A DNA stretch of 64,000 bases from Candidatus Thiodiazotropha sp. CDECU1 (GTDB lineage: Bacteria > Pseudomonadota > Gammaproteobacteria > Chromatiales > Chromatiaceae). Location: the NCBI RefSeq assembly GCF_963455295.1, contig NZ_OY734020.1:1798001-1862000 (forward strand). Reading direction: 5' to 3'. Position 1 is the first letter of the stretch. Every line of letters begins with the position of its first letter. The notes under the pieces are model-generated. The model was not told where the DNA came from, ran no database searches, and worked only from the letters and a program-made list of their open reading frames with translations. Below are positions 1 through 64,000 of the stretch, in pieces. The position numbers were made by a program, and so were the translations under genes.

Positions 1-98
1 TTCGCAAATTGGATATTTGATCCATGAGGTTGAATGGCTACAAGTAACATCAATATATTCGTGTAGATTTGCGGTGATGTGCATTCATTTGCGGCTTG
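1..98. repeat. Degenerate copy of a MITE-like element (right end at about 69-98)
   Basis: The stretch at about 69-98 resembles the right end of the two better copies at 35561-35715 and 51735-51916: a TTGCG-type motif, about 13 bases, then TTCATTTGCGG. The window begins with CGCAAAT at 3-9, which could be what remains of the left terminal repeat. The match is imperfect, with about six mismatches in the right end, and the element may be cut by the window edge. It lies just upstream of rraA and may overlap that gene's promoter. Confidence 0.35.
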
Positions 99-120
99 AA
101 TATCTAAAGAGGTGAACACC

Positions 121-615
121 ATGTATCAAGAAAAAGCTGGAATGAAGACTGCCGATCTCTACGATCTCCATGAAGAGAAATTGCAGATCTGTAATCCCGG
201 TTTTCGTCACTATGGAGGGGATAGGGGGTTCCATGGCCCCATCGCAACCCTGAAGTGTTTTGAGGACAACTCGCTGGTGCGTGAAGAATTGGATCAAGCG
301 GGACAGGGCAGGGTGCTGGTTATAGATGGTGGAGGGTCGTTGCGTTGTGCCATGATGGGTGACATCCTGGCGCAGAAGGCGGTTGACAATGGTTGGGCCG
401 GTGTCCTGGTGAATGGATGTATCCGCGATGCCGCGGAGATCGGTGAGATGTCGCTCGGGGTCATGGCGTTGGCCACCAATCCCCGCAAAAGTGTGAAGCA
501 AGGTAAAGGGGATAAAGGTGTGGAAGTCAACTTCAGTGGCGTCACTTTCAGGCCTGGAGAGTGGCTCTACGCCGATGAGGATGGCATCGTGGTGCTTGCC
601 CGGGCTGCGACTTGA
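121..615 (+). CDS. rraA: RraA family protein (RNase E inhibitor or HMG/oxaloacetate aldolase-like)
   Basis: The protein is 164 residues, close to the roughly 160 of E. coli RraA, which binds RNase E and slows mRNA decay. Family signatures are present: FGGDRGF-like glycine segment near the N-terminus, the KCFEDNSLV segment, [17 protein letters not shown], and the closing VNFSGVTF...[10 protein letters not shown]. Related family members are class II aldolases, so an aldolase role is possible. A GTG at 112 is in frame, but AAAGAGGTG ends seven bases before the ATG at 121, so 121 is preferred. The gene stands alone ahead of the CNNM gene. Confidence 0.88.
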
Positions 616-722
616 ATGCGGGCTTGGCTCCGCTTACCACTGGATTCTTACCCTATTGATGAAAAGCGGCCGAAATGTCTGTATAAACAATGATTGACAC
701 AATCTGAACCCGTGGTTTTACG

Positions 723-1781
723 ATGCTGTTACTCATTGTCTATGTACTCATAGCCTTAGGCTTTTCATTTCTCTGTTCTATTGCTGAGGCGGTGATTCTC
801 AGCATCACCCATCCCTATATCTCTGTGATGGATCAGCAGGGTAGCCGTGCCGCACCCATACTGCGAAAGATGAAGCTGGATATTAACGACCCCCTGGCAG
901 CGATTCTCACCTTGAATACCACGGCGCATACCATAGGTGCCGCGGGAGCCGGGGCCCAGGCGGCGGCGGTATTTGGCAACGCCTATGTGGGTGTTGCATC
1001 AGCCATTCTTACTTTAATGATACTGATTTTTTCAGAGATCATTCCCAAGACACTGGGTGCCAATTATTGGCGTCAACTTGCACCTGTCACTGCCTATACG
1101 CTCAGGTTTCTGATCTGGATACTCTATCCATTCGTGGTGATGTCGGCGCTACTGACGCGACTGCTATCCCGGGAAGGCTCCCATGGCCATTTTCGCAGAG
1201 AGGAGTTTACCGCCATGGCGAAGGCCGGCGAGGAGGAGGGAAAACTCGATCTGCATGAATCATTGATATTGAAGAATCTGTTTCTCCTTAGTGAAACCCG
1301 GGTAACGGATGTAATGACGCCGCGCACAGTTGTGTTTTCACTGGATGAGACGCTCCTGGTCCAGGACTATTTCGATAAACACCACGGCAGCCGATTTTCC
1401 CGTATACCTGTATACAAAGAAAATCGTGATCATGTGACCGGCTTTGTATTGCGCAGCGATCTGCTGCTCTCCCACGCCCGGGGGAATTCTGAAACCCGTC
1501 TGGATGTATATCGTCGTGATATGACGGCACTGCCGGACAACAGCTCTCTACAGACAGCGTTTGAACTGTTCATCGAAAAACGCAACCATATCATGCTGGT
1601 TGTGGATGAGTATGGCAGCATGTCCGGGATAATCACCCTGGAGGATATACTCGAGACTATTCTGGGTATCGAAATCGTCGATGAGGGTGATCGTATTGAC
1701 GATATGCGTAAACTGGCCAGGCGGCTTTGGAGAAAGCGGGCAGACAGGATGGGGCTTGAAGTAGACGATCAGGATGAGTGA
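723..1781 (+). CDS. CNNM/DUF21 membrane protein with a CBS pair (CorB/YfjD-like)
   Basis: This is a 352-residue membrane protein. Hydrophobic helices fill residues 1-145 and include the conserved SEIIPKT segment (104-110) of the CNNM (DUF21) transmembrane domain. An acidic linker follows, then two CBS motifs at about 195-250 and 265-318 (VTDVMTPR and DEYGSMSGIITLEDIL). CBS pairs in this family bind adenine nucleotides and control magnesium or cobalt transport. The protein ends soon after the second CBS motif, so it lacks the C-terminal CorC/HlyC domain of many relatives. The substrate cannot be told from the sequence. Confidence 0.85.
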   Translation: MLLLIVYVLIALGFSFLCSIAEAVILSITHPYISVMDQQGSRAAPILRKMKLDINDPLAAILTLNTTAHTIGAAGAGAQAAAVFGNAYVGVASAILTLMILIFSEIIPKTLGANYWRQLAPVTAYTLRFLIWILYPFVVMSALLTRLLSREGSHGHFRREEFTAMAKAGEEEGKLDLHESLILKNLFLLSETRVTDVMTPRTVVFSLDETLLVQDYFDKHHGSRFSRIPVYKENRDHVTGFVLRSDLLLSHARGNSETRLDVYRRDMTALPDNSSLQTAFELFIEKRNHIMLVVDEYGSMSGIITLEDILETILGIEIVDEGDRIDDMRKLARRLWRKRADRMGLEVDDQDE

Positions 1782-1829
1782 TTTTATGCTGCACGATCGC
1801 TCATGAAAATTTCATTTGTAAACAATTCG

Positions 1830-3203
1830 TCATTGAACAAGTTGATAACAGGGTGAGTAGTCACCCTGGAGCTTCATTCTGTTCTGCTCGGCAAAAGCGA
1901 TCAATAAGCGATCCATGGCGGTGACGATCTCTGAGTCGCCACGAATGATGAAGGGTCCATTTTTCTCTACAGCACGTATGCCGTCCTCCTTCACATTCCC
2001 GGCGACGATGCCGGAAAAGGCGCGACGCAGATTGGCAGCCATCTCATGACCATCCTGATCCCTGGTCAAATTCAGTTCAGACATTGCCTTGTGCGTAGGT
2101 AGGAAGGGTTGTTGCAGGGCTTTCTCAATATATAGACGCCAGTTGAAGTAAAAGGCGTCATTACCGTCGTAACGGTAGCTCCTGACATCTTCCATGGCGC
2201 TGCCTAATTGACTTGCAACGGTTGCAGGGTCGTCAATCACGACTGTGTAGAAATTCTCAGCCTCTGAACCAAGGGTTGCACGGATAAAACCATCGATCTC
2301 TATAAAATAGTCCGCACTTTCTGCAGGACCGGTCAATATCAGGGGGAATATATGATCCCTGTTCTCTGGATGCATGAGAATGCCAAGCAGATAGAGCAAC
2401 TCCTCCATGGTGCCGGCACCACCGGGAAAGATCACAATGCCGTGACCAACCCGTACAAAAGCTTCCAGACGCTTTTCAATGTCGGGCATGATCACCAGGT
2501 CGTTGACAATCGGGTTGGGCGGTTCGGATGCGATGATGCCAGGTTCAGTAATGCCCAGGTAGCGGCCTTTGCCGATACGTTGTTTTGCATGTCCGATTGT
2601 GGCGCCTTTCATGGGGCCTTTCATGGCGCCCGGTCCACAGCCGGTGCAGACATTCAGGCCTCTCAAGCCCAGTTGATAGCCAACCTCCTTGGTATAGTCA
2701 TATTCACTTCTGCCAATGGAATGCCCTCCCCAGCAAACCACCAGATTCGGATCCATGCCGGTGTGCAGAACCCGGGCATTGCGCAGGATGTGAAAAACGG
2801 CGGAGGTGATATGGCTCGAATCGGTCAAATCGTACACCGAGTCGTGTTGGATCTCATTGTGGACGTAGATGATGTCCCGCAGTACCGCAAACAGATGCTC
2901 TTGAATACCACGAATCATCCGACCATCGACGAAGGCGCTGGCAGGGGCATTCTCCAGGCGTAGCTGTATGCCCCTGTTCGTCTGCATCAGATGAATGCCG
3001 AAATCCCGGTAGGTCTCAAATATTTCACGGGCATTGTCGGTTTCACTGCCGCAGTTGAGAACGGCCAGGGCGCAACGACGAAACAGGCCATATAGCCCAC
3101 GCGCGCTGGTATCGAGCAGGGCATTGACCTCCAGCTGTGACAGGACTTCGAGGCTGCCTTCCGGACGGACTGAGGCGCTGAGTCGGGGTATTGTAGAGTT
3201 CAA
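1830..3203 (-). CDS. ppnN: Nucleotide 5'-monophosphate nucleosidase PpnN (YgdH), LOG family
   Basis: At 457 residues this aligns along its whole length with E. coli PpnN (454), which splits purine and pyrimidine monophosphates into base and ribose 5-phosphate and responds to (p)ppGpp. The LOG-family nucleotide-binding motif PGGAGTMEE is at 260-268, with VCWGGHSIG at 156-164 and VCTGCGPGAMKGPMKGA near 185-201. The start is a TTG without a good Shine-Dalgarno. A 13-codon frame (MRIFPQNHVTPIF) ends with TGA overlapping that TTG, which may allow coupled translation. The C-terminal domain (SGIVAGNVKEDGIRA and after) is complete. Confidence 0.93.
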   Translation of the reverse strand: MNSTIPRLSASVRPEGSLEVLSQLEVNALLDTSARGLYGLFRRCALAVLNCGSETDNAREIFETYRDFGIHLMQTNRGIQLRLENAPASAFVDGRMIRGIQEHLFAVLRDIIYVHNEIQHDSVYDLTDSSHITSAVFHILRNARVLHTGMDPNLVVCWGGHSIGRSEYDYTKEVGYQLGLRGLNVCTGCGPGAMKGPMKGATIGHAKQRIGKGRYLGITEPGIIASEPPNPIVNDLVIMPDIEKRLEAFVRVGHGIVIFPGGAGTMEELLYLLGILMHPENRDHIFPLILTGPAESADYFIEIDGFIRATLGSEAENFYTVVIDDPATVASQLGSAMEDVRSYRYDGNDAFYFNWRLYIEKALQQPFLPTHKAMSELNLTRDQDGHEMAANLRRAFSGIVAGNVKEDGIRAVEKNGPFIIRGDSEIVTAMDRLLIAFAEQNRMKLQGDYSPCYQLVQ

Positions 3204-3325
3204 AAGATTGGTGTTACGTGGTTTTGTGGAAATATTCTCATTGACGTTAAATATAATATAAATCCATCACAACTTGAACTCGCAACTTAACAGTTTACAC
3301 ACAACCATATCACGGCAGTGCTACA

Positions 3326-3344
3326 GGTGCGGCAGCGCCGCACC
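3326..3344. repeat. REP-like palindrome GGTGCGGC-AGC-GCCGCACC
   Basis: Perfect 8-base arms flank a 3-base loop. The same arms recur at 61086-61103 with a 2-base loop, so this is a dispersed intergenic palindrome. Here it lies just after the small secreted protein gene and before ppnN on the same strand, where it could act as an mRNA-stabilising hairpin or weak terminator. Confidence 0.7.
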
Positions 3345-3356
3345 TTACATCGATTA

Positions 3357-3725
3357 CTACTCTCCTTCTTTACTGTCCCCGGTATAATAACCACCGGAGC
3401 TGCTGCTTTCACTGGAACTGTCACTGCTGTTGTCTGAGGATGAGGTTGTGGTGGTTTTGCTTTTTATCTTTACCTTGGTTTTGGTGACGTTTCCATCTTC
3501 ATCCACAGTGCGCGTCTTCGTCTTTCCTTTGACCTTTATCGTGGTCTTTGTGTCGCCAGCCAGCCGAAGCGGGGCACTGGGCATCTCTTTAGCACCAATA
3601 GAATAGGGTTTGAGATTGGTTGTCGCTGTGGCCTCCAAAGTGGTATCCCTCACATGGGCCGAGGCCTGGATGCTGATTCCAACAGCAACCAGGCTGGTAA
3701 GAATAGATATAAGTAGTCGTTTCAT
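3357..3725 (-). CDS. Small secreted protein, Lys/Thr-rich with Ser-rich tail; unknown function
   Basis: A 122-residue protein with a clear signal peptide (MKRLLISILTSLVAVGISIQ, cleavage probably after ASA near residue 23). The middle is an alternating lysine/threonine stretch with TKTTIKVKGKTKTR and KTKVKIKSKTTTT, suggesting beta-strands or a charged surface. The tail is serine-rich, then glycine and acidic residues. GAGGGAAACGATC gives a good ribosome site before ATG 3725. I do not recognise a family. Low complexity and a signal peptide suggest a periplasmic or cell-surface protein. It appears to be a single-gene unit. Confidence 0.7.
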   Translation of the reverse strand: MKRLLISILTSLVAVGISIQASAHVRDTTLEATATTNLKPYSIGAKEMPSAPLRLAGDTKTTIKVKGKTKTRTVDEDGNVTKTKVKIKSKTTTTSSSDNSSDSSSESSSSGGYYTGDSKEGE

Positions 3726-3970
3726 GATCGTTTCCCTCGATATAGATAGTTATCAACGCAACAATATGTTTGCCAAAGATAAACTGACAACTTTGAACTC
3801 GATGCTGACCATCAGATGACAGACAGTGATCCATACTGTGGTGTAATGGTAATGAAACTGATTAACGAGGAGTGATGAGAATTACACTTCAGAGATGTGA
3901 GATAATCACAGACATATACCTACGCATTGTAGTCTGAAGCGATCAGGTAGCTGATTGGTACTAGGGGATA

Positions 3971-3999
3971 GAAACTGCCCCATCACTTGAATGGGGCAG
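3971..3999 (-). terminator. Rho-independent terminator of mdh
   Basis: Read on the minus strand, CTGCCCCAT and ATGGGGCAG form a 9-base-pair stem with a 7-base loop, followed by TTTCT. It begins 12 bases after the mdh stop codon. Confidence 0.8.
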
Positions 4000-4010
4000 A
4001 GTTGTTTAGT

Positions 4011-4994
4011 CTAACTGCGCAGCAGATCCGCGATCACTGCACGCTCTTCCAGTAGCTCCTTTTCCGATGCCTTCATGCGGGATACGCTGAACTCATCAAG
4101 TTCCAGTCCCTGTACGATTTCGTAATTCCCATCCTTACATGTGACCGGATAGGAGTAGACCACACCTTCCTCTATACCATAACTTCCGTCGGAGGGAATG
4201 GCCATGCTCACCCAGTCACCTTCAGGGGTGCCAAGGGCCCAGTCGTGCATATGATCGACAATGGCATCGGCCGCGGACGCGGCGGAGGAGAGCCCACGTG
4301 CTTCGATGACCTCTGCACCGCGGCGTTGTACCCTGGGAATGAAGTGGTCTATGGCCCAATCCTGGGATACCAGGTCGTAGACGGGCTTACCGGCGATCTC
4401 ACAGTTATCGATGTGGGGGAATTGGGTGCTTGAATGGTTGCCCCAGACCGTCACTCGCTTGATATCCGCAACCAGGGAGTTGGTCTTGTTCGCCAGCTGG
4501 CCGATGGCACGATTGTGGTCCAGGCGCGTCATCGCGGTGAATTGGCGCTTATCCAGATCGGGGGAATTTGAAGCGGCAATCAGCGCGTTGGTGTTGGCTG
4601 GATTACCCACTACCAGGACCTTCACATCCCGCGAGGCGTGGTCATTGATCGCCTTGCCTTGAATAGAGAAGATCTTGGCGTTTTCGGTAATCAGGTCCTT
4701 GCGCTCCATACCTTTGCCGCGGGGTTTTGCCCCGATCAGGATGGCGTAATCGGTATCGCGAAAACCGATCGCCGGATTATCCGTCATAACGACGTCGTGC
4801 AGCAGCGGGAAGGCGCAATCTTCCAGCTCCATACCCACGCCCTTCACTGAAGACATGGATTGGGGGATCTCAAGCAGTTTGAGAATCACAGGTTGATCCG
4901 GACCGAACATGGCGCCGGATGCAATGCGAAATACCAGTGCGTAGCCGATATTCCCAGCGGCACCGGTGATTGTGACTTTTACTGCGGATTTCAT
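4011..4994 (-). CDS. mdh: Malate dehydrogenase (NAD-dependent, 327 residues)
   Basis: Converts malate and oxaloacetate in the TCA cycle. The NAD-binding loop is GAAGNIG at 11-17. [12 protein letters not shown] is at 128-139, the Asp159-bearing TRLDHNRA segment follows, and the catalytic His187 is in [10 protein letters not shown]. The length fits the cytosolic-type bacterial MDH of about 327. The frame stays open 44 codons further upstream, but that part looks non-coding. ATG 4994 has GAGAGGA upstream and starts the conserved sequence directly. A strong terminator follows. Confidence 0.96.
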
Positions 4995-5210
4995 GCGGAT
5001 AATCCTCTCTCTTATAAGTTCGTTGGATGGATCGATAAGTATAGTTATATATGATTTCTTGAATAGTCTATTTAATTCAATAGAAAGTATTATATCCCTG
5101 TGGAGAATTCTGCAGGGATCAGCCAATCAGTTTGCGCATGCCGATACTGGATGTTGTCAGTCTCAGTCAATCTTGGCTCTCTCATCCTTGTGTAATCTGT
5201 AAATGAATTA

Positions 5211-5235
5211 ATATCCAGTCAAAACAATTGGATAT
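5211..5235. promoter_or_regulatory. Inverted repeat upstream of mdh (possible operator)
   Basis: ATATCCA and TGGATAT, 7-base perfect arms separated by 11 bases, lie in the AT-rich region between the BolA-family gene and mdh. It is about 215 bases before the mdh start. No family of regulator is identified, and in AT-rich DNA this could be chance. Confidence 0.25.
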
Positions 5236-5281
5236 AGTCAAATCATATTGTAATTAGTTAAAAGATCCTTAATCCTGCTCG

Positions 5282-5512
5282 CTACTGATTCTCCTGCGGT
5301 GTTTTAGCTCTTACTGTCAAAGCGTGCAGTTCTCCACTGGCGATCTCATCGTTGAACAGGGTCAGGATAGAGCGTTGTCTCTGCAGACTCTTCATATTGT
5401 CAAACGCGGGTGTCGTGACATTGACCTCAAAACTGCAGCTTTCACCGGCAACAGTGATCTCCGCATCCGGATAGAGCTGTTTGATTCGATTGATTAGATC
5501 TTGATCGTTCAT
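5282..5512 (-). CDS. BolA-family protein, IbaG/YrbA-like
   Basis: The protein is 76 residues from the ATG at 5512. It shows the compact BolA fold pattern: two-helix start (DLINRIKQLYPDAEITVAG), the strand FEVNVTTPAFDN, the QRQRSILTLFNDEI helix and the ELHALTVRAKTP end with the conserved histidine. BolA proteins pair with monothiol glutaredoxins and handle iron-sulfur clusters. The IbaG/YrbA branch is about 80-90 residues, so this one is short. The in-frame upstream stretch of 13 codons is hydrophobic and probably not translated. The ribosome site is weak. Confidence 0.8.
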   Translation of the reverse strand: MNDQDLINRIKQLYPDAEITVAGESCSFEVNVTTPAFDNMKSLQRQRSILTLFNDEIASGELHALTVRAKTPQENQ

Positions 5513-5740
5513 ATACAAAAATACCAATAAGAGAATCTTAAGAAGGGTCAACCCATCATTCCACTACCCAAGCATAAATTTAATTCTATGTTTGTGTGGA
5601 ATTGCCCCTGTTTGGAGAGGACCACCGCCACTGTATTGAGATTCCATTCTAAGTCTGTTTTCTATGCATGACCAGTTAGGGGTGGTTTGGATGAGTGGTT
5701 ACAGGCTCGATTATGGTTGGTATCGATCATATGGGGAAGA

Positions 5741-5769
5741 TTGACAGTACTAAGCAGTTGGGGCATGTT
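5741..5769 (+). promoter_or_regulatory. Candidate promoter before the carbonic-anhydrase-like gene
   Basis: TTGACA at 5741-5746 is a perfect -35 hexamer. CATGTT, 17 bases downstream, is a poor -10 with three matches. The rest of the 315-base gap from 5513 to 5827 shows no gene that I can support. Confidence 0.3.
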
Positions 5770-5827
5770 GTCATCAACCCGGCAATAAATATGTCATAAA
5801 TACTATCCGGTTTTTTCAGGAAGGTTC

Positions 5828-6889
5828 ATGGATATTCATAGCAAACCCATTCAGGAACGTATCGATTGGTTAATTAATCATGCCACTACCCACTCTGAAA
5901 GTTACAGTACCCCGGGCAGTTGGCTGGCGCGTACCCGCTATCTTTCAGAACACCCCACCGCGATCGCCGTGATGAAGTGCATGGACGGCCGTATCAACAT
6001 ACCCATCGCCACCAATACACCACAGGGCATTATTCAGCCCTTCCGCAACCTGGGCGGTATCTTCAATCTAGGTTGGCCACATCTTGGGGAGGTGTTGGCG
6101 AGTTATGTGCAGAATGTCGTGTCCGATGGCAGGCGGGTACTGAACTTGATCACTTACCACTACTCCAAGGGGGATCCCCAACGGGGCTGCGCCGGTTTCA
6201 ATTATGATACCGAGGCGGCAAAAGCGCATACCTATCAAATAAAGCGACAGGTGGAAGAGGTGTTCGGCCCTGATCATGAAACGGTCTACCCGATCGTGTG
6301 TGGGTTTGAGACTGATGATGACGCATTGATCCTGCATGGTTCGACAGGAGAACAACTCAACACGGCGGATCTGAGTTTGAGTGATAAAGATACCCTGCTG
6401 CCGCGGCTGGAGGCGCTATTTCCGGATATGTCTGCGCAGATGAGGCAGGATCTATTGCCTTTGGTGGCGGGTAATCTCGACCATGTGTTCGAGGCGCGCC
6501 AGATGCAACGGGAGCTGGATCTTGTGCATCGGGAATGGATGATCTGCGTTGGTCGTGGCTTCGATTTTCTGCATACCCCCAATCTGGCGCTTATCATCGG
6601 GCCGTATAGTCCGAACCTTTCCGATCCCATCGACAAGGCTGCCGGGATAATCGAAAGTAACATGCAGGCTGGGCGCATTCCGGACGATGGCTTCCTGCTC
6701 CTGGCTTCAGTACCCTACCATGACGTGGGCGTGGATCGGGCGAGGGCAGAGGTGAAGTCGAATTTTCTATGCAACTTTGCCGCCGATCGGATCCGTACCT
6801 CCCACCCCGAGCTGTCGCGGAAGATGACTGTAAAGACTGCTGTCTTGAACTGGCATTCCCGGCGTTTGGAGATATTGTCGAAGAGTTGA
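5828..6889 (+). CDS. Divergent beta-carbonic-anhydrase-like protein
   Basis: A 353-residue soluble protein that I read as a divergent beta-class carbonic anhydrase. CMDGR at 51-55 matches the CxDxR zinc/dyad motif. FRNLGG follows at 72-77, then a helix and strand, then YHYSKGDPQRGCAGF with His111 and Cys121. Canonical beta enzymes have His-x2-Cys; here the two ligands are ten residues apart, nearer the spacing of carboxysomal CsoSCA (His242/Cys253) and DabA. The C-terminal 200 residues (from about 150) are not recognised. The gene converges on the DAB operon with a 41-base gap, which supports a role in CO2/bicarbonate handling. A good AGGAAGG site precedes ATG 5828. Activity is inferred. Confidence 0.7.
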   Translation: MDIHSKPIQERIDWLINHATTHSESYSTPGSWLARTRYLSEHPTAIAVMKCMDGRINIPIATNTPQGIIQPFRNLGGIFNLGWPHLGEVLASYVQNVVSDGRRVLNLITYHYSKGDPQRGCAGFNYDTEAAKAHTYQIKRQVEEVFGPDHETVYPIVCGFETDDDALILHGSTGEQLNTADLSLSDKDTLLPRLEALFPDMSAQMRQDLLPLVAGNLDHVFEARQMQRELDLVHREWMICVGRGFDFLHTPNLALIIGPYSPNLSDPIDKAAGIIESNMQAGRIPDDGFLLLASVPYHDVGVDRARAEVKSNFLCNFAADRIRTSHPELSRKMTVKTAVLNWHSRRLEILSKS

Positions 6890-6930
6890 TGCTCGATCCG
6901 CAAATGAAAGCAGGTCTTATCATCGCATGG

Positions 6931-8415
6931 TTACGGCAGGCGCATCAGCCACAACTCTGTGGTTGCGTGCATAAAGTCCAGCACTAACCCGGGAAACAGG
7001 CCAAAAACGAGTACCAGGAGCGAGAACAGCAGCATGGTAGCCAGCTCCCTGGGGCGCAGGTCCTGACTGGCCCTGACCTGGCCGTCAGTGATCGGTCCGA
7101 AAAAGCTTTGGCGATAGCTGTTCAACAGATAACCGGTACCGATGATGAGACCGAACAGGGCGGCGAGTCCGGCGCCGGTATGGGTTTCAAGGGCACTGAT
7201 GAGGATCAGCAGCTCAGCCGGGAATCCACTCGTCCCGGGAATACCCAGCGAGGCCAATCCCAGAAACATGAAGAAAGCGGCGAGTAACGGCATCGTCTGT
7301 GCTATGCCCCCAAGGTGGATCAGATCGGTGGAGCCCAGACGATGATGCAGATAACCGGTAAGGAGAAACAGTCCCCCGGCGATGATGACGAAATTGAGCA
7401 GTTGAAAAATCGCCCCCTGCAACCCTTGTTGATTGAAAGAGGCGATGCCCAAAACCACCAGTCCCACGTGGCTCATGGAGGAGTAGGCCAGCATACGTCG
7501 TAGATTGGTCTGGTTGAGGGCTGCCAGGGCCCCATAGAGTAAGCCGATGACACCCAGTCCAGCCAGCAGCCAATGCAGCTCCTGGGCTGCTGTAGGTGCC
7601 AGCGGTATGGCGAATCGGATGATGCCATAGGCGCCCAGTTTGAGACCCACCAAGAGTGCAGCAACGGGGGCCGGGCCCTCGAGGGCAACGATGGGCAGCC
7701 AGGTATGCAGGGGGAACAGCGGGGTCTTAACCGCAAAGCCCACCAACAGAAACAGAAACACCACGATTTCGAGCCCGGCGGGAAGGGGGGTGTCGAGGAG
7801 GGTCTGGTAGTCGAACGAGAGCCCGTCCGGAGGAATGGCGCCACTGATCTCAGCATGATTGAATGCCAGAACCGCAATCGCAAGCAGCAGTGGAATACCG
7901 CCCGCCAGCATGAACAGGGTATATTTCGTCGCCGCGTAACGTCGATGGGGGCCGATCCCCCACAGGCTGATCAGGAAATAGAGGGGGGCCAGGGTCAGTT
8001 CCCAAAACAGAAAAAAGGCCAGCACATCGATGCTCATAAACACGCCAAGGGTGGCGGTGGCGAACAGCAGCAGAAGACTGTAGTAGACTCTTTGCAGGCT
8101 CTGAATATGGGTCCAGGATGCGAGGGTCACGGCGATAAAAAGCACTATCGTCAAGGGCAGGAATGGGGCGGACAATCCGTCGACCCCAAATCTGAAGTTG
8201 GCATCCAGCGCGGGTATCCAGGGATATTGTTCAACGAACTGAAACCCAGGATTATCAAGCTCCAGCAGGGCAACAACAGCCACCGCGGGGAGCAGGGCGC
8301 CCAACAGCGTGGCGAGGGTGACCAGACGTGCCTTGGGGACCGGAAAAAGCCAGATCATTCCCGCACCCACAAGTGGCAGTAGCAGCAGTATAGTTAGCAG
8401 TGGCAGATCAGTCAT
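6931..8415 (-). CDS. NuoM-like proton-channel subunit, last gene of DAB operon
   Basis: A 494-residue, roughly 14-helix membrane protein of the NuoL/M/N (Mrp antiporter-like) family. The residues used for proton transfer in NuoM are all visible: Glu in LFWELTLAPLY (helix 5), Lys in FAVKTPLFPLH (helix 7), Lys in VGLKLGAYG (helix 8) and Glu in GFPAELLIL (helix 12). No other complex I genes are nearby, so it probably serves the DabA/DabB machine rather than NADH dehydrogenase. ATG 8415 is preferred, with ATG 8433 as an alternative; neither has a strong ribosome site. It lies 29 bases after the previous gene. Confidence 0.85.
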   Translation of the reverse strand: MTDLPLLTILLLLPLVGAGMIWLFPVPKARLVTLATLLGALLPAVAVVALLELDNPGFQFVEQYPWIPALDANFRFGVDGLSAPFLPLTIVLFIAVTLASWTHIQSLQRVYYSLLLLFATATLGVFMSIDVLAFFLFWELTLAPLYFLISLWGIGPHRRYAATKYTLFMLAGGIPLLLAIAVLAFNHAEISGAIPPDGLSFDYQTLLDTPLPAGLEIVVFLFLLVGFAVKTPLFPLHTWLPIVALEGPAPVAALLVGLKLGAYGIIRFAIPLAPTAAQELHWLLAGLGVIGLLYGALAALNQTNLRRMLAYSSMSHVGLVVLGIASFNQQGLQGAIFQLLNFVIIAGGLFLLTGYLHHRLGSTDLIHLGGIAQTMPLLAAFFMFLGLASLGIPGTSGFPAELLILISALETHTGAGLAALFGLIIGTGYLLNSYRQSFFGPITDGQVRASQDLRPRELATMLLFSLLVLVFGLFPGLVLDFMHATTELWLMRLP

Positions 8416-8444
8416 GGTGTCGAATGGTCCCATTTGCAGCAGTC

Positions 8445-9959
8445 TCAATGGGCGGTGTAAATAGCGCTCAATGCAGCGAGCGGCTTATCAATCAGGGTTA
8501 GCCAGGGCTCTATGAAGAAACCGGCACTCAGCAGCACCACTATCAGGGCGCTGACTACGAACACTTCAGGTTTTGAAATGGGGATCACCTGAAACGGCTG
8601 TCTACCACTGGGACGGGGTGCCAGAAAGGCCCGCTGGAAGGCCCATAAGAGAAAGCCTGCCGCCACCACATTACCCAGGGCGGATGCGATGGTCACCAAT
8701 GCACCGAATTTATGAATGGCTGACTCAAGAATCAGATGCGCGGCATCGAATCCCGGTGTCCCTGGCATGCCGATGATGGCAAGCCCGCCGATGAGAAAGG
8801 TGATGCCAAGGAAAGGCAGGCTATCGAACAGGCCGCCCAGATTGTGCAGCAAGGTCGTGTGGGTGCGCCGAAACAGCAATCCCGTGGTAAATACCAGGGC
8901 TGCCAGGGCCAGGCCAAAAGTGGCCGAAAGAATCACACTGCCCATAAAGGCGGCATGTTCCAGACTGAAGATACCCAATATCAGGATCCCGGTATGGGAG
9001 ATCACCGCATAGGCGAGCAGCCGGCGCAGATTATCCTGCATCATGGCGAGAAACGCAGCGTAGAAGATTCCGGTTAGGGCGAACGTGACCACATAGCTGT
9101 GCCATTCAGTGACCGCGGTGGGTAACAGGGGTAGTACAAAGCGCAGCAGACCGTAGATACCGATCTTGAGGCCGAGCAGCAGGGTGGGTGCGACCGCCAC
9201 ATTGCCATGTTCAGCAACCATCGGCAGCCAACCGTGCAGGGGGAAGAGCGGGGTGCGAATCGCCAGCCCATAAAAGAGCAGAAAGAAGGCGACTGAGCGG
9301 AAGGTATCGGAGACGGGTGTTTGTGCCAGTTGCAGCAGATTGAAACTCCAGACGCCGTCGTGACTGTCGGAGTAGTTCCAGCCCATCAACAGGGTACCGG
9401 CAATCAACAGCAGGATACTCACCGACATGAATTGATAAAAACGCTTGAGTGCCAGCTCCTTATCCGGTGAGTTGCCCCAACGCCACAGGAGATAGCCGAT
9501 GAAGCCGATTTGGGCCGCCGACAACAGCACGAACCAGAGTAGATTGAGGGTGACGAACAGCCCCATCAGGCAGGCCTGCACGGCGAAGATCGCCATATAG
9601 AGGCGGTTGAAGGGTTTCAATTCCCGTACCACGCCATACAGGGCAACCAGCAGGGTGAGCAGTCCCGTCAGCAGAATAAAGATCACCGAGATACCGTCAA
9701 CGCCGGCATGGTAGGTCAATTGAGGTATGATTTGAGCCTTTTCGACAAACTGAAAGCCTGCCAGATTGGTGTCGTAGTGGCGCCACAGATCGATACTCAG
9801 CAACAGCTGCAGCAGCGCAGCGACTAGACCTGTCGGCACGAGCCAGGGGTGGCGGCGCAATAACCACAGCAACACGATGGTGGCCAGTGGCAGTAGTTGC
9901 AATAGGGTCAGAATCGGGTACGAGATCTGGGTCGACCAGTGGAAGGTTTCTATTGTCAC
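8445..9959 (-). CDS. Degenerate NuoM-like subunit of the DAB operon
   Basis: A 504-residue NuoM-like membrane protein starting at GTG 9959 with GAGGGCC upstream. It aligns with its two NuoM-like neighbours, but key charged residues are replaced. The helix-5 WE pair is SA (VLLSAAQIGF), the helix-7 lysine is arginine (AIRTPLFPLH), and the helix-12 glutamate is alanine (GFDAAHLIL). The helix-8 lysine (LLGLKIGIYG) remains. Length and helix pattern are intact and there is no frameshift, so the gene looks selected. It may have a structural or adaptor role rather than full proton pumping. Confidence 0.85.
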   Translation of the reverse strand: MTIETFHWSTQISYPILTLLQLLPLATIVLLWLLRRHPWLVPTGLVAALLQLLLSIDLWRHYDTNLAGFQFVEKAQIIPQLTYHAGVDGISVIFILLTGLLTLLVALYGVVRELKPFNRLYMAIFAVQACLMGLFVTLNLLWFVLLSAAQIGFIGYLLWRWGNSPDKELALKRFYQFMSVSILLLIAGTLLMGWNYSDSHDGVWSFNLLQLAQTPVSDTFRSVAFFLLFYGLAIRTPLFPLHGWLPMVAEHGNVAVAPTLLLGLKIGIYGLLRFVLPLLPTAVTEWHSYVVTFALTGIFYAAFLAMMQDNLRRLLAYAVISHTGILILGIFSLEHAAFMGSVILSATFGLALAALVFTTGLLFRRTHTTLLHNLGGLFDSLPFLGITFLIGGLAIIGMPGTPGFDAAHLILESAIHKFGALVTIASALGNVVAAGFLLWAFQRAFLAPRPSGRQPFQVIPISKPEVFVVSALIVVLLSAGFFIEPWLTLIDKPLAALSAIYTAH

Positions 9960-9969
9960 GTCTTGGCCC

Positions 9970-11526
9970 TCACAGGATCACCACGAAGGTTGCCACCACC
10001 AACACGATCAGATAGCGCGGCGTGGACAATAACTGCTCAACCCGTTGCAGCACACCCCCCACACGATGCAGGTTTTTCAGTAACCCTTCACCACCACCGC
10101 GCAGTACGAGACGGGATTCAAACCAGTAGAGAATATTGGCCAGCCATGTCATGAATTTACCGGCCAATCCGGTGCCCTGACCTACCCTGCCAGCCGGATC
10201 CTCCGAACTGCGTTTCTGCAACGCCTCCCACTGGGTGAGGGAGGAGACGCTGCGGGTATAGACAGGCAATCCGATGACCCGGGTGACCACCTGTTCGTCA
10301 AAGTACTGTACATCCTTCGCCAGGGATACCGTCGGGCGTGTGAGGAGGGCGTCGGACAGGGTGTCGAGCCAGAAACGCTGCAGGGCGGCATTATGCAGCC
10401 AGCGCCAACGCGTCAGCCAAGGGGGAGGCGCTGGAGTGGTGGTATCTATCTGATTGACCAATGCCGGCGATGCCAGGAACTGAAACAGCCGCCACACGGC
10501 ATGCAGGCTCAGATGCCAGGCAGCCAGGGTAAACCACCCCATGCCGCACCAGAGGAACATCAGGCCGACCTGGGTCGTGGTGGCGAACATGAGCGAGCTT
10601 TTGATATCGGACTGGGTCAACCCGACCAGCCAGCCATAAATCACGGTCAGCAGCCCGAGGATGGCGATGGTGATCATGATGGCAGGCGCTTGCTCCAACA
10701 GCGGTGCCAGACGTATCAACAGGATGACCCCGGCATGTACCATCAATGAACTGTAGAAGATGGCCGAAGAGGGTGTGGGTCCCTCCAATGCATGGGAGAT
10801 CCAAGGCGCAAACGGCAGCTGTGCCGACTTGACCAGTGCGGCGATGACGAAACCGCCCGCGATCACCCCGGCCGCGAGGGTCCCGATGTTAGCGGCCTCG
10901 GCATTGATTTGAGGCCATTCGACCCCCCCGAGCCAGAACAATGAGAGGGCGATGCCGATGATGAATCCGGTGTCGCCGACCCGGTTGGTGATGAACACCC
11001 GAACCGCATTTTTTGTGGCTGTCTGCCGATCGATGGCATAACCGATCAACAGGTATGAGGTGACGCCGACGATCTCCCAACCCACAAAAGCGAGCAGGGC
11101 ATTACCCGCCAGCACTATCAGCTCCATGCCACTGGCAAACAGACAGAAGAGCATGAATATGCGCTGGTAGCCTGTCTCGCGGTGCATGTAGTTAATGGAA
11201 AATTTTATACTCAGGAACACGATCAGGGTCACGACCACCAGCAGGGAAAGACCGGTCGCATCCAGGCTGAAGCTGATGGGCAGATGAACATCCCCGCTAT
11301 CGAACCAGGTACCAAGCACCAGCTGTCCGGGCGCACCTAGTCGAACTGCCTCAACCGCCAGGGCCAGGGCCAACAGCAGGGACCCGCTCGCAGCGCCCAG
11401 GGCAACCAGGGATGTCTGGCGCTCACCGGCTTCACCGCGATTGAGTTTGAGGATATAACCGAGGCCGATCCACCCGGCGGCCAGGCAGGGCAGGAGAGGA
11501 ACCAGCCATGCGAATCGTTCAAGCAT
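9970..11526 (-). CDS. dabB: DabB, NuoL-like energising subunit of the inorganic-carbon pump
   Basis: A 518-residue NuoL-family protein. The helix-5 Glu (FVGWEIVGVTSYL), the helix-7 Lys (LVKSAQLPFAPW) and ALEGPTPSSA of NuoL are visible, as is LTQSDIKSSLMFA. In the DAB system this proton-conducting subunit pairs with DabA to drive uptake of inorganic carbon. It is shorter than complex I NuoL, as DabB proteins are. AGGAGGCG lies before ATG 11526, and the first 8 bases overlap the end of dabA, so the two are translationally linked. The C-terminus holds one more hydrophobic helix (YLIVLVVATFVVIL). Confidence 0.92.
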   Translation of the reverse strand: MLERFAWLVPLLPCLAAGWIGLGYILKLNRGEAGERQTSLVALGAASGSLLLALALAVEAVRLGAPGQLVLGTWFDSGDVHLPISFSLDATGLSLLVVVTLIVFLSIKFSINYMHRETGYQRIFMLFCLFASGMELIVLAGNALLAFVGWEIVGVTSYLLIGYAIDRQTATKNAVRVFITNRVGDTGFIIGIALSLFWLGGVEWPQINAEAANIGTLAAGVIAGGFVIAALVKSAQLPFAPWISHALEGPTPSSAIFYSSLMVHAGVILLIRLAPLLEQAPAIMITIAILGLLTVIYGWLVGLTQSDIKSSLMFATTTQVGLMFLWCGMGWFTLAAWHLSLHAVWRLFQFLASPALVNQIDTTTPAPPPWLTRWRWLHNAALQRFWLDTLSDALLTRPTVSLAKDVQYFDEQVVTRVIGLPVYTRSVSSLTQWEALQKRSSEDPAGRVGQGTGLAGKFMTWLANILYWFESRLVLRGGGEGLLKNLHRVGGVLQRVEQLLSTPRYLIVLVVATFVVIL

Positions 11527-14500
11527 CTGCGTTCGCCTCCTGCGGGGTTGTGATCAATGCCGGCCGCAGCGGCTCCGTCGAGCCCATATACCACTCGGCG
11601 GAACGATCCACCTTTGCTATCCCACGATTGTCAGGTTGCCAGGGAACCCACCCTGTCCCAGGTTCGAACAGATGGAATGTTCCGCTATCCGGATCCATGG
11701 ACACCAACACCACCCAGCCATTCCCCACCAGCTCCTGCAGCGGAGGTTGGCGCTGATAGATCTCGGTCAATCTGTCGGTGCTGGCCTCCACCACGGCCAA
11801 AAGACGCATCGCTTCATGGATTTCGATCATCTGCCGTGGCAGCCCGGTACGCAGATCCGAGCTGGCGCCTTCCATCACCCCGAGAAAGCCGGTCACATTG
11901 TGGGTGACCTTGGAACCACAGCCATAGTGTTCGTTGTCCACCGTGGAGAAGTAGTATTCGAGATTGATTCCGGCACCCACCGCGCCATTGATCAACAGAT
12001 GTCGCTCAAGTATTTCCCCACTCGGGTCCTGGGAGGCGTCATAGGAGATGAGGAAGGCCCGCCGGTCGAAAAATGCACCGCGACTGATAGAGCGCCTGCC
12101 GAAGAATGCACAGGCATTGGTGGCATGGCCGAGCTCTGGCCGCACCTGGGAAAAATCGAGGGAACGGCCGAAGACATGGTCAAAGGCCTGATCAGGATCG
12201 GCTTGCTGAGGCGCGGAGGCCAGACGTCTGCAGCGCTCCTGGGCGTGCAGTTGACAGGCCTGTTCGCAGGCCTTTACCAGTTGCTCCTGCGCCGGACGAA
12301 ACTCAGCGGGTAGCCGATCAAGATCGTACCAGTCTATGCTCTCGCCGCAGGTATCGTGCTCGGCACCGATAAACCAGGTATCTTCGGGTATGCTGATGCC
12401 TCGTTCTGCCAGGATCGCTCTAACCCCATCCTGGTTGGCCATCGCGGCCACGAGACGCGCATTCGGTCCACTGAAACGTCCTGAACATGCACCACAGTTG
12501 TATGCCGAAGCATGGGGGTTGTTTTGATTGCGTGAGCCATGACCCACGATGGTGACGATTGGGGCGAAGCCACTGAGTAGACCGATGCTTCTCAGCATTG
12601 CCTGTACCCGGTCCGCCTGCTCCATATCGGTGAACCCCAGACGGGGCGATTCAATGCTCGCCTCCGGACTATCATTCGGCGCCTTGTATTCAATCCGGGT
12701 TGTTACCGGCCTTTCAACCTGCTGTCGCAGATGGGCCAGCAGTCGCCCAAAGGGCCTGGGTGCCAGGATCTTGCCGATCAATACACCCAAGGTGGCGGGT
12801 GCGGCAATAGTCACCAACAAACCGGGGAGGAGGGTCCCTCGGCGGGTGTTTTGTAACAGCAGCTGGTGGCCTTTCTTCAACAGTTGATGGCGCTGCTGAT
12901 GGTGTCTGCCGTTTTCAAGGTCTGCTTCAGCTGGTGTCTCCCGAACCTCATGCACCGGGATGACCGGGGTCGGGATGACCGGTGCCTGAGGTCCGGCACA
13001 GCTGTCATCCAGTCCCCGCCAGTTATGGGGGACATTGAAGTGTGCGGCAGTACCCAGGGTCTCTACCTCTGGATAGATCTCCTCCAGATGACGGCGGGTC
13101 CCTTCCTCACGGTCATCCATGCAGAATACCACCTGCGCGGCTGGCCGCTGTTGTCGATCCGGCCAGGCACCACGTCCACGGTTTTCGGACAGCGCGGTCA
13201 GGATCTGATCACGATAGTGTTTTTCGTAGGCGCGCAGCCAGATATAACCCAAGCGGTCTTCATCGAGTGCGTCGACTGTCTCGAATATGGCCTGGATCTG
13301 CTCATAGCCGAGGTCGCGCACCTCTGTACCGCACCAGCCAAGCTGCTGCATCAGCTGAAACAGGGGCCAGGCACCCTGGCACAGGGTCGGTTGTGTGTTG
13401 GTTTCGTAGCTGCCGCTGCTTTGACGCCATGTCCAGATCAACTGGGCGAGATGCCGCCACCGCGCCGAGTTATCGTCCCCATCCCTGTTGGCGGGTGCGT
13501 GCACTGCCCGTTGAGCACGGCTTGCCAGGTATTCCGGTAGACGGCTGTTGAAGAGTGCCTCGCGGACAGTGAATTCATCTGCCTGATGGTGGAAATACCA
13601 ACGCAGCATGTCGACACTGGATTCGATATTGAACAGGCGCGCACAGAGATTGTGGGCGTAGATCCTCTCCAGTACCAGCCGCACTGCGAGATAGTCGAGC
13701 ATGTCGACACGGGCAGAGAGAGATTCATAGTCAGGGTGGTTGTGCCGCCACAGAACCATGCCGGACCAACCGGGCAGTTCCAATGCCAACCGTTCCAGGT
13801 AACCGCTCCAGTTATCCCGTTGCAAGCCCATTCTATGCAGCTCGCTGATGATGGTTTCCATAGGATCGTTCAGGAGCAGTTCCAGGTGTTGCTGCCATCC
13901 CTCGATATTGCGTAGTTGCCAGTCGAGATCCTGCTCAGCCCTGTTACTCCAATAGTGATAAAAACCAGCGGAGCGGGAGACCGGACGCCAGCTGGCCACC
14001 CCCTGATCGAGAAAATTTGCCAGATCCCTGATCAACTGGGGACGTATATCGTCCAGCAGGTCGTGGCCGGTGAGGGCCAATAGGAGATCCCGCATGGTCA
14101 TGTCATCACCCAGACGTTCGAGCAACTTGTCGAAGCGGTCATTGGCGGCCTGCTGCATCAGTTGGGTGGTTGTGCTGGGATTGCCCTCCACACTGTTCGC
14201 GATATCGAGCATTTCATGCAACAGGGTCTCGGCCTGTTGCGGTGCCAAATCGAGCAACTCCTCCGGATGAGTGGAATCGTGTTCCAGGTGCAGCACCTGG
14301 AGACAGGCGTTCCATAGGTCCATGACAGCACTCGACTCCGTCGTCTGACCACTCTTTTGGGCATGCTTCAAGAGTCGATCCCGGCTTGCCTTGGGCAGAT
14401 CGGGACGGAGTCGTTCAAGCACTCGATTCTCCTCGATCTGCCAATTGAGTTGGCAGCCGGATACAGGTTGATAGGGCATGGTCATGATCGCCACGATGAT

Positions 14501-14839
14501 ATCGCTGCGACGGATCGAAGCATGGGCCGTATCTGCCAATTGGGTTTGGGGTTCGAGCTGCGTCTCCTGTGCCACGCAACTCACCAGGTCCAGGTGAGAT
14601 ATGCGGCCCTGGTGATAAAAGTCCCGATACCGCTGCAACGGCAAAAAGCCGCGGGCGCCGGTAATGCGGCGGGCGCTGGCCAGGGCCTCCTGGAAGGGGA
14701 GATGCTGAAAACCATGCAGGGTATTGTGGTGCACGAAGTCCCGGATGGGTGCCTGGCTGGGGAGCAGATGTTGCAGATGATCAATAGTCTCTCTGATCTG
14801 CTCCCGGATATCGCCGCTCTTGCTGTGGTTCTCATTCAT
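11519..14839 (-). CDS. dabA: DabA (DUF2309/UPF0753), carbonic-anhydrase-like subunit of the inorganic-carbon pump
   Basis: An 1106-residue protein from ATG 14839, which has AGGATCA upstream; a 17-codon upstream extension was discarded. DabA is a cytoplasmic, membrane-associated beta-carbonic-anhydrase-like protein thought to hydrate CO2 one way, driven by DabB. The zinc and dyad residues are visible: CMDDREEG with Cys573, Asp575 and Arg577, then VGHGS with His767 and YNCGAC with Cys782. The His-Cys distance of 15 equals that of Halothiobacillus DabA (His524/Cys539). The N-terminus has the family's VHHNTLHGFQHLPFQEAL segment. It belongs to the long DUF2309 group. Confidence 0.95.
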   Translation of the reverse strand: MNENHSKSGDIREQIRETIDHLQHLLPSQAPIRDFVHHNTLHGFQHLPFQEALASARRITGARGFLPLQRYRDFYHQGRISHLDLVSCVAQETQLEPQTQLADTAHASIRRSDIIVAIMTMPYQPVSGCQLNWQIEENRVLERLRPDLPKASRDRLLKHAQKSGQTTESSAVMDLWNACLQVLHLEHDSTHPEELLDLAPQQAETLLHEMLDIANSVEGNPSTTTQLMQQAANDRFDKLLERLGDDMTMRDLLLALTGHDLLDDIRPQLIRDLANFLDQGVASWRPVSRSAGFYHYWSNRAEQDLDWQLRNIEGWQQHLELLLNDPMETIISELHRMGLQRDNWSGYLERLALELPGWSGMVLWRHNHPDYESLSARVDMLDYLAVRLVLERIYAHNLCARLFNIESSVDMLRWYFHHQADEFTVREALFNSRLPEYLASRAQRAVHAPANRDGDDNSARWRHLAQLIWTWRQSSGSYETNTQPTLCQGAWPLFQLMQQLGWCGTEVRDLGYEQIQAIFETVDALDEDRLGYIWLRAYEKHYRDQILTALSENRGRGAWPDRQQRPAAQVVFCMDDREEGTRRHLEEIYPEVETLGTAAHFNVPHNWRGLDDSCAGPQAPVIPTPVIPVHEVRETPAEADLENGRHHQQRHQLLKKGHQLLLQNTRRGTLLPGLLVTIAAPATLGVLIGKILAPRPFGRLLAHLRQQVERPVTTRIEYKAPNDSPEASIESPRLGFTDMEQADRVQAMLRSIGLLSGFAPIVTIVGHGSRNQNNPHASAYNCGACSGRFSGPNARLVAAMANQDGVRAILAERGISIPEDTWFIGAEHDTCGESIDWYDLDRLPAEFRPAQEQLVKACEQACQLHAQERCRRLASAPQQADPDQAFDHVFGRSLDFSQVRPELGHATNACAFFGRRSISRGAFFDRRAFLISYDASQDPSGEILERHLLINGAVGAGINLEYYFSTVDNEHYGCGSKVTHNVTGFLGVMEGASSDLRTGLPRQMIEIHEAMRLLAVVEASTDRLTEIYQRQPPLQELVGNGWVVLVSMDPDSGTFHLFEPGTGWVPWQPDNRGIAKVDRSAEWYMGSTEPLRPALITTPQEANADA

Positions 14840-14849
14840 GCCACTGATC

Positions 14850-16310
14850 CTATGATGAGAACAGACTCGAGAGTTGTACAGCGGAGGCATTCACCAGATC
14901 GAGTACAGGGGTAGGCATGAATCCGAGCAGGAGTGTGGCTGCTGCCAGGGTGCCTGCCGCCAGCAACTCGGTTGGGCGTAGGTCCTCCACGTTCTGCATA
15001 CCCGGGCGAACCGGTCCGGTAAACAGCTGGCTGATGGTGCGCACGGCATAGGCGGCACTCAGCAGAACACCGATGGTCAACAGGGCGGCGACCCAACCCC
15101 AGCGGGCGAAGCCGCCTATCAAAGCGTTGAGCTCGGCCACGAATCCGGCCGTGCCAGGGAGTGATACGGCGGCAATAAAGGCGAGGGTGGTAAAGAATGC
15201 AAACCGCGGCATCACCCTGACCAGAGAGCTGTAGTCGGTCACATCACGGGTGCGGGTGCGTTCGTAGAGCAGGCCGATCAACAGGAACAGGGAACCCGCC
15301 ACCAGGCCATGGGCGACCATCTGCATCAGGGCGCCGTGCAGTCCGGCCAGGTTGAGGGCGGCGATGCCCAGCAGCACAACCCCCATGTGGCTCACGGATG
15401 AGTAGGCGATCATGGCCTTCAGATCGCTGTGGCGCCAGGCGAGCAGGCCACCGTAGATCAGGCTGACAAAGGCGAGCGCGGCGAGGATGTCCTGCAAGGC
15501 AAGCACCGCATCCGGCAGCATACCCGCGGCACGGATCAGTCCGTATGAACCCATTTTCAATAATACACCCGAGAGTAGTATAGAGATTGGGCTCGGCGCC
15601 TCCACGTGGGCCAGGGGGAGCCAGCCGTGGAGGGGGAAGATTGGCATCTTTACCCCGAAGCCGATCAGAAAACCGAGAAAGATCAAAACCTGGGTATGTT
15701 GGGGCAGGGTGCGTCCGCTCTCCGCCATGGCGGACATGGAAAAGCTGTGGCCAGGTACGGAATCGAAAAGTACCAACAGGCTGATCAGCATGAAAACAGA
15801 ACCACCCATGGTGTAGAGGACGAAATTCAGCGCCGCGCCATGACGGTTTTTCCCTCCCCAGCGGTCGATGAGGAAGAACAGCGGAATCAGGGTCAGTTCC
15901 CAGAATACATAGAACAGAGACCAGTCCTGCGCCATGAAGACACCGAGCATCGCAGACTCCAGCAGGAGTACCAGGATGTAGTAGCCCTTGACGCTCTGGT
16001 TTATCGCATTCGAGGCGAGGAGTGCAACCAGACTCAACAGGGTGGCCAACAGCACCATGGGATAGGAGAAACCGTCCAGTCCCAGGGCAAAGGAGGTGCC
16101 GAGGCGGGTATTCCACTCGGTTTGGTGAATGAACTGCAAGCCGGGCTGGCTGTAGTCGAATCCGCTGATATAGACCCATGAAAGGGCGAAAGTCGCCGCC
16201 GATGCAAACAGGGCGGTGGCGCGGATGGCCCAGTTCGCCTGCCTGGGCAGGAAAGTGATCGCGAGTGCGCCGACGAAAGGGGTTAGGAGAAGATAACTCA
16301 GATCAGGCAT
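14850..16310 (-). CDS. NuoM-like proton-channel subunit upstream of dabA
   Basis: A 486-residue, roughly 14-helix protein that resembles true NuoM most closely of the three NuoM-like proteins in the operon. All expected ionisable residues are present: Glu in VFWELTLIPLFFL, Lys in FGVKMPIFPLHGWLP, Lys in VLLKMGSYGL and Glu in GFVAELNAL. ATG 16310 is chosen over an in-frame start four codons upstream because conserved sequence begins there. It ends 10 bases before dabA and starts 60 bases after the SulP gene. A proton-translocating role in the DAB complex is inferred from context. Confidence 0.88.
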   Translation of the reverse strand: MPDLSYLLLTPFVGALAITFLPRQANWAIRATALFASAATFALSWVYISGFDYSQPGLQFIHQTEWNTRLGTSFALGLDGFSYPMVLLATLLSLVALLASNAINQSVKGYYILVLLLESAMLGVFMAQDWSLFYVFWELTLIPLFFLIDRWGGKNRHGAALNFVLYTMGGSVFMLISLLVLFDSVPGHSFSMSAMAESGRTLPQHTQVLIFLGFLIGFGVKMPIFPLHGWLPLAHVEAPSPISILLSGVLLKMGSYGLIRAAGMLPDAVLALQDILAALAFVSLIYGGLLAWRHSDLKAMIAYSSVSHMGVVLLGIAALNLAGLHGALMQMVAHGLVAGSLFLLIGLLYERTRTRDVTDYSSLVRVMPRFAFFTTLAFIAAVSLPGTAGFVAELNALIGGFARWGWVAALLTIGVLLSAAYAVRTISQLFTGPVRPGMQNVEDLRPTELLAAGTLAAATLLLGFMPTPVLDLVNASAVQLSSLFSS

Positions 16311-16370
16311 ATCACTACCCACACCCGGGACGCCACGTCGGCCGGGTATCTGACTGCCACATCATCATAT

Positions 16371-18137
16371 TCAGTCCCTGTTGACGCCAATCGGGGAACG
16401 CAGTGGACAATTCTCTCTGTCGTAGGTATCACCCAGTTGGTTCCAGACATAGGTCAGTGCCAGACCGATTCGGGAGTGGAAGGTGGTTTCGCCCATTTTA
16501 TCCTTCAGTCCTGTACGCCGAATCGTATCCATGAACTGTTTCTTCATACGTGCGATGACCAGGGTTATGCCTTGCGCCTGCAGACGTTCCCACAAATGGT
16601 GCAATACCTCTTCACCGGTTGCGTCAATCTGATTGATGCCTTCACCATCCAGGATGATGTATTTCAGTTCCGGATTGGCAGCCACCACACCGAGCATTTT
16701 GGTTTCGAAATAGCCAGCGCTGGCAAAATAGAGCGAACCGTCGAAACGTACCACGGAGATAACCGGGCTGGTGGGTAAGTGGCGTACCCGGATGTCGCGC
16801 ATTGTGCCGTCCTTGTAGCGGGAGAGCTGAGCAAAGCGGGGCCGCATGGTGCGCCACAGAAACAGTCCGAGTGAGAGGAGCACGCCGATGATGATGCCCT
16901 TGTCGAGATGGGGGGCGAATACCAGGGTCAGGACAAAGGTGATCACGGCGACGATGGCGTCATGGGGTTGAGCCTTCCAGGCATGGATGATCGGATCGAT
17001 CTTGATCAGGTTGATGACCGCCATGATGATCACGGCCGCCAGGGTGGCCTGGGGCAGGTGGTAGAGCAGTGGGGTCAGAAAGATCAATGTGATCATGACC
17101 ACCATGCCCGTCACGATGGATGAGAATCCGGTCATGGCGCCGGCATTGATATTCACCGCCGAACGGGAGAATGAGCCCGATACCGGGTAGCCGGAGAACA
17201 TACTCGCCACCACGTTGGAGAGCCCCTGTCCGATCAGTTCCTGGTTGGCATTGAGACGCTGACGGGTACGTGCGGCCATCGCCTTGGCGATAGAGATGGC
17301 TTCCATGAAGCCGATCAGGGAGATGGTGATGGCGGCGGGTATCAGTTGCCAGATGGTGGTGAAGTCGAACATCGGCAGTGACAGCGCAGGCAGGCCCTTC
17401 GGGATGTCGCCGACCACTTTGCCCCCCGCCTCGCCGAATCCCGTCAACCATGCGATCACGGTGGTGACGACAACGGCGATCAGTACCCCGGGGAGACTCG
17501 GCGCATAACGCTTGAGCCCCCACATGATGGCAAAGGCGATAACCGCCATGCCAAAGGTCGATCCGTGGGTACTGTCGATGGCAGCCAGGATGGTGTTCCA
17601 CACGGTTTCGTAGTGATGGGCCTCGCGCTCCACCGAAACCCCGAATACCTTGCCCAATTGAGAGGTGGCGATGATCAGGGCGCCGGCGTTGGTGAAACCC
17701 ACCACCACGGGATGGGAGAGAAAGTCCACCAGTACGCCGAGTTTGAACAGACCGAGAAACAGCTGGAATACACCCACCATGAAGGCCAGCAGCAGGGCGT
17801 AGGCCAGATAGGTGTCGGGGGAGGTGGCAAGGGGCTCCAGGGCCGCCGCTGTCATCAGCGACACCACCGCTACCGGGCCGGTGGCCAATTGTCTCGATGA
17901 GCCGAAAAAGGCGGCCACCATGGGTGGCAGAAATGAGGCGTAGAGGCCATAGTAGACGGGTAGACCGGCAAGTTGGGCGTAGGCCATGGATTGAGGCACG
18001 AGCACCAGAGCGACGGTGATACCGGCGATGATATCGGCTCTTATCGTCTCCTTGTCCTTAATCTCACCGATCCAATCCAGAAATGGGATGAACGCCCCTT
18101 TCCAGCCCGCCATCAGACTCTGTATATGGTCCCACAT
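16371..18137 (-). CDS. SulP-family anion transporter with STAS domain (possible bicarbonate porter)
   Basis: A 588-residue SulP protein. The family signature LVPQSMAYAQLAGLP and YGLYASFLP are near the N-terminus, about 12 membrane helices follow, and a C-terminal STAS domain includes FDGSLYFASAGYFE and YIILDGEGINQIDATG. SulP proteins carry sulfate, bicarbonate (BicA) or other anions. Position as first gene of the DAB operon favours bicarbonate, but a sulfate role is possible in a sulfur oxidiser. ATG 18137 has TTAGGTGAAA upstream; a GTG at 18149 is in frame. The ribosome site sits in a hairpin (see 18147-18165). Confidence 0.9.
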   Translation of the reverse strand: MWDHIQSLMAGWKGAFIPFLDWIGEIKDKETIRADIIAGITVALVLVPQSMAYAQLAGLPVYYGLYASFLPPMVAAFFGSSRQLATGPVAVVSLMTAAALEPLATSPDTYLAYALLLAFMVGVFQLFLGLFKLGVLVDFLSHPVVVGFTNAGALIIATSQLGKVFGVSVEREAHHYETVWNTILAAIDSTHGSTFGMAVIAFAIMWGLKRYAPSLPGVLIAVVVTTVIAWLTGFGEAGGKVVGDIPKGLPALSLPMFDFTTIWQLIPAAITISLIGFMEAISIAKAMAARTRQRLNANQELIGQGLSNVVASMFSGYPVSGSFSRSAVNINAGAMTGFSSIVTGMVVMITLIFLTPLLYHLPQATLAAVIIMAVINLIKIDPIIHAWKAQPHDAIVAVITFVLTLVFAPHLDKGIIIGVLLSLGLFLWRTMRPRFAQLSRYKDGTMRDIRVRHLPTSPVISVVRFDGSLYFASAGYFETKMLGVVAANPELKYIILDGEGINQIDATGEEVLHHLWERLQAQGITLVIARMKKQFMDTIRRTGLKDKMGETTFHSRIGLALTYVWNQLGDTYDRENCPLRSPIGVNRD

Positions 18138-18146
18138 GATCGTTTT

Positions 18147-18165
18147 CACCTAAAGGAGTTAGGTG
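18147..18165 (-). promoter_or_regulatory. Hairpin that can mask the SulP ribosome-binding site
   Basis: On the transcript, CACCTAA and TTAGGTG (7 perfect pairs) flank the loop CTCCT. TTAGGTG is the purine-rich element nine bases before ATG 18137. Pairing would hide it. This is direct sequence; regulation is inferred. Confidence 0.55.
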
Positions 18166-18238
18166 CTTACTGGTTGCTCTTTACGACTTTTTATGCGACG
18201 AATTTAAACGCGGCAATACAGCTGCTTGGACGCCGCCG

Positions 18239-18259
18239 AGACCAGTTCTTGGCTGGTCT
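18239..18259. promoter_or_regulatory. Inverted repeat in the DAB operon leader
   Basis: AGACCAG and CTGGTCT, 7-base perfect arms 7 bases apart, lie about 100 bases upstream of the SulP start in the 260-base gap from 18138 to 18397. It could be an operator or a leader hairpin. I saw no convincing promoter hexamers in this gap. Confidence 0.4.
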
Positions 18260-18397
18260 TCGGACGTATGATCGAACTTCTTAGTAAGCTATGTTTTTTT
18301 ACCTGGATCATCGATTCAGGCTCCACCCAAGACCGTTTGCAGGCCTATATTAAAACATGCTAATACTAATGGATATCCCAGTGAAATGAAAGCGAAA

Positions 18398-18742
18398 TCA
18401 CTCTTTCATGGTGTTGTGCAGCTGAGTCACCAGTTGCACAATGCATTGCGGACAGATTTTTGCATTGCCGCATAAACGTCTCTCTTCAACGCTTTTCAGT
18501 ACCGATGCTAGCTTGATGTTTTCACTCTCCGGGAGGATTACCTCCTCTCCCTTAGGATTAGTGAGCTGTTGCAGAGTGAGCTGGTGAGATTGGGCGTCTA
18601 CACGGCAGAATATGGTCGCTAAAAGGTGCTCTTTTTGCGATGCAGTATCGATGGGGACCTGGATCGTGAAACCCCTGTTGCCACTCTCATCGGACAGCAA
18701 GTGACACATCTCACAGTGAATCTTGTATTCACTGATACGCAT
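18398..18742 (-). CDS. Unknown 114-residue protein with paired cysteines
   Basis: I do not recognise this protein. From ATG 18742 (GGGGGAGG eleven bases upstream) it is 114 residues with HCEMC at 9-13 and CGNAKICPQC at 91-100, which together could bind a metal ion or form disulfides. There is no signal peptide and no membrane helix. The middle is mixed beta-like sequence (GFTIQVPIDTA, HLLATIFCRVDA). It precedes the SulP/DAB operon on the same strand by 260 bases and might be a small regulator or redox sensor. An in-frame extension to 18928 lacks coding character. Confidence 0.6.
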   Translation of the reverse strand: MRISEYKIHCEMCHLLSDESGNRGFTIQVPIDTASQKEHLLATIFCRVDAQSHQLTLQQLTNPKGEEVILPESENIKLASVLKSVEERRLCGNAKICPQCIVQLVTQLHNTMKE

Positions 18743-19034
18743 CTTTTTTATACCTCCCCCCAGTTGTTTATCGTCAAGCTCTCCCTGGAGAGTCCTGGTT
18801 GCTTCTATTGTTGTGGTGACTATTTGATCGTTTTTCGGCCTGTCGTAATATTTACAATTCAGGTGCCGTTGCGTGTTCTTTTGTCGATAGTTTCGGTCAT
18901 TCGGAACAAACAGTATAAACTGGAACAAATAATAATACTCTTGAGTGGAGAGAAAAATTGCATCTCGGTCTGATCTTCTCGCGTGGAACGCAACAAGAAT
19001 CTATAAGGGATAAAAAGGCCTTTCAACCTATTCT

Positions 19035-19094
19035 GGTGGGGCGGGGCCCCACCCTACCCAGGGTTCGAAGTGTAGGGTGGGGACCTGCCCCACC
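19035..19094. repeat. Nested palindromic element between the RND operon and the cysteine-pair gene
   Basis: Outer arms GGTGGGGC (19035-19042) and GCCCCACC (19087-19094) enclose inner arms CCCCACCCTAC (19047-19057) and GTAGGGTGGGG (19072-19082), all perfect. The result is a two-step hairpin typical of REP/MITE-like intergenic repeats. It sits 27 bases past the RND pump stop codon and could end that transcript. The remainder of the gap 18743-19121 shows nothing else I can support. Confidence 0.7.
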
Positions 19095-19121
19095 ATTGCC
19101 GATAGTTAAGGTGGTTACTGC

Positions 19122-22100
19122 CTATCCAATACCCGATGATTCCGCCACTTGCTCCTCGATCTCCTCATCACTCTCGTCATGCAGTTTTCCAAGCAGATTG
19201 AAGTCATCAAGAATACAGTAGACAGCGGGCACCAGAAACAACGCCACCAGGGTGGCGGCGGTGAGCCCGAAGGCGATGCTGGCTGCCAGCGGGATCAGGA
19301 TCTGCGCCTGCAGGCTCTTCTCCAACAGCAAGGGCATCAATCCGGCAATGGTACTGATGGAGGTCAACAGGATCGGTCTGAAACGGGCGCGCCCCGCCTG
19401 CTTGGCTGCGGTTATGACAGCTGTACCTGAGGCACGACTGTCGCGGATGAAAAACACCAACAGAATCGAATCGTTGACCACCACGCCAAACAGGGAGGCC
19501 ATGCCGACGATACTCGGCATGGTCAGGTCGAGTCCCAATGCCATATGGCCGAAAATCACCCCGATCAGGGCCGCCGGAATGACGATCATCACCGTCAAGG
19601 GTGCGAGATAGCCCTTGAACTGCAGCGCCAGCAGCATATAGACACCGATCAGGCCAAGCAGGACATTGCCCATGATCGACTGGCCGGTCTTGGCCGACTC
19701 TTTGCTCTCTCCCTGGATATCGAATCTGATGTCGGGATAGCGCTCGAGCAGTTCAGGAATAAAGCTGGCTTTGGCGATTCCTAGCAGCTCCTGGGCATTG
19801 GCCTGGCTTCGATCCACATCCCCCTGCAGGGTCACCGTCCGTTGCCGGTTGACCCGGTTGATGCGGGCCCAGCCTCTGACCTCTTCAATATCCGCCACCA
19901 CGGAGAGGGGGATCAGCGATCCCCCGGGACCGGTGATGCTGAGATTGAAGAGATCTTCAGCATCGGTACGGTCATCCGCGACAAGTTTGAGATTGACTTC
20001 GTAGGTCTCGGGTCCCACTGGAAATTCATCGATCTTGATGCCCTGATAGGAGGCGCGTACCTGTTCCGCCACCTGCCTGGCATTCAGCCCCAACACCCCC
20101 GCCCCCGGTTTCAGATGGAGGCGATACTCCCGTTTTCCGGGACGCAGGTCGTCGCTCAGATCATTCACCCCTTGATGGGTATTGAGCCACTGCTGCAGTT
20201 CATTGGATGCCTGTTTCAGGCGCTCCAGGTCATACCCCATCAGGCGCAGATCGATGGGGCGTCCTCCGGGACCGAAGGTGGGTTCGGTGAATTTGACCGA
20301 TATCACATCGGTGAGCTTGCCTGTCTCAAGGCGCCAGCGGTTGATCACATCATCCAGTTTTGCATTTCTCACTTCAGCGCTGAGCAGGTCGGCCACCACC
20401 CGGGCCACATGGGGGCCGGTTTCATAGGCGTCGGGATTCTGGCCATAGATGACAGTGATGTTCTCCACCAATGGCTGCTGCTCTGGCTGGTCCGGGATGA
20501 AGGCCTGGTTAGTGCGCTGCAGTGCACTTGTGATCTCGTTTACGATGGTCTCGGTGTGCGCCAGGGGTGTCCCCTGGGGCAACAGGAGCCGTGCCTCGAT
20601 CACATCCCCATCCAGGTCGGGGAATCCGACGAACTTCAATTTACCGCCCACCGGCATGGCAATGGCCAGGATCAGCAACATCAGCACAATACCGAGTGTC
20701 ATATAGCGGTACTCAACGGCTCGGTCGAGCAAGGGGCCGAAGCGGGCTTCGCGGAAGCGGTCAAAACCGCGCTCGAAGCCCTCTCTGAAGCGCGACACCT
20801 GCTTACGTTTCATATGCGCCAGGGAGTGACTCAAATGGTGGGGCAGAATCAGAAAGGCCTCGAGCAGGCTGACACTGATGACCATGATCAACACCATCGG
20901 CATGATGCGCAGGATCTGGCCTATATCACCGGTGATGAAGGCGAGGGAGCCGAATACCAACAGGGTGGTTGTGAAAGAGGAGGCAATCCCGGGCAGGACC
21001 TGCTGGACACCTGTGATCGCCGCCTGCAGGGGTTTGTCCCCCTTGCTCATGCGCGAGGCGATATTCTCGGCGATCACGATGGCGTCATCCATCAACAGAC
21101 CGATGCCGATCAACAGGCCGACCATGGAGATCATGTTGATGGTGACACCGATGATCGGCAGGATGAACAGGGCGCCGAGAAAGGAGACCGGCAGTCCCAT
21201 GGTGACCCAGAAACTGTAACGGAAACTGAAAAACAGCCAGAGCACGAAAAATACCGCCAGCAGTCCCTGGGCGCCATTGCGCACCAGCATATCGAGCCGG
21301 TCCTTGACCACCGAGGCCCGGTCCTGGGTCAGGGTTAATCGCAGGCCTTCGGGTGAAAGTTGATTCTCCCTCTCCACGAATGACTCCACCCTGGCGAGGA
21401 CATTGAGAATGTCCTGGGAGCGGGTCTTGGTGATATTGAGGATGGCCGCGCGCTGACCATTGAAGCTGATCTTCTCCTCGTCACGATCGAAGCGATCGCT
21501 GATCTCGGCGATATCGCCGAGACGGATAGTGGCGCCGCTGCTGCCGGATATCACCACCAGGTCATAGAAATCATCCACCTGTTTACGCTGATCGTCGAAA
21601 CGTAACAGGATCTCCTCCCGGTCCCCCTCGAGGCGACCGGCCGGGGTGCTGATGCTGTGTGAGCCGATGGCATTGGCGATTTCCTGTGCCGAGAGTCCAT
21701 ATTGGCGCAGGCGCCAGGCGGGAATCTCAATGCGGATGTGATGATCCGAGAAGCCGTTGATGGTGACCTCGGCGATCTTCTCCTGGGTCAACAGTTTGGA
21801 CTTGAGATGCTCCGCGTAGGCCTTCAGCGTGACCGGATCATCGGGTCCCGTCACAGCAATGGAGATTACCGCATCGGTACGGCCCAGCTCCTCTATCACC
21901 GGCAGTTCGGTCTCGGTCGGGAAGTCGGCGATGGCATCGATCTCGGCATTCACATCATCCAGGAAGCGGGTCATCTCCGCCCCTTCCATCATCACGGCCG
22001 TGGCCACGCCCACACCCTCTCGGGACTCGCAGGACATCTCGTCCAGGGTGCTGATCCCCTCCAGGGCATCTTCCAGACGGCGGCAGATGGCATCTTCGAC

Positions 22101-22268
22101 CTCGTCCGCCGTGGCCCCCTTGTAGATGACCTGGATCTCCACTTTATCGTTCTTGATCTCGGGCAGGGTTTCCCGCTGCAGGCCGGGCAGGGCGGTCAGA
22201 CCGAGGATCATGATCGACGCCATCAACAGATTGGCGGCGTTTGGATGCCGGGCAAACCAGTTGATCAT
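19122..22268 (-). CDS. RND efflux transporter, inner-membrane subunit (AcrB/HAE-like)
   Basis: A 1048-residue RND permease. The N-terminus (MINWFARHPNAANLLMASIM) enters helix 1. The helix-4 proton relay is GLLIGIGLLMDDAIVIAENIA with the paired aspartates. There are 12 helices and two large periplasmic loops. It would export hydrophobic or toxic compounds using the proton gradient, with the adaptor encoded just upstream (4-base ATGA overlap). No outer-membrane channel gene is nearby, so a distant TolC would be needed. The nested palindrome follows the stop codon. The substrate cannot be predicted. Confidence 0.93.
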   Translation of the reverse strand: MINWFARHPNAANLLMASIMILGLTALPGLQRETLPEIKNDKVEIQVIYKGATADEVEDAICRRLEDALEGISTLDEMSCESREGVGVATAVMMEGAEMTRFLDDVNAEIDAIADFPTETELPVIEELGRTDAVISIAVTGPDDPVTLKAYAEHLKSKLLTQEKIAEVTINGFSDHHIRIEIPAWRLRQYGLSAQEIANAIGSHSISTPAGRLEGDREEILLRFDDQRKQVDDFYDLVVISGSSGATIRLGDIAEISDRFDRDEEKISFNGQRAAILNITKTRSQDILNVLARVESFVERENQLSPEGLRLTLTQDRASVVKDRLDMLVRNGAQGLLAVFFVLWLFFSFRYSFWVTMGLPVSFLGALFILPIIGVTINMISMVGLLIGIGLLMDDAIVIAENIASRMSKGDKPLQAAITGVQQVLPGIASSFTTTLLVFGSLAFITGDIGQILRIMPMVLIMVISVSLLEAFLILPHHLSHSLAHMKRKQVSRFREGFERGFDRFREARFGPLLDRAVEYRYMTLGIVLMLLILAIAMPVGGKLKFVGFPDLDGDVIEARLLLPQGTPLAHTETIVNEITSALQRTNQAFIPDQPEQQPLVENITVIYGQNPDAYETGPHVARVVADLLSAEVRNAKLDDVINRWRLETGKLTDVISVKFTEPTFGPGGRPIDLRLMGYDLERLKQASNELQQWLNTHQGVNDLSDDLRPGKREYRLHLKPGAGVLGLNARQVAEQVRASYQGIKIDEFPVGPETYEVNLKLVADDRTDAEDLFNLSITGPGGSLIPLSVVADIEEVRGWARINRVNRQRTVTLQGDVDRSQANAQELLGIAKASFIPELLERYPDIRFDIQGESKESAKTGQSIMGNVLLGLIGVYMLLALQFKGYLAPLTVMIVIPAALIGVIFGHMALGLDLTMPSIVGMASLFGVVVNDSILLVFFIRDSRASGTAVITAAKQAGRARFRPILLTSISTIAGLMPLLLEKSLQAQILIPLAASIAFGLTAATLVALFLVPAVYCILDDFNLLGKLHDESDEEIEEQVAESSGIG

Positions 22269-23584
22269 TGTTCACCCTTGGCGGTAGCCAGGATCGCAGC
22301 GGCGATCTCTTGGTCTACCTTCGTTTCAAGCTGCATACCGCTTACCGCCGGCACCAGATCGGAGACGACCACTTTCTGTCCCGCTGTGATACCGGATGCA
22401 ACGACACTGATCTCCCCCTGACTGAACAGCAGCTCCACCGGCTGGCGTCTGAGGCGATTCTCCCCATCGGCCAGATAGACGATGCCATCCCTGACCGCGG
22501 AACGGGGTATGACGATCCGCTCAGGTTGGGGTTTGCCCTGTAGCAAAACCTGTACGAACATACCCTTCGAGAGCGGTGGCCGTATACCTGGCTCGATTTT
22601 TTCAAAGGGTCTATCGACGGCAACGACCACACCCATGGTGCGCGTCTCCGGGTCCACATTGTCACTGAAGCGAACGAACTCCGCCTCCCACTCGGCGATG
22701 GTGGTACCCAGATCGAGCCTGACCTGGGGTTGCAGGGCGACGAAATCCGCCAGGTTTCCGTTCAGGATGTCGGCCGAGATGTCGCGTCGCTCGTGACCGA
22801 TAAAGAGTCGGCGCAGGGAGGACATGGGAAAGCGTGCAATCACCTCGATCCTGTCCACCGCATCGCCCGCAAGCAGGGTCTCTCCCTTGCTCACATACTG
22901 ATCGTTCTCAACGCTCATATTGCTCACTCGCAGATTGAATGGGGCGAGCAGACTGGTGTTATCCAGATCGCGCTGTGCCTGGGTCCGCTTGGCCTCCAAT
23001 ACCTTGCGTTTGGTCGGTATCAACGCCAGGCTGTTGTTTACATTCTGCACCGCATTGCGGCTGCTGAGCAGATTGCGTTCCGCATCATCCACCGCACTCT
23101 GGGAGGCGGTGCCTTTCTTGGCCAGTTTGCTGATCCGTTGAAACTCCCGTTGGGCGATTCCCAGGCTGCGCTCTTCAATCGATAGGGATGCCTTGGCATT
23201 GGATGCCTCCACCTCCAGCTCGGCCAGCTCCGCCTCAGCCTGGGCCAGATTGAGCTGATAGTCGGCAGGATCGATCTGCAGCAGCAGGCTGCCTTCACTG
23301 ATGATCTCCCCATCCCTGAGACGGGGATGGATATCCACGATACGTCCTGCCACTTGCGCCACCGCACTCCAGACCCGGGCGGGTTGCACGGCACCATAGC
23401 CTTCGGCAACAGGGATCATATCCAGTTGCCGGGCCTCCACGATTCGCACCAGTTGGGTGGGCTCACCAGGTTCGACCTTAAGCGGCGGTTGTCGATTGCT
23501 CGCCATCAACATCAAAACCAGCAGGCCCAATGCGATGGGAGGCAGGATCAGCAGTTTGCGCCAATGGGGATGGTTATCAAGCAT
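22265..23584 (-). CDS. RND efflux periplasmic adaptor (membrane fusion protein)
   Basis: A 439-residue adaptor with an N-terminal membrane anchor (LLILPPIALGLLVLMLMAS). A lipoyl half (GRIVDIHPRLRDGEIISEGSLLLQID) follows, then a coiled-coil hairpin (about 110-190, rich in Glu, Leu, Ala and Arg), the second lipoyl half (LLAPFNLRVSNMSVENDQYVSKGE) and beta-barrel domains. It links the pump downstream to an outer-membrane channel. ATG 23584 with GGAAAG upstream is chosen; the open frame reaching 23818 lacks coding character. There is no lipobox. Confidence 0.9.
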   Translation of the reverse strand: MLDNHPHWRKLLILPPIALGLLVLMLMASNRQPPLKVEPGEPTQLVRIVEARQLDMIPVAEGYGAVQPARVWSAVAQVAGRIVDIHPRLRDGEIISEGSLLLQIDPADYQLNLAQAEAELAELEVEASNAKASLSIEERSLGIAQREFQRISKLAKKGTASQSAVDDAERNLLSSRNAVQNVNNSLALIPTKRKVLEAKRTQAQRDLDNTSLLAPFNLRVSNMSVENDQYVSKGETLLAGDAVDRIEVIARFPMSSLRRLFIGHERRDISADILNGNLADFVALQPQVRLDLGTTIAEWEAEFVRFSDNVDPETRTMGVVVAVDRPFEKIEPGIRPPLSKGMFVQVLLQGKPQPERIVIPRSAVRDGIVYLADGENRLRRQPVELLFSQGEISVVASGITAGQKVVVSDLVPAVSGMQLETKVDQEIAAAILATAKGEQ

Positions 23585-23795
23585 GATAAATCTTTCCAGG
23601 ATTGTCGGATTGACAGATACGTCCATTACCAAGGCATCTGATGCAAGGTTTAAGGTTGGAAGCTGAGCGCTTGTCGTCCCTAGAATGTATCCATCGACAT
23701 AAGAGTCCCCGCCATTAACTGGCAGTAGATCATGCCTAATGATCTCACTGGAAGTGCGTGGAAGTCCAATGTATGTGCGTGCTTGGATGCAGATC

Positions 23796-24302
23796 CTATT
23801 TAAGGGTGCGGTCCGCAAGCTGCATCATATCCGGGATATGAGAAATCAGCATGCCGATCACCGCCAACACGACAACCAGGGTGATGCCGCCGACGAAGTT
23901 GACCAGCAGATTTTTGGCTGAGCTGTGATCGGCCAGGGCATGGGCCACGTCTGCCATGTTGATCACACCCTGGAGATTGTCATTGCGGTAGACGAGGAGG
24001 CGACGGCAGCGGTGACGACGCATCAGCTTAATGGCATAGGTACAGGAGCTATCATAGGAGGCGGAGATCAGGTTGCGGGTACAGACTTCGCCTAGTTTTA
24101 GTGCATTTGCGTCTCTGCCTGCACCAACAACACGCTTCAATAGATCCCGTTCCGTGAAAAGCCCGACCACTTCACTGTTCTCAGTGACCACCAGCGAGCC
24201 GAGTTCCCGCTCCGCCATATAGGCCGCCGTGGTTTGTATATCGGTATCGCTGTCGAGGGAAGCGACAGATTCGGTAAGGATTTTGCTGAGCTTACACGCC
24301 AT
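23796..24302 (-). CDS. CBS-pair protein with a C-terminal membrane helix
   Basis: A 168-residue protein from ATG 24302 (AGGAT upstream). Two CBS repeats cover about residues 8-125 (LGSLVVTENSEVVGLFTERDLL and RRLLVYRNDNLQGVINMADVA). A single hydrophobic helix (LLVNFVGGITLVVVLAVIGMLI) then leads to a short tail. CBS pairs usually sense adenine nucleotides. The terminal anchor is less usual and would tether the sensor to the inner membrane. It is probably a separate unit, ending about 210 bases upstream of the RND adaptor start. The partner protein is unknown. Confidence 0.8.
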   Translation of the reverse strand: MACKLSKILTESVASLDSDTDIQTTAAYMAERELGSLVVTENSEVVGLFTERDLLKRVVGAGRDANALKLGEVCTRNLISASYDSSCTYAIKLMRRHRCRRLLVYRNDNLQGVINMADVAHALADHSSAKNLLVNFVGGITLVVVLAVIGMLISHIPDMMQLADRTLK

Positions 24303-24584
24303 GGATTGATCCTGTAATTTATATCTGACTGTTATCGTCCAATGTCCGTTAATGACCAGTTCTGCAACATCCACGCCAATAATGCTGTGGTTACTGTAGG
24401 CAGAATCTTAGGCGGTCTTTAGTCAAGACAAATTACAGCTGACGATTCCTTTCGTTAATCGAAATATCCATAATAGAGGAGTGTTCATTCTAGATAGTGA
24501 TCCAACCGGAGACAATGATAATCTTTGAGTTGGATGGCGACACATCCCTGTGCCGCAGCAAGCTCTGAATTAATCAGATGTTTC

Positions 24585-25640
24585 TTACCTGTTAGCTTCA
24601 ATGATCATCGGCTGCGCCTTGAAGACGTGTTTCGAGTTGGGATTCACTGTGATCTTCACCCAGTGCACTCGGCTCGAGCCGAAGTTCTCGACACGGGTGA
24701 AGTTGGAGATAAAGCCATTCTCCACCAGGCCGGGTTTATCGACTCTGAAATAATGGGAGTCGCCATGGGCCAGGACGACAGGTTTTCCGAACGCCAGGGT
24801 ACGCTGCTCAAGGGCACTCAGGATTTCGTTGAAACCGAGTCTGGCATTGGTTAGATCCGTGCCGCTGGGCAGGGCATAACCGACCTCAAGCTTGGGATTG
24901 GCCTGCATCATGATCAGCATGCCGGGTGCATCCTCTTCCATGGCCTTGTCAAAGGTGTCGTTGATCCAATGGACGGCTGCTTCGATACGCCGCGCCGCTT
25001 CCAGATCATCCGCATCACTCCTTTTCGCTGATGATGCAGCATCGAATGCCTTCAGACCGTTATTACTGCCAACCACATGAATGGCCGCAAATATGACGTC
25101 GCTCTTGCTCCAGCGAACATTCTCCGGAAACTCCTCGAAACCGGGGATAAATGCCTGGCTCTCAACTGACATGGGTTTTCCGCCAATGGTCATCCCGGGA
25201 TTGGCGAAGAAGATCTCGCGCAGCCTGGCGAGGCGTTCCAGGGGTTGGTACTCACCGGCATTGACCCGATGACAATCGGTCCACTCATTATCGCCAGGGG
25301 TATAGATAAAGGGTTTATTGATTGCGTTATAGCGATCGAGACGGTCGAAAAACAGCTCATCGGAACAGTTGGATCCACCACTCTTGATGTCACCTGTGTG
25401 GATGACCCACTTCAATCTTTTTCTTTTGTTTATCTCAGCAACGAGATTATCGAATTGCGGATAGTCAGTATAGGGAGCAACGCCATAGGGTACGTCTCCA
25501 ATCATGGCAAAAGAGAAACTGTCTCGTTCCTTTGATTCACGCTCCTGGTCATCGAATCTACCATCACCACTAATCGATTGGGAAGAGACCAGCAACAGCA
25601 GACAACCGGACATGGCTTTTAATATTTTCTTGTTTATCAC
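24585..25640 (-). CDS. Secreted calcineurin-like metallophosphoesterase
   Basis: A 351-residue protein with a signal peptide (KILKAMSGCLLLLVSSQSIS). The metal-binding motifs of calcineurin-type phosphoesterases are in order: AMIGDVPYG (Asp49), HTGDIKSG (Asp84), TPGDNEW (Asp117, Asn118) and a C-terminal HGDSHYFRVD. Cys92 and Cys123 flank the active site and may form a disulfide outside the cytoplasm. It probably hydrolyses phosphomonoesters or diesters in the periplasm or medium. It is transcribed away from the secreted nuclease across a shared 245-base region, suggesting common control. Confidence 0.85.
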   Translation of the reverse strand: MINKKILKAMSGCLLLLVSSQSISGDGRFDDQERESKERDSFSFAMIGDVPYGVAPYTDYPQFDNLVAEINKRKRLKWVIHTGDIKSGGSNCSDELFFDRLDRYNAINKPFIYTPGDNEWTDCHRVNAGEYQPLERLARLREIFFANPGMTIGGKPMSVESQAFIPGFEEFPENVRWSKSDVIFAAIHVVGSNNGLKAFDAASSAKRSDADDLEAARRIEAAVHWINDTFDKAMEEDAPGMLIMMQANPKLEVGYALPSGTDLTNARLGFNEILSALEQRTLAFGKPVVLAHGDSHYFRVDKPGLVENGFISNFTRVENFGSSRVHWVKITVNPNSKHVFKAQPMIIEANR

Positions 25641-25765
25641 CTCAATCTCCTAATAACAGTAATAAATGAGAGTAAGGCGTAAAGTCTAGGTTGGAGGCCT
25701 TTCAGTATGATTTAGCCAATATAGCAGCAATGTGACACATAGGAGACATGAATAGAATCAAAAAA

Positions 25766-25784
25766 CTGTCATTTGAACTGCACT
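25766..25784 (+). promoter_or_regulatory. Weak Pho-box-like repeat in the shared promoter region
   Basis: CTGTCAT (25766-25772) is a perfect PhoB half-site. CTGCACT at 25778-25784 is a partial second half-site, spaced by 5 rather than the usual 4 bases. It lies between the phosphoesterase and nuclease genes, a plausible place for phosphate control, but the match is weak. Confidence 0.3.
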
Positions 25785-25885
25785 GTTCGATAAAAAAAAT
25801 TTCATCAAATCCACAACAGACAGAAACCTATTGCTTATAGCGTGAGGGGCCACTCTGAACAACGACAAGGAAAGAGACCTCTCAC

Positions 25886-28800
25886 ATGCATCATCAAAAA
25901 TCCCTGCTGGCGCTACTGCTAAGTCTAAGCGCTACCACTGTCTTGGCGGACACCCCCGTTTTTATCAATGAAATCCACTATGACAATGTCGGTGCCGACG
26001 CGGGTGAATTCGTTGAGATCACAGGACCCACGGGAACCGATCTGAGTGGTTGGCAACTGGTCCTCTACAATGGTTCGTCCTCGGTACTCAGTCCCTATGA
26101 AACGTTAGACTTGAGTGGAGTCTTGAGTGACGATACCGGCAGCGGTTACGGTTTCACGATGGTTGCACACAGCGGCATCCAAAACGGCGCCCCCGATGGC
26201 ATAGCGCTGGTCGACAACAGTGGAACGGTGGTGCAGTTCCTCAGCTATGAGGGGAGTTTTTCCGCCAATTCAGGTCCTGCTGCGGGCATGACCAGTATCG
26301 ACATAGGTGTGGCGGAGAGCTCTTCAACCCAAGTTGGAGAATCGATGCAGCTTCAAGGCAGCGGCACCCTGGATACCGACTTCGTCTGGGTTGCAGGTCT
26401 TGACGATACACCGGGTAACCTCAATATCGATCAGAGTCTGAACGGCTCTGACCCCGGCGACGGCGGGGATGGAGGAGGTGCTGGCACCCCGGACTCAGTC
26501 GCCATCTACGACATTCAGGGTGCAGGTCACAACTCGCCTTACGAGGGTCAGCAAGTCACCACGTCTGGGGTGGTGACCGCGGTGGACTCAAACGCCTTCT
26601 TCGCCCAGGACCCCTTGGGGGATAACGATCCGGCAACCTCAGATGCCATCTATGTCTTTACCCAAAGTACACCTGCGGTGGCAGTGGGTGATGAGGTGGA
26701 GCTCACCGGTGTGGTCAATGAATATACCCCTGGCGGCAGCGCTACCGGCAATCTCTCCACTACCCAGTTCTATCGTCCCGATATTGTGGTGTTATCCCAG
26801 GGCAATATCCTGCCTGATCCGGTGATGATCGGCGAGGGGGGTAGGGTGCCGCCCCAGCAGGTGATCGATAATGATCAATTCAATCAGTTCGACCCACAAC
26901 AGGATGGCATAGATTTCTACGAATCCCTCGAAGCAATGCGGGTCAAGGTGATGAATGTGGTGGCAGTCTCCGCCACCAATCGCTATGGCGAGATATTTGT
27001 CCTGGCTGATAACGGAGATGACGCCACCGGTCTGAATGAGCGCGGCGGTATCACCATACGGCCCGGGGATTTCAATCCGGAGAGGGTTCAAATTGATTTC
27101 GACAGCGGCATCCACAGTCTCTATCAGTTGGTGGAGACAGGTGACCGACTGGGTCATGTCACCGGTGTGGTCGGCTATAGCTACGGCAACTTCGAGGTCT
27201 ATCCCACGGAGGATTTCACACCTCAGCGTGGTGGCTTGGAGCCTGAAACTTCAATCCTCGAGTCAGAGCATAAACACCAGTTGACCATAGCCAGTTTCAA
27301 CCTCCTCAATCTCGATCCCAACGATGAGGACGGCGATTCGGATCTCGCAGACGGTCGCTTCGACCAGTTGGCCGAGCAGATTGTGAATAACCTCAACTCC
27401 CCCGACATCATCGGTCTGCAGGAGGTGCAGGATAACTCTGGCAGCCTGGACGATGGTGTGGTCGATGCCGATCTGTCATTGCAGGTGCTTGTCGAGGCTA
27501 TAGTCAATGCAGGTGGACCCGGCTACGAGTATATCGACAATCCGCCGCTGAACAATCAGGATGGCGGCCAGCCCGGTGGCAACATCAGGGTCGCCTACCT
27601 GTTCAATCCTGAAACAGTTGAGACGGTGTGGGAGTCGGTGACAAAAATCACCGACAGTGATCTCTCCGACGGCGACGCCTTCCTCGATAGCCGCAAGCCA
27701 CTCTATGCACGCTTCAAGGCCGCCGACGATGAGTTCCATCTGATCAACAACCACTTCTCCTCGAAAGGGGGCAGCACCCCGCTGTTCGGCCAGGTACAGC
27801 CGCCGGTCAACGGCAGCGAGGATGAGCGTATCGCCCAGGCAGGTGTGGTGAACAGCTTCGTTACCTCGATCCTGGATGAGGCTCCCCATGCGAATGTAGT
27901 GGTACTGGGTGACCTCAACGAGTTCGAGTTCCTCGAGCCGCTCAAGGTATTGAAAGGCGACGACACCCCGGAACTGGTCAATATGACCGAGAGCCTGCCA
28001 ACCCTTGAGCGCTATAGTTATAACTACCAGGGCAATGCCCAGGCGCTGGACCACATCCTGGTAACCTACAATTTGGCTGCCCGCGCCGAATACGATGCAG
28101 TGCATCTGAACAGCGAGTTCTCTAGTGCCGCCAGCGACCACGATCCGGTGCTACTGCGCCTGAATATGGAGGAACACGGAAAGACTCTGCGTTTTGCAAC
28201 CTTCAACGCTTCATTGAATCGCAGCGCCTCCGGCGAGTTGATTGCGGATCTGAGCGGTGGTGACAATGCCCAGGCTCAGGCAGTGGCTGAGATCATCCAA
28301 CGGGTTCGTCCCGATGTGCTGTTGTTGAATGAGTTCGACTACGACCCCGACGGCGAGGCGATCAGGCTCTTCAATCGCAAGTATCTGATGAAGAGCCAGA
28401 ACGGGGCCAAGCGGATCAAGTACAAGTATGTCTACTTCGCCGAGTCCAACACCGGCATCCCCACCGGTCTCGACATGGACAACGATGGCGTCACGGACGG
28501 TCCGGGGGATGCGCAGGGCTTTGGCTTCTACCCCGGCCAGTACGGCATGGTGGTGCTGTCCCGCTATCCCATCAAACAAAAGAAGGTACGCACTTTCCAG
28601 CACTTCCTGTGGAAGGATATGCCCGACGCCATGCTGCCATGGGATTGGTACAGTGCCGAGGAGCGGGAGATCTTACGCCTCTCCTCCAAGAGTCACTGGG
28701 ACATCCCAATCAAGGTGAAGGGGAGGATCGTGCACCTGCTGGCAAGCCATCCCACACCGCCTGTATTTGATGGCGACGAAGACCGCAATGGTCGTCGCAA

Positions 28801-29299
28801 CCACGATGAGATCCGTTTCTGGATCGACTATATCGCGGGCGCCGACTATATGTACGATGACAAGGGCCGCTATGGCGGATTGAAATCGGGGGAACATTTC
28901 GTGATTGTGGGCGATCTCAACGCCGACCCCCATGATGGCGACAGCACCGGCAACCCGGCCGGCAAGCTGCTGGCCTCACCCCTGGTCAACACCTCGATCA
29001 CCCCGGTCAGCCTAGGTGGTGCAGATGCGGCGATTAGGCAGGGTGGGATCAACACGACTCACCTGGGCGGCGCGGATTTCGATACCGCCGACTTTGCCGA
29101 TTGGACGCCGGGCAATCTGCGGGTCGATTATGTATTGCCATCGGTAGGACTGGATATGATCAGTGCTGGTGTGTTCTGGCCATCCGCCAGTGACCCCCTG
29201 TTTGGTCTGGTGGGTGACTGGCCGTTCCCCAGTTCGGATCATAGATTGGTTTGGATTGATGTTTTGAAAAAGATTAATCGGGGGAAGTGGGACAGATAG
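25886..29299 (+). CDS. Secreted nuclease with lamin-tail, OB-like and two EEP nuclease/phosphatase domains
   Basis: A 1137-residue exported protein. A signal peptide (about 1-21, ending TTVLA) is followed by a lamin-tail domain (about 24-185; VFINEIHYDNVGADAGEFVEI). A Gly/Asp linker, an OB-fold-like region (about 205-340) and a first EEP domain (about 465-760) come next. That EEP has ASFNLLNL, GLQEVQD, LINNHFSSKGG, VLGDLNEF and SDHDPVLL. A second EEP domain fills about 768-1130, with FATFNASLN, LLLNEFDYD, ASHPTPP, VGDLNADP and SSDHRLVW. The first half resembles ExeM-type extracellular DNases. The second EEP replaces the usual C-terminal sorting signal. The likely job is degrading extracellular DNA for nutrients. 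Confidence 0.9.
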   Translation: MHHQKSLLALLLSLSATTVLADTPVFINEIHYDNVGADAGEFVEITGPTGTDLSGWQLVLYNGSSSVLSPYETLDLSGVLSDDTGSGYGFTMVAHSGIQNGAPDGIALVDNSGTVVQFLSYEGSFSANSGPAAGMTSIDIGVAESSSTQVGESMQLQGSGTLDTDFVWVAGLDDTPGNLNIDQSLNGSDPGDGGDGGGAGTPDSVAIYDIQGAGHNSPYEGQQVTTSGVVTAVDSNAFFAQDPLGDNDPATSDAIYVFTQSTPAVAVGDEVELTGVVNEYTPGGSATGNLSTTQFYRPDIVVLSQGNILPDPVMIGEGGRVPPQQVIDNDQFNQFDPQQDGIDFYESLEAMRVKVMNVVAVSATNRYGEIFVLADNGDDATGLNERGGITIRPGDFNPERVQIDFDSGIHSLYQLVETGDRLGHVTGVVGYSYGNFEVYPTEDFTPQRGGLEPETSILESEHKHQLTIASFNLLNLDPNDEDGDSDLADGRFDQLAEQIVNNLNSPDIIGLQEVQDNSGSLDDGVVDADLSLQVLVEAIVNAGGPGYEYIDNPPLNNQDGGQPGGNIRVAYLFNPETVETVWESVTKITDSDLSDGDAFLDSRKPLYARFKAADDEFHLINNHFSSKGGSTPLFGQVQPPVNGSEDERIAQAGVVNSFVTSILDEAPHANVVVLGDLNEFEFLEPLKVLKGDDTPELVNMTESLPTLERYSYNYQGNAQALDHILVTYNLAARAEYDAVHLNSEFSSAASDHDPVLLRLNMEEHGKTLRFATFNASLNRSASGELIADLSGGDNAQAQAVAEIIQRVRPDVLLLNEFDYDPDGEAIRLFNRKYLMKSQNGAKRIKYKYVYFAESNTGIPTGLDMDNDGVTDGPGDAQGFGFYPGQYGMVVLSRYPIKQKKVRTFQHFLWKDMPDAMLPWDWYSAEEREILRLSSKSHWDIPIKVKGRIVHLLASHPTPPVFDGDEDRNGRRNHDEIRFWIDYIAGADYMYDDKGRYGGLKSGEHFVIVGDLNADPHDGDSTGNPAGKLLASPLVNTSITPVSLGGADAAIRQGGINTTHLGGADFDTADFADWTPGNLRVDYVLPSVGLDMISAGVFWPSASDPLFGLVGDWPFPSSDHRLVWIDVLKKINRGKWDR

Positions 29300-29337
29300 A
29301 CTCTGATATGGCGTTTTTACCAAAATACCAGTAGGAA

Positions 29338-29364
29338 GGGGTGTCGGTGGTGAGCCGGCACCCC
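29338..29364. terminator. Hairpin between convergent genes (terminator-like)
   Basis: GGGGTGTCGG and CCGGCACCCC form a 10-pair stem with one G-T wobble and a 7-base loop, 38 bases after the nuclease stop codon and before the end of the small cysteine protein gene. There is no uridine tract, so it may need other factors. Confidence 0.4.
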
Positions 29365-29377
29365 GCTGTAGTATCAA

Positions 29378-29575
29378 TCAGTGAAGTTCTCTATATTTTG
29401 TGAAGTTATATTTACTGTCCAGTTCGGCCCTCTCTTCATCTGATACCGATAGGTAGTATTTTTTCCACCCGGGGCAGAAATTAATATGCCAACGCCAAAC
29501 CCTGCCCACTATGGATTTTGGGTTTTGGTCATATTTGTTTCTTAGATTACAGTGCTCACAATCATGCTCTGTCAT
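29378..29575 (-). CDS. Small 65-residue cysteine-containing protein, unknown
   Basis: A 65-residue basic protein with an N-terminal CEHC motif and a third cysteine in HINFCPGWKKYY. It has no signal peptide. A very good ribosome site (AGGAGAGAGGAT) precedes ATG 29575, and the sequence is not low-complexity, so I think it is a real gene. The CxxC motif plus downstream His and Cys could hold a metal. The function is unknown. It follows the alpha/beta hydrolase gene on the same strand. Confidence 0.65.
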   Translation of the reverse strand: MTEHDCEHCNLRNKYDQNPKSIVGRVWRWHINFCPGWKKYYLSVSDEERAELDSKYNFTKYRELH

Positions 29576-29623
29576 ATCCTCTCTCCTAATAAGTGCAGTG
29601 CACCCATCTCAAGCATAATTCAT

Positions 29624-30463
29624 TCATTCGGGTCCGTCTGGCATTTTGCTGAAATAGTCCTGTATCAACTTCGTTCTCGCATTATGTGCATCTAGGCTTC
29701 GATCCATGTAAGGATGAGATAAATCTTCTCCATCTAATACTTTCGCTCCACGTTTTTGCGCTTCGACCCTAAGTGGAGCGGTCATGTTTGAATTGAGAAC
29801 TTGATCCTTTTTTCCGGTTATCACAAAGATTTTACTGGCATCATCCGGAAGATTATTGACTGGATCAACCCTTTCAGGGCAGCCGAAATCGGAAAATCTG
29901 CTCGGGCTTGAATCAATTAATGCAGCGTCATGATCCACGCCTGATCCGATTGCATTCATCATCACAGCGCCACCGAGAGAAATGCCGTAAAGGAGGGTTT
30001 TGTCATATTTGGCATTTAAAGAGGTAATGATCTCTTTATAGTCTTCTATGATTGCGTTTATTCTTCTTTTTCCCTCTGAGTTTGCATAGCCTCTATAGTC
30101 ATATATATATACATCGTATCCGCTCAATGACAGATATTTCAGTGATGTAATGATTTGATCTGCGATCATGGCGTTCCCCAGTGCCATCAGGACATACCCT
30201 TTGGGTGGGGTTCTGTTTTCAGCTTTATTGTGTGAGTTGTATCTATATCCTCGGAGTATTTTGTTATCAGAGGTTGTGAAATGTGTTTGCTCGATAAGGG
30301 GAGATACCAATGCTCTGTTCTTATCGGGCTTAGGCGCCGCCAAACTCCAGAGCCAAAAAAGGAAAGGCTCCTGTATAGATCCGCATACGGTTTTTTCTCT
30401 TTCATCTGCAGCTGCATTGCTTACCAAGATGAAAAGGAAAAGTAGAGTTGTTGGAATGTTCAT
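29624..30463 (-). CDS. Exported alpha/beta hydrolase
   Basis: A 279-residue protein with a signal peptide (MNIPTTLLFLFILVSNAAA). The nucleophile elbow is YGISLGGAVM, with the serine at about residue 152. A YDYRGYANSEG segment before it is typical of BAAT/Abhydrolase-like folds. The likely acid is Asp in VITGKKDQV and the His is in LSHPYMD. The substrate is unknown. It is 15 bases downstream of the 241-residue unknown gene, so the two probably share a transcript. Confidence 0.75.
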   Translation of the reverse strand: MNIPTTLLFLFILVSNAAADEREKTVCGSIQEPFLFWLWSLAAPKPDKNRALVSPLIEQTHFTTSDNKILRGYRYNSHNKAENRTPPKGYVLMALGNAMIADQIITSLKYLSLSGYDVYIYDYRGYANSEGKRRINAIIEDYKEIITSLNAKYDKTLLYGISLGGAVMMNAIGSGVDHDAALIDSSPSRFSDFGCPERVDPVNNLPDDASKIFVITGKKDQVLNSNMTAPLRVEAQKRGAKVLDGEDLSHPYMDRSLDAHNARTKLIQDYFSKMPDGPE

Positions 30464-30478
30464 AGTGTCTCGGGATAT

Positions 30479-31204
30479 TTACTCCGGTCGATGCTCGCGT
30501 ATCGACTGCGCAGCCGCGAATTCAACTGCTTCCCCGATGGACTCCAGGGGCCAGCGGCGGTCATCCTCGTAGCGGTACAGTTCATCATTGATGTCGAAGT
30601 ACAAGACCCGTTCTCCGAGTCCGCGTTTGCGTAGAGAACTCAATTCCTCAAACAGCACCTGACTGTAGTTACTCTCGACAATGATGGCCTGGGCAAGGTC
30701 GATCGCGGCGGTGAAAACGTAAAACCACATGTTCATCTCCCGAGCCGGCGAGACTCCATCGGGCGGCATCAGCTGATTAGGCACTTCGACGCACACAGGT
30801 TGCGGTGGTGGATTAGGCCGGGATTGGGGCCAGAGCAGCATTGTGTAGTATCCGGCCTGATCTAGACGCAAGGTCAATCTACCGATCCTGGGCAGGAAGT
30901 TCTCTGCCTTCCAGGTTAAAAGCTTGCGGGATTCTTCCACATCGATCTCTTCATCCTCAGTGATCTCCAGGAAGAACTTCTCGTCAAACTGCCGAGACCA
31001 GAGGACAAGGCAAAACGGGTGCTTGATATCCATGCGCAGATTCTGGGCATAACGACGCGCCTCGTCGGTGCACCAGTTGCCTTGCATACTTCCCGCCGCG
31101 TCGATATCAAGCATCTGTTGACCAGCAAGCATCACTTCTTGTCGCAAACCTTCCCTGCGGGTTTGATAGTCGCTCAACCATTTTCTGTAGAGTTCATCGC
31201 TCAT
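30479..31204 (-). CDS. Unknown 241-residue soluble protein
   Basis: I do not recognise this protein. It has no signal peptide or membrane helix. It is acidic and rich in Trp and Glu, with segments such as FFLEITEDEEIDVEE, LTLRLDQAGYYTMLLWPQ and RVLYFDINDELYRYEDD. The proline-rich piece NPPPQP lies mid-protein. AAGGAGACTGTCGAT precedes ATG 31204, a good ribosome site. It is followed after 14 bases by the exported hydrolase gene. Confidence 0.6.
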   Translation of the reverse strand: MSDELYRKWLSDYQTRREGLRQEVMLAGQQMLDIDAAGSMQGNWCTDEARRYAQNLRMDIKHPFCLVLWSRQFDEKFFLEITEDEEIDVEESRKLLTWKAENFLPRIGRLTLRLDQAGYYTMLLWPQSRPNPPPQPVCVEVPNQLMPPDGVSPAREMNMWFYVFTAAIDLAQAIIVESNYSQVLFEELSSLRKRGLGERVLYFDINDELYRYEDDRRWPLESIGEAVEFAAAQSIREHRPE

Positions 31205-31353
31205 ATCGACAGTCTCCTTCCGTCGTCATGCTCTCGGTATTATCCACTATGAATTGTACTAGATATGTAGGGGTTTCAGGCGTGAATATTCACTTCCGGG
31301 CAGATAAAGCTATATTCCTGATCTATACTCGCTCGCAAAAAGGAGATCGAATC

Positions 31354-32349
31354 ATGCACATGTTTATTCTCATCTTCCTGTCATTGATCTTGCCTACCAC
31401 TTATGTTTATGCGGGTGATATGCAAGGCAGTCGTGATCACCCGGAAATTCCACGTGTGGCTGGTTCGGAAATCATCGGTTTTGAATACAACGAGTACGAT
31501 GCCGCCAACTTTTTGAAAGCAGACGCGAGTAAAAAAATAACCCTGGTTAATCCGGAAGGTAAACGGACGCGTATTCTCTATCTGGCAAAGGCGGGCGATA
31601 AGCCGCTGATGGTACAGAAGAACTATGATACTGCCTTGAGGCAACTGGGAAATGCCAATGAGATATACAGTTGCAAAAACACAGGATGTAACAGACATCT
31701 GCTTGCGACCACATTCTGGACGCGCAACACAATGGTTCCAACCGAGGGGCTAACTCACCCGTTTTATTTGCTGGGCTTCTCTCACACCTTCACTTCGCCG
31801 GCATATCGCTATATTGACGTAACGACGGATAGTACCAGATATCATGTTGGTGTGTCTGCCGCGGTTATCGCCGCGAACAACTCCAACAAGAAATTCAGGG
31901 AACGGACTGTGATGCTGGTTGAGATTCTGGAGGTCAGCAATTTTGAGGCAACCCTGGAGTTTGTCGACGCATCCGAAATGCAGCAGCAAATTGGAGAGTC
32001 TGGGCACGTGGCCCTGTACGATATCCAGTTCGATCATGATAAAGCGACGTTACGACCTGAGTCCAATGAAACGATCACCGAGATAGTGAAGGCATTGAAA
32101 TCAGATCCCGCCTTACAACTCTACGTGGTAGGACATACTGATGATGTCGGAAGTCTGACGTACAACCAGGATCTTTCTCTGAAGCGCGCCAATAGTGTCG
32201 TTAAGTCATTGGTTGCCGCCGGCATCGAAGACAGCAGACTGACTGCGCTTGGTGTCGGACCTGCAGCACCGGTCAGCAGTAATGATACGGAAAGCGGTCG
32301 GGCAAAAAATCGACGTGTTGAGTTAGTAAAGCAGAGAACGGTTGACTGA
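31354..32349 (+). CDS. Exported OmpA-family protein with DUF4892-like N-terminal domain
   Basis: A 331-residue protein from ATG 31354, with a strong AAAGGAGATCG site upstream. It has a signal peptide (MHMFILIFLSLILPTTYVYA). An N-terminal domain (about 25-200) looks like DUF4892 (GSRDHPEIPRVAGSEIIGFEY, CKNTGC pair). The C-terminal OmpA domain binds peptidoglycan (YDIQFDHDKATLRPESNETI, VVGHTDDVGS, LSLKRANSVVKSL, GRAKNRRVELV). It would anchor to the cell wall. Its last 27 bases overlap the end of the convergent spermidine-synthase-like gene. Confidence 0.85.
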   Translation: MHMFILIFLSLILPTTYVYAGDMQGSRDHPEIPRVAGSEIIGFEYNEYDAANFLKADASKKITLVNPEGKRTRILYLAKAGDKPLMVQKNYDTALRQLGNANEIYSCKNTGCNRHLLATTFWTRNTMVPTEGLTHPFYLLGFSHTFTSPAYRYIDVTTDSTRYHVGVSAAVIAANNSNKKFRERTVMLVEILEVSNFEATLEFVDASEMQQQIGESGHVALYDIQFDHDKATLRPESNETITEIVKALKSDPALQLYVVGHTDDVGSLTYNQDLSLKRANSVVKSLVAAGIEDSRLTALGVGPAAPVSSNDTESGRAKNRRVELVKQRTVD

Positions 32350-34758
32350 TGGAAAAGCCATTAATATGGAGAAATAGAGCAGTGTCGCGATAAGGATAAC
32401 CGCAGTAAAGCCGAGATCGATAGCGATCAGCGTCGCCAATCCGGCACTGATCACAGAGGCATAACCGTTGATGCCCCAAGCCCATGGGATCAGGTTCGAG
32501 TCCTGCTTTTTCATTAAGGAGATGGCAAGAGGAAATGGCATCCCCATAAAGAATGCCAAAGGTGCGATAAGAAGTGAGGAGATTATGAACTTAATACCCA
32601 TGGGGTGATGACCCAATTGCCTGAACAGCGGCTCCAATAGAAACAGGTAACTTAGACTTAATGTGGCAATGGCAAGCACCGCCAGGAGAGCGATTCTGTA
32701 GTGCGATCTTGTATGGGACCAACGCTCGCTAACAAAACTACCTAACCCCGCAAACAGCAGAAATCCAGTGAGAGAGATCGAGATGGCATAAATGGGGTGG
32801 TGCAGAAAAAGAATGAATTTTTGTATGGTTGCGATTTCGATAAACAGGAAAGCCACACCGATAGCGAAGAAGTAGTAGAAAACACGCCAGCGGCTCAAGC
32901 CCCCACCTGTTGTCCCTGTGTTGCGCGAGATGATGTGTAAGGGCAGCAGTATCAACAGGGCGCTGAGCAGCGTGGTGATCACCAGGGTAATGATCAGGAT
33001 GATGTAGCCCCACTCGATCAACGGCATGCCCCCCTGGTGGCGCAGCTTCAATGCCTCGAAGAAGCTCTCCCATTTGAAGAAGTGGTGGAAATAGGGTCTG
33101 TCGTCCGAAGCGGGCTGGAGATCGAATTTATAGCTCTCCAGGAGTTGGTCCTTGTCACCCGAAACGATCTGTTTGCTTGCCCGGTAGAAATAGGGTTCAC
33201 GCAGTTGGTTGTAACGGTTTGCCTGCGCTTCGTTGAGGCGATGGCTGTAGGCCAGGTCAAAAAGCCTTGCCTGGCAAAAGGTGTCCGCCAGATCGAGCTC
33301 CTGAGAGGTGAAGGTCCCGTTCTTCACCAGCAGGGTAGCGGTCTGCCAGTTTCGAATCAGCAGCAGACGTTTATCCAGATCACTCAGTCCCAGGGTCTCC
33401 ATCGCCTGATGGGCGGTGAGGAGGAGTTTGAGGGTATCTCTGGGAGGTACCTTGATCCAGCGAGTGATAGCGAGATAGCCGTCCGGCGCCAGGTGTGAGA
33501 GGTAGAGCGCGAGGGCCTCCCGGGTATAGAGATAACTTTCATTCAAGGCATACAGGCCCGATGACGATGCGCTGGCCGCGTCGACCAGGGCGATCTGGAT
33601 CAGGTCATACTGTTTATCACTTTGGCCGAGGAAGTCCCGCGCTTCGGCGATGTGCAGCCTGGTGGTGGGGTTGTCATAGATTTCACCGGCGAACGCTTTG
33701 TAGTCGTTTCTCAGCAACTCAACCAGCTGGGGATTGAGTTCCAGGGCATCTATCGATTCTGTCCGGTGGTAGCGTGCCAGCAGCAGGTCGGAGCCGGTAC
33801 CGCTGCCGATCACCAGCAGTTCGGCAGGCCTTTTCAGATGGTAGGGGAGGGCCGAGGTTGTCTGGTCGAGATAGCTTAAGGCATCGAGGTCGCCGCTGAA
33901 GCGGGTGATGGCGGACATGTTGTCCGCATCGGTGAAGAGTCCCAGCTGTTGCGGTGGTTCCCGAGGGTTGATCAGGCTCAGCCCAGGGGCGTGGCGCAGT
34001 GGCATCTGGTCGCTGGCCACAAGGGTCAGGTAGCCCAGGGGGCTTGAGTATTGATCGACAACACCTGTGCCCTTGATCTGCAGTGTCTGCATCAATCCTT
34101 TATAGGGGGAGAAGTTGAGGGTGATCAATGGGGTGGTGTTGATCAGCAGAATCCCAATCAGCATCAGGGGAATGTAGAGCCGGGATTTATAAGAGAGATC
34201 GAGCTCCCATATGGCAATGGCCACTGCCGCCAAGCCGGCAAGGGTGATGGCAACCAGGATCTGTTGCGGCATCAGCAGAAACATGATCAGTACTATGCCC
34301 AGCGCCCCTATACCGGCGCCCAGCAGATCGACGGCATAGATGGTGGAGACCTGTTTCTCGCTGTAGACCATGAAGGTCATACAGATGGCACTGGCGGTGA
34401 AGACGAACGGCAGTGCCAGCAGCAGGCAGATGATCGCCAGATTGAGGGCCTGGCGAAAATCCCACAGCAGCTCCTCACTGTTGAAACTGAGCGACTGTGC
34501 AATCAGGTATGCCCCCAGGGCGCTAAGGGCGAAGAGCATCAGGGAGAGGGGATAGAGCCATCGGTAGTGGCGGGCGATCCTGGGCTGAATGGTCGAGAGC
34601 AGACTGCCGCTGATCCCGTAACCCAGCAGCGCCAGGGCGATGATCATGTAGGCGAAGTGGTGCCATTGAATAATCGAGAAGAGCCGCATCAGCAATATTT
34701 CATAACCGAGTGCCGATGCCGAAAGAATCGAGATCGAGATGTAGGGTGGACGATTCAA
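32323..34758 (-). CDS. Membrane spermidine-synthase-like (SAM-fold) protein
   Basis: An 811-residue protein. About seven helices form the N-terminus (1-220), a cytosolic SAM-binding domain lies at about 240-580, and another seven helices close it. The Rossmann motif is LLVIGSGTGSDLLLA, followed by the acidic ALELNPQLV. It belongs to the widespread SpeE-like membrane proteins of unknown substrate. The start is TTG 34758, 6 bases after the isoaspartate methyltransferase gene, which strongly suggests one operon. True aminopropyltransferase activity is unproven. Its 3' end overlaps the OmpA-family gene by 27 bases. Confidence 0.8.
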   Translation of the reverse strand: MNRPPYISISILSASALGYEILLMRLFSIIQWHHFAYMIIALALLGYGISGSLLSTIQPRIARHYRWLYPLSLMLFALSALGAYLIAQSLSFNSEELLWDFRQALNLAIICLLLALPFVFTASAICMTFMVYSEKQVSTIYAVDLLGAGIGALGIVLIMFLLMPQQILVAITLAGLAAVAIAIWELDLSYKSRLYIPLMLIGILLINTTPLITLNFSPYKGLMQTLQIKGTGVVDQYSSPLGYLTLVASDQMPLRHAPGLSLINPREPPQQLGLFTDADNMSAITRFSGDLDALSYLDQTTSALPYHLKRPAELLVIGSGTGSDLLLARYHRTESIDALELNPQLVELLRNDYKAFAGEIYDNPTTRLHIAEARDFLGQSDKQYDLIQIALVDAASASSSGLYALNESYLYTREALALYLSHLAPDGYLAITRWIKVPPRDTLKLLLTAHQAMETLGLSDLDKRLLLIRNWQTATLLVKNGTFTSQELDLADTFCQARLFDLAYSHRLNEAQANRYNQLREPYFYRASKQIVSGDKDQLLESYKFDLQPASDDRPYFHHFFKWESFFEALKLRHQGGMPLIEWGYIILIITLVITTLLSALLILLPLHIISRNTGTTGGGLSRWRVFYYFFAIGVAFLFIEIATIQKFILFLHHPIYAISISLTGFLLFAGLGSFVSERWSHTRSHYRIALLAVLAIATLSLSYLFLLEPLFRQLGHHPMGIKFIISSLLIAPLAFFMGMPFPLAISLMKKQDSNLIPWAWGINGYASVISAGLATLIAIDLGFTAVILIATLLYFSILMAFPSVNRSLLY

Positions 34759-34764
34759 AATTAT

Positions 34765-35508
34765 TCAATGCTCTCCAGTAAGCGGCACAAACCTGACAGG
34801 TAGAATCTGACGCACCCTGACCTCCTTGTCATCACCTTTGTCGACCAGCAGCAGCTGTTGGGTCATGAAGCGGCTCCCCACCGGGATGATCATCTTCCCT
34901 CCCGGTTTCAGCTGCTCGATCAGGGGAGGGGGGATGTGGCTGGCGGCAGCGGTGACGATGATGATGTCGAAGGGGGCATGCTCCTTCCAGCCGTAATAGC
35001 CGTCGCCGATGGAGACCTCTATGTTGTCATAACCGAGGCGCTTTAATCGCTCGGTTGCCTGTTTTCCCAGGGGTTCCACGATCTCCATGGTGTAGACCTT
35101 TTCCACCAGGCGCGAGAGCACCGCGGCCTGGTAACCGGAACCTGTGCCTATCTCGAGCGCTATGTCATCGGTCTTGGGATTCATCAGATCGGTCATGATC
35201 GCCACGATATAGGGTTGAGAGATGGTCTGGCCAAACCCTATCGGCTGGGGGCGGTTTTCATAGGCCCTGTCGCGGATATCCAGGGGTACGAACTGATGAC
35301 GCGGCACCTCTGCCAGCGCCTTCATGACCCGAGAATCGAGCTGTCTTTTATCCAGATAGCTACTGGTCTCACGGACATCCTGTTCGATCAGTCTCACCAT
35401 CCTCTGGCGGGCGGCGCTGTAGTCGTCATAGCCCACTTTTGCGACTGCATCGATACAGAAGAGAATCAGGACGAATAGCAGCAGGTAGAGAAATCGACTG
35501 ATGGTCAT
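34765..35508 (-). CDS. pcm: Exported protein-L-isoaspartate O-methyltransferase
   Basis: A 247-residue PCMT that repairs isoaspartyl residues using SAM. Family motifs: VPRHQFVP, IGFGQTISQPYIVAIMTDLM, EIGTGSGYQAAVLSRLV, DIIIVTAAASHIP and LKPGGKMIIPVG. Unlike the cytosolic enzyme it starts with a hydrophobic signal or anchor (FLYLLLFVLILFCIDAVA), so it probably acts in the periplasm. It is the first gene of a pair with the membrane SAM-fold protein, which may deal with methyl-donor supply or a related small substrate. ATG 35508 is the start. Confidence 0.88.
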   Translation of the reverse strand: MTISRFLYLLLFVLILFCIDAVAKVGYDDYSAARQRMVRLIEQDVRETSSYLDKRQLDSRVMKALAEVPRHQFVPLDIRDRAYENRPQPIGFGQTISQPYIVAIMTDLMNPKTDDIALEIGTGSGYQAAVLSRLVEKVYTMEIVEPLGKQATERLKRLGYDNIEVSIGDGYYGWKEHAPFDIIIVTAAASHIPPPLIEQLKPGGKMIIPVGSRFMTQQLLLVDKGDDKEVRVRQILPVRFVPLTGEH

Positions 35509-35560
35509 GTCTGTCTCCTCCTTTCCTACTTACAAATATAGTTCTTGGGGGAAAATAATG

Positions 35561-35715
35561 AGTCCGCAAATGAACGCAAATATAAGTTATTACCGCTTAA
35601 TTCAGTGCTTACCTAATGATTGACTTTCACTATAGGGCAGGAGGGCAACCCCGGGTCACCATATTGGCTAGTTAAAAATGCCCTATTTGCGTTCATTAGC
35701 GTTCATTTGCGGACT
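35561..35715. repeat. MITE-like element, 155 bases, copy A
   Basis: Perfect 17-base terminal inverted repeats (AGTCCGCAAATGAACGC at the left, its complement at 35699-35715). Next to the right repeat an inner copy TTTGCGTTCATTA repeats the motif. There is no coding capacity, so movement would need a transposase in trans. A second copy at 51735-51916 and a remnant at 1-98 show that it is dispersed. Confidence 0.8.
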
Positions 35716-35768
35716 AACAATCATTCACACTGATATGTGGCTGACTCCTACACCTACCTGTCACCAGG

Positions 35769-36923
35769 TTACTGAGTCAATATCAGCGTTGGCGGAGTGA
35801 CAATAGTTGGAGTTGTCGGAGTCAATGGTCTTCTGACCTTGACCATGGTAGTTGATGTTGCTGTTCCTGAGGAACTTTTTGCTGTCAGCGTGTAGGTCGT
35901 ATTACGCCTGGGCGAGATTTTGAGGGACCCGGTTGTTCCAACACGGCCGATACCGGGATTGATTTCAACATCAGTGGCGTCTCTGGTTCGCCATCTAAGG
36001 GTTGTGGATTTACCCAACTCAATAGTGCTTTTTTCGACAGAGAGGCTCGATTTTGGAATGCTGGCCACTGGGCTTGAGTTGACTTGAACGGAGAGCCTTT
36101 GCTTCACAGATCTATTCTCAGAGCCTCTGGCGGCCAGGGTGTAGGTTGTGTTTTCCGTGGGTGATATATCCTTGGATCCGGAGCTCGGAACCGTGCCGAT
36201 ATTTGGATGAATAGTCACTTTCCTGGCGTTATTCGTGACCCACCTCAATTTGGTGGTAGCCCCCTGATCGATCCTGTTTGGATTGGCTTGGAACTCAACA
36301 ATGCTTGGTGCCGGGCTCTGGCTTCCTGAGTACCATACGAAGAGACCAACGAGGGCACTGACCAGGGCAATCCCCAGCACGCCTATCAAGAGCGCCTTGT
36401 GGTTAGATTTCGGTTTATTCTCTACTGACTTTTTACGCGTCGATACTATTGGCCTTGTTCCCGTTCTGTCCCTTTCCAGGCCCTCGATTAGTCGATCGCA
36501 ATCGGTTCGAAAGTCCGGGTCGGGCCTCACCAGCATACCGTTTCGCTTGGAAAAATCGCGGATACTCTCTGGCAGATCCTTCGCTTTGGGCATCGATGCG
36601 CGCCGAACCAATAGGGGGATTACCGGTATGTTTCGCTTCAGTGCCGATTCCAATTCAATGCGGACAAAGTCCCCTGGCAGATCCAGGCGTCGATTGCCGC
36701 TCGCGTCTGTGGACGATAGCCAATCGCGGCCGATTACAGCCAGTAGAACCTCGCACTTGCCCACCTTCTCATCGATGTACTTGGAAAAATCGACACCCAG
36801 GGGGATATCGTCCACGTCCATGAACAGGGCCGAATCTCCAAAGTGCTCGACAAGGCGGTCATGAATCCTGCCAGTAACGTCCGCACTGTCTTCGCGTCGG
36901 TAAGAGATGAAGATGTTAGCGAT
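35769..36923 (-). CDS. TIR-domain membrane protein with two Ig-like domains; probable ATC start
   Basis: The frame is 384 residues from an ATC codon at 36923. The first conserved block (ANIFISYRREDSADVTGRI) begins right there, AAGGAGAA sits 6 bases upstream, and no ATG, GTG or TTG occurs between an in-frame TAA at 36954-36956 and ATG 36821, which would cut the TIR fold in half. The TIR domain covers about 1-150, with the likely catalytic Glu in FVRIELESAL (about 90). One membrane helix (LLIGVLGIALVSALVGLFV, about 178-196) and two Ig-like repeats (about 206-280 and 287-364) follow. The TIR part would be cytosolic and the Ig part periplasmic. An NAD-cleaving defence role is possible; a start-codon mutation is the alternative reading. 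Confidence 0.75.
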   Translation of the reverse strand: MANIFISYRREDSADVTGRIHDRLVEHFGDSALFMDVDDIPLGVDFSKYIDEKVGKCEVLLAVIGRDWLSSTDASGNRRLDLPGDFVRIELESALKRNIPVIPLLVRRASMPKAKDLPESIRDFSKRNGMLVRPDPDFRTDCDRLIEGLERDRTGTRPIVSTRKKSVENKPKSNHKALLIGVLGIALVSALVGLFVWYSGSQSPAPSIVEFQANPNRIDQGATTKLRWVTNNARKVTIHPNIGTVPSSGSKDISPTENTTYTLAARGSENRSVKQRLSVQVNSSPVASIPKSSLSVEKSTIELGKSTTLRWRTRDATDVEINPGIGRVGTTGSLKISPRRNTTYTLTAKSSSGTATSTTMVKVRRPLTPTTPTIVTPPTLILTQ

Positions 36924-37119
36924 GAGAGTTCTCCTTGGTGTCCCATCCTGTGCTTATCCGTGATGACTGCTTTCTCATCTACAGTTTATATGAGAATGAG
37001 AGTTTTTTTAGAGTAAATATTCCACAACCGATTCACCCGCTATCTGTAGGTAATTCGAGGGCTTTTCACCGTGTGATGAGTGGTTTTGCATCCCTTGTGA
37101 GCAGAGGATCAGTGGTGCC

Positions 37120-40100
37120 TCATACCGCTGGTGGCTTGATACCGAACAGGATTGCATACAGGGTCGGTACAAACAGCAGTGTCAGCAGGGTGGCGAATCC
37201 CAGACCCGCCATGATGGTCAGCGACATATTGACGAAGAACACATCCTGCAATAAAGGAATCAGTCCGAGTATGGTAGTGGCGGCGGCAAGCACCACCGGG
37301 CGCAGGCGACTCACGGTGGAATCAAGTATCGCGGTATAGGCCTGTTTTCCCAGCGAGCTCTGTTGATCGATCTCGTCGATCAGGACGATGGCGTTCTTGA
37401 TCAGCAGGCCGATCAGCGACAGGGCGCCCAGCAGGGACATGAAATCGAATGCGCCATTGAACGTCAGCAGACCGGCTGTTATGCCCACGGCCGCCAGGGG
37501 CACCGTCAGCCAGATCAACAGGGGTTGACGTACCTTGCCGAACAGCAGGATCGTGACCAGGATCATGAGCAGAAAGCCTACCGGTAGTGAACTCATCAAT
37601 CCCCCTTGGGCATTGGCAGAATCCTCATATTCACCCCCCCATGAGAAGCTGTATCCCGGCGGTAGCGGTATCGCCTCGATTTCCGGCTTCAATTGGTTGA
37701 ACAGGGGAGTGGCCAACTCCTCCACAGAGTTGCAGGAGGCAATGATGGTCTGAATGCGGTCACGGGAACGTATGAGGGTGTTCTCGAACAGGGTTGTATA
37801 ACCGCTGACCACCTGGGCGGCAGGGACAGACTGGTTCAGGGCCGGACTCCAGATGCTGATGTCCTGCAGATTACCGGGATCCTTGCGCTCCACTTCGGGG
37901 GCGCGCATCAATATCGGCAGGATACGTATGCCGTCGCGATAACGGCCCACCGGGGTGCCGTCATAGGCATACTGCAGCGCGGTTGCCAGGTGTTCCCGGG
38001 TGATGCCCAATTGCCTGCCCACCTGTTCATTGAAGATGGGTCGAATCAACTTTACCGGTTGTCGCCAGTCGTCCCGCACGTCCTTCGATCTGGGATCGGC
38101 ATGCATGAGGGCCTGGGCATGCTGCGACAGCTTCCGCAGGACTGCGGGATCGGGTCCATGGAAACGTGCCTCGATCTTACTGTCCCTGCCGGGGCCGATA
38201 CGCATCGACTTGATAATCGGGTCGGTCCAGGGGAGTTGCTCCCGCATATAGCCCTCGACCTTGTGCCAGATCTCCGGGATGCGTTCCAGGGTATCGGTCT
38301 TGACGATGATCTGGGCATAGGCGGGCGATGTCTCCCGTGGATCGTAAACCAGGGTGAATCGCTGATGGGGTCCGCCGATGGCGGTGCTCGTCTGCACCAC
38401 CCCTTCCTGTTCCCGGATAAAGGCCTCCACATTGAGGGTGTCTTCCCGGGTCTTCCTGATATCTGTTCCCTCGATCTCCCAGATATCGACAAAAAAGAGG
38501 GGCGTGTTGGACTCTGGAAAAAAGGCCTGTTTGACACTGCCGAAACCGATCACGGCCAGGATGAATAATGAGATCACTATAGCGACAGTAATCCAGCGCA
38601 GCCGGATGGCCCGATCCACAATGCTGCGGAAAAGGGTGAAGATTGCACCTCCGTAGGGGTCCTTGGGACTGTCACCACCGGGTTGCCCCGGCTTTATCAG
38701 TAGGGCGCAAAGCAGGGGGGTGGTTGTGATGGCGGTAATCCAGGATAGCAGCAGGGAGTAGAGAATCACCCAAAAGAGTGAATTGGTGAACTCGCCGGTA
38801 CTGTCCGGTGAAAGGCCGATGGCGGAGAAGGCCAGGATGCCGATCACGGTGCCGCCCAGTAGCGCCCAGATGGTCTTGCCAACCGTCTCCCGCGCCGCAT
38901 CCACCGCCTGCATACCGGCCTGGAGACGCACCAGCATACCCTCGGCCACTACAATCGCGTTGTCCACCAGCATACCGAGGGCAATCACCAACGCACCCAA
39001 TGAGATACGTTGCAGCTCAATGCCTTCCAGATGCATGATGAAGAGGGTGCCCGCCACGGTGATCAACAGCACCGCGCCGATGATAAAGCCCACCCGCAGA
39101 CCCATGAACAGCAACAGCACAATAATAACGATAACCACCGCCTGGCCGACACTGACGATGAAGCCACTGACCGATTTATCCACCTCGGCGGGCTGGTTGT
39201 AGATCTCGATCAAATCCATGCCGAGGGGAATCGTGGGGATCAGTTCCATCACCCGTTGCCGCAGACTCTCCCCCACCGCGACCACATTCTCACCGGCCTG
39301 CATGGAGATACCCAGGGTCAACGCCGGTTTGCCGTTGACATAGTACATCTGGCTGGGGACCTCCTCATAGGCGCGGGTTATCTCGGCGATATCCTTGAGG
39401 TAGACCAGTTTCTTTTCATCGGAACCGATCAGCACATCGCCGATCGCCTTGACCGAATTGAACTCCCCGGTGGGTTCGATGCGCAGATACTCATTGCCGA
39501 CACTGGCGTTACCCGCGGTGACCACCACATTCTGTGATTCCAGGATCTGTGAGATCTGGCTCGGTGATATCCCCAGTTCACCCAGCTGTGCACGGGAGAT
39601 GTCCACATAGACCACCTCTTTCTGCGTCCCGCCGATGGAGATCTTGCGGATGCCGGGTACCAGTACCAGTTGGCGCTTGAATGCATCGGCGAAATCCCAC
39701 AGATCACGCCAGCTGTAACCCTCACCCGTAAGCGCCAGATAGACACCGAAGACATCGCCGAAATCATCGATCACGATCGGGCTCTGCGCGCCAGGGGGCA
39801 GTTTGCCTTGCATGTCGGCGATCTTGCGCCGCAACTCATCGAAGATGTTGGGGAAGTCGTCGGCACGGTATTTGTCTTTGAATTCGATCTGAATATCCGA
39901 TACACCAGGTCTGGAGATCGACATCTTGATCCGTTTCACCTGCTGCATGCGTTGGATGGCATCCTCCACATGGTAGGTGACTTCATCCTGAACCTGCTTG
40001 GCGGATGCCCCGGGATAGTAGGTGATGATCTTGGCCATCTTGATGGTGAAGGCGGGGTCTTCCAGTTTGCCGATTCGATCGAATGCCCAGAAGCCGCCAC

Positions 40101-40167
40101 CAAGCATGATGATCACCAACAACCAGGAGATCACTGGTGTACGTACCGAATATTCACCGATGTTCAT
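37120..40167 (-). CDS. RND efflux transporter, second system
   Basis: A 1015-residue RND permease. Helix 1 is SWLLVIIMLGGGFWAFDRIG. The proton relay is ISLGALVIALGMLVDNAIVVAEGM, with one Asp followed by Asn, as in many HAE-type members of this branch. Large periplasmic loops and a second six-helix half follow. Its adaptor is the lipoprotein gene 37 bases upstream. It is clearly different from the pump at 19122-22268. The substrate is unknown, and no outer-membrane channel gene is adjacent. Confidence 0.93.
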   Translation of the reverse strand: MNIGEYSVRTPVISWLLVIIMLGGGFWAFDRIGKLEDPAFTIKMAKIITYYPGASAKQVQDEVTYHVEDAIQRMQQVKRIKMSISRPGVSDIQIEFKDKYRADDFPNIFDELRRKIADMQGKLPPGAQSPIVIDDFGDVFGVYLALTGEGYSWRDLWDFADAFKRQLVLVPGIRKISIGGTQKEVVYVDISRAQLGELGISPSQISQILESQNVVVTAGNASVGNEYLRIEPTGEFNSVKAIGDVLIGSDEKKLVYLKDIAEITRAYEEVPSQMYYVNGKPALTLGISMQAGENVVAVGESLRQRVMELIPTIPLGMDLIEIYNQPAEVDKSVSGFIVSVGQAVVIVIIVLLLFMGLRVGFIIGAVLLITVAGTLFIMHLEGIELQRISLGALVIALGMLVDNAIVVAEGMLVRLQAGMQAVDAARETVGKTIWALLGGTVIGILAFSAIGLSPDSTGEFTNSLFWVILYSLLLSWITAITTTPLLCALLIKPGQPGGDSPKDPYGGAIFTLFRSIVDRAIRLRWITVAIVISLFILAVIGFGSVKQAFFPESNTPLFFVDIWEIEGTDIRKTREDTLNVEAFIREQEGVVQTSTAIGGPHQRFTLVYDPRETSPAYAQIIVKTDTLERIPEIWHKVEGYMREQLPWTDPIIKSMRIGPGRDSKIEARFHGPDPAVLRKLSQHAQALMHADPRSKDVRDDWRQPVKLIRPIFNEQVGRQLGITREHLATALQYAYDGTPVGRYRDGIRILPILMRAPEVERKDPGNLQDISIWSPALNQSVPAAQVVSGYTTLFENTLIRSRDRIQTIIASCNSVEELATPLFNQLKPEIEAIPLPPGYSFSWGGEYEDSANAQGGLMSSLPVGFLLMILVTILLFGKVRQPLLIWLTVPLAAVGITAGLLTFNGAFDFMSLLGALSLIGLLIKNAIVLIDEIDQQSSLGKQAYTAILDSTVSRLRPVVLAAATTILGLIPLLQDVFFVNMSLTIMAGLGFATLLTLLFVPTLYAILFGIKPPAV

Positions 40168-40204
40168 CCCGCGCCCCTCATCGCTGCTGTGTTCTGCTCA
40201 GTTA

Positions 40205-41332
40205 TCACTGATTATTCAGCTCCTGTGTGCGGGGTTCCGCCTGTTCCCGATCAGGCAGCAATCTGACTTGCATATCCTCAAGCAGAAAGGGGGTGCCGGC
40301 AGTGACGATCCGCTCACCCGGATCGAGACCTTCCAGGATCTCAACCCGGCTTCCCAGGAGCCGGCCGATTTTCACCTTGCGGGATTTGACGGTCATGCTC
40401 TGTTCATCGATAACCCAGGCCCTGGACTCGAGATTGCTGTCGCCCACGACCGCCGTTGCCGGGACCAGGTGACGCTGACCATTGTTGAGAAAGCCGCTCA
40501 GGTCGACAACCGCTGTGGCAGTCATCCCCGGCAATATGGTGACGTCGTCCACCTGCTGCATGGTATAGGTCACCTGGAAGGTCTGGGTTTTGGCATCGGC
40601 TTTGGTGCTGACTTCGCGAAAGGTGAGGGGGTAGCTCTTACCCGGTAGATCGGAGAAGCGTACCTTTACAGGTATCTGCCTGCGTCTCGATTCCGGTGAC
40701 TCCCTGTCAGGCTGGAGCTCGCGAAGCTGACTCTCCGGTACATCGAATTTAACCTCCAGCGTGGTGATATCCTGCAGATCCAGGATCACCTGCTTGGCTT
40801 GTACCTCTTCGAAGTTTTCAATATGGCGCTTGGCAATGACACCCTTGAACGGGGCGGTCAGCTTGGTGTAATTGAGCTCTTGCTGGGCGGATTCCAAGGC
40901 GGATCTGGCACCCTTGAATTCAGCTTCAAGGCGATCGTAATCCATCTTTGAGATGTGCCCCTTTTTCACCAGCTCCTGGGCCCGGGCATAGTCCTTTTTT
41001 GTCTTGTCGAAATTCGCCTTGCGATTGTTATAGGCGATCTTATAGTCGGTGATATCCAAGGTGGCGATCAGTTGACCCTTCTCCACATGATCGCCCTCTT
41101 TCACGGACAGCTGTTCAACCTTGCCAGCAACCCTGAATGCAAGGTCCGCCTTTCTGCCGGCATCGATTCGTGCGGGGAATGAACGGATAGCGGAGGCGTC
41201 AGCTTGCTCAACGATAAAGCTCTTTACAGGGCGCACCGCCTCCTTACTGTCGGGTGGCGATGGTTTGTCGCAACCAAATAATGTGGCAGCAATCAGGATG
41301 ATACCTGCACAACGAAATCCACAACCATGCAT
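40205..41332 (-). CDS. RND efflux adaptor lipoprotein (membrane fusion protein)
   Basis: A 375-residue adaptor. The signal peptide ends in a lipobox (AATLFG before Cys21), so it is lipid-anchored. The order is lipoyl half (AFRVAGKVEQLSVKEGDHVEKGQLIATLD), coiled-coil hairpin (about 85-155, Lys/Glu/Ala-rich), lipoyl half (LTAPFKGVIAKRHIENFEEV) and beta-barrel domains. It is paired with the RND pump downstream. The 358-base gap upstream (41333-41690) must hold its promoter. Confidence 0.92.
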   Translation of the reverse strand: MHGCGFRCAGIILIAATLFGCDKPSPPDSKEAVRPVKSFIVEQADASAIRSFPARIDAGRKADLAFRVAGKVEQLSVKEGDHVEKGQLIATLDITDYKIAYNNRKANFDKTKKDYARAQELVKKGHISKMDYDRLEAEFKGARSALESAQQELNYTKLTAPFKGVIAKRHIENFEEVQAKQVILDLQDITTLEVKFDVPESQLRELQPDRESPESRRRQIPVKVRFSDLPGKSYPLTFREVSTKADAKTQTFQVTYTMQQVDDVTILPGMTATAVVDLSGFLNNGQRHLVPATAVVGDSNLESRAWVIDEQSMTVKSRKVKIGRLLGSRVEILEGLDPGERIVTAGTPFLLEDMQVRLLPDREQAEPRTQELNNQ

Positions 41333-41690
41333 GTCGAAACCCCCCCATGCTTCTGCCGAACGGATAGTAATTATTTAGGCTGGTAGGTGGATAAGTATAA
41401 CTGCCTTCACGAGTTTAATTACAACATAGTGAAAGGGGAGAACAATCCTAAAATGCAGTGTGTTATTACTCCTTATTGTCACTTCATTCGGGTGCAAATT
41501 TATAATCGGCAGGGCTTAGCTCAATGCCAACCCGGGTATTGTCGTAGATATGGTTTACACTTGATAGATCAGGTGTCGTAAAGCCTGTGGCCAGCAGGAA
41601 ACAAACTGGCCTCCCAGCGGTCACTGCTCAGGCATGGGAGTCAGTGGTCCGTGTTAAAGAAGAATTAGAATCCTTGCCAGGACTAACGAC
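41333..41690. other. Intergenic region between divergent RND and GGDEF/EAL genes
   Basis: 358 bases without a gene I can support. It must contain the promoters for the RND operon (minus) and the GGDEF/EAL gene (plus). I saw no clear hexamers, hairpins or operators, and no neighbouring TetR-type regulator gene. Confidence 0.5.
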
Positions 41691-44666
41691 TTGACACAAC
41701 GAAAAAACGCCGATCAGTCTCACAATCATGTGCACCATCAGTGTGCCGAGTATCCTCAAGAGTTGTTTAAGCAGCTCAATTTCGGTGTGGCTGTCTACCA
41801 ACCCGTGGATGATGGTAGAGATTTCATATTTATTGATATTAATCCTACGGTTGAAAGAACAGACCGGGTGAAGCGCCAGGAACTCATCGGGCGCCGTTTG
41901 ACTGAGGTGTATCCGGGGGTGGAGGAGTTCGGCTTGCTGGATGTTTTACGCCGGGTGATGAAGAGCGGTGCCAGTGAAACCCTGGGACCAACCGAGTATC
42001 ACGACGAACGTATTCGCGGTTGGCGTATGAACCATGTCTATAGACTGCCCTGCGGTTATGTCACTGCGGTATTTCAAGATGTAACCAATGAGATTGAATA
42101 TGAGCAAGCGCTCCAGAAGAGTGAAGAGCACTATCGATTGCTGACAGAGTCCAGTCTGGATGGGGTATGGGATTGGGATCTTGAGCGGAACACCATCTAT
42201 TTCTCCCCTCGCTGGAAGATGCAGTTGGGCTACCAGGATAATGAATTGGAGAACCACATAGATACCTGGAAGAATCGTCTGCATCCCGATGATGAGCCAC
42301 GTGTGTTGGAACATCTCGAGCGTTACCTGGCCTCACCAGAGCCCATCTGGGAAGAGGAGTTCCGGCTCAAACACAAGAACGGCAGCTATAAATGGCTGTT
42401 GGCTAGAGGCTCTGCCTTGATGAATGCCGAGGATAAAATTGCACGTATTCTCGGCGTGCATATCGATATCAATCGTCGCAAGCAGGCAGAAGCATCCAGA
42501 ACCTTGATACAACAGCGACTCGAGGCCTCCCTAGAACTTACCAAACAGGCGCCGAGTGTCAGTGAAAAAGAGATTGTCCAGACGGCCCTGGAGCAGGCGT
42601 GTCACCTCACCAATAGCAGCATAGGTTATCTCCATTTCGTCAATGAAGACCAGGAAACGATCGAGTTGGTGGCCTGGTCGAAGCAGACCTTGCTGCAGTG
42701 TAGTGCCGCGTTTGATTCTCACTATCCTCTAAGCAAAGCCGGCGTCTGGGTGGATTGTGTGCGCAAACGGAAACCACAGATTCACAATGACTATCAATCC
42801 TTGCAGGGCCGTAAAGGCTATCCGGAAGGGCATATTCATCTTCTGCGGCACCTTTCAGTACCTGTCATGGATGGTGACAAGGTAAGACTGGTAATAGGAG
42901 TTGGAAACAAGATAGAACATTACAACGACTTCGATGTGCAGCAAATCAGTATGCTGGTCAGCGATCTGTGGAGACTGATGGAGAAGAAACGCAACGATGA
43001 AAAGCTTAAACAAGCCGCCGCTGTACTCGAAAGCACACTTGAGGCGGTGACGATAACCGATACAACACCCAGAATTATTTCAGTCAATCGCGCCTTCAGT
43101 AAAATAACCGGTTATCGGGAGGAGGAGGTGCTGGGGCTCAATCCGAGCGTGCTCAAGTCAGGCCGGCATGACCAGAATTTTTATCACCATATGTGGGAGC
43201 AACTGACTAGCTCAGGGCATTGGCAAGGGGAGATTTGGAATCGTCGCAAGAGCGGAGAGATCTATCCGGAGTGGCTCAATATCAGCGCCATCCTTGATGA
43301 CGATGGCTTGATTACCCACTATGTGGCAGTGTTTTCGGATATATCAGCATTGAAACAGTCGGAGCAGCAACTCGAGCACCTGGCACACTATGATCCCCTG
43401 ACCGGGCTACCAAACCGGATTTTGCTCTTTTCCAGAATAGATCATGCGCTGCAGCGAGCGCGTCGCAACGGCAACGAAGTCGCTGTGCTTTTCCTTGATC
43501 TGGATAATTTCAAGGTAGTCAATGACAGTCTCGGACACCCGACAGGAGATAAGCTGCTGAGATTGCTTGCACAGCGATTCAGCAAGCGCCTGCGTGCGGG
43601 GGATACGATCTCGCGCATCGGTGGTGATGAGTTCGTGATTCTCATCGAAGATGTGGTTACAGAATCGGTAATTGCCGAGATTGCTCAGGCGGTCTTGGAT
43701 GAGATGAAAACACCTGTCCATGTTGAGGGTCACGATCTCTCCGTGGGGGGTAGTATCGGGATCAGTATCTATCCTCAGAATGGAGAGACAGCCACTGATC
43801 TGATCAAACACGCCGACGCCGCGATGTATCTGGCAAAAGAGTCGGGGCGAAACAGCTTCAAGTTTTATACCCACAAGTTGACACAGAAAGCCAAACGACG
43901 ATTGCGCATGGAGTCCGACCTACATGTCGCACTGCAATCCAAAGAGATCGTTCCCTATTATCAACCCATTGTTCGAGTCAGTGACGGAAAAATCGTAGCT
44001 GCGGAGGCATTGGCCAGATGGATCCGTAATGATCGAGAGCCCATCATGCCGGGTGTATTCATTCCAATTGCGGAGGAGTCTGGCCAGATCAATCTAATTG
44101 CTTCAGTGATGCTGCGCCAGATCTGTGAAGACCTGGCTTCCTGGCAGTTGCCGGATACTATGGAGTTCAAGGTGGCAGTGAATATTTCACCGCAACAATT
44201 CACCAGCCTTGGCCTGGTTGATGAAATCAGGAGTAATCTGAACGAGTTCCAGATTCCAGTGAAGAGACTCCAACTCGAAATAACCGAGACTGTATTGATG
44301 CATGATACGGAACAGACGATCATGAAAATCAGACAACTCAATGAGATGGGTGTGGCCATGGCGATCGATGACTTTGGTACCGGCTATTCATCATTGGCCT
44401 ATTTAACCCGTTTCCCAATAGATATACTGAAGATCGATCGCAGCTTCATTCACAGGATGCAAGCCGAGGAGGAGAATGAGGAGATTGTTTCGACCATTCA
44501 CTTGATGGCACGCAACTTGAAAATGCATGTCACAGCTGAGGGTGTTGAGACCGCAGTGCAACTTGCCAAATTACGCAACCTGGGATGTGATTATTATCAG
44601 GGTTACTTTTTTTCCAGACCTGTACCGGAGAAAGCATTTCATCAACTATTGCTCGACTCCAATTAG
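41691..44666 (+). CDS. PAS/GAF-GGDEF-EAL c-di-GMP turnover protein
   Basis: A 991-residue cytosolic protein with no membrane helix. It has a PAS-like N-terminus (to about 130), PAS (about 140-260), GAF (about 275-430), PAS (about 440-555), GGDEF (about 575-730) and EAL (about 745-985). The GGDEF motif is intact (RIGGDEFVIL) with an RxxD inhibition site five residues before it (RAGD). The EAL motif (AAEALARW), ETVLM and DDFGTGYSSLAYL are also intact, so both synthesis and breakdown are possible. The start is TTG 41691, with AGGA nine bases upstream. It is convergent with the transglutaminase gene, 24 bases apart. Confidence 0.93.
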   Translation: MTQRKNADQSHNHVHHQCAEYPQELFKQLNFGVAVYQPVDDGRDFIFIDINPTVERTDRVKRQELIGRRLTEVYPGVEEFGLLDVLRRVMKSGASETLGPTEYHDERIRGWRMNHVYRLPCGYVTAVFQDVTNEIEYEQALQKSEEHYRLLTESSLDGVWDWDLERNTIYFSPRWKMQLGYQDNELENHIDTWKNRLHPDDEPRVLEHLERYLASPEPIWEEEFRLKHKNGSYKWLLARGSALMNAEDKIARILGVHIDINRRKQAEASRTLIQQRLEASLELTKQAPSVSEKEIVQTALEQACHLTNSSIGYLHFVNEDQETIELVAWSKQTLLQCSAAFDSHYPLSKAGVWVDCVRKRKPQIHNDYQSLQGRKGYPEGHIHLLRHLSVPVMDGDKVRLVIGVGNKIEHYNDFDVQQISMLVSDLWRLMEKKRNDEKLKQAAAVLESTLEAVTITDTTPRIISVNRAFSKITGYREEEVLGLNPSVLKSGRHDQNFYHHMWEQLTSSGHWQGEIWNRRKSGEIYPEWLNISAILDDDGLITHYVAVFSDISALKQSEQQLEHLAHYDPLTGLPNRILLFSRIDHALQRARRNGNEVAVLFLDLDNFKVVNDSLGHPTGDKLLRLLAQRFSKRLRAGDTISRIGGDEFVILIEDVVTESVIAEIAQAVLDEMKTPVHVEGHDLSVGGSIGISIYPQNGETATDLIKHADAAMYLAKESGRNSFKFYTHKLTQKAKRRLRMESDLHVALQSKEIVPYYQPIVRVSDGKIVAAEALARWIRNDREPIMPGVFIPIAEESGQINLIASVMLRQICEDLASWQLPDTMEFKVAVNISPQQFTSLGLVDEIRSNLNEFQIPVKRLQLEITETVLMHDTEQTIMKIRQLNEMGVAMAIDDFGTGYSSLAYLTRFPIDILKIDRSFIHRMQAEEENEEIVSTIHLMARNLKMHVTAEGVETAVQLAKLRNLGCDYYQGYFFSRPVPEKAFHQLLLDSN

Positions 44667-44690
44667 AGGCGTTAGGTATAAAAATTGTGG

Positions 44691-46934
44691 TTATTGTATG
44701 CCATGGATACGCTGTTTTAGATCCGCATGCCCGATTGAGTAGAGCATCTCAAACAGCCTGCTGTAGCGAGACAGGTTGACCTTGACCGCTTTGTCTGAGT
44801 AGTTGAGGCGGTTGAACTCACGGGAAATCCTGCCGGCATGCAAAGGAACCTCCAGTGCCGCCAATCTATCGAGTAGTTTCTCGATGGTCAGCCCCGCGGG
44901 TCGCTGATAACCGGCATTGCGCAGCAGATCATCAATCGCCTGCAGATGAATGGCTATGGCTTCGTCCGGGGTGGCGGCCTGGGCTGAGTCGAGTCTGCGT
45001 TTTATTTGCAATGCGCGCCATCTGGGCTGGACGTGTGGCCAGGCGATCCACGCGCCCAAAAGTATCCCGGCGAGAGTAATGAAGAACGGCCACATATTGA
45101 TGAAAAAGAGTTTCAGGTAAGCGCCTGCCCAGGTGACTAACAGATAGGAGGCCTGCCAGACAGCGCTCATCAGCATCTCGAAAGAGATGTCAGTCTCTCC
45201 CATGGCGTGCTGAAGCCGCAGCTGCCTTTCCACGTAGTCGTTGATCTGTTCCGCGGACAGGGTTTCATTATCCACGGCCGGGCCGTCGTAGTAGGCGGTG
45301 GGTTCCAGTTCCAACCAACCGATATCATCCACATAGGCTTCGACCCAGGCATGTCCGTCCAGGGCATACACATCGTAATAACCGGTCATGGGATTTTGAT
45401 TGGTTGCGGAGAAACCCGTGACTAGGCGGGATGGGATACCCTGGGTACGCAACATAATGGCAAGCGCGCTGGCGAAGTATTCGCAATGCCCCTTTTTTGT
45501 CTCGAACAGAAATTGGCTTAGCGGTGTCTGTTTTTGTGATTTGAAAATGGAATCGAAGTCGTAGTCATAGTGGTTACGCAGGTGTTGCTCCAACGCGATG
45601 GCCTTTGCGAACTGGCTGTCGTGGGATTGAGCAACCTGGGTAGCCAATTGATCAATGCGCGGATCCATATCCTCCGGTAGTTGCCTGAAGTTTGGTAACT
45701 CCACGTATTCGGTTTCGGCAAAAGTGCGTCCCTTGTGCAGGGTGCGTAAAGATTCAACGGCATATGCGGTGCCGCTTCGCAACGCACCTGGTGAGTGAAG
45801 TTGGCCGAATGCATCGACAGCAATGACGGTTGCAGGAAAATTGACTTTAATCGGTACCGCCGCCGCAGGGATATAGTCCCCAAGGTCATGCTCGACAAAT
45901 ACCTCGTAGTGTTCTGTCAGACGGTCTGACGAAGGTAGGGTTTCGGGCTGGAGTTCAATCTCCCCGCGGGAGAGCTGCAATTTGCTTAGCTGTTGAGCAG
46001 AGCTATGCCAACGCAGACCGTCGAAATGGTCAAAGATACGTGCCCGTAGATAGAGCGGGCGGTCGGCGCGAACATGCGCCACGATCGCATTGCTGAAACG
46101 GTCGCCCTGATCGTCGGGATTATCGATATTCATCTCATAGTCGAAACCCCGGTAACGGAAAGATGAATCTGAGGCTCGATTGGGTGATGTTCGGTCAGAC
46201 CTTCCCCGTGAACCCTCGGCATCAAATTTATCTGCCAGATCCTGCAGTAGCGAGTCGGCCGGATTGTTTTCATCCTCTCCTGCCTGGTTTTGTTCCGCTT
46301 CCTGTTCCCACCCCTGATTTTCATAAAAATGGTCGGAGCCGGGAATAGCACCCAGGTTGCCTGCGGGAAAGCGGGGAACAATCAGATAGATGGCCAGTGC
46401 CAAACCAATCAGTAAGGCAGCGGCGCGTAGCTGGTCGAGTGGATTCCATCGGGAACGATTGTGGCTCAAAGGCTCGATATAGGCATAACCCAGGGTGATG
46501 CTGATGGTCACGGCATAGGCGAGAAAAAAGATCAGATAGATACCCGATTTTGATTCCACAGCGCCGGCGATCAATGCGGTAAACCCCACCGCCAGGCCTA
46601 TATAGAGTCTGCGATAGTCATGGGTTTGAAACAGCAGCGCCAGATGGGCGAAGCCGATGAAGACCAAGAGTGCTATCAGAGGGCCTTCGAGGACAATTAA
46701 TGGGACAAAGACGACTATTCCTGTCGCTGCGATCTGTTCCGATATCTTCAGATAGGGACTGTTCTCCTCGTCAGTGCGTCCCACAAGCACCAGGATGAAA
46801 TGGGTTACCGCCAGCATCAGGATCGAACCGAGAAGTGCTGCCATTACCCCCAGGTAGGCAAATAGCACCGCACCTGCGGCAACCGCCGAGACCAGGCTGT
46901 ACCAATAGACCACCTTGAGCGATTCGAGCTTCAC
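44691..46934 (-). CDS. TgpA-like membrane transglutaminase-fold protein
   Basis: A 747-residue protein with six or more N-terminal helices (DUF3488, about 1-195), a periplasmic transglutaminase-like domain, another helix (about 610-635) and a cytosolic DUF4129-like tail. The catalytic Cys484 is in KKGHCEYFASA and His528 in DGHAWVEAY. The third residue, usually Asp in a DPT motif, is Glu (LELEPT), a conservative change. GTG 46934 overlaps the DUF58 stop codon by 4 bases. It is the third gene of the MoxR-DUF58-TgpA operon, whose products are thought to work together in the envelope. Confidence 0.9.
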   Translation of the reverse strand: MKLESLKVVYWYSLVSAVAAGAVLFAYLGVMAALLGSILMLAVTHFILVLVGRTDEENSPYLKISEQIAATGIVVFVPLIVLEGPLIALLVFIGFAHLALLFQTHDYRRLYIGLAVGFTALIAGAVESKSGIYLIFFLAYAVTISITLGYAYIEPLSHNRSRWNPLDQLRAAALLIGLALAIYLIVPRFPAGNLGAIPGSDHFYENQGWEQEAEQNQAGEDENNPADSLLQDLADKFDAEGSRGRSDRTSPNRASDSSFRYRGFDYEMNIDNPDDQGDRFSNAIVAHVRADRPLYLRARIFDHFDGLRWHSSAQQLSKLQLSRGEIELQPETLPSSDRLTEHYEVFVEHDLGDYIPAAAVPIKVNFPATVIAVDAFGQLHSPGALRSGTAYAVESLRTLHKGRTFAETEYVELPNFRQLPEDMDPRIDQLATQVAQSHDSQFAKAIALEQHLRNHYDYDFDSIFKSQKQTPLSQFLFETKKGHCEYFASALAIMLRTQGIPSRLVTGFSATNQNPMTGYYDVYALDGHAWVEAYVDDIGWLELEPTAYYDGPAVDNETLSAEQINDYVERQLRLQHAMGETDISFEMLMSAVWQASYLLVTWAGAYLKLFFINMWPFFITLAGILLGAWIAWPHVQPRWRALQIKRRLDSAQAATPDEAIAIHLQAIDDLLRNAGYQRPAGLTIEKLLDRLAALEVPLHAGRISREFNRLNYSDKAVKVNLSRYSRLFEMLYSIGHADLKQRIHGIQ

Positions 46935-48157
46935 TGAAACAGCTCCTGCAGTGGTGACAGGGCATTCACGGGATAGATCAACCGGTTGCCTTCACGGTGG
47001 TAGTCGTTGCTTGGCTTGTTGCGCAGGGGGAAGAGAAAACTCTCTGCATCCATCTCCATATCCACATGCGTCAGATAGGGTGGCAGGGTTGGCAGCAGCG
47101 GGTCATCCTGGAGACGAAAGCCGGTAATCAGATTGGCCTGGGGAAATCTGATTACCGCCTGCTCGATCAATTCGCTGCAACTTTGGCTGCCGTTGCTCTC
47201 GAGGGTTGCCAGAAAGGCGTACAGATCGTATAGGTCTGAGGTATAGGCCGGGATGACATAGTCATGCCAGTCACCGTTTTCGACCACCAGAATGCTCTGC
47301 ATTCCCTCGCGGCTGGCAAAGTGAATCATCGAGGCGGCGATGGTGATGGCATATTCAAAAGTGGATCTCGAGCCCTCACCCTGGTTAAAGGCGGGCCTGC
47401 TGTCCAGGGTTACCAACAATACCGGCCGGTCACTGCGCTCATACTCCTTCACCACCAGTTGTTGCTGCCGGGCAGAGGCCCGCCAGTGAATGTGACGAAG
47501 GCTGTCCCCCTGGGTATATTCACGCACCGCCGCAAACTCATCCTGGCCCCCTTGCTGAGGTATGTGCAGATCGCCATCGCTGTTGGCATCCGCGATGACG
47601 GGGAGAGGGATACGCGTCAGGTTGCATACCCGGGGAAGCACCAGCACCTCGAGGGTATCGGTTGTCAGTTGGCGGCTATGCCTCACCACGCCGAATGGAT
47701 AGGAGGAGGAGAGTGTCAACTGATCTATCAGGAACCGGCCGCGACGGTCGCAGTAAACGGTGGCGCGTTCACGAAGGGTTTTGTCGCACTGTGAGATGAA
47801 TAGCTTCTGTTGACCTTCGGTGAATGGAAGCTGATCTGTCAACTGAAGATGATATCTTCGACTCTTGGACGATATCAGGTAGACCAATTCACCCTCGCTG
47901 CCGGCTGTCAGATCACCAACCAGGGAGCGTTCCACTTTGACTCCGCGCATTTGCAGCCTGGGCATCAAGTGAGAGATCAGCAATAGGGACAGGCAGAGTG
48001 AAGACAGGCCGTAGAGCAGTGCCAGCCCCCGGTTCCAGGCGACAAAAAAGCAGGCCAGGGAGAGCAGCCAGATGACCACGTGCAGGTTGAACCAGCGTTG
48101 CAGCCAGGCGATGACTTCAGGGGGCAGTCTGTTGGATAGCAGGGCCTCTTCCTTCAT
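46931..48157 (-). CDS. DUF58 protein
   Basis: A 408-residue protein. Two helices near the N-terminus (LHVVIWLLSLACFFVAW, GLALLYGLSSLCLSLLLIS) are followed by a beta-rich region. The DUF58 core has VREYTQGDSLRHIHWRASARQQQLVVKEYE and a VWA-like end (VLLVTLDSRPAF). ATG 48157 with GGAGTGATAGGG upstream is favoured over GTG 48166. DUF58 proteins act with MoxR ATPases, probably in assembly or activation of envelope proteins. The actual client is not known. Confidence 0.88.
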   Translation of the reverse strand: MKEEALLSNRLPPEVIAWLQRWFNLHVVIWLLSLACFFVAWNRGLALLYGLSSLCLSLLLISHLMPRLQMRGVKVERSLVGDLTAGSEGELVYLISSKSRRYHLQLTDQLPFTEGQQKLFISQCDKTLRERATVYCDRRGRFLIDQLTLSSSYPFGVVRHSRQLTTDTLEVLVLPRVCNLTRIPLPVIADANSDGDLHIPQQGGQDEFAAVREYTQGDSLRHIHWRASARQQQLVVKEYERSDRPVLLVTLDSRPAFNQGEGSRSTFEYAITIAASMIHFASREGMQSILVVENGDWHDYVIPAYTSDLYDLYAFLATLESNGSQSCSELIEQAVIRFPQANLITGFRLQDDPLLPTLPPYLTHVDMEMDAESFLFPLRNKPSNDYHREGNRLIYPVNALSPLQELFQ

Positions 48158-48162
48158 CCCTA

Positions 48163-49158
48163 TCACTCCGCCAGTTCGAGAACAGTCTCCGTTTTCTGCT
48201 TGTCACTCCGGCTATCCGGCATGGCGGGGACAGGCGTGGTGTCGACGATCTCCTGCAGGAGGTTTTTGTCATTGTCGCTATTGCTTCTCAACAGCATGCG
48301 ATGGGCCAGTACGGGTACCACCAACTCCTGTACCCGGCGCGGTGTAACAAAGCTCTCATCATTCAGTAATGCACTCGCCTGGGCGGCCTTCATCAGAGAT
48401 ATCGAACCACGGGGACTCACACCCAAGCGGATCTTTTTATGCTTGCGGGTGGCCTGAATCAGGGCCGCGATATAATCGATGACATTCTGCTCGATCTGGA
48501 TCTTGGTTACCGCACGCTGCAGCTTGAGCAGTGTGGCGTCGTCGATCCTTGCCGCGATTTGATCGAGGGGATCATCACTGCGGTTCATCTGCATGATGCG
48601 GGTTTCGTCCTCCAGTTTGGGGTAGCCCAGGGAGACACGCATGAAAAAACGATCCAGTTGCGCTTCCGGGAGTGGAAAGGTGCCGCTGAATTCGATGGGG
48701 TTCTGGGTCGCGATGACCATAAAGGTGGCGGGTAGCTTGCGGGTCTTTCTATCCACCGTCACCGTTCGCTCCGCCATGGCCTCGAGCAGTGCGGATTGGG
48801 TGCGTGGCGAGGTGCGGTTGATTTCGTCGGCCAACAGGATATTGGTGAACACCGGGCCGGGAAGAAAGCGGAAGCCCTGTGACTTCTGGTCGAAGATGGA
48901 TATACCTGTGATATCCGCCGGCAGCAGATCCGGTGTACATTGAATCCGCTTGAAGGTCAGATCCAGACTTTTCGCCAGGGCCTTGGCGAGGGTGGTCTTA
49001 CCCAGACCGGGTAGATCCTCCAGCAGCAGGTGACCGCGACAGAGCAGGCTGATCATCACCAGGCGCAGGGTTTCCGGCTTGCCGATGATGGCTTTTTGCC
49101 ACTCTGTTATTAGCGAATGGAGCAGTTTACCTGGTGTTTTTCGATTGGAATCTGACAT
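48163..49158 (-). CDS. MoxR-family AAA+ ATPase
   Basis: A 331-residue ATPase. Walker A is LEDLPGLGKTTLAKALA, Walker B is ILLADEINRTSPRTQSALLEAM, and sensor 1 is VIATQNPIEFSGTFPLPEAQLDRFFMR. The C-terminal helical domain includes LGVSPRGSISLMKAAQ. MoxR proteins act as chaperones for DUF58/VWA partners, which fits the next gene. GGGAGGTTTG precedes ATG 49158, a strong ribosome site; a TTG just upstream is less likely. It is the first gene of the three-gene operon. Confidence 0.93.
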   Translation of the reverse strand: MSDSNRKTPGKLLHSLITEWQKAIIGKPETLRLVMISLLCRGHLLLEDLPGLGKTTLAKALAKSLDLTFKRIQCTPDLLPADITGISIFDQKSQGFRFLPGPVFTNILLADEINRTSPRTQSALLEAMAERTVTVDRKTRKLPATFMVIATQNPIEFSGTFPLPEAQLDRFFMRVSLGYPKLEDETRIMQMNRSDDPLDQIAARIDDATLLKLQRAVTKIQIEQNVIDYIAALIQATRKHKKIRLGVSPRGSISLMKAAQASALLNDESFVTPRRVQELVVPVLAHRMLLRSNSDNDKNLLQEIVDTTPVPAMPDSRSDKQKTETVLELAE

Positions 49159-49381
49159 CAAACCTCCCTGGAATCATGCTGAAGGGTAGTCTATCGGCGT
49201 GGTAAATAGCATAAATATTCTACGGAATTAAGCATTTATTAACCTCTTGTAGCGTGCATTTAGATGGCTTCTTGAGCCATTATTTGTGATAAAAAAACGA
49301 TAGATCTGTATATATCCACCAAAACACAGCTACAATTGCAGCTTTTGTGAAAATCGAACGACCTAAACACAGGAAACATCC

Positions 49382-50638
49382 ATGGCATATGACAAGATTG
49401 AGATCCCTTCCGCAGGGGAGAAGATTAGCGTTGACGCAAATGGGGCGTTGAATGTACCGAATAACCCCATCATCCCCTACATAGAAGGTGACGGCATAGG
49501 CGTGGATATCACCCCGGTGATGCGAAAAGTGATCGATGCCGCGGTGGATAAGGCGTATGGCGGTGAGAAAAAGATTGCCTGGATGGAGATCTATGCCGGG
49601 GAGAAGGCGACCCATGTCTACGACAGCGATACCTGGCTCCCCCAGGAGACCCTGGATGCGGTGAAGGATTTCGTTGTCTCCATCAAAGGTCCCTTGACCA
49701 CACCTGTGGGAGGCGGTATCCGCTCCCTGAATGTGGCAATACGTCAACAGCTCGACCTCTTCGTCTGTCTCAGGCCGGTACGCTATTTCGATGGGACTCC
49801 CAGTCCGCTGAAGGAGCCTGAGAAGACCAATATGGTGATCTTCAGGGAGAATTCAGAAGACATCTATGCCGGGATCGAATGGGAGTCGGGCAGCGAAGAG
49901 GCAAAGAAGGTGATCGATTTTCTGCAGGATTCCATGGGGGTCAGCAAGATCCGCTTTCCCGCCACATCCGGTATCGGGATAAAGCCTGTCTCCAGTGAAG
50001 GCACCAAACGCCTGGTACGCAAGGCGATTCAGTATGCCATCGACAATGACCGGAGTTCGGTGACCCTGGTGCATAAGGGCAATATCATGAAGTTCACCGA
50101 AGGCGCCTTCAAAAACTGGGGCTATGAGCTGGCACAGGAGGAGTTTGGCGCGGTTGAACTGGATGGTGGGCCCTGGTGCAGCTTTAAAAATCCCAAGAGC
50201 GGTAAGGAGATCATCGTCAAGGATGTGATCGCCGATGCCTTCCTGCAGCAGATCCTGTTACGGCCCGCCGAATACAGTGTGATTGCGACCCTCAATCTGA
50301 ACGGTGACTATGTCTCCGACGCCCTGGCCGCACAGGTGGGCGGCATCGGCATAGCCCCGGGGGCCAATCTTTCAGATGATGTGGCCATGTTCGAGGCCAC
50401 CCACGGTACCGCGCCGAAATATGCCGGTCAGGACAAGGTCAATCCCGGTTCACTGATCCTCTCGGCGGAGATGATGCTGCGGCACATGGGTTGGTTCGAG
50501 GCGGCGGACCTGATCATCAAGAGCCTGGGCGATACCATCTCCGCGAAGACAGTGACCTACGATTTCGCCAGACTGATGGATAATCCTCAGGAGCTGAGTT
50601 GTTCTGCCTTCGGCGATGCCATGATCAAGATGATGTAG
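49382..50638 (+). CDS. icd: Isocitrate dehydrogenase (NADP-type)
   Basis: A 418-residue enzyme, nearly the length of E. coli Icd (416). It oxidises isocitrate to 2-oxoglutarate in the TCA cycle. Visible signatures: [15 protein letters not shown], the substrate loop [46 protein letters not shown] and the NADP region ([19 protein letters not shown]). A good AGGAAACATCC site precedes ATG 49382. The gene ends only 6 bases from the convergent DUF3549 gene, leaving little room for a terminator. Confidence 0.96.
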
Positions 50639-50644
50639 TGGCTT

Positions 50645-51694
50645 CTATTCTCCCCTGACATGGCTGAAAAATGCGCCGATCACCTGGCTCATTTGTTGTG
50701 AGCGTTGTGGATCCCGCAGACTGGCCTGCATTGCCTGCCGGGTAGCGGGCAGATAGAGCAGGTCGCTCAAAATGCCGTTGAAGAACGCCTGGCCCGCCTC
50801 GTTGTCCGCCAGTCGTTCCAGATAGCGATGGCGAAGTGCACTATCCTCCAGCGACTCCCAGGCCCTTCCCGCTATAGCCGCCAGCAGATCACTGCGTTGG
50901 GAGATGGGATGGTCGAGGAGCTGATAGATGAAATCGTTGCGAATCGATTCCTGCTGGCTCTGGGAGAGTCCACGAACCACCGCCGAGAGAACCTGCGGAT
51001 CGGGCCTCTCCTGGTGCAGGCTTGAGAGACCCCTTTGAGCCAGCGCATCAGCGATCGAATGGGATATCACCTCATTTTCCAGACAGTGGCAGAGTACCTC
51101 CAAGGGGGAGGGCGGCAGGGAGGGAATCGACTTGCGAACACGCTGGGTATTGCCATGCTGATCCAGGCGGGCAGCCACATCGGCGATGCCCTGATAGCCG
51201 ATGAATGACCACTGTTCCCAACCCAGATCACCGTCAAAATAGGCCTTGGCATGGTCATAGTAACGTGAGGCCGGTTGCCTCAGGGCGTGGGTCAGACGTG
51301 CATGAAATATGGCCAGACGCTCCTGCTTGGGCTGAAAGGCGTAGGGATTGTTCTGCAACGCGCCCCGCATCCCATCCCTATCCGGCTCACTACCCAGGCT
51401 CTCAACCAGGTGATGCATGAACTCATCCCTGGCGGAGAGCAGCAGCTTACCCTGTTCATCCAGGGGAAAACGGATAAACCAGATCATGGGATCGATCTGT
51501 GGCTGCTTTGGGTCGGCAAGGGTCAGGGCGATCCAGGCCTGTTGCTGCAGCGGAAAAGGGTAGGCTGTCTCGGTCCGTTCAAAGGCAATGAACGCCTCTC
51601 TAGGAATGGCGACGATCCGTCGTCCCATATCGGAGATCTCGATGGAGAGCCCGCCGGACTCGAGAAATTCGGTCAGTGTCGTTATTGAGTTCAT
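50645..51694 (-). CDS. DUF3549 family protein
   Basis: A 349-residue soluble protein matching the DUF3549 pattern known in Pseudomonas and relatives: an N-terminal TLTEFLESGGLSIEISDMGRRI, then PYPFPLQQQAWIALTL, and a helical repeat-like C-terminal half (about 170-340, Leu/Ala-rich). The function is unknown in the family. The start is ATG 51694. It is convergent with icd and followed upstream by a MITE. Confidence 0.75.
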   Translation of the reverse strand: MNSITTLTEFLESGGLSIEISDMGRRIVAIPREAFIAFERTETAYPFPLQQQAWIALTLADPKQPQIDPMIWFIRFPLDEQGKLLLSARDEFMHHLVESLGSEPDRDGMRGALQNNPYAFQPKQERLAIFHARLTHALRQPASRYYDHAKAYFDGDLGWEQWSFIGYQGIADVAARLDQHGNTQRVRKSIPSLPPSPLEVLCHCLENEVISHSIADALAQRGLSSLHQERPDPQVLSAVVRGLSQSQQESIRNDFIYQLLDHPISQRSDLLAAIAGRAWESLEDSALRHRYLERLADNEAGQAFFNGILSDLLYLPATRQAMQASLRDPQRSQQMSQVIGAFFSHVRGE

Positions 51695-51734
51695 TTAGTG
51701 GATCTGATCAATACTTACAGGAAAATTATTAAGC

Positions 51735-51916
51735 GTCCGCAAATGAACGCAAATGTCTACAGCTTTTGTAAAAAATTACATGATTTGTGTGAACAGGCGA
51801 CACGCTTGATTGCACCACTCAAATGGATCAGGGAACGATAATGGTTAGGCTTTGGCTAAGCCAATGAAATACCTTAAATAGTCTTAATTTGCGTTTATTA
51901 GCGTTCATTTGCGGAC
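51735..51916. repeat. MITE-like element, 182 bases, copy B
   Basis: Terminal inverted repeats GTCCGCAAATGAACGC (51735-51750) and its complement (51901-51916), with the same inner TTGCGTTTATTA copy beside the right end as in copy A. The interior differs from copy A in length and sequence. There is no coding capacity. It fills most of the gap between the DUF3549 and ycgN genes. Confidence 0.8.
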
Positions 51917-51952
51917 TTATAAAATTAATCCTGATACCTGGGTCAATCAATG

Positions 51953-52402
51953 CTATATCCAATCGACCAGGTGGTGCTCCCAGTCGCCCGCCGCCGATTC
52001 CCTTATGACCTTGCCGCGTATGGAGTGGCCCGCTTTTTCCACACTTTCGGGGTCTCCGGATACCAGGGGATGCCAGTCGGGCAGGGATTTCCCCTCCGCC
52101 AACAAGCGATAGGCGCATGTCTCTGGCAGCCAATAGGGATCGGCCAGGTCATTTGGTGTGAGGGTAACGCAATTGGGTACCAGTTTTGATCTTTCTTGAT
52201 AGTGAGTGCAACGGCAGCGTTCCAGGTCGAGCAGGTCACAAACGATATTGGTGAAGAAGATCTCCCGGGTCTCCTCATCCTCGATTTTCTGCAGACAGCA
52301 TTTACCACAGCCATCGCAGAGAGACTCCCACATTTCCCGGGACATGGCATCCAGGGGCGTGGTATTCCAGAATGGTGATTCGGCAGGTCTCATTAATGGC
52401 AT
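51953..52402 (-). CDS. ycgN: YcgN-family cysteine-cluster protein (UPF0260)
   Basis: 149 residues, close to E. coli YcgN (153), with the same features in order: ESLCDGCGKCCLQKIEDEE, FFTNIVCDLLDLERCRC, NCVTLTPNDL, WLPETCAYRLLAEGKSLPDWHPL and a C-terminal DWEHH. The eight-cysteine pattern is typical of the zinc- or iron-cluster-binding UPF0260 group. The role is unknown. The ribosome site is weak. ATG 52402 is the best match to the family's N-terminus. Confidence 0.9.
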   Translation of the reverse strand: MPLMRPAESPFWNTTPLDAMSREMWESLCDGCGKCCLQKIEDEETREIFFTNIVCDLLDLERCRCTHYQERSKLVPNCVTLTPNDLADPYWLPETCAYRLLAEGKSLPDWHPLVSGDPESVEKAGHSIRGKVIRESAAGDWEHHLVDWI

Positions 52403-52838
52403 AATATCACCATCAGAGCGTCGGTAGATTGGAGAATTAAATGCTTAATTCTTGAATGTAGGGAGACTTGGTCCATAGCTGTGATCAAGCCTGCCCTGAG
52501 CATGGATGAATTCGACTGTCAACGCTTTTTATGCACAATCGGGTTTTCAGGAAGCAGAGATTGGCAGGTTATAGGGAACTTCTCTGGTAATAGATTCAAT
52601 TGATGTACTAACATATTGAATTAAAATGCAATTTATAATTTGTATAGAAATTACACAATTTAAAAAGAGATTAAGAGGATCAAGGGCTGCAGCAGAGTTC
52701 CTGCAGCTTACTAACAAAGTTATCCACAGGATCTGTGGACATAATTTGGCGTAGGAGATTGCCAAATTCAGGGGCTCTTCACCCCCGGGCCTACCCAGTA
52801 ATGGGTATCAAGACAAGCGTAACCTTGGAGCAGAGATC
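52403..52838. other. 436-base intergenic region with an AT-rich tract and a DnaA-box-like palindrome
   Basis: No gene is supported here. 52580-52680 is AT-rich. At 52720-52728 TTATCCACA is an exact DnaA box; TATCCACAG and CTGTGGACA around GAT form a near-perfect inverted repeat with one mismatch. This could titrate DnaA or be a chance hairpin. Promoters for ycgN (minus) and ogt (plus) should also lie here. Confidence 0.4.
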
Positions 52839-53318
52839 ATGACAGCGACCGAACAATCCTATCAGGCTGTACTGAACTTCCCATTCGCCCCGGTCGGCAT
52901 CGCCATATCCAATGGCAAACTGAGGGCCGTGGACTATTTGACTCCACCCCAGCGGGACTATACCCAACAGGTTCCAGGATTGCGTTGTGTGATAGACGCC
53001 ATCAAAGTCTATCTGCAGGACCCAAAAAGAGAATTTGATCTGCAACTCATACTCGAAGGAACACCATTTCAAAGACGCGTCTGGGAGGCACTGCGAAAGA
53101 TACCTTCTGGCTCAACCTTGACCTATGGAGAATTGGCCCAGCAGATCGGCAGTGGAGCCAGGGCGGTGGGAAATGCCTGCCGGGCCAATCCCTGTCCGCT
53201 GATCGTGCCCTGTCATCGGGTCGTTGGCGTCCATGGTCTTGGGGGATTCGCGGGTGAACGGGGTGGTGAGAAGCTGGAGATCAAGCGCTGGCTGTTGCAG
53301 CATGAGGGTGTCTTGTGA
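52839..53318 (+). CDS. ogt: Methylated-DNA-protein-cysteine methyltransferase
   Basis: A 159-residue suicide repair enzyme that takes alkyl groups from O6-alkylguanine. The acceptor Cys125 lies in PLIVPCHRVVG, with the DNA-binding helix-turn-helix (PSGSTLTYGELAQQIGS, RAVGNACRANP) before it. GGAGCAGAGATC precedes ATG 52839. The stop codon overlaps the GTG start of xerD by 4 bases, so the pair is co-translated. Confidence 0.93.
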   Translation: MTATEQSYQAVLNFPFAPVGIAISNGKLRAVDYLTPPQRDYTQQVPGLRCVIDAIKVYLQDPKREFDLQLILEGTPFQRRVWEALRKIPSGSTLTYGELAQQIGSGARAVGNACRANPCPLIVPCHRVVGVHGLGGFAGERGGEKLEIKRWLLQHEGVL

Positions 53319-54220
53319 AGGGAGCTGGTGAGGACAGCTCCCTTATTGAATCCTTTTCCGATGCCTTGTGGATGGAGCGGGGCTTGAGCCGTAACACACT
53401 CTCCGCCTATCAGTCCGATTTAGCCAAGGTGGCTGACTGGCTGCGCAACAACAGGGGTTATGGGTTGCTGCAGGCACAGCGGGCCGACCTGCAATCCTAT
53501 TTGGCAGATCTGGTGAGACAGGGTAGGAAGCCGCGCTCGACCGCACGCCTGCTCTCCTGTGTCAGGCAGTTCTATCAATATAGCTTGCGCGAAGGCTGGT
53601 TGAGTGCCGATCCCAGTGTGCGCATCGATTCTCCCAAGCTCGGCAGACCCTTGCCAAAATCACTTTCCGAGACTGAGGTTGAGGCGCTGCTGGATGCACC
53701 GGATCTTGATGATGCGGAGGGCATGCGTGACCGGACCATGCTGGAGGTGCTCTACGCCTCGGGTCTGAGGGTATCCGAACTCGTCGATCTGCGCCCGGAG
53801 CAGGTGAATCTGACACAGGGGGTGATGCGTATTGTTGGGAAAGGTGGCAAGGAACGCCTGGTACCGATGGGTGACGAGGCACAGGGGTGGCTGGAACGCT
53901 TCTATGGGGGTGCTCGGAGCGAGCTTCTGGGCGACAGGGTATGCAGCCATCTGTTTCCGACCCGGCGCGGTCATGGTATGACCAGGCAGGCCTTCTGGTA
54001 TCGCATCAAGAAGCATGCCGCAAGCGCGGGAATCAGCCATACCATCTCGCCCCATACCTTGCGGCATGCCTTTGCCACCCATCTGTTGAACCATGGTGCG
54101 GATCTGCGCGTTGTACAACTGCTGTTGGGGCACAGTGATCTATCCACCACTCAGATCTATACCCATGTGGCACGGGAGCGTTTGAAGCAACTGCACGCAA
54201 CCCATCATCCCCGGGGATGA
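53315..54220 (+). CDS. xerD: Site-specific tyrosine recombinase XerD
   Basis: A 301-residue recombinase that resolves chromosome dimers at dif with XerC. Catalytic residues are visible: Arg152 (SGLRVSEL), Lys in GKGGKERLV (about 176-179), His247 and Arg250 (SPHTLRHAFA), His273 (LLGHSDLS) and Tyr282 (TQIYTHV). The N-terminal SAM-like DNA-binding domain (ERGLSRNTLSAYQSDL) is complete. The start is GTG 53315. The length and the ogt, yajQ, dsbC neighbourhood point to the housekeeping enzyme, not a phage integrase. Confidence 0.92.
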   Translation: MKGAGEDSSLIESFSDALWMERGLSRNTLSAYQSDLAKVADWLRNNRGYGLLQAQRADLQSYLADLVRQGRKPRSTARLLSCVRQFYQYSLREGWLSADPSVRIDSPKLGRPLPKSLSETEVEALLDAPDLDDAEGMRDRTMLEVLYASGLRVSELVDLRPEQVNLTQGVMRIVGKGGKERLVPMGDEAQGWLERFYGGARSELLGDRVCSHLFPTRRGHGMTRQAFWYRIKKHAASAGISHTISPHTLRHAFATHLLNHGADLRVVQLLLGHSDLSTTQIYTHVARERLKQLHATHHPRG

Positions 54221-54322
54221 GCAGTGGAGGTTATCTCGGGTCTGTTATCAGACCCGGATACATGAGAGTAGGGCCAGCTTATGGTAGAGTCCCCTCCCAG
54301 TTTCACTTGACCAGGAGCCAAT

Positions 54323-54805
54323 ATGCCATCCTTCGATATCGTTTCTGAAGTGGATCTTCAGGAGGTCAGAAATGCAGTCGATCAGGCCAACCGGGAGGTA
54401 GGTACTCGATTTGACTTCAAAGGTGTGGATGCCGCATTCGAACAGAATGAGAACGAGATCGTATTACGTGCGGAGCAGGAGTTCCAACTCAATCAAATGA
54501 TGGATATTCTGCGCCAGAAACTGGTCAAACGTAAGGTTGATGTCGCTGCTATGGATATCAAGGATGCTGAGACCAGTCTAAATGCCGCTCGTCAGCGAGT
54601 GATCATTAAACAAGGTATCGACAGCGACGTGGCGAAAAAGATGGTCAAGCAGATCAAGGGCAGCAAGCTCAAGGTACAAGCCCAGATTCAAGGTGAGCAG
54701 ATTCGTGTGACAGGGAAGAAACGAGACGATTTACAGCAGACTATCGCACTTATTCGGGAGACCGATTACGGTCTTCCCCTTCAATATCAAAATTTTCGGG
54801 ACTAA
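54323..54805 (+). CDS. yajQ: YajQ-family nucleotide/c-di-GMP-binding protein
   Basis: A 160-residue protein matching the YajQ family along its length: [38 protein letters not shown], a [10 protein letters not shown] segment and the final [12 protein letters not shown]. Some members bind c-di-GMP and act with transcription factors. CCAGGAGCCAAT precedes ATG 54323. dsbC follows after 6 bases. Confidence 0.94.
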
Positions 54806-54811
54806 ACATCG

Positions 54812-55585
54812 ATGAAACAATCACACCGAGCTATCCTGCACAAGGGCGCCAAACTGCTGCCACTTATCACCCTGTTTTTGATCGCACCTGTGACGGCGGA
54901 GCCCAGCAAGCAAAATGCAGAGATCATGAAGGTGCGTGAAGGGGTCAATAAAATCCTAAAGAAGGGTTCCATTACCAGCGTCACGCCCGCCAAGATCGAT
55001 GGTTTGTATGAGGTTATGGTAGGCCCTCAACTCTATTATGTTTCCGCGGATGGCAGGTACCTGTTGAGCGGCAATATGTACGATATCGAAACCCGGGAGG
55101 ATTTGACCACACCCAAGGTATCTATTGCCAAAGCAGCGGCAATTGAGGCAATTGGGGAAGATAACATGGTGGTTTTCGCCCCAGAAAAAACCCAGCATAC
55201 CGTCACCGTATTCACGGACATCGATTGTGGCTATTGCCAGAAGCTGCATAGCGAGATGAAAGACTATAACGACTTGGGCATACGGGTGCGTTATCTGATG
55301 TTTCCCAGGGCAGGTATAGGTAGTGAATCCTTCGATAAGGCGGTAACCGTGTTGTGTTCCGATGACCGGAATGATGCCATGACCCAGTCCAAGGCGGGTA
55401 AAAAGCTGGCTAAGAAGGAGTGCAATAACCCGGTCGAACAGCACTGGGCGCTGGGTAAGACCCTGGGTGTGAATGGCACACCTGCCATATTTCTACAAAG
55501 CGGTGATATGCTGCCAGGCTATATTCCGGCGCAGCGTTTGAGCAAAATTTTAACAGAGTTGGATAAGAATCGATCACAGAAGTGA
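54812..55585 (+). CDS. dsbC: Periplasmic disulfide isomerase DsbC
   Basis: A 257-residue exported protein. A signal peptide (about 1-29, ending APVTA) is followed by the N-terminal dimerisation domain (about 31-95) and the thioredoxin-like domain. The active site is CGYC (139-142), in FTDIDCGYCQKLH, with the cis-Pro loop GVNGTPAIFL. A second cysteine pair lies near 197 and 213. It rearranges wrong disulfides in the periplasm. It is co-directional with yajQ, 6 bases apart. Confidence 0.92.
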   Translation: MKQSHRAILHKGAKLLPLITLFLIAPVTAEPSKQNAEIMKVREGVNKILKKGSITSVTPAKIDGLYEVMVGPQLYYVSADGRYLLSGNMYDIETREDLTTPKVSIAKAAAIEAIGEDNMVVFAPEKTQHTVTVFTDIDCGYCQKLHSEMKDYNDLGIRVRYLMFPRAGIGSESFDKAVTVLCSDDRNDAMTQSKAGKKLAKKECNNPVEQHWALGKTLGVNGTPAIFLQSGDMLPGYIPAQRLSKILTELDKNRSQK

Positions 55586-55698
55586 AAAATTACCCATATT
55601 TTTGGGTTTGCTTCAGGAATCAATAAGTATTTAATGGTAGTTTAATCCTGGGGCCTGTTAACACAACTACCCTCTACCGCTACATTTCGGGAGTCAGC

Positions 55699-56448
55699 TT
55701 GAAGTTAGACGTGGCAATGCGTACCGACAAAGGGGTGGTACGGGAGCAGAATGAGGATGCTGTTGGCGGGGATCCTGATGCAGGTTTGTTGATACTTGCA
55801 GATGGCATGGGAGGCGCCAACGCCGGTGAGGTGGCCAGCAGCCTGACGGTCGAGATGCTGATGAGTCAATTGGCCGGCTTGGGTAAAGCTGATGATGGGG
55901 TTTCATGGCGAGAGCATCTGCTGAATGCGATACAGGATGTAAATCAGGCGATACAGGAGCTATCCCAGCAAGTATCGGAGTACCAGGGTATGGGGACGAC
56001 CCTGGTGGTCGGATTGTTCACCGAGCACAGCCTGCTGTATGCCCATGTTGGTGATTCCAGGCTCTATCGCCTGCGGGCCGGTGTATTTGAGCAGATGACC
56101 ACAGACCATACAATGATTCAGGAGATGGTCAATCTAGGGGATTTTGCTAGCATTGAACAAGCACTCATGGCGGGTGTGCCGACCAATGTATTGTCACGGG
56201 CCATAGGCTCTGAAGAGATAGTGGACATCGACCTGAGTGAGACTGAGCTTGATATCGATGATCTCTACCTGTTTTGCAGCGATGGCCTTACAGGCATGAT
56301 GACGGATGATGAAATCCAAAGTATCCTTGAGAACAGAAACCTCGATTTAATGCAGCAGGCCGATGAACTTGTGGATTTTGCCTGTAGGATGGGAGGGGTG
56401 GACAACATTACCGTGATTCTGGCCCGCACCATGGCGGGCGATAGTTAA
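55699..56448 (+). CDS. PP2C-type serine/threonine phosphatase (Stp-like)
   Basis: 249 residues starting at TTG 55699, with CGGGAG upstream. PP2C motifs: RTDKGVVREQNEDAV, LILADGMGGANAG with the metal-binding Asp, MGTTLVV, VGDSRLYR, TTDHTMIQEMV, the GVPTNVLSRAIG segment and YLFCSDGLTGMM...DNITVILAR. It removes phosphate from Ser/Thr. The FHA gene follows after 38 bases, but no kinase gene is visible. It is probably part of a phospho-signalling set whose kinase is elsewhere. Confidence 0.9.
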   Translation: MKLDVAMRTDKGVVREQNEDAVGGDPDAGLLILADGMGGANAGEVASSLTVEMLMSQLAGLGKADDGVSWREHLLNAIQDVNQAIQELSQQVSEYQGMGTTLVVGLFTEHSLLYAHVGDSRLYRLRAGVFEQMTTDHTMIQEMVNLGDFASIEQALMAGVPTNVLSRAIGSEEIVDIDLSETELDIDDLYLFCSDGLTGMMTDDEIQSILENRNLDLMQQADELVDFACRMGGVDNITVILARTMAGDS

Positions 56449-56486
56449 GTGAGTATTTAGACAATGGTACTTGGGTAGATAGCTTT

Positions 56487-57224
56487 ATGGAAAAGCTCGT
56501 AGTTATGGGTGGCGATGAGTCACCACAAGAGTTTCCACTTTATGGCAAGCGCATGTTGATCGGGCGCGACGAGACTTGTGAGGTCTGTCTCAAGGATCGT
56601 TCGGTCAGTCGCCACCATGCCACACTGCTAAAGGTGTTCAGTGGTTATTCCATTGAGGATGAGCAGAGCACCAACGGTACTCGCGTAAACGGCAACACGG
56701 TCACTAAACGCTTCTTGAAGCACGGTGATCTGATCGAGGTTGGCAAATATCATCTCAGGTTTATCGCTCAAGCGGCACCGCAAGACATGGATGATCCTGA
56801 TCGAACCGTGGTATTGCGTCCACGTGTGGCCACACCTGTAGAAGCTGCGACCCCTGAGGTTGCAGTGGCTCCATCGATCAGCGATGGATCAAGTCCACAA
56901 TTCGCCGTGAATGCAATTTCCTCCCCACAAACCAATGAAAACATTGATACCGAGATCCCGATAGAGGATCGGGCCAGGGTCCGCTACCTTAGTGGTGATA
57001 ACAAGGGTGAGGTGAAAGTGGTCGATCGGGCCTTTTTCAGTGTCGGCAATCCCGGTGGAGATCTGGTTTTGATCAACCAGCGTCATTCAGGCTATTTTTT
57101 ACTCAAGGTGGGAGGCGATCACCCACCCATGATCAATGGCCAACCGATCAAAGCGGGTGGTGTGGAACTGCATGACGGTGACCGCATCGATCTGGGCGAC
57201 CTGTCGCTGGAGTTTCTCAGCTAA
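56487..57224 (+). CDS. FHA-domain protein, one canonical and one degenerate FHA
   Basis: A 245-residue cytosolic protein. The first FHA (about 1-95) has all key residues: IGRDETCEVCLKDRSVSRHHATL, STNGTRVNG and LKHGDLIEVG. The second (about 155-245) keeps the fold outline (FFSVGNPGGDLVLINQRHSGYFLL, INGQPIKAGGVELHDGDRIDLG) but lacks the SRHH phosphothreonine-binding signature. An acidic, proline-containing linker joins them. It probably reads phosphothreonine marks removed by the upstream PP2C. Confidence 0.88.
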   Translation: MEKLVVMGGDESPQEFPLYGKRMLIGRDETCEVCLKDRSVSRHHATLLKVFSGYSIEDEQSTNGTRVNGNTVTKRFLKHGDLIEVGKYHLRFIAQAAPQDMDDPDRTVVLRPRVATPVEAATPEVAVAPSISDGSSPQFAVNAISSPQTNENIDTEIPIEDRARVRYLSGDNKGEVKVVDRAFFSVGNPGGDLVLINQRHSGYFLLKVGGDHPPMINGQPIKAGGVELHDGDRIDLGDLSLEFLS

Positions 57225-57275
57225 CCAATCAAAGCTACCACGACTGACTTAGGGAGTGGCTTCGCCGCCCACTGA

Positions 57276-57716
57276 CTAGAGTGCGCGGTTGGTATGCCTA
57301 TAGTTGCTGCTCAATAGTGATGTCAGCCGCATACAGGCAGCGAAATTGGCGGTGTCTTCAAGCATGCCGTGCATGATCACACCCTCCAGCAGATCTTTAC
57401 CGTCCCATTTCGGTTGTATCAAGTTGGAGAGTAACCGACTCTTCTGAGGCTCAAGCCGATCGAAGATCAACGCGCTACCCCAATTATCGACACGGATGAC
57501 CCTGGCTGAAAGCTCCAGGTACTCTCCTGCCCCCGGCCTTTTGATAGAAAGCTGGTAGTTACCATCAATCTTGGCTGAGGTCGGGCATGTTATGAAGAGG
57601 CCCGATTCGCTTAGATCCTTGATGATGCACGCCTGTCCAGCACCACCGGCCTTGGATGAGAGCGTCACCGGGAGTGAAGTTTTCCTTCTAGGGCTTCTTC
57701 GCGCGTCCAATGTCAT
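57276..57716 (-). CDS. PilZ-domain c-di-GMP effector
   Basis: A 146-residue protein. RRSPRRKTSLPVTL holds the RxxxR c-di-GMP-binding motif, and the DLSESGLFI segment is the second PilZ motif (D/NxSxxG). The C-terminal 60 residues are helical with no known domain. With the GGDEF/EAL protein and YajQ it makes three c-di-GMP-related genes in the window. It is convergent with the FHA gene. Confidence 0.85.
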   Translation of the reverse strand: MTLDARRSPRRKTSLPVTLSSKAGGAGQACIIKDLSESGLFITCPTSAKIDGNYQLSIKRPGAGEYLELSARVIRVDNWGSALIFDRLEPQKSRLLSNLIQPKWDGKDLLEGVIMHGMLEDTANFAACMRLTSLLSSNYRHTNRAL

Positions 57717-57826
57717 GCCCCTGTAATAATTATGTCTTATTAAATGTAGGCAGACGTTCTATCGCTTTGTATTAGGATTGATACCTATATTGTTCAGGGT
57801 TTTACCGATTGTTGTGGAGACAGGGC

Positions 57827-58036
57827 TCAATCCTTGAGTCGAAAACCGATATCGATGGTGACCTGCCAGTGGGCCACCTGGCCGTTATCGATATGCCCAC
57901 GGGTTTCGACGACCTCAAACCAGTTCATGTTCTCGATGGTCTCACCCGCACGCGCAATGGCATTGCGAATGGCATCGTCGGTGCTGGTCTGGGATGAACC
58001 TACCAGCTGAATCTTCTTGTAGACATGATCGGACAT
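57827..58036 (-). CDS. Dodecin (flavin-binding)
   Basis: A 69-residue protein whose full length matches dodecin, a twelve-subunit shell that stores flavins: [38 protein letters not shown] with the flavin-stacking Trp, and [23 protein letters not shown] before ATG 58036 is an excellent ribosome site. Confidence 0.93.
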
Positions 58037-58105
58037 AAAAAACCTCCAGGTTTTTTTTAATTTTGAATGTTGAATTTGAATTATGAATTTATGTGTAATT
58101 CAAAA

Positions 58106-60679
58106 TTACTCTTCAAGTTTTTCTTTCAATCGATACAACGCCTCCAGCGCCTCACGTGGGGTCAGCTCATCGGGCTCGATTTCAATCAACAGCTGTTCAA
58201 CTGCTGATGCTTGAGGGCACTCGGGCTCAGTAACGAACAGGGGAAGCTGGCTCTGTTGCTGCTCGGCATGGCGCTGGGCGCTGGCCTCCAACTCCAACAG
58301 GCGCTGTCGTGCCCTGATAATCACCGGTTTCGGAACCCCTGCCAGGGTGGCCACCTGAAGACCATAACTCTGGTTGGCCGGTCCCTCCCGCACCGCGTGC
58401 AAGAAGACAATGCTATCTCCATGTTCCACCGCATCCAGGTGCAGGTTGCTGATGCCGGGATACTCCTCCGGCAGGGTGGTGAGTTCGAAGTAGTGGGTGG
58501 CGAAGAGAGTGTAGGCGCCCAGGCAGGTGGCCAGTTCCACCGCACAGGACCAGGCCAGGGAGAGGCCGTCGAAGGTGGAGGTGCCGCGCCCAATCTCATC
58601 CATCAGCACCAGGCTCTGGGCTGTGGCGTTGTGCAGGATATTGGCGGTCTCCTCCATCTCCACCATGAAGGTGGAACGCCCCCCGGCCAGGTCGTCGGAG
58701 GCACCGATACGGGAGAAGATGCGGTCGATGGGTCCGATCCGCGCCGATGCGGCGGGCACGAAGCTGCCGCTATATGCGAGCAGGACGATGAGGGCGATCT
58801 GGCGCATGAAGGTGGATTTGCCGCCCATGTTGGGGCCGGTGATGATCAGCATCCGCTGCTGGTCATCAAGGCTGACACTGTTGGCGACGAAGGGATCGCT
58901 GCTGACCTGTTCCACCACCGGGTGGCGGCCATCGCTGATCTGCAGCCCCGGCTCCTCCGTCATCAGCGGGCAGACCAGGTTCAGGCTTTGGGCCCGCTCC
59001 GCCAGGTTGCACAGCACATCCAGTTGGGCCAGCCCTTCGGCGCACTGCTGCAGTGGTGGCAGCTCCTCGCAGAGTTGATCGAGCAGCCTTTCGTAAAGAT
59101 ACTTCTCCCTGGCCAGGGATCGCTCCCGGGCGCTCAGCACCTGATCCTCGAATTTCTTCAACTCCGGGGTGATGAAGCGCTCCGCCCCCTTCAGGGTCTG
59201 GCGGCGGATGTAGTCGTCCGGTGCCTTGTCAGACTGGCCGCGACTGATCTCTATGTAGTAACCATGGACCCGGTTGTAGCTCACCTTGAGGGTGGATATG
59301 CCGGTGCGCTCCCGTTCGCGGCTCTCCAGATCGAGGAGGAATTGATCCGCATTCTGAGAGAGGGCGCGCAGCTCATCCAGCTCCGTGTCATATCCCTGGG
59401 CGATGACCCCGCCGTCGCGGATCAGCATCGGTGGCTGTTCGATGATGGCTCCGTTGAGGAGCTGGTGAATGGTTGGGTGTTCGCCGATCTGTTGTGCCAG
59501 GGCGGGTGTCAGGGGACTGTCGAGTTGCGCCAGCAGGGGCTGCAGTTGGGGCAGGGTGCCCAGGGCCTCCCGCAGGGTGGCCAGATCCCGAGGGCGGGCG
59601 CTTTTCAAGGCCACGCGGGCGAGGATGCGCTCGATGTCGCCGATGCCCTGCAGGATCTCCTGCAGCTCGTTGTAGAGACGGGAGGCCAGCAGGACCTCGA
59701 TGGTGGCATGGCGCCGGGCCACCGCCTCCCTTTGCCGCAGCGGCTGGCTGATCCAACGCCGCAGCATGCGGCTGCCCATGGCGGTGACGGTACGGTCCAT
59801 GATCCCCGCCAGGGTGTATTGAGGTTGATTCGACAGGGAGTGGACCAGCTCCAGGTTGCGCCGGGTCGAGGCATCGATGATCACGCTCTGCTCCCGATAT
59901 TCCACCCGCATGCCTCGGATGTGGGGCAGGGCGCCGAACTGGGTCTCCTCCACATACTGCAACAGACAACCGGCGGCGGCCACCGCCAGGGGGTGGTCCT
60001 GACAACCGAAGCCACCCAGGTCCCGGGTGCCGAACTGCCGGCTTAACAGTTTTTCCGCAGAATCGAGATCAAAATGCCAGGCAGGTCGTCGGGTCACACC
60101 CTTGAGCCGGGTGAGGGTCTCAGGGAGGTTGGAGTCCTCGTCGAGCAGGATCTCCGCCGGGCTGAGGCGTTCGAGTTCACCACTCAATGCCTCCAGACCC
60201 TTGAGCTGCTGAACGGTGAAGCGGCCGCTGGCCAGATCCAGGGCCGCCAGCCCATAGCCATCGGCCTCGTTGATCGCCAGCAGCAGATTTTCCTGTCGTT
60301 CCTCCAGCAGCGCCTCGTCGGTGAGGGTGCCTGGGGTGACGATGCGCACCACCTTGCGCTCCACCGGCCCCTTGCTGGTGGCCGGATCACCGATCTGCTC
60401 ACAGATCGCCACCGACTCCCCCTGTTTTACCAGGCGCGCCAGGTAGCCCTCGGCAGCGTGGTAGGGGACTCCCGCCATGGGGATCGGCTTGCCCGCCGAC
60501 TGGCCCCGCTTGGTGAGGGTGATATCGAGCAGTCGCGCCGCCTTTTCCGCATCGGCAAAGAAGAGCTCATAGAAATCCCCCATGCGGTAGAAGACCAGCT
60601 TGTCGGGATGCTCCCCCTTGATGCCCAGGTACTGTTGCATCATCGGGGTGTGCTGGGACGATTTTGCGGCTTTGGCCAT
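58106..60679 (-). CDS. mutS: DNA mismatch repair protein MutS
   Basis: An 857-residue protein from ATG 60679 (an upstream 22-codon extension was rejected). The N-terminal mismatch-reading motif is [13 protein letters not shown], with the Phe-x-Glu equivalent inside. Core and clamp domains follow, and the ATPase has Walker [16 protein letters not shown], Walker [18 protein letters not shown] and the dimer-contacting helix-turn-helix. A short C-terminal beta-clamp/tetramer tail is present. Its start lies 14 bases after the cupin gene, so they probably share a transcript. Confidence 0.96.
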
Positions 60680-60693
60680 CAGACAGGGTGGGA

Positions 60694-60975
60694 CTATTCG
60701 AAGGTGTAGTGTTTTTCCACGTCTTTGAGGATCTCCCAGGTGCACTTCATGCCCGCCGGGAAGGTGATCAGATCGCCGCGGCCGAATTCCTGGGGCTCGC
60801 CCCCCTCCGGGGTGACGATGAACTTACCGCGCAGGATGTAGCAGGTCTCGGTCTGGGTGTACTCCCAGTCGAACTTGGAGACCTCCTTCTCCCAGATCGG
60901 CCAGTCGTAGACCCCTTGGATTTCCAGCTTCATGGAGGAGGGGCGGTGTTCGCAGAGTATCTTTTGATCAGTCAT
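60694..60975 (-). CDS. Small cupin-domain protein
   Basis: 93 residues from ATG 60975. It shows the DUF861-like cupin pattern: [23 protein letters not shown], then [19 protein letters not shown]. The usual two-motif cupin metal histidines are mostly replaced (TETCYIL), so metal binding is doubtful. The role is unknown. It precedes mutS by 14 bases. The in-frame extension to 61074 looks non-coding. Confidence 0.8.
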
Positions 60976-61085
60976 GTTGTCCGTTTCGTTATGTTTTGGT
61001 GAGATGCCGGCAACAGGTGTGCGGCGAGAAATCAGACAGCAGAGTTTAACCCGAAAGGGTGTGGAGGTTAACACGAGATGTTATC

Positions 61086-61103
61086 GGTGCGGCGAGCCGC
61101 ACC
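61086..61103. repeat. REP-like palindrome GGTGCGGC-GA-GCCGCACC
   Basis: Perfect 8-base arms, identical to those at 3326-3344, with a 2-base loop, followed by CTAC. It marks the junction between the mutS/cupin unit and the accessory island. Confidence 0.7.
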
Positions 61104-61112
61104 CTACGGGAC

Positions 61113-61310
61113 TTACAATCCGTTGCCACGATTCAAGATCGAGATACATTCCGGGTAGGCGTAGATTCTGTCATGCCGTTTCCTGGTGAGTTCATCAATC
61201 ATTTTCAACTCTGCCAGCTTCTGCAGGCCTGACTGAATGGTGGCTGGGGCCAGACCGGTCTCTTTCTGTAACCAGACAGCTACTGCGATGGGGCGTTGAA
61301 CCAGTCGTGA
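61113..61310 (-). pseudogene. Remnant of a Fic-family gene (C-terminal winged-helix end)
   Basis: Read on the minus strand, 65 codons run from just after a TGA (61311-61313) to a TAA (61113-61115). They translate as ...RPIAVAVWLQKETGLAPATI..., then LQKLAELKMIDELTRKRHD and a YAYPECISILNRG end. This is the usual C-terminus of Fic proteins with a winged-helix tail. The catalytic Fic domain (HPFxxGNGR) is absent and there is no start codon with a ribosome site, so it is a truncated leftover. Confidence 0.65.
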
Positions 61311-61311
61311 T

Positions 61312-61346
61312 CACTATTTCAAGTAGTACGTTAAATTGAAATAGTG
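61312..61346. promoter_or_regulatory. Perfect inverted repeat at the edge of the Fic remnant
   Basis: CACTATTTCAA and TTGAAATAGTG, 11-base perfect arms 13 bases apart. It abuts the point where the Fic frame breaks off. It could be an operator left from the lost gene, or a recombination end. There is no uridine tract. The rest of the stretch up to 61424 shows nothing else. Confidence 0.5.
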
Positions 61347-61424
61347 CGCAATAAATGAACAATCAATGAAATAGAGTACTTGCTCTACATCCCACGCTCC
61401 TGAGCGGAAATAGCTATCACTTAC

Positions 61425-61832
61425 CTACAAACTTAACGATCTGACTGATCTCAATAGGATTTGCGTGTTGTCGATCAATTCATGCAACAAAGCCTCATCT
61501 TGCTCTAGATAACCCCCATATTCAGCTCGGTTGCGTCTGTCGTGGCAAAGCGAGAAGGTCCTGATCTGACTTTTACTGATGTTACAAGTGTGAGCCAAAC
61601 ACTGAAAAACCAAATAGCGTTTATCAGTACGGTAGCCGGCGGATCTTAGTGCGGCCAGGGCTAAACCATGGGCGGCGTTGTAGGCTAAATCGAATCGGCT
61701 GGCATAGGAGAGATCGGTATTTTCTGCATCGGTGAGTCGATCAACAGCTGATTGCACAAGTCCATTAAACTCAAGCTTGTCTGCTGGTTCCTTATGCAGT
61801 GCCTTGGTCTTGTAGAGGTTCTCCAAAGTCAT
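61425..61832 (-). CDS. HEPN-domain protein paired with a nucleotidyltransferase
   Basis: A 135-residue all-helical protein. RFDLAYNAAHGLALAALRSAG and HDRRNRAEYGG are the HEPN core. In HepT-type toxins the motif is R-x4-His-x-Tyr; here RNRAEY has no histidine at the expected place, so RNase activity is doubtful or different. AAAGGAGTAATCA precedes ATG 61832, a strong ribosome site. The gene overlaps the upstream nucleotidyltransferase by 41 bases, typical of MNT-HEPN pairs. Confidence 0.8.
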   Translation of the reverse strand: MTLENLYKTKALHKEPADKLEFNGLVQSAVDRLTDAENTDLSYASRFDLAYNAAHGLALAALRSAGYRTDKRYLVFQCLAHTCNISKSQIRTFSLCHDRRNRAEYGGYLEQDEALLHELIDNTQILLRSVRSLSL

Positions 61833-62406
61833 TGATTACTCCTTTAATCATCAGTTTGGGTTGTTTCATAACCCGTTCCAGAAAGCCGCTTCCCTGCAGC
61901 AATTTTGAATTGAACTCAGAGAGGGTATAGATCGTCGGATTGATGGTTCGTTGCAGTGAAGACTCTACGGGTAGAAGAAGCTCTACAACATCGCTATAGG
62001 TCAGGTCACCCACCAACATCAGATCCAGATCACTGGATTGTGATTCTTCCAGTTTGGCCATTGAACCATAGACGAATGCCAAGCTGATTTGGGAGTCCTG
62101 AGGCATTAGTGCCTGCCGAATCACATCTGCCATGCCAAAGGTTTTTCTGACAATATTCAGCAGATCCGGATAGATCGGATTTTCGGCATTCGCTTGGTAG
62201 TGAAGCTGATTGCCCGTTCGTGAAGAGAGCAACAAGCCGGCGCCTGTCATACGTTCAAGTTCGCGACGCACAGTCCCGCGTCCCATATCAGCCCAGCGGA
62301 CGATTTCATTTGCGTAGAAACTCTTGTCAGGTGTGCCGTAGAGCAGGCTAAGTACTCGTTGCTGGGTTTTGGTGAAAAGGGCGTCGCCGATAGAGGTGGG
62401 TTGCAT
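61792..62406 (-). CDS. Winged-helix nucleotidyltransferase (MNT), partner of the HEPN gene
   Basis: A 204-residue protein from ATG 62406 (AGGAATTCAC upstream). The N-terminal winged helix (about 10-80: FTKTQQRVLSLLYG, GRGTVRRELERMTGAGLL) suggests DNA binding. The MNT motif is GSMAKLEESQSSDLDLMLVG, i.e. GS-x10-DxD, near residues 112-131. The third acidic residue seems to be replaced (TINPTIYT), as is common in this wHTH-MNT group. It likely represses its own operon through the inverted repeat at 62423-62458 and modifies or restrains the HEPN protein. Confidence 0.82.
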   Translation of the reverse strand: MQPTSIGDALFTKTQQRVLSLLYGTPDKSFYANEIVRWADMGRGTVRRELERMTGAGLLLSSRTGNQLHYQANAENPIYPDLLNIVRKTFGMADVIRQALMPQDSQISLAFVYGSMAKLEESQSSDLDLMLVGDLTYSDVVELLLPVESSLQRTINPTIYTLSEFNSKLLQGSGFLERVMKQPKLMIKGVINDFGEPLQDQGTA

Positions 62407-62422
62407 GTGAATTCCTAGAAAA

Positions 62423-62458
62423 GACCCATATGGGGTACTATAGGACCTAATATGGGTC
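62423..62458. promoter_or_regulatory. Candidate operator of the wHTH-MNT/HEPN operon
   Basis: GACCCATAT (62423-62431) and ATATGGGTC (62450-62458) are perfect 9-base arms with an 18-base centre. Inside, CCCATATGGG is itself palindromic, and ATATGGG recurs 22 bases apart (two helical turns). It lies 17 bases before the start of the winged-helix gene, a natural place for self-repression. Confidence 0.65.
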
Positions 62459-62511
62459 ATATCAAGTTCTGGGTGGGAATGTACACCACTCTATTGCTTC
62501 CCTATTCTGGT

Positions 62512-63843
62512 CTATTCAGGCCACTGAATGCGTTGCCATAAATGGCTCAATCGCACACCTTTTGCAGGATTGAGCCAAACAGCATAGGCCACCCGGCCGC
62601 CCAGGTGGGCCCTGAAATCGGCAACACCTTCCCGGTTCTGACTTTCCGGGGCATGATGAATGCAATTGTGGAGTATGGCCTTCAATCGATCGAACTCCTT
62701 GCGGGGCAGGTTGGGCTTGCTGTTGACCACTGTGCCGGCAAGTCGCTGGGACTGGGCCTGTGTGCGCAGCCGTGTCTTACGCTGGTTGATCTCAAAGCCC
62801 TCTTCCAGGGCGATGGCGCCGATCAGGCCCTGCAGAAAAGGGGCAAGCCGCAGCAGACTTCTGTCGCCGGAGAAGGCGAGGTCATCCGCGTAGCGGGAGT
62901 AGTCCAGGCCAAACCGATCCGCAACCCCCTGCAGACGGCAATCGAAGCGCCAGGCGCAGAGATTGGCCAGGGCCGGGGAGCTGGGCGCCCCCTGGGGCAG
63001 ATGCTTGTCGGTCAGGCGCTTGCGTCTCTGCCAGGGAAGGCTTTCGAAGGCATCACCTGCCAGTGCCGCGGAGGTTGTATGGGTGGTCAAGCCCTGCAAC
63101 AGCCAGGCGACATTGGCGGGATAGCCCACTCGTCGGAAGAGGGCGTCGATGCGGGCCACCGGTACGCTGTGAAAGAAGTCCTTGAGATCCAACCGCAGCA
63201 GAACCGGTTTGCCCAGGTGTGATGCAACAAAGCTACGGGTGGAGCGGCCACGGCAGAAGCCATGGGCAGCAGGATGGGGCGGCAGGCGATTGAGAATCTC
63301 CCCCAGGATCCGGCGCTGGATCGCCTTGATACGGGGTTTGGGGATCTCGATCAGGCGCAACTCACCGGAGCGTTTCTCGATCCACCGGTAGCGGTAGTGG
63401 TGCAGCCTGGACTCCTTGACTTTGCACTGGCGTCGTTCAAGATCGGCGAACCAGGCCAACTCATGATCGAACAGCCCCAGCCATTCGGCCAGATCCTTTC
63501 GCGTCTCCAGGGGGGGCAGGGGCAGGGTGACCAGTCTCTCCGGCGGCCGGCCCATGCGCGGGGGATCGAGCACCAGTCTTGGAGGTTTCGCATCCGGACT
63601 GGCAAAGCGTTGTTGCAATGACACCTCATTGGCAAGAAACGCCATCAGCCTTTGCCGGCTTGGCGGCTGTCCCGCCTCGAAGTGAAACAGCAGACGCGAA
63701 GCCAGTTGAGCGGCATCGGACGAGCTGCACTCGAGCGCTTGTTCGAGTCGCTCAATCAGGCCGGGTTTGTCCCAGGCGCCTGCGAGCACAGAGAGAGCCA
63801 ACAGACGCAGGTTGGTCGTAAGACTGGACAATCCATTCCCCAT
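62512..63843 (-). CDS. Retron-type reverse transcriptase
   Basis: A 443-residue protein from ATG 63843. The fingers/palm motifs fit retron RTs of the myxobacterial (Mx162-like) branch: AAHGFCRGRS (193-201), RLDLKDFF with catalytic Asp219, LPQGAPSSPALANL (282-295), RYADDLAFSG (YADD 318-321) and QRLAGTVVNSKPNLPR, equivalent to VTGLVVN. The NAxxH box, a retron hallmark, is changed to FVASH (205-209). About 140 N-terminal residues (helical, Leu-rich) form an extra domain of unknown role. There is no endonuclease or maturase domain, so it is not a group II intron. Confidence 0.85.
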   Translation of the reverse strand: MGNGLSSLTTNLRLLALSVLAGAWDKPGLIERLEQALECSSSDAAQLASRLLFHFEAGQPPSRQRLMAFLANEVSLQQRFASPDAKPPRLVLDPPRMGRPPERLVTLPLPPLETRKDLAEWLGLFDHELAWFADLERRQCKVKESRLHHYRYRWIEKRSGELRLIEIPKPRIKAIQRRILGEILNRLPPHPAAHGFCRGRSTRSFVASHLGKPVLLRLDLKDFFHSVPVARIDALFRRVGYPANVAWLLQGLTTHTTSAALAGDAFESLPWQRRKRLTDKHLPQGAPSSPALANLCAWRFDCRLQGVADRFGLDYSRYADDLAFSGDRSLLRLAPFLQGLIGAIALEEGFEINQRKTRLRTQAQSQRLAGTVVNSKPNLPRKEFDRLKAILHNCIHHAPESQNREGVADFRAHLGGRVAYAVWLNPAKGVRLSHLWQRIQWPE

Positions 63844-63901
63844 CAAATTGTAGGCGTCCCATATCCGGAAGACCTTATTGTTAATGAAGTGCGACCGACC
63901 T

Positions 63902-63997
63902 CCGACCTGCTCGTCGGGCCTGTACTGTACTGCGTGAAGCGCAGTGCCGTACCGGCAATGAAATGTCAGCTGTAACGCCACCCCGGGGTAGCCCCGG
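63902..63997 (-). ncRNA. Candidate retron msr-msd leader (partial, runs to the window edge)
   Basis: Between the RT start and the window edge several stems are predicted by eye: CCGAC/GTCGG (63902-63917), ACTGCG/CGCAGT extended by two pairs (63927-63947), GCCG/CGGC (63946-63956) and CCGGGG/CCCCGG (63983-63997). Retron ncRNAs sit just upstream of the RT and fold into such stems. The start of the RNA would lie beyond base 64000, so extent and branching G cannot be assigned. Confidence 0.45.
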
Positions 63998-64000
63998 AGT

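Follow-up and report, generated by a model that had tools for sequence, protein, structure and literature searches.

The one CO2 pump of known structure in the DAB family is DAB2 of Halothiobacillus neapolitanus (DabA2-DabB2, PDB 9rd0). In this structure the zinc ligands are Cys, His, Cys and a water, while an Asp acts with an Arg to steady the water and is itself no ligand; the finger residue Glu444 was found essential by mutants, and Leu658 occupies the transition-state position (PMC13144422). The gene neighbourhood treated here has itself been known since 2017 as clade C of a COGNAT analysis, whose main text places ybcC (i.e. dabA) upstream of a nuoL homolog, often with NuoM and SulP genes, and already proposed that more subunits would move more ions (PMC5700660).

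Gene organization of the locus

In the window, the whole stretch of 64,000 nucleotides that was analysed, six co-directional ORFs encode a SulP transporter, DabA, DabB and three NuoM-like subunits, for which we use the shorthand M1, M2 and M3 (Table 1). An earlier reading made from the letters alone (hereafter the sequence-only reading) had described these genes as tightly spaced, and the coordinates bear this out: no gap exceeds the 48 bp between SulP and M1, the M1-DabA gap (counting DabA from 14839, residue 18 of its first-ATG ORF) and the DabB-M2 gap are each 10 bp, and DabA overlaps DabB by 8 bp and M2 overlaps M3 by 4 bp. Pfam and NCBIfam confirmed the families, with NuoM (TIGR01972) as the best NCBIfam match of M1, M2 and M3 and the N-terminal part of NuoL as that of DabB. 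Promoter-like and terminator-like sites were no more numerous than in shuffles (6 vs 8.0 and 10 vs 10.7). The operon ORFs include no NADH or quinone module, as also claimed, nor a ferredoxin module or redox genes, and the scanned neighbours belong to other families.

Table 1. Features of the DAB locus in the window, in operon order.
Feature	Position	Strand	Pfam	Remarks
SulP-family anion transporter with STAS domain	16371..18149	-	SulP (PF00916, 382 bits) + STAS	592 aa; ATG also at 18137
M1, NuoM-like	14850..16322	-	PF00361	NDH_I_M 493 bits; ATG at 16310; full proton-path residues
DabA, beta-CA-like	11519..14839 (first-ATG ORF to 14890)	-	PF10070 (773 bits)	1106 aa from ATG 14839
DabB, NuoL-like	9970..11526	-	PF00361 + PF00662	518 aa; NuoL TM1-11 + one last TM
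M2, NuoM fold	8445..9959	-	PF00361	No TM5 or TM12 Glu; Arg (R235) at the TM7 Lys place
M3, NuoM-like	6931..8448	-	PF00361	TM5 Glu, TM7 Lys, TM8 Lys, TM12 Glu; TM11 His absent
Distant CsoSCA-like carbonic anhydrase, convergent neighbour	5828..6889	+	PF20686 (24.8 bits; cut-off 21.5)	353 aa

The core unit consists of five genes, M1-DabA-DabB-M2-M3. SulP, which the sequence-only reading had counted as part of the set, is an optional, accessory neighbour found upstream of the cassette in 25 of 76 loci; the copy in the window scores 471 bits against NCBIfam sulP and 147 bits against the BicA model, under its cut-off of 880. The CsoSCA-like neighbour, whose PDB matches to CsoSCA are weak (best E 0.0069), is also outside the core set; among 44 loci with enough flank it stands beside the cassette in 12, most of them from lucinid symbionts.

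Conservation of the five-gene set

The term cassette is applied here to loci whose DabA scores above 1100 bits against a purpose-built profile. This cut is one of similarity and follows the clade; three loci (L164, L178 and L187) were kept apart from both cassette and canonical counts. Main residue counts were deduplicated at 95% identity, since the 119 cassette DabAs before deduplication include the window twice and genomes under two names. Before counting, we removed DabA ORFs shorter than 600 aa, M-family ORFs below set scores and the short loci that were duplicates (L001, L082-L111 and L192-L230).

A search for the same gene order recovered it exactly in 68 of the 79 loci with enough flank, and the cassette order was found in gammaproteobacterial, betaproteobacterial and Magnetococcales genomes. 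Six further loci keep the order, five with an extra or split ORF and one (L114) with an overlong DabA frame, while one holds a tandem copy and the remaining four are scattered. Because the order recurs throughout one DabA clade, it is not due to chance.

Five genomes with scattered genes (G074, G418, G422, G068 and G199) still encode M1, DabB, M2 and M3 elsewhere, the M1 of G422 being cut by a contig end; G422, whose contig was too short for the 79-locus count, comes in addition to the four above. An M1-DabB-M2-M3 set lies apart from DabA in G074, the order is M1-M3-DabB-M2 in G418 and G422, and in G068 and G199 DabA occurs with a fused DabB-M2 while M1 and M3 lie further off or on other contigs. 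In all five, DabB adjoins M2 or is fused to it. The two loci in which DabB and M2 form one protein (L127 and L128) come from one genus. The idea that the M genes are optional, raised by the lack of M1 and M3 near L127 and L128 and by DabA standing alone in L184, L241 and L255, was ruled out when the missing parts were found elsewhere in those five genomes.

Of 274 genomes (with at most five candidates scored in each), 14 gave more than 500 bits with a profile of M2, and 13 of these 14 carry a cassette-type DabA; G051 has such a DabA, yet its M2-profile match is 333 bits. The co-occurrence of NuoM-like genes with dabA, checked in this way in related genomes, leaves the idea of a larger complex unrefuted. 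The separation of M1 and M3 from DabA in G068 and G199, the low M2 score of G051, and L187 (see below) were counted against a five-subunit reading.

DabA

The window DabA matches the DAB2 structure chain 9rd0_A (phmmer E 2.3e-74). Its AlphaFold model has a mean pLDDT of 81 and found no Foldseek match under E 0.001 in a library to 8 April 2026; among the matches listed, the best was CsoSCA (E 0.044) and 9rd0 did not appear. All four residues that the sequence-only reading had named as zinc ligands, Cys573, Asp575, His767 and Cys782 (numbering from ATG 14839), are present along with Arg577, but the Asp is not a ligand by the DAB2 structure (PMC13144422). In deduplicated cassette DabAs the Cys-His-Cys set is kept in 105/105 and the Asp-Arg pair in 104/105.

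Two other positions set the cassette apart. The finger helix of the window DabA (residues ~670-692) contains no Glu, and the finger Glu is found in 0 of 105 deduplicated cassette DabAs, five of which have Asp, as against 77 of 78 canonical two-subunit DabAs (one gap). Since this residue is essential in DAB2 and absent here, the cassette clade would need another proton path. At the Leu658 place the window has His905; His occurs there in 105/105 cassette DabAs, while canonical DabAs have Leu (77/78) or Phe (1/78; all deduplicated), and His is one of two residues that ordinary beta-CAs use at this place. Every residue contrast falls on the same deep split of the DabA tree (FastTree, midpoint rooting), and the counts across it are not independent events.

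DabB and the NuoM-like subunits

In DabB, TM1-11 of NuoL are followed by a non-TM stretch and one last TM, and TM12-15 are apparently missing. Of the 93 cassette DabBs with an anchor motif (14 of 107 lack it and were left out), 88 have one TM-like stretch after TM11, compared with four stretches in 63 of 80 non-cassette DabBs. The window DabB matches DAB2 DabB over about the first 375 residues, and the cassette DabB profile matches 9rd0_B with E 2.6e-50. Foldseek aligned TM1-11 over 343-379 columns at 1.6-3.5 A; most matches of ~540 or more columns have an rmsd above 12 A, and TM1-11 alone was trusted. The DabB model falls below pLDDT 50 across most of residues 419-518, and the end of the DabB profile has a weak match (16.5 bits, i-E 0.022) near the C-terminus of NdhF. 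This low-pLDDT end, the weakness of the NdhF match and the one-genus origin of the fusions were also counted against a five-subunit reading.

The window DabB keeps the complex I TM5 Glu as Glu151, where DabB2 has Ile151, and the TM7 Lys; no TM12 was seen. After deduplication, the TM5 Glu is found in 89 of 90 cassette DabBs and in 0 of 76 two-subunit DabBs. That it tracks NuoM neighbours without exception was ruled out by L080, a cassette DabB with Lys at this place, and by L187, whose DabA lacks the finger Glu and whose DabB has the TM5 Glu, with no separate NuoM gene among the scanned neighbours. The extra C-terminal helices of the L187 DabB match M3 or M2 weakly (best single-domain ~8 bits), and a fusion is not claimed there.

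The complex I antiporter residue set is complete in M1 and M3. TM5 Glu, TM7 Lys and TM8 Lys are found in 84/84 deduplicated copies of M1 and 74/74 of M3, as is the TM12 Glu in 84/84 of M1 and in 71 of M3, with three gaps; at the TM11 place M3 has Phe in 89/91 and Leu in 2/91 copies (not deduplicated). In M2, by contrast, the TM5 and TM12 Glu are each present in 0/80 deduplicated copies and the TM7 place is Arg in 80/80. The sequence-only reading had envisaged four antiporter-type subunits and thus more proton channels, which fits M1 and M3 and fails for M2, without both key Glu, and for DabB, apparently without TM12-15. M1 and M3 thus look like the only subunits resembling complete proton channels, while M2 is presumed to be a relay or spacer beside DabB with its own channel inactive. 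While M1 and NuoM cluster in the tree (support 0.97; FastTree, midpoint rooting), there is only the slightest chance that the NuoM-like genes supply respiratory complex I with spare or alternative subunits, given that separate NuoL, M and N genes lie at 3.34 Mb in this genome (1.5 Mb from the operon), that M2 lacks the pumping glutamates, and that the M2 type occurs with cassette DabA in those 13 of 14 genomes.

A putative redox-free membrane arm

We lean, by a narrow measure, towards the hypothesis that the products of the five genes form a single membrane complex, an expanded DAB in which PMF would drive one-way CO2 hydration via M1 and M3. A larger complex I-like arm, as the sequence-only reading suggested, is supported indirectly by the conserved order, the retained parts, the DabB-M2 fusion, the DabB TM5 Glu and the weak NdhF match. 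DabA, with its zinc carbonic-anhydrase chemistry, would be seated on DabB, a truncated NuoL-like subunit at the end of an arm formed by DabB, M2, M3 and M1. The membrane gradient would drive protons inward through M1 and M3, and a charge or conformation signal might cross sideways via M2 and then the ion pairs of DabB (E151/R182, D185/K233) to DabA, there driving one-way hydration of CO2 to bicarbonate. The whole would correspond to the distal end of a complex I-like enzyme, hydrating CO2 and running on PMF without an NADH/quinone module. What we infer is that the proteins physically assemble, in which order they do so, in which direction and number protons move, and that the reaction is CO2 hydration.

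It is improbable that DabA-DabB alone suffices, as in DAB2, with M1-M3 forming a separate, co-transcribed Mrp-like antiporter for pH or ion balance. M1 and M3 do have antiporter folds with intact channel residues, and the DabA of L164, which belongs to the same larger clade, adjoins a whole Mrp operon. However, no MrpB/C/E/F/G-type (MnhB/E/F/G) gene occurs among the operon ORFs, DabB and M2 are a single polypeptide in two genomes and adjoin or are fused in all five split genomes, and the subunits differ from DAB2 in the absence of the finger Glu from DabA and the fewer TM stretches of DabB.

CO2 hydration is near equilibrium at ordinary cell pH. As such it should not suffice to expel several protons against a normal PMF, and DAB2 uptake is reported to be uncoupler-sensitive; both points make it very unlikely that exergonic chemistry at DabA drives ion export via several subunits, even though complex I-type subunits normally pump outward and several membrane genes are present. 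This was the proposal of the COGNAT account, which predates DAB function and assumed exergonic export (PMC5700660, main text).

Carboxysome and RuBisCO context

Among 14 gammaproteobacterial genomes with cassette-type DabA, BMC shell genes were matched in none and RuBisCO in 11 (G068, G199 and G051 being the three without), whereas 34 of 36 canonical-DabA genomes with RuBisCO have a BMC match; PF00936 is a shell protein of any microcompartment, and PF00016 also matches RuBisCO-like proteins. In a phylum sample scanned for BMC, no match was found in the 16 canonical genomes fetched, and one of 24 fetched cassette genomes, G479, has cassette and BMC genes together. G479 rules out that the expanded type excludes carboxysomes; cassette hosts mostly lack carboxysome-type shells. 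That most hosts lack shell genes, which leaves a cytosolic bicarbonate pool without an obvious use, was counted against a five-subunit reading.

The scarcity of shells alongside RuBisCO would suit the reverse direction, in which PMF-driven dehydration of bicarbonate, supplied by SulP, feeds CO2 to RuBisCO without a carboxysome, as would the active-site His used by ordinary beta-CAs. We nevertheless regard this as unlikely: CO2 made in a shell-less cytosol would leak, DAB2 takes up CO2, SulP is upstream in the above minority of loci only, and G479 combines the cassette with BMC genes.

Taken together, our overall hypothesis, to which we give somewhat less than an even chance, is of a redox-free complex I relative in which five proteins would carry out PMF-driven CO2 hydration, with M1 and M3 as proton inlets and an inactive M2 plus the ion pairs of DabB as relay, forming a separate DAB branch mainly in carboxysome-free RuBisCO bacteria. 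It has long been debated how energy travels along the membrane arm of complex I. If the hypothesis is true, a natural arm with a reaction at one end, two active channels and a third, inactive one that is strictly conserved would allow a direct test of coupling without electron transfer; moreover, the published DAB2 mechanism would cover one of two DabA branches only, and many carboxysome-free chemoautotrophs, including symbionts, may possess a CO2 pump of a separate kind.

Comparison with known systems

Sulfur-oxidising symbionts and many relatives share this conserved set, in which four complex I-like membrane proteins accompany a carbonic-anhydrase-like one. A limited literature search turned up no earlier account of the swapped residues, the inactive M2, the shortened DabB, the DabB-M2 fusion or the scarcity of carboxysome-type shells among hosts, and the main text of the COGNAT paper on the same neighbourhood holds nothing on M2 degeneration, the finger/TM5 swap, fusion or carboxysomes (PMC5700660).

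Like DAB2 (PMC13144422), the cassette has a PF10070 protein with the zinc Cys-His-Cys set and Asp-Arg dyad and a NuoL-like DabB gene beside DabA, with no redox partner. Unlike DAB2, it adds three NuoM-like proteins, its DabA has no finger Glu444 and has His in place of Leu658, and its DabB has the TM5 Glu and fewer TM stretches than the 15 of DabB2; moreover, dabA precedes dabB, while in the canonical DAB loci examined it follows. As judged from its residues, the cassette is a distinct DAB class rather than DAB2 plus spares, because the finger Glu is lost, the DabB TM5 Glu is kept and His stands at the Leu658 place, which suggests that it works not quite as DAB2 does.

Cyanobacterial NDH-1MS (NdhD3/F3-CupA), described as hydrating CO2, likewise joins a beta-CA-like subunit to NuoL- and NuoM-type subunits, although CupA is not known to belong to PF10070, and NDH-1MS has a ferredoxin/quinone module and core subunits that are absent among the cassette operon ORFs. 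The cassette shares MrpA/MrpD-type folds with Mrp antiporters, but the MrpB, C, E, F and G types are absent from its operon ORFs. Finally, unlike respiratory complex I or NDH-1, it has no NADH, ferredoxin or quinone modules and no NuoA, H, J or K among its operon ORFs and scanned neighbours.

Organization and retention of the cassette

Six same-direction genes on the minus strand of the window encode SulP, M1, DabA, DabB (NuoL-like), M2 and M3, with M1, M2 and M3 all NuoM-like; within the last five genes, M1 to M3 (the cassette), neighbours are separated or overlap by no more than 10 bp. The DabA residue numbers of the sequence-only reading are correct, provided that the start lies at 14839. 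We scanned the ORFs flanking DabA in the best 80 of 331 GTDB loci encoding a relative and in 120 further stretches from gammaproteobacterial and Pseudomonadota genomes, which overlap with the GTDB loci, so that genomes may count twice. Among those best 80, the closest DabA (99% identity) is that of a Ctena clam symbiont MAG (L005), followed by named Thiodiazotropha loci at 65-84%, and these identities indicate that the genome is closely related to Ca. Thiodiazotropha. It has a single DabA, a separately encoded complex I L/M/N set and two RuBisCO matches, and no match to a microcompartment (BMC) shell protein.

The co-occurrence of NuoM-like genes with dabA, which the sequence-only reading had marked for checking, is borne out both by gene order and by the retention of parts where that order is broken. 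The exact order M1-DabA-DabB-M2-M3 is found in 68 of 79 loci with cassette-type DabA and sufficient flank (39 others were left out for insufficient flank on one side). Six more hold all five genes, five of them with an additional or split ORF, plus L114, where an overlong DabA frame disturbed the sorting, and in one (L052) DabA-DabB is duplicated in tandem. The remaining four (L127, L128, L184 and L241) lack the standard order, and a fifth split case, L255, lies on a contig too short for the count; all five split genomes retain the missing parts elsewhere. One (G074) has M1-DabB-M2-M3 on a different contig, two (G418 and G422) have the order M1-M3-DabB-M2, with the M1 of G422 incomplete, cut at a contig end, and in two of one genus (G068 and G199) DabA is followed by a single protein that comprises both DabB and M2, M1 and M3 being unlinked. 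These fusions measure 1045 aa from the first ATG and share 87.6% identity.

Co-retention extends across the class sample, where 14 of 274 gammaproteobacterial genomes match the M2 profile at >500 bits and 13 of these have a cassette DabA. In the 14th, G215 (completeness 77%), a contig begins with M2-M3. Conversely, G051 is the sole one of 14 cassette-DabA genomes without such a match (best 333 bits), and its DabA contig terminates within DabB.

In canonical, two-subunit DAB loci DabB precedes DabA, and a same-strand NuoM-like gene close by is absent from 77/77. SulP, which the sequence-only reading had counted as a member of the set, lies upstream of the cassette in just 25/76 loci, and a CsoSCA-like gene is near it in 12/44; on these frequencies, neither belongs to the core.

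Features observed in and beyond the window
Location	Strand	Observation
Window 5828-6889	+	Carbonic anhydrase distantly similar to CsoSCA; its gene converges on the operon end and adjoins the operon in most lucinid-symbiont loci
Window 19122-23818	-	RND efflux gene pair (AcrB-type plus adaptor) upstream of the DAB operon; similarly placed in several lucinid-symbiont loci
Window 35769-36821	-	Weak TIR_2 match (24.5 bits, below the 28 bits required by Pfam)
Window 37120-41332	-	Second RND efflux gene pair (AcrB-type plus adaptor)
G000:C1:1679218-1681613 (own genome)		Two more PF00361 genes, away from the complex I set; one protein clusters in the tree with an L164 Mrp-operon protein
L052 8433-23117 (Thiothrix MAG)		M1-DabA-DabB-DabA-DabB-M2-M3; DabAs 48% and 41% identical to that of the window
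L164 (G025:C1:74000-93500)		DabA adjoining SulP and a whole Mrp-type operon (MnhE, MrpF, MnhG, MbhD/E, MnhB, MrpC-type, three PF00361 proteins); outside the cassette clade but adjacent to it
L178 (G070:C16)		Smaller form: DabA, DabB, one very divergent NuoM-like gene; SulP on the opposite strand
L240 (G479:C1:2118500-2138000)		Cassette with SulP; exception to the carboxysome contrast

Residue patterns and phylogeny

Residue counts were made after removal of copies at at least 95% identity, unless stated otherwise. All 84 M1 proteins have TM5 Glu, TM7 Lys, TM8 Lys and TM12 Glu. The first three are likewise present in 74/74 M3 proteins and the TM12 Glu in 71/74, the remaining three being gaps; the TM11 position of M3, scored before the removal of near-identical copies, is Phe or Leu, never His. 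M2 has neither the TM5 nor the TM12 Glu (0/80 each), and has TM7 Arg and TM8 Lys in 80/80. From these sequences, complete proton paths within the five-gene set are predicted in M1 and M3 only. In the tree M1 clusters with NuoM (support 0.97), and M2, on a long branch, is sister to M3 (0.99), with the M3 node itself weak (0.34).

DabA keeps the zinc Cys-His-Cys in 105/105 cassette copies and the Asp-Arg dyad in 104/105. The finger Glu (Glu444 of DabA2) is found in 0/105 cassette DabAs (Asp in five) but in 77/78 canonical ones, and the position of Leu658 in the Halothiobacillus neapolitanus pump DAB2 is His in 105/105 but Leu in 77/78. Conversely, the TM5 Glu of DabB is present in 89/90 cassette copies (one Lys) and in 0/76 canonical ones. 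Up to about residue 370 the cassette DabB profile aligns with NuoL/NdhF; its end shows a weak match to NdhF 561-619 (16.5 bits, i-E 0.022), a stretch which we take to be the complex I lateral-helix region. In a separate count of TM-like stretches beyond TM11, a single one is seen in 88/93 cassette DabBs, as against four in 63/80 non-cassette DabBs and five in the genome's own NuoL. The AlphaFold DabB model is consistent on TM1-11, and residues 419-518 are mostly at pLDDT <50. On the evidence of hydropathy and the model, TM12-15 thus appear to be missing from cassette DabB.

A FastTree phylogeny of 201 DabA proteins recovered a cassette clade (119 tips, duplicates included; support 1.0), a larger clade (122 tips; 1.0) that also takes in L164, L178 and L187, and a canonical clade comprising the rest (0.81). 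In these three loci DabA precedes DabB, the DabB TM5 Glu is kept and the finger Glu is lacking (Asp in L164); L187 has DabA and DabB only among the genes scanned. The residue contrasts are therefore clade-level, reflecting one deep split rather than a hundred independent events.

Carboxysomes and RuBisCO

Among cassette-DabA genomes of the class sample, 0/14 have a BMC shell match and 11/14 a RuBisCO match (none in G068, G199 and G051); the 51 canonical genomes include 35 with BMC and 36 with RuBisCO. Among RuBisCO holders, BMC is thus found in 0/11 cassette versus 34/36 canonical genomes (Fisher 4.5e-9, kinship uncorrected). However, in the Pseudomonadota (phylum) sample, one of 24 fetched cassette genomes (G479) has BMC genes ~26 kb from the cassette, and 0/16 fetched canonical genomes have a BMC match, against this contrast. 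The genome of L164 has neither a RuBisCO nor a BMC match.

A proposed mechanism and comparison with known systems

In the most likely model, the five subunits would form one complex, in which protons would enter via M1 and M3, M2 and the ion pairs of DabB would act as a relay, and CO2 would be hydrated at DabA. The observed basis of this model comprises the parts, gene order, co-retention, fusion and residue pattern. With complete paths predicted only in M1 and M3, the extended membrane arm of the sequence-only reading becomes more likely, while its four proton channels reduce to about two. The steeper carbon gradient that it envisaged is conceivable in principle; at one proton per CO2 and an ordinary PMF, cytosolic CO2 would already be very low, so coupling or gating may outweigh the gradient.

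The gene neighbourhood itself is not new, since PMC5700660 (2017) reports for its clade C ybcC upstream of a nuoL homolog, often with NuoM and SulP genes near, and proposes that more membrane genes mean more ions. NuoL-DUF2309 fusions are mentioned in PMC4633670. In the titles and abstract beginnings of the matches listed from the open-licence PMC literature, the residue swap, inactive M2, DabB truncation, DabB-M2 fusion and carboxysome contrast are undescribed; this is weak evidence of novelty, because only open-licence PMC papers were covered and the 2019 DAB paper lies outside them.

Leu658 of DAB2 can be replaced with in vivo function kept (PMC13144422), and the cassette His is therefore by itself no proof about catalysis. 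As cassette DabA-DabB lacks the finger Glu and apparently TM12-15, the DAB2 proton path is not simply transferable to it. The cassette differs from DAB2 (PMC13144422) at the finger Glu, the DabB Glu and the Leu658 position, all three.
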